Below are positions 1-36,005 of a stretch of DNA of 36,005 nucleotides, piece after piece; position 1 is the first letter of the stretch; every line of letters starts with the position of its first letter. The stretch covers positions 1 through 36,005 of IMG/VR virus record IMGVR_UViG_3300050821_007177, one strand, 5' to 3'. The notes beneath the pieces were generated by a model. It was given only the letters and a program-made list of their open reading frames with translations, made no database searches and was not told where the DNA came from. Made by a program: the position numbers and the translations under genes. Origin of the DNA: a virus.

Positions 1-98
1 CGGCGACGGGGTGGCTCATCAGCTTCACCGAGTCCGAAGGCAACGGTTTTCGCGCCGTCACCTACCGCAACCAGCCCGGCGGGACCGGTGACGTCTTC
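1..98. repeat. Left copy of 98-bp terminal direct repeat
   Basis: These 98 bases are identical to 35908-36005. The reading frame of the tail gene that leaves the right end is open and in register when joined here, so the two copies are one locus on a circular or permuted molecule. The repeat lies inside a coding region, which fits an assembly overlap better than a biological cos or terminal-repeat site. Confidence 0.95.
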
Positions 99-2771
99 AC
101 GAGCGTCTACGATTTGGCGACCGGCGAGGCAGTGTTCCTCAACTTCAAGGTAAGCACCGGGCAGCAATACCGGAGTCCCGTTTGCCACATCGTCGGCACG
201 AACCTCTACGTTTTCTACATGTGGGCCAACGGCGCGAACGACAACATCGTTGCGCGGGTACTCAACCTGACGACGATGACGTGGGGCGTGCAGACGAACG
301 TCGTCACGGACGCATTGCTGAACGCCAACTTTTATGACGTGACGCCTTATGTCGGCGGCACAGGTCTGCTCCTCTTCTATGTGCAAGATGGGGGCAGCGG
401 AGTGCAGAATGCCCGCGCCGCTCGGCTCGAGGCTCTGCCTGCGCTCACCGTCTCGGCGTCGTTCAACGTCCAGACGATTGCGACCGATGGCACCATCTCT
501 TACGCCGCTATGTGCTGCCGACATGATGCGGCGACAACGAATCGGGCGTGGTTTTTCTGGGAACAGTTCGGCGGCGGAGCCTACACGTTCGACGAAGCGG
601 CCTACGACGCGACGGCGTGGACCGCCATCGGGGCGCCGCCTTACCCGGTGACGTATACGGGCTACCTGGCGGCGCTGCGGGTCCCCGCGCTCGGCATCGA
701 GATCCTCTCCGCAACGCAGGCGCTGTTCACCTTTTGCATCCCGCAGACCGGCACGAACCCGAGCGTTGCCCATGCGGTCTACACATCGACCGGTGGCGCC
801 ATCGCCGCGCGCAGCTACCCGCTCGGTGAGTTCATCAGCCGGCCATTCCTCGCCACGATCAACGGAACGACGCGCTGCTACGTCATCTTCGCGATGTTCG
901 AACAGATCGTCCCTGGCGGCCCCTATTACACGACCTACTACCTCATGGACACGCGGGCCTACGACGCGGGCGGGTTCCCGCGCGTCGTCGCGACGCTGGC
1001 GCCGCGGCAAGGAAATAGCGCATACGTGCAAAACGCACAGTTCACGGATGGGCGCCCCGTCTACGGCTCCAACATCGGCCTACCGAACGCCGGCTCCTTC
1101 AGCTTCCCCGTCATCGTCAACCCAAGTGAGGAGTTCGCCAATCAGAGCGTGAGCACGATAGCCGCTCTCTTCGTCGACATCCTCACCTTCGACTTCACCG
1201 GTGCGACGACGTGGCAGGTGGCCGAGGGCGACAACGAAACCTTTTTGTCTGGCGGCGTGCCGAGCTTCTACGACGGCAACGGCGTCCAGGAGTGCAGCTT
1301 CTTCTCGTGGCCGACACCCGTCGGCAACCCGGTAGTCTCAACGACCGGCGGGTCTCTCGGCACTGGCCAGTACGGCTACGCATTCATCTGGGCGCAGGTC
1401 GACGACGCCGGGCGCATCCACCGCTCGGCGGCCTACACGGCGAACATCACAACGACCGCGGCTACGTCCTCGATGACGTGGACGTTCAACAACCTCCCGT
1501 ACACGGCCCGCTACCCGTCGCGGCAGGCGCCGGTGCTCGAGATGTATCGCACCGCAGTGAACGGCACGATCTATTACTACGTCGCCACGCTCGCCACGAA
1601 CGGGCTGGGGGGCGGAGCCATTGGTATCCTCGATACAGCATCGGACGCGTCGATCAACACGAACGCGCTCCTCTATACGACCGGCGGGGTCCTTGACTCG
1701 ATCTGTCCGCCCTCCGCACGCGCGATGTGGCGCCATCAGGCGCGCATCTGGATGATCGATGACACGGGTTACGTCCTCTGGTACACGACCGCGTTCAACG
1801 GAGCCGACGCGCCCTACTTCAATGAGGGACTGACGTACATCGTCTACGACGGGCCCCTGACCGCGGGCATCGCTCTCGACGACAAGAATTTCATTTTCTC
1901 CGCGACGCACATCTGGATGTTCACCGGCGACGGTCCGCCGCTCACCGGCCAGGGCAGCGACCTCTCGAGTCTCATCTCCATCCCGAGCGACGTGGGCGCC
2001 GCGGACTGGCGCAGCGTCGTCGTCTTCCCCGGCGGCATCCTCTTCCAAGCGCCGAGCAGCGGCGTCTACCAGCTCGGCCGCGACCTCGCGGTGACGTTCA
2101 TCGGCAAGGCCGTGCAGGACCTCACCGCAGGCAAGAGCGTCGTCGGCGCGCAGCTCGTCGCCAGCCAGAACCAGGTGCGGTTCCTCCTGAGCGACGGTTC
2201 GTCCCTCTCGTATGATTACGTCTTCGGGCGCTGGTCGCGGAACAGCTATGCGTACCCGCTGACGTGCTCGGCCTCGACGGGCGCGGGCGCATGGGTCGCG
2301 GGCGCGAGCGACGGGTTCGTCTACCAGGACAAGACCGCGGCCTCGACCAAGCCCTGGTACGACACGAAGTCCGGCGTGCACACGTGGATCACATCGAGCG
2401 TCACGACCGGCGACGTAAAGACACTGGGCCTACAGGGCTGGCTCGAGCTCGGGCCGGTCCAGGGCCTCGCGCCATGGCTCGACCCCTGCGACGTCACGAT
2501 GACGCTCACGTTCGACCACGGGCGCGCGACGCAGGCGCACACCTACGCGCACGCCGCGCTCGTCGCCGCGAACTCGCTTGAGGCGCAGTGGCAGCTCTGG
2601 CCGCAGGCGGCGAACGCCATCGCGGAGTCGGTCCGCATCACGGTGAGCGACGCGCCGGCCTCGGATGCGACCTCCGCGACCGGCCAGGGCGTTCGGTGGC
2701 TCGGCGTCGCGGTCGACGTCGCGCCCATCGGGCCGCGCAATTTGAATCTGTCGGCGAGCGTCAAGGCGTGA
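1..2771 (+). CDS. Tail nozzle/hub-like protein, C-terminal 923 residues
   Basis: This is the continuation of the gene that starts at 35559. Joined across the window ends it encodes about 1039 residues. The reading frame has codons starting at base 3 and ends at TGA 2769-2771. The protein is rich in Thr, Gly, Tyr and aromatic residues, without predicted membrane segments or coiled coils, as expected of a beta-rich virion protein. Its N-terminal part (35559 onward) carries the pattern 'G-G-[IV]-[DN]...N-G...K-D-G-G-V-R-K-R-x-G', reminiscent of podovirus tail nozzle/stabilisation proteins (T7 gp12 or P22 gp10 type). Its place directly after the adaptor-like gene and before the ejection-type proteins supports that role. 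The assignment rests on position and a weak motif; a tail-spike function is the main alternative. Confidence 0.6.
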   Translation, partial: ATGWLISFTESEGNGFRAVTYRNQPGGTGDVFTSVYDLATGEAVFLNFKVSTGQQYRSPVCHIVGTNLYVFYMWANGANDNIVARVLNLTTMTWGVQTNVVTDALLNANFYDVTPYVGGTGLLLFYVQDGGSGVQNARAARLEALPALTVSASFNVQTIATDGTISYAAMCCRHDAATTNRAWFFWEQFGGGAYTFDEAAYDATAWTAIGAPPYPVTYTGYLAALRVPALGIEILSATQALFTFCIPQTGTNPSVAHAVYTSTGGAIAARSYPLGEFISRPFLATINGTTRCYVIFAMFEQIVPGGPYYTTYYLMDTRAYDAGGFPRVVATLAPRQGNSAYVQNAQFTDGRPVYGSNIGLPNAGSFSFPVIVNPSEEFANQSVSTIAALFVDILTFDFTGATTWQVAEGDNETFLSGGVPSFYDGNGVQECSFFSWPTPVGNPVVSTTGGSLGTGQYGYAFIWAQVDDAGRIHRSAAYTANITTTAATSSMTWTFNNLPYTARYPSRQAPVLEMYRTAVNGTIYYYVATLATNGLGGGAIGILDTASDASINTNALLYTTGGVLDSICPPSARAMWRHQARIWMIDDTGYVLWYTTAFNGADAPYFNEGLTYIVYDGPLTAGIALDDKNFIFSATHIWMFTGDGPPLTGQGSDLSSLISIPSDVGAADWRSVVVFPGGILFQAPSSGVYQLGRDLAVTFIGKAVQDLTAGKSVVGAQLVASQNQVRFLLSDGSSLSYDYVFGRWSRNSYAYPLTCSASTGAGAWVAGASDGFVYQDKTAASTKPWYDTKSGVHTWITSSVTTGDVKTLGLQGWLELGPVQGLAPWLDPCDVTMTLTFDHGRATQAHTYAHAALVAANSLEAQWQLWPQAANAIAESVRITVSDAPASDATSATGQGVRWLGVAVDVAPIGPRNLNLSASVKA

Positions 2772-2792
2772 GCGGGAGAGGATACTGAGGCC

Positions 2793-4355
2793 ATGGGTTA
2801 CGGCGGCGGCGTCTACAACAAGGACGGGGGCGCAAACTTCACCGGTGGCAATGGTGCGGGCCAGGGAAACCCCGCGCAGGGCTTCCAGCCTGGCGACAGA
2901 ACGACCGGCGCCTCTCCGATTCACTACGACGGTCTGCCATGGGGCGATCTCCAGCCAGGCACGAACGGGGGCCAAGTCCTACAGGGCGTCGGCGGCACCT
3001 GGCCGCAGGGACCGGGCAATCCATACGGCCAAGGCGTTGTGCCCGGCGTTCCCAGTGGGGCTGCGCCGCCACCGCCACCTGCGCCTCTCATCGGTGGAGT
3101 CCCCAACCCCGGCAACTACCAGTACAGCTCCAACTACGGCAACGCGAACCAGACCGAGGGCGCGTATGCGGGCATGGGAGCCGCCGCGCAGGGCCACGCC
3201 GCGCCGACCGTCGCCGATCCGCAGGGGCGCGTCGACCAGAGTCGCGCCGGCGGCGTGATGAACGGCTTCTCGAACGTCAACAACTACTACCAGGGCGTCT
3301 TGAACGGCACCGCGCCGAGCATGGCGCAGGCGCAGATGACCGCCTCGACCGACCAGGCGATCCGGGCGCAGGAGGCGATGGCGAATAGCGCCCGCGGTCC
3401 GCTTGCTGGCGCGCTCGCGGGGCGTGAGGCGGCGCAATCGGGGAACGTCGCGCTCCAGGACGCCGCGCAGAAATCGATGATTGGGCGCATCCAAGAGGAG
3501 CAGAATGCCGCGCAGGGTTACGGTCAGAACCTCGCGAACGAGGGTGGATTCTCGGCGACTGAGCAGGGCCTCAATCAAAATCTCGGCATCGAGCAGGCAC
3601 GGACGCAGGAGCAGCAAAACGCGCTCAACCAGGCCGGCGCACTCGGCTATGCGCAGCTCGGGCAGCAGACGTCGCTCGCGCAGCTCGGCGCCGGGAACGA
3701 CCTCACGAAGGCGCAGCTCGCGGAGCAGGGGCTCCAGCAGCAGGGCTCGCAGTTCCAGACCGGCCAGAACAACAACCTGCTGGCGGGCGCCATCGGCGCC
3801 GGCGCTGCGCTGCTCCCCCTCCTCGCCGCCGACGTGAAGATGCGCGACCCCGCGGGCGGAAGCGGCTTCACCCTCCGCGAGGAGCCCGACTTTATCGCCG
3901 TCCGGAATGACCGCACCGGCAAGCTCGGCAAGCTGCGCGTCGACCCGCTCGAGCCGCACGAGATGCAGCAAGCGCGCGCGCCGCACGGAGCCGACGCGCT
4001 CACTGGACCGATTGCCCACCCGCTTCCCATTCGCGACCCGCGCACCGGGAACCTCTTCGCCGCGGACCTCCCGCTCGCCGGCGTGGAGGACTCGCCGCAG
4101 CTCTCCGCCGCGATGCAGGGCGCGGTCGGTGCGCCGAACGCCTACGGCGCGTACACGCCCGACGCGGGAGCTCCCGGCGGCCTCGGCTCCGTGCTCGCCG
4201 GCAGCGACATGAACGCGGCGATTCGTGGCCTCGACCCCAAGACGCGCAAGGCGCTACTCGGCGCGTCGTCGTCGATGCTCCAGGGCGCGGCGCGGACCAT
4301 CGGCAGCAATCAGGCGCCGCCCGTCCCGAGCATGGCGAGTCTGCTCGGCGGCTGA
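2793..4355 (+). CDS. Gly/Gln/Ala-rich virion protein, possible ejection protein
   Basis: The 520-residue product is not recognised as a named family. Residues 1-120 are Gly/Pro/Asn-rich and probably disordered. Residues about 150-330 are Ala/Gln-rich and likely helical or coiled. A single hydrophobic segment (Leu/Ala/Gly-rich, about residues 330-347) follows, then a compact C-terminal region. It starts 21 bases after the nozzle-like gene and precedes two more large helical proteins, the place where short-tailed phages keep internal ejection proteins. A hydrophobic segment flanked by long helical stretches fits a protein that crosses or assembles in the host envelope at infection. Function is inferred from position. 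Confidence 0.7.
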   Translation: MGYGGGVYNKDGGANFTGGNGAGQGNPAQGFQPGDRTTGASPIHYDGLPWGDLQPGTNGGQVLQGVGGTWPQGPGNPYGQGVVPGVPSGAAPPPPPAPLIGGVPNPGNYQYSSNYGNANQTEGAYAGMGAAAQGHAAPTVADPQGRVDQSRAGGVMNGFSNVNNYYQGVLNGTAPSMAQAQMTASTDQAIRAQEAMANSARGPLAGALAGREAAQSGNVALQDAAQKSMIGRIQEEQNAAQGYGQNLANEGGFSATEQGLNQNLGIEQARTQEQQNALNQAGALGYAQLGQQTSLAQLGAGNDLTKAQLAEQGLQQQGSQFQTGQNNNLLAGAIGAGAALLPLLAADVKMRDPAGGSGFTLREEPDFIAVRNDRTGKLGKLRVDPLEPHEMQQARAPHGADALTGPIAHPLPIRDPRTGNLFAADLPLAGVEDSPQLSAAMQGAVGAPNAYGAYTPDAGAPGGLGSVLAGSDMNAAIRGLDPKTRKALLGASSSMLQGAARTIGSNQAPPVPSMASLLGG

Positions 4356-4356
4356 A

Positions 4357-4366
4357 CCGACAAATA
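4357..4366 (+). promoter_or_regulatory. CCGACAAATA motif in late gene gap, copy 1
   Basis: This A/T-containing decamer stands directly after the stop codon at 4355 and about 20 bases before the purine-rich stretch at the next start. The same decamer follows the stop codon at 9181. It could be a late promoter element or an RNA processing site. No start site can be read from sequence alone. Confidence 0.3.
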
Positions 4367-4389
4367 GGCCGCTGCGCCAGCATGAGAGG

Positions 4390-6135
4390 GTGCCCGACCC
4401 GAACCCGCTGAGCCTCGCGGAGATCCTCGCGCGGCAGGGGCTGACGCTGCCGCCGGACGGGGCTCAACCGCCCGCGCCGCCCCCTCCCGCTGCCCCGCCC
4501 TCGCTCGCGTCCGCGATGGCTGCGCAGGGCCTCCAGGCGCCTCCGGGTGCGCCTCCGCAGGCCGCTCCGCCCCCGTCGCCCTTCTCGCTCGTCCAGCCCT
4601 TCGCGCGGCCTGGAGCGGGCATCGCCTCGCCGCAGCCGCAGCCGAATCCGTTCGCGGGCCAGGTGCGGCAGCATCTCACCGATGCGGAGCTCGTCGACGA
4701 CATGGGGACCGGCGGCCGGCAGCACCTCCCCGGACCGGCGAAGGGCAAGCGCGACCTCTCCGAGCTCTCGTTTGCGAAGGGCGAGGCGGGGAGCGAATCC
4801 GACGCGGCGAAGCGCGCCGCGATCGCGCTGACGCCGCGCCTCCAGAACGTTCCGGCGACCGAGACGCCGCGGATCGCCCCCGGCCGCATCGCCGGCATCG
4901 AGGGGTCGCAGGCAGAGCAGGAGGCCGCCCTGCGCGACCTCGGGGCCGCCAACGTCCGCCAGACCGAGGACGCCGGCACCGCCGCCGCGCTCCACGGCAA
5001 GACGCTCGCCGACCAGAAGGCGGACATCGAGAAGAAGGCGGCCGACCGCGACACCTTCATCGCCGACCAGCAGGCGAAGATGGACAAGCTCTCCGCCGAC
5101 GTCGCGGAGCAGAAGATCGACCCGGACCGATGGTGGCACAACCAGAAGACCGGGTCGAAGATCGCCTACGCGATCGCGGCCGGGCTCGGCGGCTTCCTCG
5201 AAGGCTTCCGCGGCACCCCGAACCGCGCCATGGAGACGATCCGCAGTCACATCGACGCGGACATTTCGGCGCAGCGCGAGGCCATCGAATCGAAGAAGGG
5301 CCGCGTGAAGGACATGCAGGGCCTCCTCGCCGAGACCTACCGCCGCTTCGGGAATATGGAGCAGGCCGAGTCCGCGGCGCGAGCGATCGCGCTCCAGCAG
5401 GTCGACTCCGAGCAGCAGGCGTACGCGGCGAGTTCCGCGAGCGAAAAGGTGCAGGCGGAGTCGCGCGTGCAGAGCGCGCAGCTTCAGGAGGCGAAACAGA
5501 AGGAGCTCGCGGGGCTCTACGCGTACACGCCTGCGCACGCTGCCGTCAGCGGCCCGACGCTCGCCGACTACCGCAAGTACGCCGAACACTGGTCCATGAG
5601 CGATCAGAAGGTCCCGCTCATGGACTTCGGCGAATGGGCTCAGTCCGTGGCCGGCGGCGCAGGACACGGCGCAGCCGCCCCTCCGAACGGGACGCCCCAA
5701 GACCGCTACAAGAAATACGTCGATACCGTCGTCGAAAAGGGCGAGACGCCGCTCTCGCTCGACGAGTGGCAAAAGAAGACGAGCGGGGAGATCGCGACCG
5801 CGCCCGGCTCGTCCGTCCCCAAGCCCGAATCGACTGCTTGGAGCTGGACGCACGCCATTCCCGGCGGCCCTCCGCAGTCGAGCGACGCCTTCGCGAAAGA
5901 GATCGTTCACGCTCGCTACAACGCCGCGATGACGAAGGGCGTGCTCGACAAATACGGGCGCGGCGCCGAGCGCAATGAGGCGCTGATCGAGAAGCTACAG
6001 AAGGCCTACACGGTCAACCCCGGCGACACGCAGGAGACGATCGATCGCAAGACCGCTGCCGCGCAGGCCGACCTCGGGATGGCCGCATTCGGAGGGTCCG
6101 CGGCCAAGGTCGGCTTCACCCCCGGCGTGAAGTGA
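4390..6135 (+). CDS. Helical virion protein, possible ejection protein
   Basis: The gene encodes 581 residues from GTG 4390, chosen because coding-like sequence begins there. The frame is open upstream to 4225, but only as a shadow of the preceding gene. A purine-rich AGAGGG abuts the start, closer than a normal ribosome site, so the start is uncertain. Residues about 20-70 are Pro/Ala-rich and disordered. Residues about 215-400 are charged, Ala/Glu/Lys/Gln-rich and strongly helical, with a Trp-Trp pair near 250 and a Gly/Ala-rich helix behind it. The family is not recognised. The helical build and position between two other large proteins suggest an internal virion protein released with DNA. 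Its stop is one base before the next start. Confidence 0.7.
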   Translation: MPDPNPLSLAEILARQGLTLPPDGAQPPAPPPPAAPPSLASAMAAQGLQAPPGAPPQAAPPPSPFSLVQPFARPGAGIASPQPQPNPFAGQVRQHLTDAELVDDMGTGGRQHLPGPAKGKRDLSELSFAKGEAGSESDAAKRAAIALTPRLQNVPATETPRIAPGRIAGIEGSQAEQEAALRDLGAANVRQTEDAGTAAALHGKTLADQKADIEKKAADRDTFIADQQAKMDKLSADVAEQKIDPDRWWHNQKTGSKIAYAIAAGLGGFLEGFRGTPNRAMETIRSHIDADISAQREAIESKKGRVKDMQGLLAETYRRFGNMEQAESAARAIALQQVDSEQQAYAASSASEKVQAESRVQSAQLQEAKQKELAGLYAYTPAHAAVSGPTLADYRKYAEHWSMSDQKVPLMDFGEWAQSVAGGAGHGAAAPPNGTPQDRYKKYVDTVVEKGETPLSLDEWQKKTSGEIATAPGSSVPKPESTAWSWTHAIPGGPPQSSDAFAKEIVHARYNAAMTKGVLDKYGRGAERNEALIEKLQKAYTVNPGDTQETIDRKTAAAQADLGMAAFGGSAAKVGFTPGVK

Positions 6136-6136
6136 C

Positions 6137-9100
6137 GTGGCGACGCTCTACGACAAGAGCGGCAACCCGGTAGAGGTCCCGGAGGCCGACGTCCCCGACA
6201 AGCTCGCGTCCGGGGAGTTCGGCGTCCCGAAGGACCAGGCGCAGCACGTTTTCGACCCCAGCGGCCAGCTCGGGACCGTCCCGGGCGACAAGCTGCATGA
6301 CGCGCTGAAGGCCGGCTACCAGCTCGCGAGCGCAGACGACGTCGCCCGAGCGAAGCGCGCGGAGGAGTACGGCGGCGTGGGCGGCGGGCTGGCTGCGGCC
6401 GGCCTCGAGGGCCTCTCAACGGCGACCCTCGGCCTCTCCGACGTCGCCGGCTCGGCGATCGGCGGCGAAGGCTACAAGGAAGCGCGCAAGGGCTACCGCG
6501 AGGAGAACCCGAAGTCGACGCTCGCCGGCGGCCTCATTGGCGCCGTCGCTCCCATCGCGCTATCCGGCGGAGCTGCCGCCCCCGAGGAGGCCGCGGCGCT
6601 CGGCGGCGCCCGGCTGCTGAGCGAGGGGGCCGAGGTCGCGGAAGCGGGCAAGGGCCTCCTGGGCGGCGCCGGGACCGTCGCGAAGACGGCGGGGAAGGTG
6701 CTCGGTGCCCCCGCGGCAGGCGCCTCCAGGGCCGGCAGCGCGGTCGAGCGGATGGTCGGCGCGGCCCTGGGTGCCGACGAATCGACGAGCCTCGTGACGG
6801 GGCTGACAAAGCGCGCAATCGCCAAGGGTGCGGGCGCGGCGACGGAGGCGTCCATCTTCGGAGTCGGCCAGCAGCTCGGAGAGGATGCGCTCGGCGACCC
6901 GGACGCGAACGGAGAGAAGCTGTACGCCAGCGGCCTACACGGGGCACTGCTCGGGCTCGGGGCGGGGGTCGGGCTTTCGGCGCTCGGAGAGGTAGGCACG
7001 GCAGTCCTCGGCCGCGCGTCAACGACACTTTCGGGCATGGCCGAGAAGCAGGCCGTGCGCGCCGTGAACCTTCGGAAGGCGTTCGTAAAGGAGCTCGAGC
7101 GGCTCCCGGGCGGCGCGGAGGCAGCGGGACGACAGATACTCGACGACGGCGTGCTCAAGGCGGGGGATACCGTCGAAACGCTCGCGCCCCGGGTGAGCGC
7201 CGCGCGGACGGCCGCGGGCGAGAAGGTGACCGGCATCCTGGAGACTGCCGACAAGGCCGGACTCGAGGGGCCGCGGCTCGCTGAGCTCCGGCAGCAGATC
7301 CAGACGGAGGTCCTCGACCCGCTGCTCAAGATTCCGAAGACGAACGCGGGAGCGATCGCGAAGGTGCGCGGCATCCTCGATGACCTCGAATCGTTCGCGG
7401 GAGTCCCGGGCGAGCAGGCTGCCGCACGCGTGCACGCTCCGCCCGTCGACGAAGCGGCGGCGTCGCGGGAGCTCAATCGCATTGGCGGAGAGGAGTACGA
7501 ACTGCGCCAGGTTCCCATCAGTGCAGTGACCGACAACCGCGAAGTTTGGAGCCAAGAAAAACTAGCCGACGCAAAAACAAAACTCGCCTCGGGCAGTCCG
7601 ATGCTCGATCCGGATTTGTTCGCCCAAGCGAAGCAAATGGAAGTCCTCAAGGGGTCGGTGCCTGGGATGGCCCAGTTGCAGCGAGAATTGAAAATTGGCT
7701 ATGCCCGCGCGGCGCAGCTCAGGGAGGCTTTGAGCTCCGGGGAGGGCGCTTTGCCCAGCCAGCTTGAGCGTGTCGGTGGCGACAAGATGCCGCCCATCCG
7801 GCTCGCTGAGCACTACGAGGGCGAGGGCTATACGGTCGCCGATGGGATCCACCGCCTGAACGCGGCCGAGGCGGCTGGCTTCACGCACATCCCGGCCATC
7901 GTCGAGAAAACTGCACCGCGATTCGGTGAGCAGGGCGCGGGCGCCATTGACCGCAGCGTGCTCCTCGACAACGCGAAGCTCACCTTCCGCCAGGCGCAGG
8001 ACTTCCGCGGCACGATCGGGAAAAGCATCGAGTGGCGCGTCTCCCCCCTTGGCCCCGTCGACAAGGCGAACGAGGCGGCGAAGGACGTCTACCGTCTCAT
8101 CGAAAAGAACGTCGAGCAGACGGGCGAGAGGGCTGCAAAGGAGATGGGCGGCTCGTTCCTCGACGAGTACAAGCAGGCGAAGCTCGCCTACCAGCGCTAC
8201 ACGGTGCTCGACAAGGCGGCGCAGGACGCGCTCGCGGCGCGGACCGCGAATCGCATCGTCTCGCCGAGCGACTACGGCGTCGGCAGCGCCGTCGCGGCCG
8301 GCGCGATCGCCCATGCCGCGGCAGGTCCGGTCGGCGCCATCCTCGCCGGAGCAAAGGGGCTCGCCGCGTCAATGCTGCACCATGAGGTCCGCGAGCGCGG
8401 TAACTCCGCCGCGGCCGTCCTCCTCGACAAGCTCAGCGCCCTCCGCGGCGTCGAGCGCGCCGCCAAAGCCGTGGACCGCGAGATGGATCGCGGAATCGCT
8501 GGCATCCTGAAGGAGCCCGGCCGCGCCCCTCCGCGCGTCCGCGAGCTGCCGCAGGAGAACCATCCCTACCGTGCGCACGCCGAAGCCGCGATCCGTGCGT
8601 CCTCGGACATCGAGGCGCACGGCCAGCAAGTCGCCGCCGCAGCCGCGCCGCTTGCCCCGCACGCGCCCCGGACCGCGAACGCCTTCCAGTCGGTCGCCGT
8701 TCGCGCCGCGCAATACCTCGCCGCGCAGGCGCCGCACCGTCGCGGGCAGACGACGATCATGCCGCATCTCGACGAGCCGCGCATCTCGCAGACCGATGAG
8801 AAGAAGTACCTGCTCGTCGCGCACGCGGTCCACGACCCGGTGAGCGTCCTCCACGACATGGGCCAGGGCCGGGCGACGCGCGCGCAAATCGACGCGCTGA
8901 AGACGGTCTACCCGAAGCTCTACGGGGAGCTCGTGCAGCGGCTCCAGGAACGGCTCGCGGACCGCACGCAACCGCTCGCGTACGAGCAGCGGAAGCAGCT
9001 CGCGCTCCTCTTCGGCGCCGCCGCGGACCCCGCCGCCGCTCCCGCGTTCGTGGCGCGGATGCAAAAGGACTTCGCGCCCGCAGCGGGACCGGGCGGCGGC

Positions 9101-9181
9101 CCGAGCGGAGCGCCCCGAGGCGGCGCGCCGAAGCGGAAACTGTCGGGGCAATCGGACTCGCTGCGCCTGCCCGGAAGCTGA
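6137..9181 (+). CDS. Large ejection-type protein with ParB-like domain carrying an FtsK-gamma insert
   Basis: The gene encodes 1014 residues from GTG 6137; no clear ribosome site is visible, so translation is probably coupled to the gene ending at 6135. Residues about 75-300 hold several Gly/Ala-rich hydrophobic stretches. Residues about 455-600 form a ParB/sulfiredoxin-like fold: a 'VPISAV' strand near 457, then after an insertion an 'MPPIRL' strand and the signature DGIHR at 569-573 followed by an Ala-rich helix and an 'IPAIV' strand. The insertion, about 487-545, resembles the FtsK gamma winged helix (DPDLF near 491, IGYARAA at 520-526). Beyond 600 the chain is helical, with another Gly/Ala-rich hydrophobic hairpin near 720-750. 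ParB-like domains are known in phage polyvalent and MuF-type proteins; the role here is inferred. Confidence 0.75.
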   Translation: MATLYDKSGNPVEVPEADVPDKLASGEFGVPKDQAQHVFDPSGQLGTVPGDKLHDALKAGYQLASADDVARAKRAEEYGGVGGGLAAAGLEGLSTATLGLSDVAGSAIGGEGYKEARKGYREENPKSTLAGGLIGAVAPIALSGGAAAPEEAAALGGARLLSEGAEVAEAGKGLLGGAGTVAKTAGKVLGAPAAGASRAGSAVERMVGAALGADESTSLVTGLTKRAIAKGAGAATEASIFGVGQQLGEDALGDPDANGEKLYASGLHGALLGLGAGVGLSALGEVGTAVLGRASTTLSGMAEKQAVRAVNLRKAFVKELERLPGGAEAAGRQILDDGVLKAGDTVETLAPRVSAARTAAGEKVTGILETADKAGLEGPRLAELRQQIQTEVLDPLLKIPKTNAGAIAKVRGILDDLESFAGVPGEQAAARVHAPPVDEAAASRELNRIGGEEYELRQVPISAVTDNREVWSQEKLADAKTKLASGSPMLDPDLFAQAKQMEVLKGSVPGMAQLQRELKIGYARAAQLREALSSGEGALPSQLERVGGDKMPPIRLAEHYEGEGYTVADGIHRLNAAEAAGFTHIPAIVEKTAPRFGEQGAGAIDRSVLLDNAKLTFRQAQDFRGTIGKSIEWRVSPLGPVDKANEAAKDVYRLIEKNVEQTGERAAKEMGGSFLDEYKQAKLAYQRYTVLDKAAQDALAARTANRIVSPSDYGVGSAVAAGAIAHAAAGPVGAILAGAKGLAASMLHHEVRERGNSAAAVLLDKLSALRGVERAAKAVDREMDRGIAGILKEPGRAPPRVRELPQENHPYRAHAEAAIRASSDIEAHGQQVAAAAAPLAPHAPRTANAFQSVAVRAAQYLAAQAPHRRGQTTIMPHLDEPRISQTDEKKYLLVAHAVHDPVSVLHDMGQGRATRAQIDALKTVYPKLYGELVQRLQERLADRTQPLAYEQRKQLALLFGAAADPAAAPAFVARMQKDFAPAAGPGGGPSGAPRGGAPKRKLSGQSDSLRLPGS
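7500..7936 (+). other. Encoded ParB-like domain interrupted by FtsK-gamma-like module
   Basis: This stretch encodes residues about 455-600 of the 1014-residue protein. The ParB-like halves flank a central segment matching the FtsK gamma pattern: an Asp-Pro start, a helix, LQRELKIGYARAAQL, then a wing. FtsK gamma domains read short skewed DNA motifs (KOPS). From about 7540 to 7770 codon use shifts toward A/T-ending codons (AAA, GAA, TTG, GAT), unlike the flanking sequence. This suggests recent acquisition of at least the insert and the adjoining strand. Confidence 0.6.
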
Positions 9182-9185
9182 CCAT

Positions 9186-9195
9186 CCGACAAATA
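9186..9195 (+). promoter_or_regulatory. CCGACAAATA motif in late gene gap, copy 2
   Basis: This is the same decamer as at 4357-4366, again just after a stop codon and about 20 bases before a ribosome site (GAAGGG, next start 9221). A 15-base match including it (ACCATCCGACAAATA) occurs inside the scaffold gene near 31544-31558. Its recurrence in intergenic gaps of a GC-rich genome suggests a signal. Confidence 0.3.
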
Positions 9196-9220
9196 AGCGC
9201 CCGTTCCACGCTGAAGGGCG

Positions 9221-9649
9221 ATGGGCGAATCCGAACAGACGCGGCAAGCCGACTTCGTTGTGTGTCCACGAGCGAGCCTCATCGCCTCGCTCGCCGTCTC
9301 GAACGTCGCCGCCTCGCAGGACCTCTCGCTCATCGACAGTCAGGCGAAGGATCCGAGCGACGCCGACAAGCTCGGACTGGGTCTCATCGGCTGCTACGTG
9401 ACCTTCCTCGCGGACGGCGGCGACGTCTACATCATCACGGGGCCATCGCAGGCGAGCGTAACGGCGGGCAACGTCCCCGTCGTCGCAACCAACGGCGTCA
9501 ACGCGGTCGGCGTCTGCTGGAAGCTCCCCGCGAACATCCCGACCCCCTACAAGGTCACCGCGCAGGACCGCTGGCTCGGATACATCTCCGCGAGCGGAAC
9601 GCCGCAGCTCCGAATTCAGCGATCGAGTCCCTACCCGCAGGCGTGCTGA
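9221..9649 (+). CDS. Small virion-associated protein, unknown
   Basis: The 142-residue product starts at ATG 9221 behind GAAGGG. It is Val/Ala/Gly-rich with alternating hydrophobic residues suggesting a beta sandwich, and has no signal peptide or membrane segment. Similar small all-beta proteins serve as capsid or tail decoration in many phages. The family is not recognised. Its place between the ejection-type proteins and a lectin-like protein suggests a tail or surface component. Confidence 0.65.
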   Translation: MGESEQTRQADFVVCPRASLIASLAVSNVAASQDLSLIDSQAKDPSDADKLGLGLIGCYVTFLADGGDVYIITGPSQASVTAGNVPVVATNGVNAVGVCWKLPANIPTPYKVTAQDRWLGYISASGTPQLRIQRSSPYPQAC

Positions 9650-9659
9650 GGGGCGCACC

Positions 9660-10376
9660 GTGGTGATGCGCCGCGCATCGATGGTGACTCGACGCCCGTC
9701 GGGTGCGCGCGGATTTCTACCGAGGGACCTCGGCGGCCTCGTCCTCTGGCTCCGCTCCGACCTCGGCATCACGCTGAACGCCGGCAACGTCAGCGCATGG
9801 GCGGACCAGAGCGGGAATGGCAACAACGCCACGCAAGGCACCGCGGCCAAGCAGCCCGCATACGTCGCGAGCGATGCCGGTTATGGGGGTCGACCGACGC
9901 TGAGCTTCGCGTCTGCGAGTGCGCAGCTCATGACGCTCGCCGCCAACCTGCCCGCGCAGCCGTTCACCGCTTACGTCGTGGGCGAGTCGACCTCCGGCGC
10001 CGCGCAACAGGAGTTCTTCGGTGACGCCACGAACAACGTCACGCTTTTCTGGACTGGCACGGTATGGGGCGTTTTCGCCGGGGCGGGGTTCAATAGCGCC
10101 AACGCCACACGGACAAAGCAGGCGTTCGCGACCGTCTTCAATGGGGTGTCAAGCTCGCTCTACATCAACGCGTCATCGGCGGCAGCGGCGACCGGGAATG
10201 CGGGCGCATCCAATCCAGCGGGCGGCGAGGCGATCGGCGGCGAGGCGGGGCCAACCGCGAACGCGCTGAACGGCAAGATTGCAGAGTTGGCTGTCTATTC
10301 CGGCGCGCACACCGCCTCGCAGGTCCGCACGATGTTCAGCTATTTCGCATCGATGTACGCGGGGGCGTGGTCGTGA
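9660..10376 (+). CDS. LamG/concanavalin-like lectin-fold protein
   Basis: The protein is 238 residues from GTG 9660; a second GTG and ATG 9666 lie in frame just after, and GAGGGG sits about 7 bases upstream of 9660. After a basic N-terminus, residues about 20-55 read 'DLGGLVLWLRSDLGI...VSAWADQSGNGNNA', the hallmark opening of LamG-like jelly-roll domains, followed by 'GGRPTLSF' and a C-terminal 'NGKIAELAVY' strand. Such domains bind glycans. In the tail region it is a candidate for receptor binding or virion decoration at the cell surface. The next gene starts at 10373 inside its stop codon (GTGA). Confidence 0.75.
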   Translation: MVMRRASMVTRRPSGARGFLPRDLGGLVLWLRSDLGITLNAGNVSAWADQSGNGNNATQGTAAKQPAYVASDAGYGGRPTLSFASASAQLMTLAANLPAQPFTAYVVGESTSGAAQQEFFGDATNNVTLFWTGTVWGVFAGAGFNSANATRTKQAFATVFNGVSSSLYINASSAAAATGNAGASNPAGGEAIGGEAGPTANALNGKIAELAVYSGAHTASQVRTMFSYFASMYAGAWS

Positions 10377-10678
10377 CCGCCTACATCTTCGCCAGCCTCG
10401 CCGCGGCGCAGGCCTGCGCGCCCGTCGTCGACGCGGCCCAGGGCTACCCGCGCGCCGGCGTCGAGGTCGGCGGCGGCGCGCACGTCAAGGACGTAAGCGG
10501 CGGCCCATTCGTGACGGCGACCTACGCGCAGCCCATCAAGCACCCGACGCTCGCGCAGTGGGCCTACCTCGCCGATGCGGTGACGACGCCCGCGCTCGCG
10601 CCGCAGGCTGCGACGCTCGGCTTGCCCGCCCCTGTCCCGCTCGACGCGACGTGGACACCAACGGCGGTGATCGCATGA
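10373..10678 (+). CDS. Small phage protein, unknown
   Basis: It encodes 101 residues from GTG 10373, overlapping the preceding stop as GTGA. The N-terminus is Ala-rich, then the pattern 'TYAQPIKHPTLAQWAYLADAV' resembles short proteins found beside phage tail and lysis genes. It has no obvious signal peptide or transmembrane helix. It is translationally coupled on both sides (ATGA at 10675). The function is unknown; a minor tail component is the simplest guess. Confidence 0.6.
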   Translation: MTAYIFASLAAAQACAPVVDAAQGYPRAGVEVGGGAHVKDVSGGPFVTATYAQPIKHPTLAQWAYLADAVTTPALAPQAATLGLPAPVPLDATWTPTAVIA

Positions 10679-10881
10679 GCGCGCACCACGACGGCAACAG
10701 CCACGTCCTCTCCGCCCTCGTCGCGACGTTCGCGGCGATCGGCGGTTCGCCCTGGCGCGTCGTCGCCGGGGACATCGCGGAACACGTGGGGTTCGGACTC
10801 GGTGCCGGGCTCGCCACCTACACGATCACCCACCTCGTCACGTGGGCGAAACGACGCCTGTTCAAAGGAGAAAAAAAATGA
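10675..10881 (+). CDS. Small membrane protein, candidate holin component
   Basis: The 68-residue protein overlaps the previous stop as ATGA. It has two moderately hydrophobic segments, Val/Leu/Ala-rich near 10-25 and Gly/Ala/Leu-rich near 38-58, and ends in a basic tail (AKRRLFKGEKK). That fits a small inner-membrane protein with a cytoplasmic C-terminus. Placed just upstream of a second two-helix protein and the lysozyme, it is a candidate holin or holin regulator. Confidence 0.55.
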   Translation: MSAHHDGNSHVLSALVATFAAIGGSPWRVVAGDIAEHVGFGLGAGLATYTITHLVTWAKRRLFKGEKK

Positions 10882-11066
10882 AGTTCGATTGGCAACACTG
10901 GCTATTGCTGCTCGGTACGCCGTGCGCGGTGGCGTTCCTCGACTACCTCGTGAACAGCAACGCGCCGTTCAGCGTGCCAGCACTCGAGCACGCCGGGCTA
11001 GCGACGGCGCTCGTCGGCTTGACGCTGCTGAAGCAGAGCGTGTTGACACCCACGGTGAGCAAGTGA
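10878..11066 (+). CDS. Two-helix membrane protein, candidate holin
   Basis: The 62-residue protein starts at ATG 10878 with a near-perfect AAAGGAG at 10864-10870 and a 7-base A spacer, the strongest ribosome site in this cassette. Residues about 8-26 (WLLLLGTPCAVAFLDYL) and about 40-58 form two hydrophobic segments joined by a short polar loop. Size and topology match small phage holins. It shares a function-linked cluster with lysozyme and putative spanins; holin identity is inferred. Confidence 0.6.
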   Translation: MKFDWQHWLLLLGTPCAVAFLDYLVNSNAPFSVPALEHAGLATALVGLTLLKQSVLTPTVSK

Positions 11067-11251
11067 AACCGCTCGTCGGCCTGCTGCTCGCCCTGGCGAC
11101 GTGCCTCGGCTGCGCCGCCGCGAGCCTCGCCCCCACCCCGCGCGTCACGTCCTGCGCCGAGCGCTACATGGCGTGCGCGCCCATCCGCGGGACCGGCTAC
11201 GGAGCCTGCCGCGCGATGGTCGACCGCGACTGCCTGGACGGTGGGCCGTGA
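11063..11251 (+). CDS. Small exported Cys-rich protein, candidate outer spanin
   Basis: It encodes 62 residues from GTG 11063, overlapping the previous stop (GTGA). The N-terminus (VKPLVGLLLALATCLGC) is a signal peptide with cysteines at 14 and 17. Either could be the lipidated residue, though neither gives a perfect lipobox. The mature part is short, with four further cysteines. A small lipoprotein in a Gram-negative lysis cassette suggests an o-spanin (Rz1-like), but the Pro-rich character of Rz1 is weak. Confidence 0.55.
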   Translation: MKPLVGLLLALATCLGCAAASLAPTPRVTSCAERYMACAPIRGTGYGACRAMVDRDCLDGGP

Positions 11252-11418
11252 GCGCGCTCGTCCTGTCGCTGCTCGAGTCGGCGCTGGAGCTCCTCGTGCG
11301 CACCGTAGGTGACGCGGAGGCGCGTCGCCTCACTGCGGAGCGCATGGAGATCGTGGCCGCGCGTGCCGCCGCGGATGCTGCGCACGCTGCGATCACCGGG
11401 GAAGCGGCGTCACCGTGA
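11248..11418 (+). CDS. Small helical protein, possible inner spanin
   Basis: The 56-residue protein starts at GTG 11248 within the preceding stop and ends at 11418 within the next start. A hydrophobic stretch (ALVLSLLESALELLV) at residues 3-17 leads into a long Ala/Glu/Arg-rich helix. This resembles a very short i-spanin, a membrane anchor plus coiled coil, and it neighbours a candidate o-spanin. It is shorter than typical Rz proteins, so the call is tentative. Confidence 0.5.
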   Translation: MSALVLSLLESALELLVRTVGDAEARRLTAERMEIVAARAAADAAHAAITGEAASP

Positions 11419-11984
11419 AGACCTCGCCGACCGGCCTGGCCTTCGTCGCCCAGTGGGAGGGCACGGTCCTGCGCACCTACAAGGACGTCGCAGGCGTGCC
11501 CACCATCGGCGTCGGGCACGCGCTCCGACCGGGCGAGGAGTTCCCGGATGGCATCACGCACGACCAGGCGCTGGCCCTCCTCGCGAGCGACATTCGGATC
11601 GCGGAAGCGGCCGTCAACGCGAACGTGACGCGGCCCATCGGCCAGAACGCCTTCGATGCGCTCGTCTCGTTCGCGTTCAACTGCGGCGGGGGAGCGCTCT
11701 ACGGCTCCAGCATCCTGCGATTCCTGAACGCCGGCGCGCCGGAGCAGGCCGCCGACGGTTTCCTGCTCTGGTGCAAGCGGGCCGACCCGGCGACGGGGCA
11801 GCTCGTCCAGGACGGTGGCCTCCTCGCTCGGCGGCGGGCGGAACGCGCGCTCTTTCTCGCGCCGGATTCGCCCAACGAACGGCCGACCGCGCCGGAGCTG
11901 CCCCCCGTCGACCACACCTCGGAGCGCGACGACGAGGCCCAGGCCGTCGCCGACGAACCGCCCGATCCTCCGGCGGCAGCATGA
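11415..11984 (+). CDS. Endolysin, phage lysozyme (GH24)
   Basis: The 189-residue enzyme starts at GTG 11415 (GTGA overlap). It shows the T4-type catalytic triad spacing: Glu15, eight residues, Asp24, five residues, Thr30, in 'WEGTVLRTYKDVAGVPTIGVGH'. 'FNCGGGALYGSSILRFLN' further on is also typical of the family. It hydrolyses the beta-1,4 link between MurNAc and GlcNAc in peptidoglycan. No N-terminal signal or SAR helix is present, so it should need a holin for release, in line with the upstream membrane proteins. A Pro/Glu/Asp-rich tail of about 40 residues follows the domain. Confidence 0.92.
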   Translation: MKTSPTGLAFVAQWEGTVLRTYKDVAGVPTIGVGHALRPGEEFPDGITHDQALALLASDIRIAEAAVNANVTRPIGQNAFDALVSFAFNCGGGALYGSSILRFLNAGAPEQAADGFLLWCKRADPATGQLVQDGGLLARRRAERALFLAPDSPNERPTAPELPPVDHTSERDDEAQAVADEPPDPPAAA

Positions 11985-12214
11985 AGCTCGGGCTCGCCAT
12001 CGTCGGCGCGGGCCTGCTCGCCTCCTGCGCCGCCTACCAGCCGCGCGAGTTCGTGTCGTACCCACACCAAGTCGGCGCGCAGGAGTACCACCGCTGCACG
12101 AACGGCAACTGGTGCGCCGAGGGCTACTCCTGCTCGCGGTTCGGGTGCGAATGGTGCGGGGGCGGGTCGCAGACGCCGTGTCAGACGGCGGGGGCGGACA
12201 ACCTGATTCCCTAG
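11981..12214 (+). CDS. Cys-rich lipoprotein at end of lysis cassette
   Basis: The 77-residue protein starts at ATG 11981 (ATGA overlap with the lysozyme). The signal peptide ends in a classic lipobox, LASC, with Cys16 as the lipidated residue. The mature part ends in a compact cluster of seven cysteines (pattern C-x5-WC-x4-YSC-x4-GC-x-WC-x6-C). This may form disulfides outside the cell or bind metal. Similar Cys clusters occur in predicted lipoproteins of myxobacteria. It may be an o-spanin substitute, or a moron gene expressed late or in the lysogen. The TAG stop shares a CTAG palindrome with the stop of the convergent gene. Confidence 0.65.
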   Translation: MKLGLAIVGAGLLASCAAYQPREFVSYPHQVGAQEYHRCTNGNWCAEGYSCSRFGCEWCGGGSQTPCQTAGADNLIP

Positions 12215-12990
12215 GCCGCCTCGACCTCTTCGCCGTCGATCGTCACCCGCGGCGCCTCGTCCTCCAAGTCCCACGGCACTTCGCACTGGATGTAGCTGGG
12301 CCACGAACCCGTCGCCTCGCACGAGAGAAGCCGCTCCATCCAGATCCGGCAAAGCTTCTCGCCCACGAGCAGCGTCCGCGGCGAGAGCGTCAACGTCGTC
12401 ACCGCGAAAGGCGGCGTCGTCTCGACGGCGATGATGCGCGCGCTCCGGACCGTGACCCCTACCGCCGCCGCGGCCCGGACGTAGAACGCGAGCTGCGCGT
12501 GGTAGCCCATCTTCGTGCAGAGGCGCGTGAGGAGCTCCGGCTCCGCGTTCGTCGTCGTCTTCACGTCGACGATGTGTCCGTCGCCGAGCACGTCCAGGCG
12601 CGAGCTGCATGCGCGGTCCTGGTACTCCCAGAGGATGGTCCGCTCGTGCTCGCCAATGAGCCAAGGGGCCGCGATCGGATCGTTCCGGACCGCCGCGGCG
12701 ACGAGGCGTGCGCGGTCAAGCTCCTCCGGCTTGATGATGAGCGTGTCTCGGTCCTGCTTCGCCTCGAACGCCTTGTACGCGTTGCTGTTGCGCGACCCGT
12801 CGAAGACGGCGTAGTAGCAGCCGCCGAGCAGCAGCGCGTGCACGAGCGAGCCGAAGCGCATCGGCGCCGTGGGCTTGAGGCGGCGCTCGACGGCGACGCG
12901 GTAGTGCGCAGCGCTCCGGGCGATGTACTTCAGCGATGAGATGTGGACGTAGCCGTCGCCGAGCTTCGGAATGCCGTTCTCACGCGCCAT
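12211..12990 (-). CDS. PD-(D/E)XK exonuclease (RecE/YqaJ-like)
   Basis: The protein is 259 residues from ATG 12990, with GGAGG seven bases upstream. Longer frames upstream are shadows. Nuclease features appear in order: 'RFGSLVHALLL' (His51) for the first helix; Asp133 in 'SSRLDVL'; 'HIVDVKTT' with Asp142 and Lys144 as the D-x-K core; then 'YHAQLAFY' with Gln166. This is the arrangement of phage exodeoxyribonucleases of the RecE/lambda-exo/YqaJ superfamily, which resect double-strand ends for recombination. It is the last gene of the leftward early operon and overlaps the gene before it by 11 bases. No neighbour is a recognisable annealase. Confidence 0.8.
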   Translation of the reverse strand: MARENGIPKLGDGYVHISSLKYIARSAAHYRVAVERRLKPTAPMRFGSLVHALLLGGCYYAVFDGSRNSNAYKAFEAKQDRDTLIIKPEELDRARLVAAAVRNDPIAAPWLIGEHERTILWEYQDRACSSRLDVLGDGHIVDVKTTTNAEPELLTRLCTKMGYHAQLAFYVRAAAAVGVTVRSARIIAVETTPPFAVTTLTLSPRTLLVGEKLCRIWMERLLSCEATGSWPSYIQCEVPWDLEDEAPRVTIDGEEVEAA

Positions 12991-13510
12991 GGGTCGCCTC
13001 CGTTCCTTCCTCGAACTCACTTCGCCCGAACGCCTGATCCATCCGGTCGGCCGCCGCGTCGTCGACCGGCTTCTCGAGCGGGTCGCTGGTCGGCTCCTCG
13101 CCGGGGATCGTGTTGCGGACGCGGATGCCGCCCACGCGCGCGCCGGACATCTCGACGGAATGGTCCACGTAGATTCGGATTTTCTTTCCGATCCACTCCT
13201 CGAGATTCTTGCCGTGGAGCTTCGCGATCGCGTCCTGCGACACGGGCCCCGCGATCCACCGCTTCCGCTTGCCGGCGAACGTGATGAGGTACTTGTTATT
13301 GACCTCGTCCTTGTACGTTCCGTCCGGCTGCTTGCGCTTGCGGATGATGTCGGGTCGGTAGAACTCGACCGCTTCGATGACAACGACGGGCTCGATGTAC
13401 CGATGGTCCGCGGTCTGCAAGTCCCACTGCCCGAGGTAGTCCGACGCCTGCTTGCGCCATTTCTTGTAGTGCGTGCGCCCTTTCGAGGACGCGTCGACTC
13501 GTTCCGCCAC
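12980..13510 (-). CDS. Recombination-associated protein, probable ssDNA-binding type
   Basis: The product is 176 residues from GTG 13510, chosen for GGAGG about 6 bases upstream; the frame is open further but without coding character. The core carries 'KYLITFAGKRKRWI', 'EEWIGKKIRIY' and 'VGGIRVR' (about residues 73-132). This beta-rich pattern is common in uncharacterised phage proteins that sit beside recombination nucleases. The alternation of strands around W-x-G-K and the acidic C-terminal tail suggest an OB-like ssDNA-binding protein, by inference. It could partner the exonuclease encoded next. Confidence 0.65.
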   Translation of the reverse strand: MAERVDASSKGRTHYKKWRKQASDYLGQWDLQTADHRYIEPVVVIEAVEFYRPDIIRKRKQPDGTYKDEVNNKYLITFAGKRKRWIAGPVSQDAIAKLHGKNLEEWIGKKIRIYVDHSVEMSGARVGGIRVRNTIPGEEPTSDPLEKPVDDAAADRMDQAFGRSEFEEGTEATHGA

Positions 13511-13512
13511 GG

Positions 13513-13791
13513 TCAGCCTCCGCTCCTTTGTCGTTCCTTGCTTCGGTCCCGCAAGAGCTCGAGCGCCGCGGACATCCGGTGATGCTCGGGCGCGTTGCGC
13601 ATCGCCTCGACCGCATCGAGCAGATCGCGCGCGCCGCTGGTGAGCGACACGAGCTCGTCGAGCACGTCGTCGCCGGGGTCGCATCCGATTCCCACGGCCG
13701 CCGCCACGTAGGCCAGCTTCAGATCGGCGCGGTCGAACGCGGTGCCGTTGCTGACCCTGCGAAGAATGGCCTGTTGCTGCACCGGATTCAT
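13513..13791 (-). CDS. Small early protein, unknown
   Basis: The 92-residue helical protein starts at ATG 13791, overlapping the upstream stop as ATGA, and ends two bases before the next start. It is rich in Arg, Asp, Leu and Glu with no motif recognised, and the middle (residues 25-55) is Val/Ala/Leu-rich. Coupled translation with the recombination genes suggests a role in the same early programme. Confidence 0.65.
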   Translation of the reverse strand: MNPVQQQAILRRVSNGTAFDRADLKLAYVAAAVGIGCDPGDDVLDELVSLTSGARDLLDAVEAMRNAPEHHRMSAALELLRDRSKERQRSGG

Positions 13792-14027
13792 GCGCTCCTC
13801 CTCGGCAAACTCGTTGCCCAAAAAACGTCGTCGTCCTCGTCGTCGCGGTCGAAATAGGTGATGCTCGGCTCGGTCAGAGGCGCAGGCGGCGGGGGCGTGG
13901 TGTCTCCGCCGTTTGCGTTCGGGTCGCCGGGCGCGCCGGGGTCGTAGCGGTGGGCGGGGCCGGTGCAGTCTTCGGTGCACTTCGCCGAACAGACGCGGCA
14001 AGCGCACCAGCGGCAGGTGCAGCTCAC
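13788..14027 (-). CDS. Cys-rich small protein
   Basis: It encodes 79 residues from GTG 14027 behind AAGGAG, with a GTGA overlap upstream and an ATGA overlap downstream. The N-terminus packs seven cysteines in 'SCTCRWCACRVCSAKCTEDC', which looks like a zinc or Fe-S binding knuckle. The middle is Pro/Gly/Asn-rich and disordered, and the C-terminus is acidic (DRDDEDDDVF). The layout suggests a metal-binding head on an acidic tail, possibly a nucleic-acid mimic or adaptor. The family is unknown. Confidence 0.6.
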   Translation of the reverse strand: MSCTCRWCACRVCSAKCTEDCTGPAHRYDPGAPGDPNANGGDTTPPPPAPLTEPSITYFDRDDEDDDVFWATSLPRRSA

Positions 14028-14218
14028 GGGTGCTCTCCTTCCGGAATCGCCTCGCACTTGAGGCCCTTCGGGTGGTGGCGGACATAGATGCCGCTCGTCG
14101 TCTCGGCGCCGCAGAAGCAGCAGTAGGAGCCGCGCGGGTCGACGGCGCGGACGGGCTGCCGGTTCTCCCCGTTGAGGATGTGCCAGCAGTTTTCGCAGGC
14201 GAGGTGCGTCCAGTTCAC
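14024..14218 (-). CDS. Small zinc-ribbon protein
   Basis: The 64-residue protein starts at GTG 14218 (GTGA overlap; GAGG about 10 bases upstream). It has C-E-N-C, then C-C-F-C-G, then H-H and a late Cys, consistent with one or two zinc sites. It is part of a run of zinc-binding proteins transcribed leftward. A nucleic-acid or protein-binding role is inferred. Confidence 0.6.
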   Translation of the reverse strand: MNWTHLACENCWHILNGENRQPVRAVDPRGSYCCFCGAETTSGIYVRHHPKGLKCEAIPEGEHP

Positions 14219-14436
14219 GGCGACACGTCCTCGTCGAGCCAAACCTCAGCCTTCGCCGTCGTCCTGAGCCGCACCTCGAGGAGCTGCCCCGAGATGCTCA
14301 CGCGGTGCTCGACCCGCCGCAGCAGCCCGGCGTCGACGAGCGGCTTCGAGACGCGATCGGGAATGTCGTCTGTCGATGCGCCGTGCTCACCGCGGGCGAG
14401 TCGGAGGGCGGCGCGGATAGCCGAACGGCGGGTCAT
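14215..14436 (-). CDS. Small winged-helix-like protein
   Basis: It encodes 73 residues from ATG 14436 (ATGA overlap). A helix-rich N-terminus (RSAIRAALRLARG), a short 'STDDIPDRV' turn, a second helix (KPLVDAGLLRRVEHRV) and a strand pair (SISGQLLEVRL) match a minimal winged-helix plan. It lacks cysteines, unlike its neighbours. A DNA-binding role is plausible, but the family is not recognised. Confidence 0.55.
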   Translation of the reverse strand: MTRRSAIRAALRLARGEHGASTDDIPDRVSKPLVDAGLLRRVEHRVSISGQLLEVRLRTTAKAEVWLDEDVSP

Positions 14437-14648
14437 ATCCGTTCCTCGATGGCCAGGCGTTGGCGCGCGGCGCGCATCTCCTTCGCGTGCGTCTCGCAGG
14501 CGAACCACTCGCGCGGGCCGCCCTCTTCGCTGAAGTCGAGGACCTCCGCCGCGGGGTAGCTGCACCCGCGCTCGTCGCATTCGGCGACGCCGTCTTCGCA
14601 GTGGCCGCAGCCGTCGCCGTGACACTCGCGGCAGTCGATGAGGCTCAT
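14433..14648 (-). CDS. DnaJ-type zinc-finger small protein
   Basis: The 71-residue protein starts at ATG 14648, overlapping the upstream stop (ATGA). It opens with 'CRECHGDGCGHCEDG', a compact version of the C-x-x-C-x-G-x-G repeats of DnaJ zinc domains, followed by C-D-E-R-G-C and a later C-x-x-H. It lies among several other zinc-binding genes. The function is unknown. Confidence 0.6.
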   Translation of the reverse strand: MSLIDCRECHGDGCGHCEDGVAECDERGCSYPAAEVLDFSEEGGPREWFACETHAKEMRAARQRLAIEERI

Positions 14649-14833
14649 GTGATGGCTCCCGTGCAGAATGGGCATTCCGGGTCACCCTTCGGCGTATGCG
14701 TCTCGTGCAGCCCGCGAAGCTGCCGCAGCGCCGCCCGGACCTCGCCCTGCACTCGGGCGGACTCAGGGTGGAACGGAGGCAGATCCATCCAGCGATTGAG
14801 GGCGACGATGGTGGCGCGAACGAGGGGGCTCAC
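14645..14833 (-). CDS. Small early protein with C-terminal CPFC
   Basis: It encodes 62 residues from GTG 14833 (GTGA overlap). A helical body (VRATIVALNRWMDLPPF, then VQGEVRAALRQLRGL) ends in 'ECPFCTG', half of a zinc ribbon that may pair with a partner or dimerise. The family is not recognised. Confidence 0.6.
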   Translation of the reverse strand: MSPLVRATIVALNRWMDLPPFHPESARVQGEVRAALRQLRGLHETHTPKGDPECPFCTGAIT

Positions 14834-15471
14834 GACTGCACCATCCGCATCCGGCGACCGCAGCCGCACTGCACTTCGTAGGTCCGGCCCTCGCTGCCGT
14901 CCGCGAGCTCGGTCGTCGTCATCCCCTTGCCGCAGGGCGCGCAGGTCCATTGCTTGGTCAGCCGAGGCGAAGATGGGGGCGTCGGGGGCTCGCTGGGCGG
15001 CTGGACCATCCGCAGCACGCGAGCCAGCGCCCGCTCGTGCCGCGCCCGCCGGTAGAAGATTGCCTCTACCCAGCGCATGTCCGCGCGCTCGATGGCGCCC
15101 GCGAGGAGCTTGGACAGCTCGGAGATTTCGCCCCGGAGCCGAGCGGCGAGCGCGTACGCCCGCGAGCCGGTGCCGAGGCAGTCGCCGCAATCCTGGCCGT
15201 CGACGGTCGCGCGCCCGAAGCAGTTGCCGCACGGGAACCGGGGCCGCGTGCCGTCGTTCGCGGGGATGCTCGCCTCGCCCCGGAGAATCGACTCGACGAG
15301 GCATTGCGTGCAGTGCACGTACGGCACCGGGCGCGAGTAGAGGCCCGTCGCGATGCGGTGGCCGCAGGCGAGGACTTCGGAAGCGGCCGAGCGGGAGCCG
15401 GCAACGGGCTCGCGGCGCAGGACGCGGCGGAGGGGGGCGGGGGAAGCTGCTGCGGGAGCGGCGTTCGACAT
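14830..15471 (-). CDS. First gene of left operon, multi-zinc-knuckle protein
   Basis: The protein is 213 residues from ATG 15471, seven bases after a predicted -10 element, so the mRNA is probably leaderless. The in-frame ATG at 15480 lies inside that -10 and is unlikely to be used. Three Cys groups are visible: 'ACGH' with 'HCTQC' near residues 35-57; 'PCGNCFG' plus 'DCGDCLGTG' (DnaJ-like) near 78-100; and a C-terminal ribbon 'CAPCG' with 'QCGCG'. Between them, residues about 105-150 are helical and Arg-rich. As first gene under the switch promoter it may steer early expression or host functions. The family is not recognised. Confidence 0.65.
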   Translation of the reverse strand: MSNAAPAAASPAPLRRVLRREPVAGSRSAASEVLACGHRIATGLYSRPVPYVHCTQCLVESILRGEASIPANDGTRPRFPCGNCFGRATVDGQDCGDCLGTGSRAYALAARLRGEISELSKLLAGAIERADMRWVEAIFYRRARHERALARVLRMVQPPSEPPTPPSSPRLTKQWTCAPCGKGMTTTELADGSEGRTYEVQCGCGRRMRMVQS

Positions 15472-15478
15472 GACGACC

Positions 15479-15507
15479 ATGATAACTATCGTAATCTGAG
15501 CCGTCAA
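15479..15507 (-). promoter_or_regulatory. Leftward early promoter (-35 TTGACG, -10 TATCAT)
   Basis: On the minus strand TTGACG (15507-15502) and TATCAT (15484-15479) are separated by exactly 17 bases. The -10 ends seven bases before ATG 15471, putting the predicted start of transcription on or next to the start codon. The -10 is covered by an operator-like 16-mer. Confidence 0.65.
15481..15496 (-). promoter_or_regulatory. Operator-like site O2
   Basis: On the minus strand this reads GATTACGATAGTTATC, a 16-base partly symmetric site of the form GATTAC-K-AT-NNN-WATC. It overlaps the -10 of the left promoter, so a bound repressor would block the zinc-protein/recombination operon. Confidence 0.55.
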
Positions 15508-15517
15508 GACTCAGATT
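15493..15517. repeat. Perfect inverted repeat around the left -35
   Basis: AATCTGAG at 15493-15500 is matched by its exact complement CTCAGATT at 15510-15517, with a nine-base spacer that holds the -35. The arms run into operators O2 and O1. This may be a separate regulator site or part of cooperative binding. Confidence 0.45.
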
Positions 15518-15529
15518 GACATAGTAATC
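15514..15529 (-). promoter_or_regulatory. Operator-like site O1
   Basis: On the minus strand this reads GATTACTATGTCAATC. It sits just upstream of the left -35. Its centre is 33 bases (about three helical turns) from the centre of O2, so proteins on both would lie on the same face of the DNA. Confidence 0.5.
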
Positions 15530-15543
15530 AGATTCCCGCTTCG

Positions 15544-15921
15544 TTAACGCTCTCGAGACCTTGCGCGCGTACGAGACGAGTCAGGCACGACGTCCGTGTC
15601 GGGGCGAAAAGGGCGGAGGCCGAGGATCTCATCGAGCGTCAGCCCGATGTAGTCCCGCAGCTTGAGGAGCATCGACAGCCTGACGTCCTTGATCTTCCCG
15701 GCGTTGATCTGATTCAGCGAAGCCTGGGAAATCCCCATGCGCGCCGCAAGAGGCCGCTGCCAGTCCTCGCCCGCTTCCTTGTGCGACTGAACAATCGGGT
15801 CACGCGCGACCCTGTCTTGGAATGCAGCCACGAGCGATGCCTGCGCTGCCTTCAAGCGAAAGTTGGGGGGAACCGGGGGTCGCGCCACCTGCTCCAACGT
15901 AGGAGGTTCACGAATCGCCAT
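15544..15921 (-). CDS. XRE-family repressor (CI-like)
   Basis: The protein is 125 residues from ATG 15921; coding character fades upstream and no good ribosome site is seen. Residues about 62-110 form a helix-turn-helix: 'RPLAARMGISQASLNQINAGKIKDVRLSML' in part, then 'LLKLRDYIGLTLDEILGL', typical of XRE/Cro-CI folds. The N-terminal 50 residues are a separate helical extension and the last 15 are Arg/Ser-rich. No LexA-type peptidase domain follows, so induction by RecA-driven self-cleavage is not expected. Its gene lies between two outward promoters carrying matching operator sites, which makes it the likely lysogeny repressor. Confidence 0.75.
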   Translation of the reverse strand: MAIREPPTLEQVARPPVPPNFRLKAAQASLVAAFQDRVARDPIVQSHKEAGEDWQRPLAARMGISQASLNQINAGKIKDVRLSMLLKLRDYIGLTLDEILGLRPFRPDTDVVPDSSRTRARSRER

Positions 15922-15939
15922 GGCAATCTCAGCCGACGC

Positions 15940-15968
15940 TTGACTTCCTGGAACGAGATTACTATCAG
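15940..15968 (+). promoter_or_regulatory. Rightward early promoter (-35 TTGACT, -10 TATCAG)
   Basis: TTGACT at 15940-15945 and TATCAG at 15963-15968 are 17 bases apart. As on the left side, the -10 ends seven bases before the start codon (ATG 15976), predicting a leaderless transcript for the Cro-like gene. Confidence 0.6.
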
Positions 15969-15972
15969 AATC
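15957..15972 (+). promoter_or_regulatory. Operator-like site O3
   Basis: This reads GATTACTATCAGAATC on the plus strand and shares GATTACKAT...WATC with O1 and O2. It covers the rightward -10 element, so binding would shut off the rightward early operon. It also lies upstream of the divergent repressor gene. Confidence 0.55.
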
Positions 15973-15975
15973 TAC

Positions 15976-16200
15976 ATGAAGCCGACGCTGGCCGACCGTA
16001 TGCGCGCGTGGCGGGAGCATCGTGGGCTGACGCAACGCCAGGCGGCGAAGCTTGCGGGATTCAGTCAACCGATGTGGTGCAAGCTCGAGACTGGGGAGCT
16101 CCTCCCGCGGTCGCACCGGGTCGTTACGTCGCTGATTCGTCTGACGCGGAACGATGGTCGATTCGCGCTTCGACCTGCTCTCTTTTCGGTTGCGGCGTGA
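15976..16200 (+). CDS. Cro-like helix-turn-helix protein
   Basis: The 74-residue protein starts at ATG 15976; no ribosome site precedes it and the predicted transcript begins at the start codon. Residues 5-50 hold an XRE-type helix-turn-helix ('RMRAWREHRGLTQRQAAKLAGFSQ' in part, 'CKLETGELLP'). It is small, single-domain and divergent from the repressor gene, the position of cro in lambdoid switches. The leftward gene at 16217-16633 follows directly, so the right transcript must pass through that region to reach later genes. Confidence 0.72.
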   Translation: MKPTLADRMRAWREHRGLTQRQAAKLAGFSQPMWCKLETGELLPRSHRVVTSLIRLTRNDGRFALRPALFSVAA

Positions 16201-16216
16201 GGCTTTCGCCATGCGT

Positions 16217-16633
16217 CTACTCGAGGGCCCCCGCATCGTCTCCGCGCGCGTCCGCGCCGGTCGTCACGGCCTTGCACCGGAAGGTCGCCGTGATGCTGTG
16301 CTCGACGGATGTCCGGCTCTGGTCCTTCGACACGGTGAGGTAGCGGCTACTGGCGGCCGTTCCCTTCCCCGACGTGTGCTCGATCGCATCGTCGTACTCG
16401 TCGAGCAGGTCATACCCCATGCCGCCCGTTCCGCCATCGCGGCCACGGTGGCAAACGTCGCCGATGAACGCCTGCATCTCGGGCCGATTGAAGAACGGGC
16501 CCACCTGGTAGGCCGGCTGCCCGTCCGCGTACGTGATCGGGTGCGGGTGAATCACGCGCCCCTCCGGCTCCTTCGCGGGCTCGCAGAGGTACGGCCCTTC
16601 AGTCGCGAGACACACCAGCCAAATCCACCGCAT
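16217..16633 (-). CDS. Unknown protein, possible lysogenic-conversion gene
   Basis: The product is 138 residues from ATG 16633; AAAGGCGAGGG lies just upstream. Codon use is like the rest of the genome and better than the opposite strand. A short hydrophobic start (MRWIWLVCLA) could be a weak signal anchor. The rest is polar with 'EPEGRVIHPHPITYADGQPAYQ' in part and a C-terminal 'TATFRCKAVTTGADARGDDAG'. The gene stands alone and antisense inside the rightward early operon, as moron or exclusion genes expressed from a prophage often do. No family is recognised. Confidence 0.55.
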   Translation of the reverse strand: MRWIWLVCLATEGPYLCEPAKEPEGRVIHPHPITYADGQPAYQVGPFFNRPEMQAFIGDVCHRGRDGGTGGMGYDLLDEYDDAIEHTSGKGTAASSRYLTVSKDQSRTSVEHSITATFRCKAVTTGADARGDDAGALE

Positions 16634-16698
16634 CCCTCGCCTTTGTCATCCCTCACGGCCAGACGCAAGTCACGCCCATGCAATACGGAGAAAGACGT

Positions 16699-17094
16699 AT
16701 GTCAAAGCCCCGCGCAGAACGACTCGCGCACGCGAAACGCCGCTTGCTGGCCGAGGTCCGTGTCCAGGATCAGTGTCTGATATGGACCGGGGCCCTCCTA
16801 AGGTCCGGCTATGGCTCCTTGGCGCTTCGGCTAGCCGGAGAAAAGCGAGAGTCGCGCGCCCATCGCGTGGCATGGATCGTCTTCCGCGGACCTATCCCCG
16901 CCGGCATGCAGGTCCTGCACCGATGCGACACGCCGGCATGCGTGAACGTCGAGCACCTGTTCCTGGGCACCCAGGGCGACAACGTGTTCGATGCCATCGA
17001 GAAGGGCCGTTTCCGTCCTATCGACACAAGTCCTGAGGCGCAGAGGCGTCGCCGACAGCTCGGTATCAACGCGCAACACGGAGGACACTCATGA
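16699..17094 (+). CDS. HNH endonuclease
   Basis: The protein is 131 residues from ATG 16699, chosen over ATG 16678 because GGAG stands eight bases upstream. The nuclease core is 'RAHRVAWIVFRGPIP', 'QVLHRCDTPACVNVEHL' and 'GDNVFDAIEKGR': the H, N and H positions are His in LHRCD, Asn in CVN and His in EHL. Such HNH proteins nick or cut DNA and often act as homing endonucleases or packaging helpers. It resembles the antisense HNH protein at 34571-35047 over the whole core, so the two are probably paralogues or independent acquisitions from one family. Confidence 0.8.
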   Translation: MSKPRAERLAHAKRRLLAEVRVQDQCLIWTGALLRSGYGSLALRLAGEKRESRAHRVAWIVFRGPIPAGMQVLHRCDTPACVNVEHLFLGTQGDNVFDAIEKGRFRPIDTSPEAQRRRRQLGINAQHGGHS

Positions 17095-17246
17095 GCGGTC
17101 AACCGATTCGACACACGCCCACCCGAACGCGCGGCAACTGGGGCTCCGCGCACCTGGTCAAGCCGACGGCGCAACCGCTGCCGGCGTGGATGCAGGACAA
17201 GCGGCTGCTCCCGAAGCGGCCTCCGACGAAGACGGGGCGGCCGTAG
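17091..17246 (+). CDS. Small basic protein
   Basis: The 51-residue protein overlaps the preceding stop as ATGA. It is rich in Arg, Lys, Pro and Thr with Trp-Gly and Trp-Met motifs, and is probably unstructured and nucleic-acid binding. The family is unknown. The methylase gene follows one base after its stop. Confidence 0.5.
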   Translation: MSGQPIRHTPTRTRGNWGSAHLVKPTAQPLPAWMQDKRLLPKRPPTKTGRP

Positions 17247-17247
17247 C

Positions 17248-17718
17248 GTGGTCGGCGCAGCGCACCACCGCGGCGAGTCGAAGCAGGACTACGCGACTCC
17301 GCCGGAGTTTATCGCGGCGGTTGTCGAACGGTTCGGCCGACTCGACTTCGACCTCGCAGCATCCGCGGCGAACGCGAAGGCGCCTCAGTTCTTCACCGAG
17401 TCCGTCGATTCGCTTGCGCAGGACTGGACCCTCCTGCGCGGGAACCTCTGGCTCAACCCGCCCTTCTCTCGCATCGAGCCGTGGGCGGCGAAGTGCGCCG
17501 CGAGCGCCGTGTGGAGTTTCAAGCCTGCGCGCCGCATCTTCCTCCTCGTTCCGGCCGCGGTCGGCGCGAATTGGCACGCGAAGCACGTCCACGAGAAGGC
17601 ACTCGTCCTGTTCCTGAACGGGCGGATCTCCTTCGACGGAGTGAACGGCTATCCGAAGGACTGTTGCCTCGCCGTGTTCGGCGAAAAGCCTGGCTACGAA
17701 ATCTGGAGGTGGCGATGA
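17248..17718 (+). CDS. Phage DNA N6-adenine methyltransferase
   Basis: The protein is 156 residues from GTG 17248. 'DYATPPEFI' at 14-22, 'LDFDLAASAANAKAP' at 32-46, 'GNLWLNPPFS' at 65-74 with the catalytic NPPF (70-73), and 'IEPWAAKCA' are the signature blocks of the short phage N6-adenine methyltransferase family (Dam-like). It transfers a methyl group from S-adenosylmethionine to adenine in DNA, probably shielding phage DNA from host restriction. It lacks a separate target-recognition domain, as usual for the family. Mx8 also encodes a nonessential adenine methylase. Confidence 0.88.
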   Translation: MVGAAHHRGESKQDYATPPEFIAAVVERFGRLDFDLAASAANAKAPQFFTESVDSLAQDWTLLRGNLWLNPPFSRIEPWAAKCAASAVWSFKPARRIFLLVPAAVGANWHAKHVHEKALVLFLNGRISFDGVNGYPKDCCLAVFGEKPGYEIWRWR

Positions 17719-17825
17719 ACGCCCTCTTTTACTGCGCGGCCGCGCTTGCCGTTTGGACCCTCATCTCGCTCGACGAGGGAGCTCGGTTCGCGCGGCGGAT
17801 GCGGAGGGAGTGGTGGAGGCGATGA
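17715..17825 (+). CDS. Tiny membrane protein
   Basis: The 36-residue protein has ATGA overlaps on both sides. Residues 3-18 (ALFYCAAALAVWTLIS) form one hydrophobic helix, followed by an Arg-rich tail (RFARRMRREWWRR), giving an inner-membrane anchor with a cytoplasmic basic end. The function is unknown. Confidence 0.5.
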   Translation: MNALFYCAAALAVWTLISLDEGARFARRMRREWWRR

Positions 17826-18034
17826 GCGGCGGCAAGCTCAAGTCGGCGGCTCGCACGCTCAGCGATCGCCTCGGTTGCAGCTATCAGGCTGGCCTGATGA
17901 TGTTGCGCACGTACAAGGAGCGGCATCCCGAGAAGCGCCTCGACGAAGCGCTCGCGGACATCCTCGACACGTCCGCAGTGCACACGGCGCGCGCGAACCT
18001 GCGCAAGCTGGAAGAGGAGATCGGCGACCGATGA
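17822..18034 (+). CDS. Small helical protein, unknown
   Basis: The 70-residue protein is coupled by ATGA on both sides. It is Ala/Leu/Arg/Glu-rich with 'ARTLSDRLGCSYQAGLMML' suggesting a helix-turn-helix-like start, then 'LRKLEEEIGDR' at the end. It may bind DNA; no family is recognised. Confidence 0.55.
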   Translation: MSGGKLKSAARTLSDRLGCSYQAGLMMLRTYKERHPEKRLDEALADILDTSAVHTARANLRKLEEEIGDR

Positions 18035-18294
18035 GCAATCAATCTTCGGAGCGCAGCGGGCTTGCCCCCCAAGTCGCCGCTGCACCGCACCCGCGCCGGC
18101 CGGGAGGCTCCGTTGCGAGCCGGCATTCTCCTCCGGATCGACTCTTCGTGCAGATGTGCCCCGACTGCGGACACGTCGACTGCGCGTGGCCGGTAAGGCG
18201 TGGAGATGGCGACCCGATCGGCCGTTGCAAAGTTTGCCCGAGTACCAAGCGGTTCATCGTCGTCCGCTACCAGCTCGCGGCGCGGAGGGGATGA
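18031..18294 (+). CDS. Small zinc-ribbon protein
   Basis: The 87-residue protein starts at ATG 18031 (ATGA). The first 35 residues are polar and disordered. Then 'CPDCGHVDCAW' and 'CKVCPSTKRF' supply two Cys pairs for a zinc ribbon. A nucleic-acid-binding or adaptor role is possible. Confidence 0.55.
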   Translation: MSNQSSERSGLAPQVAAAPHPRRPGGSVASRHSPPDRLFVQMCPDCGHVDCAWPVRRGDGDPIGRCKVCPSTKRFIVVRYQLAARRG

Positions 18295-18560
18295 TGGGTC
18301 GTCCCCGCACCGTCCGCGACGCCCGCATGCAGGCGCACGCCGCGATCGCCGCCGAGCATGCCCCCCCCTCGCTCGACGAGGACGTTCGCCGCGTAGTCCC
18401 GGCATGGGGCGATGTCCTCGAGCTCGTCGAGGGCGCACGGAAGCGTGGCTGGACCGAGCAGCAGGTCGACTACCTGACTGCCGTCGTCGGCGTCACGTGG
18501 GCGAAGGCGTTCAACAAGGGGCGGGCGGCGGGGATGGCGGAAGCGCGGAAGGAGCCGTAA
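18291..18560 (+). CDS. Small early protein, unknown
   Basis: It encodes 89 residues from ATG 18291, with a second ATG three bases on, overlapping the prior stop. It is mostly helical with 'DVLELVEGARKRGWTEQQVDYL' in part and a Lys/Arg-rich C-terminus. It sits just before the excisionase-like gene. The family is not recognised. Confidence 0.55.
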   Translation: MMGRPRTVRDARMQAHAAIAAEHAPPSLDEDVRRVVPAWGDVLELVEGARKRGWTEQQVDYLTAVVGVTWAKAFNKGRAAGMAEARKEP

Positions 18561-18564
18561 CGCG

Positions 18565-18828
18565 ATGACTCTCGCCGTCACCCTCAGCGTCGAAGAACTG
18601 TCCGCGCTCGTCCGCAAGGCCGTCCGCGAGGAGCTCCAACCCGCGCAAGCCGCCGCGCCCGAAGTGCTGACGCGCGAGCAGGCCGCGAAGATGCTCTCGC
18701 TCCACCCGAACGTGCTGACGCGCTGGGTGCAGAAGCGGGGCGTGCCCGGCGTGAAGATTGGGGGGGAGTGGCGGTTTTTGCGGACGGACCTTATCGCGTG
18801 GATCGCGGCGCAGAAGAAGGGGGCCTGA
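18565..18828 (+). CDS. Excisionase-like HTH protein
   Basis: The 87-residue protein has a MerR/HTH_17-type domain at residues 35-80: 'VLTREQAAKMLSLHPNVL' in part, a turn, 'KRGVPGVKIGGEWRF' and 'DLIAWIAAQ'. This is the family annotated as excisionase or helix-turn-helix DNA-binding. It ends one base before the integrase start, so the two are co-translated. The pairing suggests control of integration direction, comparable to the small gene upstream of int in Mx8. Confidence 0.8.
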   Translation: MTLAVTLSVEELSALVRKAVREELQPAQAAAPEVLTREQAAKMLSLHPNVLTRWVQKRGVPGVKIGGEWRFLRTDLIAWIAAQKKGA

Positions 18829-18829
18829 C

Positions 18830-20485
18830 ATGGCCGTCGTCGCCCGCAAGCGCCAGCACGGCGTCACCTACTACGTCACCTTCTTTTGGAACGACAAGAA
18901 GCAGTGGGAGCGCGCGGGCTCGGACCGGCGCGAAGCGAAGCGGCTCAATAAGCGGCGCCTCGAGGAGGTCGAAGCGGGGACCTACCGCCCGCGGAACCTG
19001 ACACGCCGGCCGACGGTCGCCGAGTTCGCCGCCGAGTGGCTCCCGCGCCGAGCGAACCGCACGGCCGCCGGCGACGCGGTCTGGCTCCGGGACTACGTGC
19101 TGAACCGCGAGTGGTTCGCGGGCCTCCGCGTCGAGGACGCCCAACCGAGGCACATCATCCAGCTCGTGACGGAGCTCAAGACCGCCTGGAGCAAGCGGTT
19201 CAAGCGGACGATCTCGGGACACTCCGTCTCGAACATCTACGGCGTCGTGAGCGTCATGTTTCGAGACGCGTTCATCGAGGGCCTAGTAAAGGCGAACCCC
19301 TGCGTACTTCCAGACGGATTGATCCAGCGCCGGACGAAGAAGCCTCGTGCGCCATACAGCCTCGACTCGATCGCGCAGCTCCTCCGATGCCCCGACGTCC
19401 ACCCGACCGCGCGCGTCTTCTCGGCGCTCGCGCTCCTCACCGGGATGCGGGAAGGGGAGGTATGCGGCCGGCGGTGGAAAGACTGGGACCGTGGGTCCTC
19501 GCCGCTCGGCTGCCTCACGGTGGACTGTCAGTACGACGGCCAACCTCTGAAGGGCGACCGGGACGAGATCGGAGAGGTGGCGCGCAAGGTGCCGGTCCAT
19601 CCGGAGCTCGCGCGCGTGCTCGAGTGGTGGCAGTCGCAGGGTTTCGCATTGGTACATCGGTGCCACCCCAGCCCTGAGAGCTACATCGTCCCGAACAAGG
19701 ACGGCGAGTGCTACGGCCGCTCCGCCGCGTACGCCCTCTTCCAGCGTGCGCTCGGCAAGGCCGGCGTCGCCAACCTCTCCCTCCATGCGACTCGGCACAC
19801 CTTCCTCACCCTCTGTCGTCGCGGCGGCGCGCGGAAGGAAGTCATCGAGCGCGTCACCCACAACGCGTCAGGAGACACGGTGGACCAATACACACACTGG
19901 GACTGGGGTCCCCTCTGCGAGGCGGTCATGTGCTTTGGCATTTCGAGTTCAGGTGGTGATGGTGGTGGTGATGTCGGCACGAACGGCAGCCGACTACTCG
20001 TGGCCCCTCCGGGACTTGAACCCCGACCACCGGACGGGACTGCGCGAAACTACTCGGATGCGCCTCCCCTCTCCCTCGAGGGAGAATTTGCAGATTCCTC
20101 GAGAAATAGGGCCCTAGTTGCGGCGGAGGGCGCCGCGCGTCAGCAGGATTTCAAAAGCCGAGCGGGGAGCCACCCGAAACACGCATGGGACGGGGGCGAC
20201 GATCCGTGTGAGGAAAGACGCGCGGCGGAGCAGTCGGCCGTCGCGAAGGGTCGGCACGGGGATGCATCGGCCTCCCGTGTCGCACCCGCGTTCGCCGCGT
20301 TCGCCGACCTTCGCGCTGAGCGTCGGCTCTCGCTCGACGACCCCGCGACGCTCGCCGCGATGGACGACCGCGTCCTCGGAAGCATCGCGCGGGCGGTGTC
20401 GGTGCAGATGTGGAGACCGAGGACGACGGCGCGCGAGCGCGCGTTCCGGGCGCAGGCTTGGCTACATCTCACGAGGGCGGCGTGA
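18830..20485 (+). CDS. int: Tyrosine integrase with attP inside its 3' part
   Basis: The protein is 551 residues from ATG 18830. Residues 1-60 form the arm-binding N-terminus, about 60-150 the core-binding SAM-like domain and about 175-370 the catalytic domain, with Arg207 (TGMREGE), His319 and Arg322 (HATRH), His344 and the nucleophile Tyr354 (VDQYTHWDW). Normal integrases end near 390. Here the frame continues 160 residues through a tRNA-3'-end-like sequence (20001-20023, residues about 391-398) to TGA 20483-20485. Integration at that site would swap the C-terminal tail for host-encoded residues, as established for IntP of Mx8. The last 90 residues have good codon bias, so the tail may be functional or derived from a separate gene. 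Confidence 0.88.
   Translation: MAVVARKRQHGVTYYVTFFWNDKKQWERAGSDRREAKRLNKRRLEEVEAGTYRPRNLTRRPTVAEFAAEWLPRRANRTAAGDAVWLRDYVLNREWFAGLRVEDAQPRHIIQLVTELKTAWSKRFKRTISGHSVSNIYGVVSVMFRDAFIEGLVKANPCVLPDGLIQRRTKKPRAPYSLDSIAQLLRCPDVHPTARVFSALALLTGMREGEVCGRRWKDWDRGSSPLGCLTVDCQYDGQPLKGDRDEIGEVARKVPVHPELARVLEWWQSQGFALVHRCHPSPESYIVPNKDGECYGRSAAYALFQRALGKAGVANLSLHATRHTFLTLCRRGGARKEVIERVTHNASGDTVDQYTHWDWGPLCEAVMCFGISSSGGDGGGDVGTNGSRLLVAPPGLEPRPPDGTARNYSDAPPLSLEGEFADSSRNRALVAAEGAARQQDFKSRAGSHPKHAWDGGDDPCEERRAAEQSAVAKGRHGDASASRVAPAFAAFADLRAERRLSLDDPATLAAMDDRVLGSIARAVSVQMWRPRTTARERAFRAQAWLHLTRAA
19993..20056. repeat. Direct repeat ACTACTCG flanking the attP core
   Basis: The octamer ACTACTCG occurs at 19993-20000, directly against the tRNA-like core, and again at 20049-20056. 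It may be an integrase or excisionase arm site. Eight bases is short, so chance cannot be excluded. Confidence 0.3.
20001..20023 (-). other. attP: attP core candidate, tRNA 3'-end-like
   Basis: Read on the minus strand, this is a tRNA T-arm and acceptor end: GGG, loop TTCAAGT, CCCGG, AGGGGCC and A. The acceptor half predicts a host tRNA beginning GGCCCCT. The T-stem pairs except at position 50, where the phage sequence probably leaves tRNA identity. No 5' half of a tRNA is present, so this is an attachment core rather than a gene. It lies within int. Confidence 0.7.
20070..20085. repeat. Perfect 16-bp palindrome downstream of attP core
   Basis: TCTCCCTCGAGGGAGA is a perfect palindrome about 47 bases past the core. 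It may be a protein-binding site for the integration complex, and could form a hairpin in the int mRNA. Confidence 0.4.
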
Positions 20486-20724
20486 GCCGCGCCCTCATCG
20501 ACGTGCCGGGCGAGCGCGAGGCCATCCGAGCGCGCCTGACCCGCATCTGGCAACCACTCCTGCGCGCGTGGGCGGACGGCATCGGGACCGTCACCCTGAG
20601 AGAGAGAGAGAGATGGAGGCGCGCGCCGAAGCGAAGGCGCTGCGACGTAGGCTCTCGTACCTCCGGCAGCTCGAGAAGAAGCGGGTCACGCGGACAGCCG
20701 AGGCTTGCGCGCCGTGAGCCGTGA
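20482..20724 (+). CDS. Small protein, C-terminal frame uncertain
   Basis: The 80-residue protein starts at GTG 20482, overlapping the integrase stop (GTGA). The first 44 residues (VSRALIDVPGEREAIRARLT and on to 'GTVTLRERER') look coding. Past the (GA)8 tract at 20598-20613 this frame becomes Arg/Ser-rich and shadow-like, while the frame at 20613-20717 looks real. A two-base slip in the tract would fuse both halves into one protein. Confidence 0.5.
   Translation: MSRALIDVPGEREAIRARLTRIWQPLLRAWADGIGTVTLRERERWRRAPKRRRCDVGSRTSGSSRRSGSRGQPRLARREP
20613..20717 (+). CDS. Small basic helical protein or 3' half of previous gene
   Basis: It encodes 34 residues from ATG 20613, whose A is the last base of a (GA)8 repeat that can serve as ribosome site. 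It is a Lys/Arg/Ala/Leu-rich helix. Its stop overlaps the next GTG start (GTGA at 20714), the coupling pattern used throughout, which supports this frame as the true one at its 3' end. Confidence 0.45.
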   Translation: MEARAEAKALRRRLSYLRQLEKKRVTRTAEACAP

Positions 20725-20926
20725 CCAGTCTCCGCACCGGTTCGTGGTCGCGGTCCTGCAAACGATCGTGATCCTCGACTGCGGCCACGTCCGCGCGCGA
20801 CCAGTGAAGCCCGTTCCCGGTCGACAGCTAGAACGACCGGAGACGATGACCTGCGACGCCTGCTTCGCGGACGCGGAGTGGGTGCTCAAGGAATACAAGG
20901 CGACGCGCGGGAAGGGCGTTCGATGA
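20714..20926 (+). CDS. Small protein with CGH and CDAC metal-site motifs
   Basis: It encodes 70 residues from GTG 20714 (GTGA). 'ILDCGHVRARP' and 'MTCDACFADAEW' provide Cys-His and Cys-Cys ligands for one zinc site, the pattern of small zinc-binding phage proteins. It overlaps the next gene by ATGA at 20923. Confidence 0.6.
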   Translation: MSRDQSPHRFVVAVLQTIVILDCGHVRARPVKPVPGRQLERPETMTCDACFADAEWVLKEYKATRGKGVR

Positions 20927-21855
20927 ACCTCGACGCCGCCCGCATCGCCCTCGGCGCGATCGCCGACTTCGCGACCGACAACCGGATCGTGCGCCTGGCG
21001 CGTGAGGCGCTCGAGCAGCTTGCGCCCGCGTCGAACGCGGAGCGTCAGTCTGCGCATCGCGCGCGGAAGCGTAACGCTGGCTCCGTTACGGATGCCTCTC
21101 TCTCTCTGGATCTGGATCTTCAACTCTCAGAGAGAGTCTCAGAGGGAGAGCCCGAGAGGGACCCCGCGCCGGAGCCGCCGGAGAGCGGCGTTCGGATCGC
21201 GGTTGTGAAACGCACAACCGAAGGAGACGACGATGAACATCGCAATCGAGCTGAAGTCGATCTGGGACAAGTACGAGCCTCAGCGGGCATCGGAGCACCA
21301 CGCCGCGGAGACGCGCGAAGTGGCCCGGAAGGAACTGCACGAGCTGAATCAAAAGCGCCTCGCGGCGGGCCTTCCGATGGTCACGGAATACAGGGATCAA
21401 TCGGCGCAGATTGGGCAGACCCAAGCTTGGCTGGGGCCACCGGCGAAGACGTGGCGCGACGAGATGGAGGCCGAGCTCCTGAGCTGCATCCGCCGGCACT
21501 TCGGCTAGCCAGCTCCGACCCCGAATCCCGAGCCCGCGCCGCCGGCGTAGACGTCGACGAACAGCGCCGCCGCTTCCTGCTGCGGCCCAAGGAATACCAG
21601 CGCAAAAAGGGCTGGGCGTCTTGGCTCGACGACGCGATCCGCTACGAGGCGAAGCAGACGCAGCTCCCCTTCGCGCGGGCGCCGGACGTCGTCCACCGAG
21701 ACCTCAAGCCGGCCAACATCCGCTGCGAGCTCCACGGCCGCGACCCCTGCGCCTGCCCCGAGTGGCGCCTCCACCTTCGTCCCCCCGTACACGCGCGCGC
21801 ACGCGGAGCAATCCCGGTTCCAGCGCCACCCGTCGCCAACGCCCAAGGAGAATGA
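20923..21855 (+). CDS. Phage replication-module-like protein with a nested gene in its linker
   Basis: The frame encodes 310 residues from ATG 20923 (ATGA). Residues 1-60 include 'SNAERQSAHRARKRN', a basic signature common to phage proteins of the DnaT/replication-associated type. The C-terminal part (about residues 195-250) has 'SDPESRARAAGVDVDEQRRRF' in part and 'GWASWLDDAIRYEA', a helical module often found in the same proteins. Between them, codons 105-195 have poor third-position bias because a better-looking gene (21233-21508) occupies another frame. Either one protein has an overprinted linker, or two genes have lost the stop and start that separated them. Function is inferred from weak similarity. 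Confidence 0.5.
   Translation: MNLDAARIALGAIADFATDNRIVRLAREALEQLAPASNAERQSAHRARKRNAGSVTDASLSLDLDLQLSERVSEGEPERDPAPEPPESGVRIAVVKRTTEGDDDEHRNRAEVDLGQVRASAGIGAPRRGDARSGPEGTARAESKAPRGGPSDGHGIQGSIGADWADPSLAGATGEDVARRDGGRAPELHPPALRLASSDPESRARAAGVDVDEQRRRFLLRPKEYQRKKGWASWLDDAIRYEAKQTQLPFARAPDVVHRDLKPANIRCELHGRDPCACPEWRLHLRPPVHARARGAIPVPAPPVANAQGE
21200..21220 (+). promoter_or_regulatory. Stem-loop abutting a ribosome site
   Basis: CGGTTGTG (21200-21207) and CACAACCG (21213-21220) form a perfect 8-bp stem with a 5-base loop. AAGGAG begins at the very next base and ATG 21233 follows six bases after it. This could control translation of the nested gene or be an operator. Confidence 0.45.
21233..21508 (+). 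CDS. Small helical protein nested out of frame
   Basis: It encodes 91 residues from ATG 21233 with AAGGAG six bases upstream. Codon third positions are strongly G/C, unlike the overlapping frame. Mostly helical: 'IAIELKSIWDKYEPQ' then 'AAETREVARKELHELNQKRL'; the C-terminus 'WRDEMEAELLSCIRRHFG' is amphipathic. No family is recognised. It lies wholly within the longer frame 20923-21855. Confidence 0.65.
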   Translation: MNIAIELKSIWDKYEPQRASEHHAAETREVARKELHELNQKRLAAGLPMVTEYRDQSAQIGQTQAWLGPPAKTWRDEMEAELLSCIRRHFG

Positions 21856-21857
21856 CC

Positions 21858-22232
21858 ATGCCTGCTCAAATCGTCCCGGAACGTCTCGCGAAGCTCGATT
21901 CGATCGTCCTGCTCTACGGCAACCACGACAGCCCGGAGGCGGGCATGTGCGCGATGGAGGCGGCGGCCTGGATTGCCGGCGAGGAGCACACCGACCACCC
22001 ATCCTGCGTCTGCCCGGTCATCGCGGCCATTCTGCGGACCGCGAACGACCGCATGGGCAGCGGTCCCGAGGCGGACGAGCGCCGCACGCGCGTCATCCGG
22101 CCGCTGCTCCCGCTGATCATCGGCAGCCGGTACGGGCGCGAGGAGGAGCGCCGCCGCACTTGGATGTCCTCGGACTGGGCCATCCGGAGCGCGGTGCCGC
22201 GCCTGCTCCGACTCACGTCGCTCGCTGAGTAG
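21858..22232 (+). CDS. Conserved phage/actinobacterial hypothetical, N-terminal part, ended by amber
   Basis: It encodes 124 residues from ATG 21858; AAGGAG lies at 21845-21850. The block 'LYGNHDSPEAGMCAMEAAAW' followed by 'IAGEEHTDHPSCVCPVIAAI', then 'SDWAIRSAVPRLLRLTSLAE', matches a hypothetical protein frequent in actinophages and Streptomyces. From memory of that family, the chain continues past 'LRLAGL' into an Ala-rich helical tail. Here a TAG at 22230-22232 stops it, and the expected tail follows in the same frame at 22233-22628. This may be a nonsense mutation, a split gene, or readthrough. The biochemical role is unknown. Confidence 0.65.
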   Translation: MPAQIVPERLAKLDSIVLLYGNHDSPEAGMCAMEAAAWIAGEEHTDHPSCVCPVIAAILRTANDRMGSGPEADERRTRVIRPLLPLIIGSRYGREEERRRTWMSSDWAIRSAVPRLLRLTSLAE

Positions 22233-22253
22233 CTCGAGAAGCTACCGCCGATC

Positions 22254-22628
<375 letters not shown>

Positions 22629-22726
22629 GGATTTGCAGCTACCTGAGCCGCATGCGAAACTGCTCCTGTTATGGGTCCGCGTGCGCGCGGGCCGGCTCTG
22701 ACGGGCCATAAAGGGGAGCGCGATGT

Positions 22727-22903
22727 CTGGAGCACCGATTCTCACCGGAACGTGACCGACTCATCGCGCTCGGCCTGATCGTCCCCCGAGAGGCGCGACG
22801 GCAGGCCGCCACGACCCCGGAACGGCTTCTGCGACTGGACGGCACGCGCACGACGGCGCTGACCGAGACGCGCTGGCGCAGCCCGCGACCGGAGGCAGCG
22901 TGA
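22727..22903 (+). CDS. Small protein with probable CTG start
   Basis: It encodes 58 residues in the frame whose TGA (22901-22903) overlaps the next GTG (22900). The frame opens after TAA 22709-22711 and has no ATG or GTG start. CTG 22727, eight bases after AAAGGGGAG, is the best candidate. The text 'SPERDRLIALGLIVPREARR' looks coding. A frameshift from ATG 22723 is the alternative. Confidence 0.35.
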   Translation: MEHRFSPERDRLIALGLIVPREARRQAATTPERLLRLDGTRTTALTETRWRSPRPEAA

Positions 22904-23097
22904 GCAGCGGCCGGGAGCGCAACTATGACGTCGACCGGGAGCGGATGCTCGCGGCCTACCTGAAGGTCACGCCGCCGCGCACGCCGGAGCAGGACAAGCT
23001 TCGGGAGCAGCTCTTCGCGGTCATCCGGACCATCCTCGGCACCGACGCGAAGCCGCTGCCGAAGCAGCTCACGATGGGCGAGCGGGGCCGCTGGTGA
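22900..23097 (+). CDS. Small protein, unknown
   Basis: It encodes 65 residues from GTG 22900. Charged and helical, with 'RERMLAAYLKVTPPRTPEQDKL' in part and 'QLFAVIRTILG'. It is joined to the following gene by a GTGA overlap. No family is recognised. Confidence 0.55.
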   Translation: MSSGRERNYDVDRERMLAAYLKVTPPRTPEQDKLREQLFAVIRTILGTDAKPLPKQLTMGERGRW

Positions 23098-23273
23098 ACG
23101 CGCCCTCCCTCGCGAACACCCGCCGCGCGGAGCTCCTGACGGCGACTGTCGAGCGCAACGGGCTGCTCGAGCTGCGCCTCGTCTACCGCAACGCGCCGAT
23201 GCGATGCGCCATCGACCGGAACACCGCCCGCGCGCTGCACGCCCAGCTCGCCGCCTTCCTCGAGGGCCCGTGA
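23094..23273 (+). CDS. Small protein, unknown
   Basis: It encodes 59 residues from GTG 23094 (GTGA). The arrangement of strands ('LLTATVERNGLLELRLVYR') then a helix ('NTARALHAQLAAFLE') is that of a small beta-beta-alpha unit. The function is unknown. Confidence 0.55.
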   Translation: MNAPSLANTRRAELLTATVERNGLLELRLVYRNAPMRCAIDRNTARALHAQLAAFLEGP

Positions 23274-23639
23274 TTGAGCATCCTCGCCGGGCACGCCCCG
23301 AATCTGCCCCCCGTTCCGCGTGCCACCCCGCACGGCACGGAGGAGCGGCAGCACGCGAAGCCGCCCAGCGGTCGAAAGGGTCGCGCCCCGAAGGACTGGG
23401 CCGGGTGGGTCTCCCCGTCCGGACTCCTACGCGCGCTCCGTCGCGGCCCGCTGCTCGGGAGCGAGGGGTATGCGTGGGTATTCGTGTGCCTGCTCTGCGG
23501 ACGTGAAAAGCCCATGCTGCCCAGGCGCATCAAGCAAGGCGACGTCCACACCTGCGGCTGCGGGCCGAGGGGGGAGCATGCGCCGGCACTGAGAGCCGAG
23601 CGGCTCCGTCTCCGGATTTCGGAGGTCGCAAGTGGCTAA
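23274..23639 (+). CDS. Basic protein with split zinc ribbon
   Basis: The protein is 121 residues from TTG 23274, directly after the previous stop. The first 60 residues are Pro/Arg/Lys-rich. 'FVCLLCG' and 'VHTCGCG', about 25 residues apart, give a four-Cys zinc site. It lies immediately upstream of the small-terminase-like gene, whose start it overlaps. A DNA-binding accessory role in packaging or an HNH remnant is possible. Confidence 0.5.
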   Translation: MSILAGHAPNLPPVPRATPHGTEERQHAKPPSGRKGRAPKDWAGWVSPSGLLRALRRGPLLGSEGYAWVFVCLLCGREKPMLPRRIKQGDVHTCGCGPRGEHAPALRAERLRLRISEVASG

Positions 23640-24006
23640 AAAGAAGCCGAACGGTGCGACGGTGTCTGTCGGAAAAGGGCCCGCGAAGGACTCGAAACCG
23701 GCGATGACCGCCATCGCGACCATTTCGAGGGAAGTCGCGCGCGACCTCGACTCACAACGCCTCGACCTCATGTTCGCGGGCCTCATCGCGGAGCCCATCT
23801 ACGACGAGAAGGGTCGCCTCGTCTCCGGCGGGGCGTACGGGGGCGAGCCGCAGTCCGTCTCCGCCGCGGTCAAGGTGCTCGAGCGCCGCGCGAAGCTCCT
23901 CGGCCTCGACGCGCCGACGAAGGTCAAGGCAGAGGTCACGGGCAGCCTGAAGGACATGACGGACGCGGAGCTGCTCGAGCTCAAGAAACGGCTGGGGGGC
24001 AAGTGA
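23632..24006 (+). CDS. Small terminase subunit-like protein
   Basis: It encodes 124 residues from GTG 23632 with GGAGGT about five bases upstream. A Lys/Pro-rich N-terminus is followed by a helical region (ISREVARDLDSQRLDLMF) and then 'AAVKVLERRAKLLGLDAPTK', with an acidic 'MTDAELLELKKRLGG' end. The 'RRAKLLGLD-A-P' segment is common near the C-terminus of phage small terminases. A clear DNA-binding helix-turn-helix is not evident, so the call is tentative. It opens the packaging module but is 2.6 kb from the large subunit. Confidence 0.5.
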   Translation: MAKKKPNGATVSVGKGPAKDSKPAMTAIATISREVARDLDSQRLDLMFAGLIAEPIYDEKGRLVSGGAYGGEPQSVSAAVKVLERRAKLLGLDAPTKVKAEVTGSLKDMTDAELLELKKRLGGK

Positions 24007-24152
24007 ACATCGAGTGGGAGCTCGACGCGCAGGGCAACCGCACCGGCCGATGGCGCCGGAGGCAGTTCTACGCCGTGCCGGGCCTGCGCCGCGATACACG
24101 GCCCCCGAGCAAGCGAACGGCCTGCGAATGGCGGGAGGGCACGCCGCGATGA
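24003..24152 (+). CDS. Small basic protein, unknown
   Basis: The 49-residue protein has a GTGA start overlap and an ATGA end overlap. It is rich in Arg and Trp ('GRWRRRQFYAVPGLRR'), suggesting nucleic-acid contact. No family is recognised. Confidence 0.5.
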   Translation: MNIEWELDAQGNRTGRWRRRQFYAVPGLRRDTRPPSKRTACEWREGTPR

Positions 24153-24589
24153 CCGCCCCCCTCTTCGACCTCCGCCCCGGCCGCCCGAGCGACCACGCTT
24201 TCGTCGTCGACTCCTGGCTCACCTCGAACGCGAAGACGGCGCGCGCCCGGGACATGCTCGAAGCCGGCATCTACTGGACCGAGCACAAGGCGACGGTGCG
24301 GCGACTGCTCGACGAGCAGCTCCTCCTCGTCGCATTCGCGCCGCCCGACGAAGACGCGATCCTCGGCTGGGCCTGCATCTCTACGCCGCCGCCCGGCAAC
24401 CCCGACCCGATCGTCTACTACGTCTACGTCCGCGGCAAGGGCAAGCAGAGCGCGCGCCGGTGCGGCATCGCGCGCGAGCTCTTGTCGGACTTCCTGCCGC
24501 ACGCGTGCACGTACACGCATCGGCCGGCGCATGGGCGCGTGCCGGTGCCGGAGACGTGGCTTTACAACCCCGAAAGGAACTACCGGTGA
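24149..24589 (+). CDS. GNAT-like acetyltransferase-fold phage protein
   Basis: It encodes 146 residues from ATG 24149. N-terminal 'LRPGRPSDHAFVVDSWL', a helix, 'DAILGWACIST' as a central strand, then 'IVYYVYVRGKGKQSARRCGI' with 'ARELLSDFL' give the order of elements of a GNAT domain, with the R/K-rich turn before 'GIAREL' in the acetyl-CoA pyrophosphate-binding position. GNAT-fold proteins of this type recur in phage packaging or morphogenesis regions with unknown substrates. Activity is inferred from fold. Confidence 0.65.
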   Translation: MTAPLFDLRPGRPSDHAFVVDSWLTSNAKTARARDMLEAGIYWTEHKATVRRLLDEQLLLVAFAPPDEDAILGWACISTPPPGNPDPIVYYVYVRGKGKQSARRCGIARELLSDFLPHACTYTHRPAHGRVPVPETWLYNPERNYR

Positions 24590-24807
24590 GTCACTTCAAC
24601 GAGCACCAGCTCCAACAGATCCGCAACACGATCCACGACCTCGACGCGATGAAGGAGGCCGCCGAGCGCCGACGCAAGACGCTCAGCCCGGCCGACCTCA
24701 CGCACTGGCGCCAGACCGGCGAGTGGCCGGCGTGGATCACCACCCGGACCTTCTACCCGACGCTCGAAGAGCAGGCGAAGGCCATCGAGGAAGAAGGCGA
24801 CCGATGA
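24586..24807 (+). CDS. Small helical protein, unknown
   Basis: It encodes 73 residues from GTG 24586 (GTGA). 'EHQLQQIRNTIHDLDAMKEA' and a Glu/Lys-rich C-terminus are helical; 'DLTHWRQTGEWPAWITT' is a conserved-looking turn. It lies between the GNAT-like and GroES-like genes. No family is recognised. Confidence 0.55.
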   Translation: MSHFNEHQLQQIRNTIHDLDAMKEAAERRRKTLSPADLTHWRQTGEWPAWITTRTFYPTLEEQAKAIEEEGDR

Positions 24808-25238
24808 AGGGCAAGCCCGGCAACGGCATCCCGCTCCGGCCCGTCCCGCAGCCCGCGCTCCCGACTGCAGACGCCGTTCCGGTGCAGGGCCCGGCGACGC
24901 GCGTGACCTCCCTCGACCTCCTCGACGGGGCGCGCGCGGTCGGACTCTGGCTCCTACTCGAGCGGGTCATGGACGCCGAGAAGAGCAAAGGGGGCATCAT
25001 CCTCCCCGACGCCGTCCGCGAGAAGCCGGCCTGGGTCGTCCGCTCGGTCGGCGACAAGGTCACCATCCCCGTGAAGGTCGGCGATCACGTCGCCTTCGAC
25101 GGCACGCGCATCCTCCAGGGCACCGACCAGAAGGGCAACCCGCGCGCGGTCTGCTTCGCGATGGAGGGGCAAATCATGGGCGTGCTCAATCCCGAGGCGC
25201 TCCGGAACGTCATCCTCACCACGCGAGCTGCACCATGA
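24804..25238 (+). CDS. GroES-like co-chaperonin
   Basis: It encodes 144 residues from ATG 24804 (ATGA). Residues about 48-105 match the GroES core: 'LWLLLERVMDAEKSKGGIIL' with the mobile-loop GroEL-binding motif G-G-I-I-L at 63-67, 'PAWVVRSVGDKV', then 'VKVGDHVAFDG'. A Pro-rich N-terminal extension of about 45 residues and a C-terminal extension are unlike cellular GroES (about 97 residues). Phage co-chaperonins such as T4 gp31 cap host GroEL so that it can fold the capsid protein. The location among packaging and head genes fits that role. Confidence 0.78.
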   Translation: MKGKPGNGIPLRPVPQPALPTADAVPVQGPATRVTSLDLLDGARAVGLWLLLERVMDAEKSKGGIILPDAVREKPAWVVRSVGDKVTIPVKVGDHVAFDGTRILQGTDQKGNPRAVCFAMEGQIMGVLNPEALRNVILTTRAAP

Positions 25239-25756
25239 GCCTCGGCCCCGCCATCCGCCTGAAGTCCGTCCTCTTCAAGGAGTCCGTGCGCCTGCCCGGT
25301 TCCGGCTCCAACGCCCATTTCATCCCCACCGACGACTACCCGCTCGTCTACTACCCCGAGCTCCACCTGGTCGAAGCGCGACTCCGCCCCGGCATCAAGC
25401 CGATGGAGGGGCAGGAGGCTGTCCGCTGGTACGACAAGGGGAACACGCGGGACATGACGCCGCACCCCGTCGAGCTCGCGCCGCAGCCGAACCTCCGCGA
25501 AGAGGGCGGCCTGCTCGTCGCGCCTACCGCGCAGATCCGGCAGCTCCCCGGCGGCGGATTCGAGCGGGTGACGAGCGAGGAGGCCGAGCCGCCGGTCGAA
25601 CCGGAGCCCGCCAGGCCGCGCGCGCAGCCGAAGGCCAAGCCGCTCAAGAAGGCGAAGGCGGCGGCGGCCCCTGCGCCGCAGCCCGCACCGCCCGCGACGA
25701 CGATGCCGGCGCATCCGCCGAACCTGGCGCGGGTCAAGGCGGAGCGGGGGGATTGA
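25235..25756 (+). CDS. Unknown protein of packaging region with Pro/Ala/Lys tail
   Basis: The 173-residue protein overlaps the co-chaperonin stop as ATGA. The first 115 residues look folded ('AHFIPTDDYPLVYYPELHLV' in part). The last 60 are Pro/Ala/Lys-rich and disordered, resembling a histone-like or linker tail. The family is not recognised. It is probably co-expressed with the packaging genes. Confidence 0.6.
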   Translation: MSLGPAIRLKSVLFKESVRLPGSGSNAHFIPTDDYPLVYYPELHLVEARLRPGIKPMEGQEAVRWYDKGNTRDMTPHPVELAPQPNLREEGGLLVAPTAQIRQLPGGGFERVTSEEAEPPVEPEPARPRAQPKAKPLKKAKAAAAPAPQPAPPATTMPAHPPNLARVKAERGD

Positions 25757-25759
25757 CCG

Positions 25760-26023
25760 ATGTCCCCCGAGGAACTCTCCCGGAAGCTCAACGCCATCCG
25801 GGACAAGTTCGCGCCTCTGATGAAGGAGGCGCTCGACAAGCAAGAGCGCGCCGAGCGTCTCTGCAAGGAGCTCGCTGACCTCGGCCTCGAAGAGCTGCGG
25901 TTCGGAAGGTACGCCGACCATCTCAACTACATCGACTTCGCCTGCGGCTACCGGAAGGACCTCCGCGAAGAGGCGCTGGCGCTGGTCGCCGAGTTCTTCG
26001 GCACGCTCTGGAAGCGAGACTGA
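25760..26023 (+). CDS. Small helical protein, unknown
   Basis: It encodes 87 residues from ATG 25760, three bases after the previous stop. Charged amphipathic helices (LNAIRDKFAPLMKEALDKQ, then LREEALALVAEFFGTLW) dominate, with a 'YADHLNYIDFACGY' turn. No motif is recognised. Confidence 0.6.
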   Translation: MSPEELSRKLNAIRDKFAPLMKEALDKQERAERLCKELADLGLEELRFGRYADHLNYIDFACGYRKDLREEALALVAEFFGTLWKRD

Positions 26024-26026
26024 CGT

Positions 26027-26239
26027 ATGAACTTCGACAATCGCGACCCCGTTGTCCTTGTGTCGCAGTGCTACAGGGACGAAGCCGAGGAGATGGAGGC
26101 CGCCGAGGGCCATTTCCTCTTCGACGCGCCAGAGCCAAGACCACACGAGGAGCAGGTCGCATTCGACCGGGCCAGCGAGAGGGAGGCGCCCTTCCCTCTA
26201 CGCGCACTGGGCAACGGCTGCTTCGAGAGCGCGAAGTGA
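26027..26239 (+). CDS. Small acidic protein, unknown
   Basis: It encodes 70 residues from ATG 26027. It is Glu/Asp/Pro-rich and probably largely unstructured. Its stop overlaps the next GTG start. No function can be assigned. Confidence 0.5.
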   Translation: MNFDNRDPVVLVSQCYRDEAEEMEAAEGHFLFDAPEPRPHEEQVAFDRASEREAPFPLRALGNGCFESAK

Positions 26240-26643
26240 GGAAGGAGCAACTCTCCGTCCTCGAAGGCGGCAACGAGGGCCCCACCTGCGACCTCTGCGC
26301 CCTCGGCCTCTACCTCGGCCAGGGCCGCGACGTCGAGGTCAAGCGGGCGACGCGCGAGTACATGGCGACGCTCCCCGGGCGGATCACGCTCTGCACGTCG
26401 CACCGCGAAGACGTCGAAGCGCTCGGCGTCACGACGGGACCCGTGCTCCAGGACGCGGAGAAGCCGGCGCTCTCGCGGAAGAACCGGCGGGCGATTCAGG
26501 CGCTACAGCGGCGAGCGCATCGGAGGAGCTTGCCCGGCGGCAAACCCGGCGACGGCGGCCGAGCGACGCGACTGCCCGGTTCCGGCGACACCGGCTACCC
26601 GTTCGACCCCGAGGACAACGGCGGTGGCGGCATCACCCTCTGA
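26236..26643 (+). CDS. Unknown protein upstream of large terminase
   Basis: The product is 135 residues from GTG 26236 (GTGA). Near the N-terminus 'CDLCALGLYLGQG' gives a Cys pair, and 'LCTSHREDVE' adds Cys and His for a possible zinc site. The C-terminal 50 residues are Gly/Arg/Pro-rich. It overlaps the terminase start by 20 bases, so the two are translationally linked. Confidence 0.55.
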   Translation: MRKEQLSVLEGGNEGPTCDLCALGLYLGQGRDVEVKRATREYMATLPGRITLCTSHREDVEALGVTTGPVLQDAEKPALSRKNRRAIQALQRRAHRRSLPGGKPGDGGRATRLPGSGDTGYPFDPEDNGGGGITL

Positions 26644-28033
26644 GCTGGAGGCCGAGCTCCGCGCCCGCGTCGACCGGGAGCTCAAGCGCCGCGAGTCCGA
26701 GCGCCGCAACTGGGTCCCGCACGAGCCGTTCGCGAAGCAGCGCGCGTTCATGGGCCTCGAGTGCAAGGAGGCGCTCTACGGCGGGGCGGCCGGCGGAGGT
26801 AAGTCCGACACGCTTCTCATGGACGCGGCGCAGTTCTGCCACCTGCCCGGATTCGGCGCCCTCATCCTGCGGCGGACCCACTCGGAGCTCATCCTGAAGG
26901 GTGCGCTGATGGATCGCTCGCAGGAGTGGTTCTCGAACACGCCCGTCCACTGGAACGGCGACGAGAAGCGCTGGACGTGGCCGAGCGGAGCCACCATCGA
27001 GTTCGGCTACTTCGACACATGGGGAGACCGTGGCCGGTACCAATCGGCGGCATGGAACCGCATCTACTTCGACGAGCTGACGCACTTCCCCGAGGACTGG
27101 TACCGATTCATGTTCACGCGGATCCGCCGCGTCGCCGGCTTCCCGGTCGCGAGCGGGATGCGTTCCGCCACGAACCCGGGCCACCTCGGGCATAAGTGGG
27201 TGTTCTCGCGGTTCGTCGACAGCAAGAAAGACGGCCGCGTATTCGTCCCCGCGACCTTCCGCGACAACCCCTTCATCGACCAGACCGACTACGAGCAGCA
27301 GCTCGCGGAGGCGCCGGACATCACGCGCCGGCAGATGCTCGGCGAATGGGTCGACGATGGCGTGGGGCGCGTCTACCCCGGCTTTGAAGAGACTCGAAAC
27401 TGCATCGACAAGAAGCCCGACGAGGGTGAGTGGTCCTACATCCTTGCGATCGATTTCGGCATCATCAACCCGAACGCCTTCACGGTGCTGGGCTGGCGCA
27501 AGCACGAGCAGACGGTCTACGTCCTCGAGAGCTATCGGAAGAAGGGCGACCCGATCGACGTGGCTGACGAGGTCGCGGCGCTCGAGCGGCGCTACAAGTT
27601 CGACCGCATCATCGGCGACGTCGGCGGCATGGGGAAGGCGTTCGCCGAGCTGATGATCGAGCGCTTCTCAATTCCGGTCGAAGCGGCCGACAAGCACAAC
27701 AAGAACGGCTTCATCCAGCTCCTGAACGGCGACCTCGCGAAGGGGCGCATCCTCGTCGTACGCGACCGATGCCGCGACCTCATCGCCGAATGGGGCGCGC
27801 TCGCATGGGCGGAGAGCGGCCAGAAGGAAGCGCCGGGGCCGAATCACGCCGCGGACTCGTGCCTCTACGGGTATCGCGCGGCGATGGCGTTCTCCGAGCG
27901 GACGGCGACTCCCGTCAATCGGCGCACGCGCGAGGAGCAAATCGCCGAAGATACCCGGCGGGCGTGGGAGGAGACGGAGCGGGAGATCAAGGCGGGGAAG
28001 CGCGAGGAGCGGGAGGAGTTTGGGTATGAGTAG
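26624..28033 (+). CDS. terL: Terminase large subunit
   Basis: It encodes 469 residues from GTG 26624. The ATPase domain has Walker A 'GGAAGGGKS' (53-61) and Walker B 'IYFDE' (147-151), with Asp150/Glu151. The RNase H-like nuclease domain shows Asp277 in 'AIDFG', Asp332 in 'GDVGG' and Asp411 in 'NHAADS', the metal-binding acidic residues. It pumps DNA into the prohead through the portal and cuts the concatemer. Length and architecture are normal for tailed-phage large terminases. It is followed by an ATG start inside its last codons (28026). Confidence 0.93.
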   Translation: MAASPSELEAELRARVDRELKRRESERRNWVPHEPFAKQRAFMGLECKEALYGGAAGGGKSDTLLMDAAQFCHLPGFGALILRRTHSELILKGALMDRSQEWFSNTPVHWNGDEKRWTWPSGATIEFGYFDTWGDRGRYQSAAWNRIYFDELTHFPEDWYRFMFTRIRRVAGFPVASGMRSATNPGHLGHKWVFSRFVDSKKDGRVFVPATFRDNPFIDQTDYEQQLAEAPDITRRQMLGEWVDDGVGRVYPGFEETRNCIDKKPDEGEWSYILAIDFGIINPNAFTVLGWRKHEQTVYVLESYRKKGDPIDVADEVAALERRYKFDRIIGDVGGMGKAFAELMIERFSIPVEAADKHNKNGFIQLLNGDLAKGRILVVRDRCRDLIAEWGALAWAESGQKEAPGPNHAADSCLYGYRAAMAFSERTATPVNRRTREEQIAEDTRRAWEETEREIKAGKREEREEFGYE

Positions 28034-28613
28034 TCGAGCGTTCAACGAGTGCGGAACCTGCAAGCTGCTCTTCGAGTCCAATGAGGTTCGGATCCCATTC
28101 GTCTGCGACTCGTGCCGATGGGCGAACCGCGAGCGACAGACGTTCACGAACGACACCGCGCGCGAGCTGCTCCAGGGGCAGCGCGTAACCCCGGAGTCGC
28201 TGCTCGACCGGGAGGCGGTCATCGAGCGGGGCTTGGCGGCCATCAGGAAGTACAACGGCGAGCCCGTCAGCGAGGTCGCGCAGCAGGCGCCGTACTTCGC
28301 GCACCAGGATGCGGAGCTACAGCGGAACCTCGCGCAACGGGCGCAGGACCCTAACAAGTGCCGCATCGCCGACCTGGAGTGGCAGAACGACGGCCTCAAC
28401 AAGGTCCTGAACGGCAACATCGAGAAGATCGTCCGGATCGAGGCCGACCTCGCCCGCAAGCGCGACGAGTGTCTCCGCCTGGAGAAGCAGCTCGCCGACC
28501 AGAGCAAGCTGTGCGAGTTCCACGCGACGGATGCGAATGTCACCCGGTTCACGCTCGCTGAAGTCCAGCTCGAGAACAGCCGCCTGCGTCGCGAGCTCGG
28601 AAAGAAGCGATGA
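28026..28613 (+). CDS. Zinc-finger plus coiled-coil protein
   Basis: It encodes 195 residues from ATG 28026 with GGAGG upstream inside terL. N-terminal 'CGTCKLLFE' and 'FVCDSCRWANRERQTF' make a four-Cys zinc ribbon. From residue about 95 to the end the chain is a long coiled coil ('EADLARKRDECLRLEKQL', 'LENSRLRREL'). Placed between terminase and portal, it may be a packaging or assembly accessory. The family is unknown. Confidence 0.65.
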   Translation: MSSRAFNECGTCKLLFESNEVRIPFVCDSCRWANRERQTFTNDTARELLQGQRVTPESLLDREAVIERGLAAIRKYNGEPVSEVAQQAPYFAHQDAELQRNLAQRAQDPNKCRIADLEWQNDGLNKVLNGNIEKIVRIEADLARKRDECLRLEKQLADQSKLCEFHATDANVTRFTLAEVQLENSRLRRELGKKR

Positions 28614-28852
28614 CCCCCGAAGACCTCCGCGCCCTGGCCGGCGTCATGCGCGAGCTCGGCGTCTTCAAGCTGACGCTGCCGGACGGCATCTGTGTCGAGA
28701 TGAGCCAAGCCGCCATCCTCGCCGGCCAGAGCGAGAAGCTTGCGCGCGAGGCTCCGGCGAAGGTCGACGAGGCGAAGGCGGACGACGAACGGCCGAAGAA
28801 GCAGGACGAGGACGCCCTGCTCTATGCGGCGACGGAGGGGCTGCCGGACTAG
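28610..28852 (+). CDS. Small protein between terminase and portal, unknown
   Basis: The 80-residue protein overlaps the preceding stop (ATGA). A compact N-terminal half with 'VFKLTLPDGICVEMS' strand pattern is followed by a Lys/Glu/Asp-rich tail. Small portal-proximal proteins of this sort are common; none is matched. Confidence 0.6.
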   Translation: MTPEDLRALAGVMRELGVFKLTLPDGICVEMSQAAILAGQSEKLAREAPAKVDEAKADDERPKKQDEDALLYAATEGLPD

Positions 28853-28899
28853 CCCGCTTCTCCCGACAGTATCCGCCCCCGTAGCATCCTCGATGCAGC

Positions 28900-30807
28900 G
28901 TGAGCGCTGCGAACGACAACGCCCCCAAGGTCCCCGCGACGGACGGCCGGTGGTGGCTCGACGAGCAAGAGGAGCACCGCGGCGACCGCATCATGCAGGC
29001 CGCGCAGCGGATCTGGCACCAGTGCGAGCCGGCCCGCGCGGCGATGCTCAGCGCCTGGCGCCTCTACTCGAACCAGCCGCTCGTCGGTTCCGGGACGCAG
29101 CCGCGCATGTACCGGCGCCGGACGCTCGGCACGGTGGGAGCGACCTCGCTTTCGCTGAACGTCGTCAAGGCGGTCTGCGACACGTACACGGCGCAGATCC
29201 TCCGCGACGAGCCGGCGGTGATGTTCCAGACGAAGGGCGGGGACGCGGCGCTCCAGCGGAAGGCGGGGCAGCTCGGGAAGTTCCTGGACGGCGTCTTCTA
29301 CGACGCCGACTTGTACATCCGGCTCCCTCAGCTCGTCCTCGATTCATGCCTCTTCCCATTCAGCGCCGCGCAGGTCTTCGAGGACTGGACCGAGCCGAAG
29401 AAGCCGCGCGTGGCGATCGACCGCGTGATGGCCTGGGAATACATCGCCGACGAGCAGGACGCGCGCGACGGCAGGCCGAAGAACCCCTACAAGATTCGCG
29501 GAATCGATCGCCTGGTCGCAATGGCGACGTGGCCCGATCAAGCCGCGGACATCCTCGTCAAGGCACCAAGCGTCTCCGACTTCGACCCGTCCCTCTTCGA
29601 CGACGACGGCACGGGTCTCAGCGACCAGATCATCATCATCGAGGCGTGGCACCTCTCGAGCGGCAAGGGCGACCCGGGGCGCCACGTCATCTCGTCGGGC
29701 TCCGTCATCCTCCTCGATGAGCCGTACACGCGGCGCACGACCGGTATCGAGCTGCTCTACCGGCTCCCCCCGACGACGGGGATTTGGTCGAGCGTCCTCG
29801 CCGAAGAGCTGAAGGGCATCCAGCGGGAGATCAACCAGCTCCTCAACAAGCTGAAGCACGCGCACCAGCTCACCGCCTCGGGACACTGGCTCGTCGAGCA
29901 GAACTCGAACATCAACGTCAACGCCCTCGATAACCAGCAGGGCTCGGTCATCCGCTACAAGGGCATCATCCCGCAGTTCTTCCCGGGCGGCACGGTCCCC
30001 GCGGAAATCTACGCGCACCTCGACCGCCTCTATCAGCGCGCGTTCGAAATCATCGGCGTGTCGATGAGCATCGCGCAGGGGCAGACTCCGCAGCTCAACG
30101 GCTCGGGCAAGGCCATCCTCGCGTTCGCGGACGTGCAGTCGCAGCGGTTCAAGCCGTCGTACCGCCAGCTCCAGCACTTCGTCTTGCGCCTCGGCCGCGA
30201 AGTCATCGGCTGCGCGCGCCGCATCTCGGACAAGCACAAGTCCTTCGCGGTGAACGCGCCGGGCAAGCTGATGAAGACGGTGCGGTGGGCCGACGCGAAC
30301 CTCGAAGACGAGGAGTTCGTGATGCAGCCGAAGCCCGTGAACAAGCTCGCCGACGATCCGGTGGGTGTCATGGACCAGATCCAGAACCTCGCGAACGCCG
30401 GGCCGCAATACATGTCGCCCACCGCGGGCCGCAACCTGATGACGCAGGTCCCCGACCTCGAGGCGTGGGCGAGCCAGATGAACGCCGCCTACGACCTCAC
30501 GATGCAGATGGCCGACGAGATGCTCGAGAACGGCGAGTACACCGCGCCGGATGGCTTCCTCCCGCTCGACCCCCCGGACGGCGACGGCGCCATCAAGTGG
30601 ATGCATCTGCGGCTGCTCAAGGCGCAGCTCGACAAGGAGCCCGACGATCGCTGCGACCTCCTGCGGCGCTGGCTCGTCGAGGCCGAGCAGACCGACCAGG
30701 AATCGAAGGCCGCCAAGGCTCCGCAGCCCGGCCTCCCCATGGGCGCCACGATGGGCCCGCAGCCGCCCCCGAACGCACAACCGCCTCCGCAACAGCAAGC
30801 CGCGTAG
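28900..30807 (+). CDS. Portal protein
   Basis: It encodes 635 residues from GTG 28900. The N-terminal 'HQCEPARAAMLSAWRLYSNQ' and 'SLNVVKAVCDTYTAQILRDE' are typical of podovirus portals. A clip/stem region follows ('ELKGIQREINQLLNKLKHAH'), then 'AFEIIGVSMSIAQGQTP', and a Pro/Gln-rich tail. It forms the dodecameric ring through which DNA enters and leaves the head and on which head assembly starts. Its place after terL and before the scaffold supports this. The length fits short-tailed phages better than HK97-type siphoviruses. Confidence 0.85.
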   Translation: MSAANDNAPKVPATDGRWWLDEQEEHRGDRIMQAAQRIWHQCEPARAAMLSAWRLYSNQPLVGSGTQPRMYRRRTLGTVGATSLSLNVVKAVCDTYTAQILRDEPAVMFQTKGGDAALQRKAGQLGKFLDGVFYDADLYIRLPQLVLDSCLFPFSAAQVFEDWTEPKKPRVAIDRVMAWEYIADEQDARDGRPKNPYKIRGIDRLVAMATWPDQAADILVKAPSVSDFDPSLFDDDGTGLSDQIIIIEAWHLSSGKGDPGRHVISSGSVILLDEPYTRRTTGIELLYRLPPTTGIWSSVLAEELKGIQREINQLLNKLKHAHQLTASGHWLVEQNSNINVNALDNQQGSVIRYKGIIPQFFPGGTVPAEIYAHLDRLYQRAFEIIGVSMSIAQGQTPQLNGSGKAILAFADVQSQRFKPSYRQLQHFVLRLGREVIGCARRISDKHKSFAVNAPGKLMKTVRWADANLEDEEFVMQPKPVNKLADDPVGVMDQIQNLANAGPQYMSPTAGRNLMTQVPDLEAWASQMNAAYDLTMQMADEMLENGEYTAPDGFLPLDPPDGDGAIKWMHLRLLKAQLDKEPDDRCDLLRRWLVEAEQTDQESKAAKAPQPGLPMGATMGPQPPPNAQPPPQQQAA

Positions 30808-30831
30808 GTCCAACGAACAGAGGAACGAGTC

Positions 30832-31809
30832 ATGCCCGAAGTAGTAGCGTCCGCCCCCGCCGCGACGTCGCAGCCCGCAGCCGCTCCCGGAGTCGCCCCT
30901 GGCGACCCTTCCGCCCCCCCGACGGTAAGCAATGACGGAAAGGCTGCGGACTCCGGCGCCGCGGCCGACCCCGCGAAGGGAGCTCCGCCGGCCGAGACGA
31001 AGGAACAGAAGCAGGCGCGCATCTCGAACGCCGCGAAGGGCGCGCGCCGCGCCGCCGCTCGCAACCGCGAGCTCATCGCGACGAACGCCAGGCTCCAGCA
31101 GCACGCGCACCTCGTGACGCAGACCGCGCAGACGCAGGAGCAGCAGGTCTCGCGGCTCCGGGAGCTGGCGCGCACCGACCCGCTCTCCCTCGCCCGGGAA
31201 CTGGGCCTCGACCCGAAGAAGGTCGTCGAGGCGTCGCTCAAGGACGGCTCCCCCGAGGCGCAGCTCGAAGCGCGAATCGCCGCGGCCGAAGCGAAGGCCG
31301 CAGCGGCCGAGGAGCGCGCGCGCAAGTGGGAAGAAGGCCAGCAGACCGCCCAGCAAGAGGCGCAGCAACGCGAGCTCACAAAGCAGGCGCACACCGCGTT
31401 CGTGACGGAGTCCGGCAACGAGAAGGCGTTCCCGACCGTCGCCAAGATGCCCGCCCCCGCGCGCATCGCCTGGGCGCAGCAGCTCCTCGCCGAGGACCGC
31501 GCGCGCGCCGCGCAGACGCTCAGCCCCGAACAGCTCCGACACTACCATCCGACAAATACCCAACTGCTCCAGCATATGGAGAAGCTCGCCGCCTCAAACG
31601 GCGCGCCCCCGAAAGCGAACCCCACGGACGCGAGCCCCGACGAAACGCAAGCCGGCTCGAAACCGCCTTCTACGGTCACGAACGCGATCACCTCCGCCAA
31701 GTACACGCTCCCGGCGAATTTCGATTCGCTGAGCGACGCGGACCAGAAGCATCACCTGGCCCGCTACCTGGAAGCACTCGGCGGCGGCAAACGAAAGAAG
31801 AACGCGTAG
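30832..31809 (+). CDS. Scaffolding protein
   Basis: It encodes 325 residues from ATG 30832 with AGAGGAA upstream. The N-terminus is Ala/Pro-rich and disordered. Residues about 60-190 are a charged Ala/Glu/Gln/Arg-rich coiled coil, and the C-terminus ends in a basic 'GGGKRKKNA'. A basic helical C-terminus that docks on capsid protein is the plan of P22-like scaffolds. It sits between portal and major capsid genes, as expected. Confidence 0.78.
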   Translation: MPEVVASAPAATSQPAAAPGVAPGDPSAPPTVSNDGKAADSGAAADPAKGAPPAETKEQKQARISNAAKGARRAAARNRELIATNARLQQHAHLVTQTAQTQEQQVSRLRELARTDPLSLARELGLDPKKVVEASLKDGSPEAQLEARIAAAEAKAAAAEERARKWEEGQQTAQQEAQQRELTKQAHTAFVTESGNEKAFPTVAKMPAPARIAWAQQLLAEDRARAAQTLSPEQLRHYHPTNTQLLQHMEKLAASNGAPPKANPTDASPDETQAGSKPPSTVTNAITSAKYTLPANFDSLSDADQKHHLARYLEALGGGKRKKNA

Positions 31810-31826
31810 CGCCCTGACCCACGGAG

Positions 31827-31866
31827 GCGAGCCACGCTCGCTCCAGTAAGCCGCGCATGGTGCGCG
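31827..31866 (+). promoter_or_regulatory. Two tandem stem-loops in the capsid-gene leader
   Basis: GCGAGC-CAC-GCTCGC (31827-31841) and CGCGCA-TGG-TGCGCG (31852-31866) are perfect 6-bp stems with three-base loops, ten bases apart, in the 91-base gap before the capsid start at 31901. No U-run follows, so they are more likely mRNA stabilisers, processing sites or translation controls than terminators. Confidence 0.45.
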
Positions 31867-31900
31867 AGCGCCGGGCGAGCTCCCCCGAGGGCTTCGCACG

Positions 31901-33139
31901 ATGGGTCTCAATTTCGACATCACGGCCGCCACGCCGATTCTCAAGAATCGGTACACCGACAAGAAGATCGAGACGCTGGCGTTTAGTTCGCCGACGCTCG
32001 CCAAGTTCCCGAAAAAGACGGACGGAGGCGGACTCCAGTACGTCGGCGCGATCCGCAACGCCGTGACCTCCGCGGTCAGCGCGTCGGACACCATCGCCTT
32101 CACGACCGGCTCCGCGAGCGTCTACCAGCAATGGCAGTGCCCGTGGAAGTACGCCTACGCGAGCGGAAACCTGACGGGCGCCGCGATCGACCAGGCGAAC
32201 GGCGACATGGACTCGCTCGTCGAGTCGATGACGTCGGAGTTCGACGGCATGTTCATCGCGCTCGGCATCCACGCCGGCGCCGCGCTCTTCGGCAACGGCG
32301 GGGGGGCGATCGGGCAGTTGAACGGTGGCGCGGTCGCCGCGCTGACGGTCACGCTCCTGAACCCGTCGCTCATCGTCAATTTCTACGTCGGACAGCTCAT
32401 TCAAGCCTCGTTCGACGACGGGACCGGGGGCGGCGGAACGCGCTCGGCCGGCGCGACGCAGACGCTCACCGGCGTCGACGTCAACCTCGGCACGCTCACC
32501 GCGGCCTCCAACTGGTCGACGGCAATCGCTGCGATCGGCGTCTCGGACTTCCTCTTCAACCAGGGCGACTACAACGCGAAGTTCGCGGGGCTCGCCGGGT
32601 GGATCCCCGACACGGCCCACCGCGCGAATCTGAACGTCGCGTTCAACAACGTCGTGCGCTCGACCGACCCGGTTCGGTTGGCCGGCGTCGCCTACAACGG
32701 CAAGGGCGCTCCGAAGTCGGAGACCTTCATCCAGACCGCGGCCCTCGTCGGTCGCATGGGCGGCAAGCCCGACCTCCTCGTCACGAACCCGCTCGACTAC
32801 GCGGACGTCGTCAAGGAGCTCTCCACCCGCGTCATCTACACGACCGAGCAGGCGTTCGCGAATCCGGACATCGGCTTCCCCGGCGTCAAGGTCGCGACGC
32901 AGTACGGCAACATCACGATCGTCGCGGACCCGTTCTGTCCGCAGGGCAACGCGTGGCTGCTCACCACGGCCACGTGGCTCCTCATCTCGATGGGCAAGCT
33001 CCCCAAGGTGCTCGGCGCGGGCATCGACGGGCAGGAGTGGCTGCGCAACGCGGGCGCGGACTCCTACCAGCTCCGCGGCGCGTACCGGGCCACGACCTAC
33101 TGCACGGCGCCGGGCCATAACGGCTCGATGCTCTTCTAG
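31901..33139 (+). CDS. Major capsid protein
   Basis: The protein is 412 residues from ATG 31901, with GAGGG about nine bases upstream. It opens 'MGLNFDITAATPILKNRYTD', contains long mixed alpha/beta stretches, and ends 'GAYRATTYCTAPGHNGSMLF'. Its position after the scaffold and its length suit an HK97-fold coat protein. 'LLVTNPLDYADVVKELSTR' and the following strands are compatible with the A-domain. The family is not named from memory, so the call rests mainly on gene order, size and the structured leader that suggests high expression. Confidence 0.8.
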   Translation: MGLNFDITAATPILKNRYTDKKIETLAFSSPTLAKFPKKTDGGGLQYVGAIRNAVTSAVSASDTIAFTTGSASVYQQWQCPWKYAYASGNLTGAAIDQANGDMDSLVESMTSEFDGMFIALGIHAGAALFGNGGGAIGQLNGGAVAALTVTLLNPSLIVNFYVGQLIQASFDDGTGGGGTRSAGATQTLTGVDVNLGTLTAASNWSTAIAAIGVSDFLFNQGDYNAKFAGLAGWIPDTAHRANLNVAFNNVVRSTDPVRLAGVAYNGKGAPKSETFIQTAALVGRMGGKPDLLVTNPLDYADVVKELSTRVIYTTEQAFANPDIGFPGVKVATQYGNITIVADPFCPQGNAWLLTTATWLLISMGKLPKVLGAGIDGQEWLRNAGADSYQLRGAYRATTYCTAPGHNGSMLF

Positions 33140-33154
33140 GCGAGGCGCAAGAAC

Positions 33155-33586
33155 ATGAGCGCCCGAAACTACGGATCGGAGTCCCTCTCCAACAACCGGC
33201 GGAACGTCAACTACAACTTTTCGTTGACGTCTCTCGCCGGCGCGGCAGCCGCGCCCACGTTCATCGAGGGCGACGGCTTCACCAACCTGAACGTGCCGGC
33301 CAACGTCTCGATCGGCACGTACATGACGGTCACGCGCACGGGCGTCGGGGTCTACGTGATCAAGACGCTCGACCCGTTCACCGGCTTCATCGCCTGCGGC
33401 TTCCAGATCGCCGCGACGACGCCGGCCGGACAGCTCACGGTCAACGTTACGCCCGCGACGCAAAACGCGGACAACTCGTGGTCGGTCACCCTCTCGTGCT
33501 TCAACGGCGCTGCCGCCCGCGAGCTCGCGCTGGGCGACTACATCTACGGATGGATCTGCTTCCGCAACGGGACGAACACCCCGTGA
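33155..33586 (+). CDS. Small beta-rich head protein, possible decoration
   Basis: It encodes 143 residues from ATG 33155, 15 bases after the capsid gene. The chain is Val/Thr/Asn-rich with alternating strands ('VNYNFSLTSLAG', 'TYMTVTRTGVGVYVI', 'SWSVTLSCF'), consistent with an all-beta decoration or cement protein. Function is inferred from position. Confidence 0.65.
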   Translation: MSARNYGSESLSNNRRNVNYNFSLTSLAGAAAAPTFIEGDGFTNLNVPANVSIGTYMTVTRTGVGVYVIKTLDPFTGFIACGFQIAATTPAGQLTVNVTPATQNADNSWSVTLSCFNGAAARELALGDYIYGWICFRNGTNTP

Positions 33587-33843
33587 GCACGAAGCCGAGC
33601 ATGTCCGTCGCCCTCATCGGGATGCCCCACAAGGCGCCCGATGGCGGCGACGGCGAGGATGGCGCTTCGCGCGACGACGCGAAGGACGCGATGGATCTCT
33701 TCATCGAAGCGGTCCACGCGAAAGACACCGAGGGCGCGCTCAAGGCGTTCGAGTCGCTCCACGACTTCTGCGCGGCCGACGAGGACGAGGAAGAGGCCGA
33801 GGAAGACACCCAGGCCGGGGAGCGCGACGAAGAGGAGGCGTAG
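33583..33843 (+). CDS. Small acidic protein
   Basis: It encodes 86 residues from GTG 33583 (GTGA). A helical middle ('DLFIEAVHAKDTEGALKAF') is followed by a very acidic tail ('DEDEEEAEEDT', 'DEEEA'). Comparable small acidic helical proteins follow capsid genes in several podoviruses; the role is unknown. Confidence 0.6.
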   Translation: MSTKPSMSVALIGMPHKAPDGGDGEDGASRDDAKDAMDLFIEAVHAKDTEGALKAFESLHDFCAADEDEEEAEEDTQAGERDEEEA

Positions 33844-33846
33844 GCC

Positions 33847-34566
33847 GTGAACACAGTTCCGGTCGCCACCCTCATCTTGCGCGTTCAGCAGGACGCGAAC
33901 CTCGAGGGCGCGACCGCCTTCATCACCCCGGCGGAGATCGTCGACCGGCTGAATCGCGCACGCCGCGAGCTGGTCGACGAGCTCCGCGCGTCCGGCGGCG
34001 CCGGCTACTTCCGCCACCGGACCACGATTCCGACCGTCGCCGGGACGAGCCTCTACTCCCTCCCTGTCGACTTCATCTCGATTTCCTTCGTCCTCGCGTA
34101 CCTCACCCCTACGCAGTTCATTCGCTGCGCGCCGTTCACCGACGACATGCGGCCGATGTTCGCGACCATCCTCGGCACCGGGTGGGTGTTCGGGCAGCCG
34201 GTCTACTACCAGCTCGACGACTCGGGCGCGGGCCAGACGCAAATCGAGTTCATGCCGGTGCCCACGGGACAGTTCTCCGCGGTGGTCGGCTACCAGTACG
34301 CCCCGGCGGATTTCGTCCAGGGCGGCGCCGGCGACCCGTTCGACGATATCAACGGGTGGAGTGAGTACATGGTGGCGCGCGCGGCGTCCGGGTGCGCGCG
34401 CAAGGCGAAGTTCTTCGACCTCTCCGCAGCGCTCATGGGCGAGGCCGGAACGGCGCTCGAGCGCATCAAGCGCATGGCTCCGCTCCGGGACATCGGCACG
34501 GCCGAAGTCGTGCGCGACGTCACCCGCACGGCGCCCGCTGGGTACTGGGAAGAATATGATTCCTGA
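33847..34566 (+). CDS. Head-tail adaptor (gp4-like)
   Basis: It encodes 239 residues from GTG 33847, three bases after the previous stop. 'TPAEIVDRLNRARRELVDEL' near the start, 'TTIPTVAGTSLYSLPVDFIS' and later 'WSEYMVARAASGCARKAKFF' are the blocks of tail adaptor/tubular-A-type proteins that bind under the portal ring in short-tailed phages. Position before the nozzle-like gene agrees. It would have been contiguous with the 35086 gene but for the antisense HNH insertion. Confidence 0.72.
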   Translation: MNTVPVATLILRVQQDANLEGATAFITPAEIVDRLNRARRELVDELRASGGAGYFRHRTTIPTVAGTSLYSLPVDFISISFVLAYLTPTQFIRCAPFTDDMRPMFATILGTGWVFGQPVYYQLDDSGAGQTQIEFMPVPTGQFSAVVGYQYAPADFVQGGAGDPFDDINGWSEYMVARAASGCARKAKFFDLSAALMGEAGTALERIKRMAPLRDIGTAEVVRDVTRTAPAGYWEEYDS

Positions 34567-34570
34567 CCCC

Positions 34571-35047
34571 TCACCGAACATGCGACCAAGCGCGGCCTCG
34601 CACGATGCTGCTCACGTGGGTCTGCGACAGGCCGCGCTCATCGGCGATCGATTGTTGGGATCGGCCCGATGCGTATGCGCGCCGTATCGCGCGCACGATC
34701 GGCGTCGTGAGGCGGGCATTCGCATTGGTTGCCCCCAGGGCCCCCTTTCGACCCTTCACGATCGCGTCCTGCACGTTCGCCCGCTGGTCGCCCGGGAAGA
34801 GGTGCGCAGGATTGCAGCATGGCGGGTTATCGCAGCGATGCAGCATGTGCAGCGGTCGCCCCCATCGATCGATCGGAATGGGCCCATTCGTCACAATCCA
34901 GGCGACGCGGTGAGCGAACACCTGCCTCATGTTCAATTTGAAACGCCCATAGCCGTTCCGGTCGCACTGGCCCATGAAGAGCCAGCAGTCGTCCGGGCCC
35001 GCGCGCCGTATCTTCTTCCAGACATCCTCCGGCGTGTTCCTTCGCAT
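34571..35047 (-). CDS. HNH homing-type endonuclease, antisense insert in late operon
   Basis: The protein is 158 residues from ATG 35047; no clear ribosome site is seen, so it may be weakly expressed or leaderless. The nuclease core is 'FAHRVAWIVTNGPIP', 'MLHRCDNPPCCNPAHLF' and 'ANVQDAIVKGRKG'. A C-terminal helix-turn-helix ('AIRRAYASGRSQQSIADERG', 'LSQTHVSSIVRGR') would add DNA specificity, as in homing endonucleases. It fills the space between two rightward virion genes, five bases and 38 bases from them, and is the only leftward gene in the late block. Confidence 0.82.
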   Translation of the reverse strand: MRRNTPEDVWKKIRRAGPDDCWLFMGQCDRNGYGRFKLNMRQVFAHRVAWIVTNGPIPIDRWGRPLHMLHRCDNPPCCNPAHLFPGDQRANVQDAIVKGRKGALGATNANARLTTPIVRAIRRAYASGRSQQSIADERGLSQTHVSSIVRGRAWSHVR

Positions 35048-35085
35048 AGGCGAACACTAACACGCTGCGATGCGGGAGCCCAGTA

Positions 35086-35559
35086 ATGGCGCGCTCCACC
35101 GCAGCCCCGACGCGCCTCACGGTCCCGACGCAGATTCAGTCCGGCGCCATCGGCACGACCAACCCCGCGGTGGTGACGGGGCGCAGCGTCCCCCTGCCGT
35201 CGCTCGCCTCGCGCGGGCCCAGCCAGCAGCGCGAACGCTTCGCCGGTCTCGACCTTCCCCCCGGTATCGCGCGCGCGCTCCAGTCGATGCAGGACGCCAT
35301 CGCGCGCGCCATCGCCATCGTGCGGGCCATTCCGTTCGCGAGCGGGAACATGATTCAGGGCGTCCAGTTCAGCGTCGGCACCATGATCGCCCTGCCGCAT
35401 GGGCTCGGCCGACCCTGGCGCGGCTACATGGTCGTGAACGTCTCCGGCGCCGGCTACGGCACCTTCCGGCAGATCCCCCAAGCCCGCGCCGATCTCGAGA
35501 CGAACGCGATCGGCCTCGTGAGCAGCGCGACGTGCGTTGCGGATGTGTGGGTCTGGTAA
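35086..35559 (+). CDS. Tail-region virion protein, unknown
   Basis: It encodes 157 residues from ATG 35086, with CGGGAG nearby. A Thr/Pro/Ser-rich N-terminus precedes a helix ('IARALQSMQDAIARAIAIVR') and a beta-rich C-terminus ('SVGTMIALPHGLGRPWRGYM'). The last strand pattern is that of small tail-fibre or connector tips. The stop overlaps the next start (TAATG). The family is not recognised. Confidence 0.62.
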   Translation: MARSTAAPTRLTVPTQIQSGAIGTTNPAVVTGRSVPLPSLASRGPSQQRERFAGLDLPPGIARALQSMQDAIARAIAIVRAIPFASGNMIQGVQFSVGTMIALPHGLGRPWRGYMVVNVSGAGYGTFRQIPQARADLETNAIGLVSSATCVADVWVW

Positions 35560-36005
35560 TGCCGCAAGATCCGAACGCCCGACAGACGGTCCAGCTCCCC
35601 TTTACGGGCGGCATCGACCAGCGCACCGAGCCGGAATACCTCGACCCGAGCGCGCGCGTCCTCGACGTCATCAATGGCGGATGGCTGAAGGACGGCGGCG
35701 TGCGCAAGCGGTTCGGCGTCGGCAGCCTCGCAAACGCGCAATTCCCGGGCGATCCGGCGATGCAGCCGCCGCTCCGCCTTGTCACTCGAGGGGCGGAGCT
35801 CGCGCGCATCGACGGGGACAGCTTGTTCTCGTTCTCGCCAGCCGCGGGGATGTGGTCGCAGCGCTCGCTCATGCCGGCATCGGCGGCGACACGGCAGCAT
35901 TTGGCCACGGCGACGGGGTGGCTCATCAGCTTCACCGAGTCCGAAGGCAACGGTTTTCGCGCCGTCACCTACCGCAACCAGCCCGGCGGGACCGGTGACG
36001 TCTTC
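35559..36005 (+). CDS. Tail nozzle/hub-like protein, N-terminal part
   Basis: It starts at ATG 35559, sharing a base with the previous stop (TAATG), and is open to the right edge of the window (149 residues). The frame continues at the left edge to 2771. Residues 10-60 contain 'FTGGIDQRTEPEYLDPSARV', 'NGGWLKDGGVRKRFGVGS', the motif used to suggest a podovirus nozzle/stabilisation protein. See the entry at 1-2771 for the rest. Confidence 0.65.
   Translation, partial: MPQDPNARQTVQLPFTGGIDQRTEPEYLDPSARVLDVINGGWLKDGGVRKRFGVGSLANAQFPGDPAMQPPLRLVTRGAELARIDGDSLFSFSPAAGMWSQRSLMPASAATRQHLATATGWLISFTESEGNGFRAVTYRNQPGGTGDVF
35908..36005. repeat. Right copy of 98-bp terminal direct repeat
   Basis: This is an exact copy of bases 1-98 in the same orientation. 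It marks the end of one full genome unit of 35,907 bp. Confidence 0.95.

Follow-up and report, generated by a model that had tools for sequence, protein, structure and literature searches.

A predicted FtsK-gamma-type helix-turn-helix nested within a ParB/sulfiredoxin-like fold of a probable phage internal virion protein

The DNA analysed here, referred to as the window, is the IMG/VR viral record IMGVR_UViG_3300050821_007177 over its whole length of 36,005 bases, with a GC content of 68%. In addition to genes for packaging, head formation, integration and recombination, it contains near its left end a block of five consecutive genes, g1 to g5, the fourth of which (g4) encodes a protein of 1014 aa and is the subject of this study. 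The positions of all features are compiled in the table below. As the g3 frame overlaps g2, the true start of g3 is probably located downstream of 4225. At either end of the record, an open frame continues past the last base (1-2771 and 35070-36005). The two do not join in frame, nor was a terminal repeat of 12-79 bases found in the record, which is therefore probably incomplete and not circular. Among named phages, the stretches most similar to the terminase were those of the methanogen viruses psiM2/psiM100 (39% over 65%) and PhiF3 (44% over 45%), which is an unusual affinity given a podovirus-type genome of 68% GC.

Table. Genes of the window and parts of the g4 cassette, with the evidence for each assignment.
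Feature	Position	Strand	Evidence
g1, neighbour; internal virion protein by homology	3..2771	+	PHROG match of G001 homologue; synteny
g2, virion-block neighbour	2793..4355	+	weak G001 homologue in the same order
g3, virion-block neighbour	4225..6135	+	homologues adjoin g4 in G1169 (E 7e-7) and G1513 (E 3e-15)
g4, probable internal virion (ejection) protein with cassette, 1014 aa	6137..9181	+	open frame; N- and C-terminal homology and gene order common to G001, G002, G1169 and G1513
ParB/Srx and FtsK-gamma cassette, aa ~436-607	7442..7957	+	no detectable counterpart in homologues
ParB/Srx N half: strand 1 (YELRQVPISAV), box-I-like Arg (TDNR, R468), helix 1 (SQEKLADAKTKLASG)	7472..7594	+	weak in-register profile alignment; model strands; VIA alignments to ParB, Noc and Srx
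Insert, aa ~487-550, with FtsK-gamma-type helix-turn-helix	7595..7786	+	Arg-to-ProPro spacing; pLDDT 80-97 over helices
PF09397 FtsK_gamma match, aa 493-533, profile 5-44 of 63; recognition helix KIGYARAAQLREALSS	7613..7735	+	profile match; structural match to 2ve8_D, 2ve9_F and 2j5p
ParB/Srx C half: MPPIRL strand, DGIHR motif (7841-7855), helix 2, last strand	7787..7927	+	phage ParB-like profile; PF02195; pLDDT 80-91
g5, small gene 3' of g4, order kept	9221..9649	+	G001 homologue directly after g4
RecE-like exonuclease	12211-13383	minus	
Integrase	18758-20485		
Terminase	26624-28033		
Portal	28900-30807		
Major head protein	31901-33139		

Related phages were found through an alignment of the terminase, and homologues of g4 were identified in two of them (G001 and G002) as well as on contigs of two further genomes (G1169 and G1513). 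Both ends of g4 and the order g1-g3-g4 are kept among these homologues, and g5 is also found in G001, whose g1 homologue matched PHROG 511, 'internal virion protein' (E 1.1e-6). This gene order and the PHROG match of the neighbour suggest that the g4 product is packaged and ejected. The first-pass annotation had regarded g4 as a virion protein that is ejected; its location in a virion-structure block beside a gene of the internal-virion type stood, while packaging and ejection are probable from this genomic setting. The middle of the g4 protein varies among the homologues. The homologous stretches that flank it are 34 residues apart in G002 vs. 211 in g4, no ParB_N match was obtained in G001-G003, and no cassette was visible on reading the G1169 and G1513 proteins. 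The g4 cassette, of about 170 residues, thus has no detectable counterpart in the four homologues, a very diverged one being possible.

Within the cassette, the segment 7500-7936 corresponds to aa 455-600 of the open reading frame 6137-9181, its sequence and coordinates being as originally annotated, and the part that precedes DGIHR had been described as FtsK-gamma-like. This was borne out by a match of the FtsK_gamma profile (PF09397) to the whole g4 protein (E 2e-5, 24.6 bits), together with the structural match described below. In slices of 178 and 60 aa, both picked after this match was known, the profile scored 27.4 bits and 30.4 bits (E 3.1e-7), respectively, the latter just below the Pfam cut-off of 30.6. 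The matched profile positions comprise the three-helix part of the domain without its wing, and the PDB sequences closest to this part of g4 were solved FtsK gamma domains. Like these domains (PF09397; 2j5p, 2ve8, 2ve9), the g4 insert has the three-helix core that includes LQRELKIGYxRAA. Unlike them, it is devoid of the wing in both the profile match and the structure model, it is nested in another domain, and it is not accompanied by a motor, as a profile search of the whole g4 protein revealed no FtsK/SpoIIIE motor domain.

The sequence on the C-terminal side of the insert (PPIRLAEHYEGEGYTVADGIHRLNAAEAAGFTHIPAIV) resembles a large group of ParB-like domains from phages, and also the ParB-like domain of a plasmid methylase, which is uninterrupted. 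Against a profile built from 46 phage ParB-like domains, this C half scored 28.2 bits, compared to a maximum of 7.4 in 500 shuffles; the match to PF02195 (ParB_N) was weak (E 0.0059 on a slice of the protein). The N half alone reached 0.6 bits with the 46-domain profile, which is not significant (shuffles: mean -0.8, maximum 6.1). Its alignment is gapless and falls at the exact profile positions preceding the C half, and T, R and G are spaced as in ParB. Further, the distance from the conserved Arg to Pro-Pro is 84 residues in g4 vs. 22 in 38 of the 43 ParB-like relatives, and therefore approximately 62 residues are inserted in the ParB-like domain of g4. An independent, uninterrupted ParB-like relative (L319) carries QVPI at strand 1, where g4 has RQVPI, and is 48% identical to the C half of g4 over 42 residues. 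This protein, from a genome in the class of G026, combines an N-terminal part of beta-lactamase-fold/RNase-J-like type, as read from its sequence, with the ParB-like domain at its C-terminus.

With regard to the motifs expected in such a fold, g4 contains the nucleotide-binding-type Gx(H/R)R motif (DGIHR, aa 569-573), and the box-I Arg, R468, is in register. In sulfiredoxin, the catalytic Cys belongs to a GCHR motif. A sulfiredoxin identity was rejected, since g4 reads GIHR where this Cys would sit. The protein shares with the ParB/Srx superfamily (PF02195), and especially with the DGFHR ParB-like domains of phages and plasmids, the PPIxVxxxxGxxYxxADGxHRxxAA half, the box-I-like Arg and the order of strands and helices. 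The members of the comparison set of DGFHR domains are stand-alone or fused to N6/N4 methylases (L002, L020-L022, L239-L318); g4 differs from its relatives in that 62 residues are inserted after helix 1 and before strand 2, and in being a protein of a virion block.

The fold of the cassette was then modelled with AlphaFold2. A single-sequence model of the segment was unusable (mean pLDDT 47). For a second model, an alignment with 7 rows from FtsK gamma domains and 23 from ParB C halves was employed; as it included no N-half rows, the N half was modelled as an open test in which the answer was not imposed. With plain MAFFT, the N halves of ParB had been aligned to the gamma segment, or else the ParB rows had been misplaced, and the rows were trimmed until gamma and C-half rows stood in register. 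The resulting model had a mean pLDDT of 74 and a pTM of 0.46, with pLDDT values of about 80 for the N strands, about 61 for helix 1, 80-97 for the insert helices and 80-91 for the C half. Its elements follow the ParB order, beta1-alpha1-[insert, three helices]-beta2-beta3-alpha2-beta4, and a single ParB/sulfiredoxin sheet is built from both sides of the insert. The insert itself was modelled with high pLDDT as three helices (H54-67, H73-80 and H84-95), and no strands of a C-terminal beta wing follow the recognition helix, where the pLDDT drops to about 44 (model residues 100-109).

When this model was compared with solved structures by Foldseek, the best matches were ParB, Noc and sulfiredoxin. 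VIA-align superimposed it on ParB/Noc with Z 7.7 from model residues 17/18 to 158-165, a range that includes sequence to either side of the insert, and on the Pseudomonas aeruginosa FtsK gamma domain 2ve8_D over 48 residues with 33% identity (model residues 50-99; Z 4.8, rmsd 2.1 A). The tool's own note rates Z values below 8 as middling, and those obtained here agree with the sequence evidence. The first-pass annotation had proposed an FtsK module nested in a ParB fold, to be examined by structure prediction and comparison with FtsK gamma and ParB/Srx domains, and the AlphaFold2 model, Foldseek and VIA-align upheld this proposal: both folds were matched, and a helix-turn-helix was modelled, without the wing. 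In the model, the helix-turn-helix lies inside the ParB fold; in partition ParB, which comes with a partner parA and parS sites, it follows the N-terminal domain.

These data also bear on another arrangement, in which an FtsK-gamma-like helix-turn-helix would stand beside an incomplete, C-terminal part of a ParB-like domain, with the segment upstream serving as a linker. Such an arrangement would fit the lack of a significant profile score for the upstream half and the tendency of MAFFT to put the ParB N half on the gamma segment. We nevertheless consider it very unlikely, since strand 1 and helix 1 were modelled from the upstream segment in the absence of relatives there, the structure alignments extend over the sequence before and after the insert, the upstream half keeps exact register, its T, R and G being spaced as in ParB, and QVPI at strand 1 is common to the uninterrupted relative L319. 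From the gamma match, the spacing of the insert and a modelled sheet that spans it, g4 is predicted to hold a helix-turn-helix of the FtsK gamma type within a ParB/Srx fold.

No full-length relative of the segment or of the whole g4 protein was detected by direct searches of viral contigs, genome contigs, phages and plasmids. The nested cassette was not found in any other protein, and a single sequence thus underlies the proposed arrangement. A joint DNA pattern (GYxRAA, PP and DGxHR) was present in 8 viral stretches and in at least 118 genome stretches; 16 in-frame readings of it, among the matches listed, included none resembling the cassette. Several candidate relatives were discarded: a Chlorohelix methylase that appeared to span gamma and ParB parts proved to be an uninterrupted ParB-like domain, L320 is a cellular FtsK, and L319 has the uninterrupted domain described above.

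We also investigated whether the insert has the properties of a reader of KOPS, the function originally ascribed to it. In Escherichia coli FtsK, KOPS recognition needs N1296, R1300 and E1303 (PMC2533119) and also E1306 (PMC2680272). The residues of g4 aligned to these positions are A523, Q527, E530 and S533, respectively, so that only E1303 is kept. Among 11 other viral FtsK gamma modules, the Asn is kept in all 11 and position 1303 is mostly acidic. Ala is found at the Asn position in a cellular acidobacterial FtsK (L320) too, and Gln at the Arg position in a gamma module encoded on a Vibrio plasmid. Since both substitutions occur in other FtsK gamma modules, a different motif could be read by g4. 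The KOPS sequence GGGNAGGG was not enriched in the genome (6 sites vs. 5.3 expected) and showed no strand bias there, with 3 sites per strand.

Canonical KOPS reading by g4 is thus not supported, and the original proposal of a KOPS-type reader did not hold, with three of the four KOPS residues differing, the wing not being in the model and the motif being neither enriched nor biased towards one strand. Under this proposal, the insert would bind skewed octamers of the FtsK kind, in phage or host DNA, and would thereby orient or target the ParB-like domain. Although FtsK gamma is the best family match of the insert, E1303 is retained and the Asn-to-Ala change, also present in the acidobacterial FtsK, makes a variant motif possible, we regard it as highly improbable in view of these three observations.

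The same losses of KOPS residues and wing could instead indicate that the cassette is a passenger, namely the decayed remnant of a gene of the ParB-methylase or partition type that the protein acquired in its variable middle and that currently has no function. Its lineage-specific occurrence and the variability of the middle among homologues would be consistent with such an origin. However, the frame of the cassette is open and its third-position GC is like that of the neighbouring genes, and the box-I Arg, DGIHR and the core of the recognition helix are kept, which makes a passenger quite improbable.

Another possibility is that the cassette anchors the genome, holding the phage's own DNA in the capsid, e.g., at the first-leaving end, and aiding packaging or ordered ejection with no enzymatic role. 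A DNA-binding module within a probable internal virion protein would suit this role, and FtsK_gamma is fused to the small terminase in the Bacillus phages Sam46/Sam112 (PMC8190038). However, a counterpart of the cassette was undetected in the four syntenic homologues, which argues against a core packaging or ejection function, and an anchor does not need an NTP-binding motif. We consider an anchoring role somewhat unlikely.

We favour, with moderate confidence, a cassette that binds DNA and NTP within an internal virion protein and acts on DNA at ejection as a switch or nickase, without reading canonical KOPS. The protein would be an internal virion (ejection) protein of the podovirus type, with the cassette of about 170 residues in its variable middle. 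Inserted between helix 1 and strand 2 of the ParB/Srx fold, the helix-turn-helix suggests DNA binding and may supply it to the cassette, and the retention of the box-I Arg and DGIHR suggests that the fold may bind NTP. The fold could then serve as a switch, or it could nick DNA as a nuclease, while ejection is under way or shortly afterwards, with catalysis, timing and target all being putative. ParB-like domains of phage-injected polyvalent proteins have been proposed to be NTP-regulated nicking DNases (PMC5512222), and a survey of ParB-CTPase folds describes binding of CTP, ATP or GTP in diverse fusions (PMC12704722). A more specific version, in which the nested helix-turn-helix of an ejected enzyme recognises a particular non-KOPS motif and is coupled via the ParB/Srx fold to an NTP switch or a nick in the DNA of host or phage at the very start of infection, seems unlikely to us.

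Compared to known systems, g4 resembles the DdrB-like ParB domains of polyvalent proteins (PMC5512222) in having a ParB-like domain in a large phage protein that is encoded beside virion genes and proposed to be injected. That family is marked by an Asp/Asn in strand 2 and by an additional helix bearing a conserved Tyr. The g4 protein differs from these domains in lacking a Pfam-level match to a family of this kind and in the helix-turn-helix nested in its ParB fold; no peptidase, lysozyme or other polyvalent domain was found in g4 at the Pfam level. With the small terminase of Sam46/Sam112 (PMC8190038), g4 shares the re-use of an FtsK_gamma module in a phage protein. In that terminase, by contrast, the module is N-terminal, in tandem fusion to a terminase domain and with conserved DNA-binding residues, it is not nested, and the protein is not an internal virion protein.

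Other settings of the gamma module were encountered in the sequences examined. FtsK_gamma occurs alone in phage genes. Viral RdgC, a recombination-associated protein, with a C-terminal FtsK_gamma was found in L010, L015 and L018 (RdgC E 1e-83 to 6e-114; FtsK_gamma E 3e-20 to 5e-23) and partly in L012, where the RdgC match is weaker, and the module is placed at the N-terminus of a DUF5906 phage protein in L009:4182-5903 and L011. The Vibrio module, which like g4 carries Gln in place of the KOPS Arg, is a small stand-alone FtsK gamma protein (L004:3992-4207). It is encoded by a Vibrio alginolyticus plasmid of 38.7 kb, under the label 'DNA translocase FtsK'.

Many domain fusions of the ParB-CTPase fold in phages are described in the survey mentioned above; the words FtsK and insert are absent from its main text (PMC12704722). 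Each of the parts of g4, including ParB in ejected proteins, is already known, and no precedent was found for the nesting of a helix-turn-helix of the FtsK gamma type within a ParB fold, so this arrangement looks new. It would make the FtsK gamma helix-turn-helix an insertable part that a probable ejection protein uses within a nucleotide-binding fold of the ParB/Srx type. Should the cassette prove active after ejection, it would offer a small, testable model for a virion protein that couples DNA binding to a nucleotide switch.
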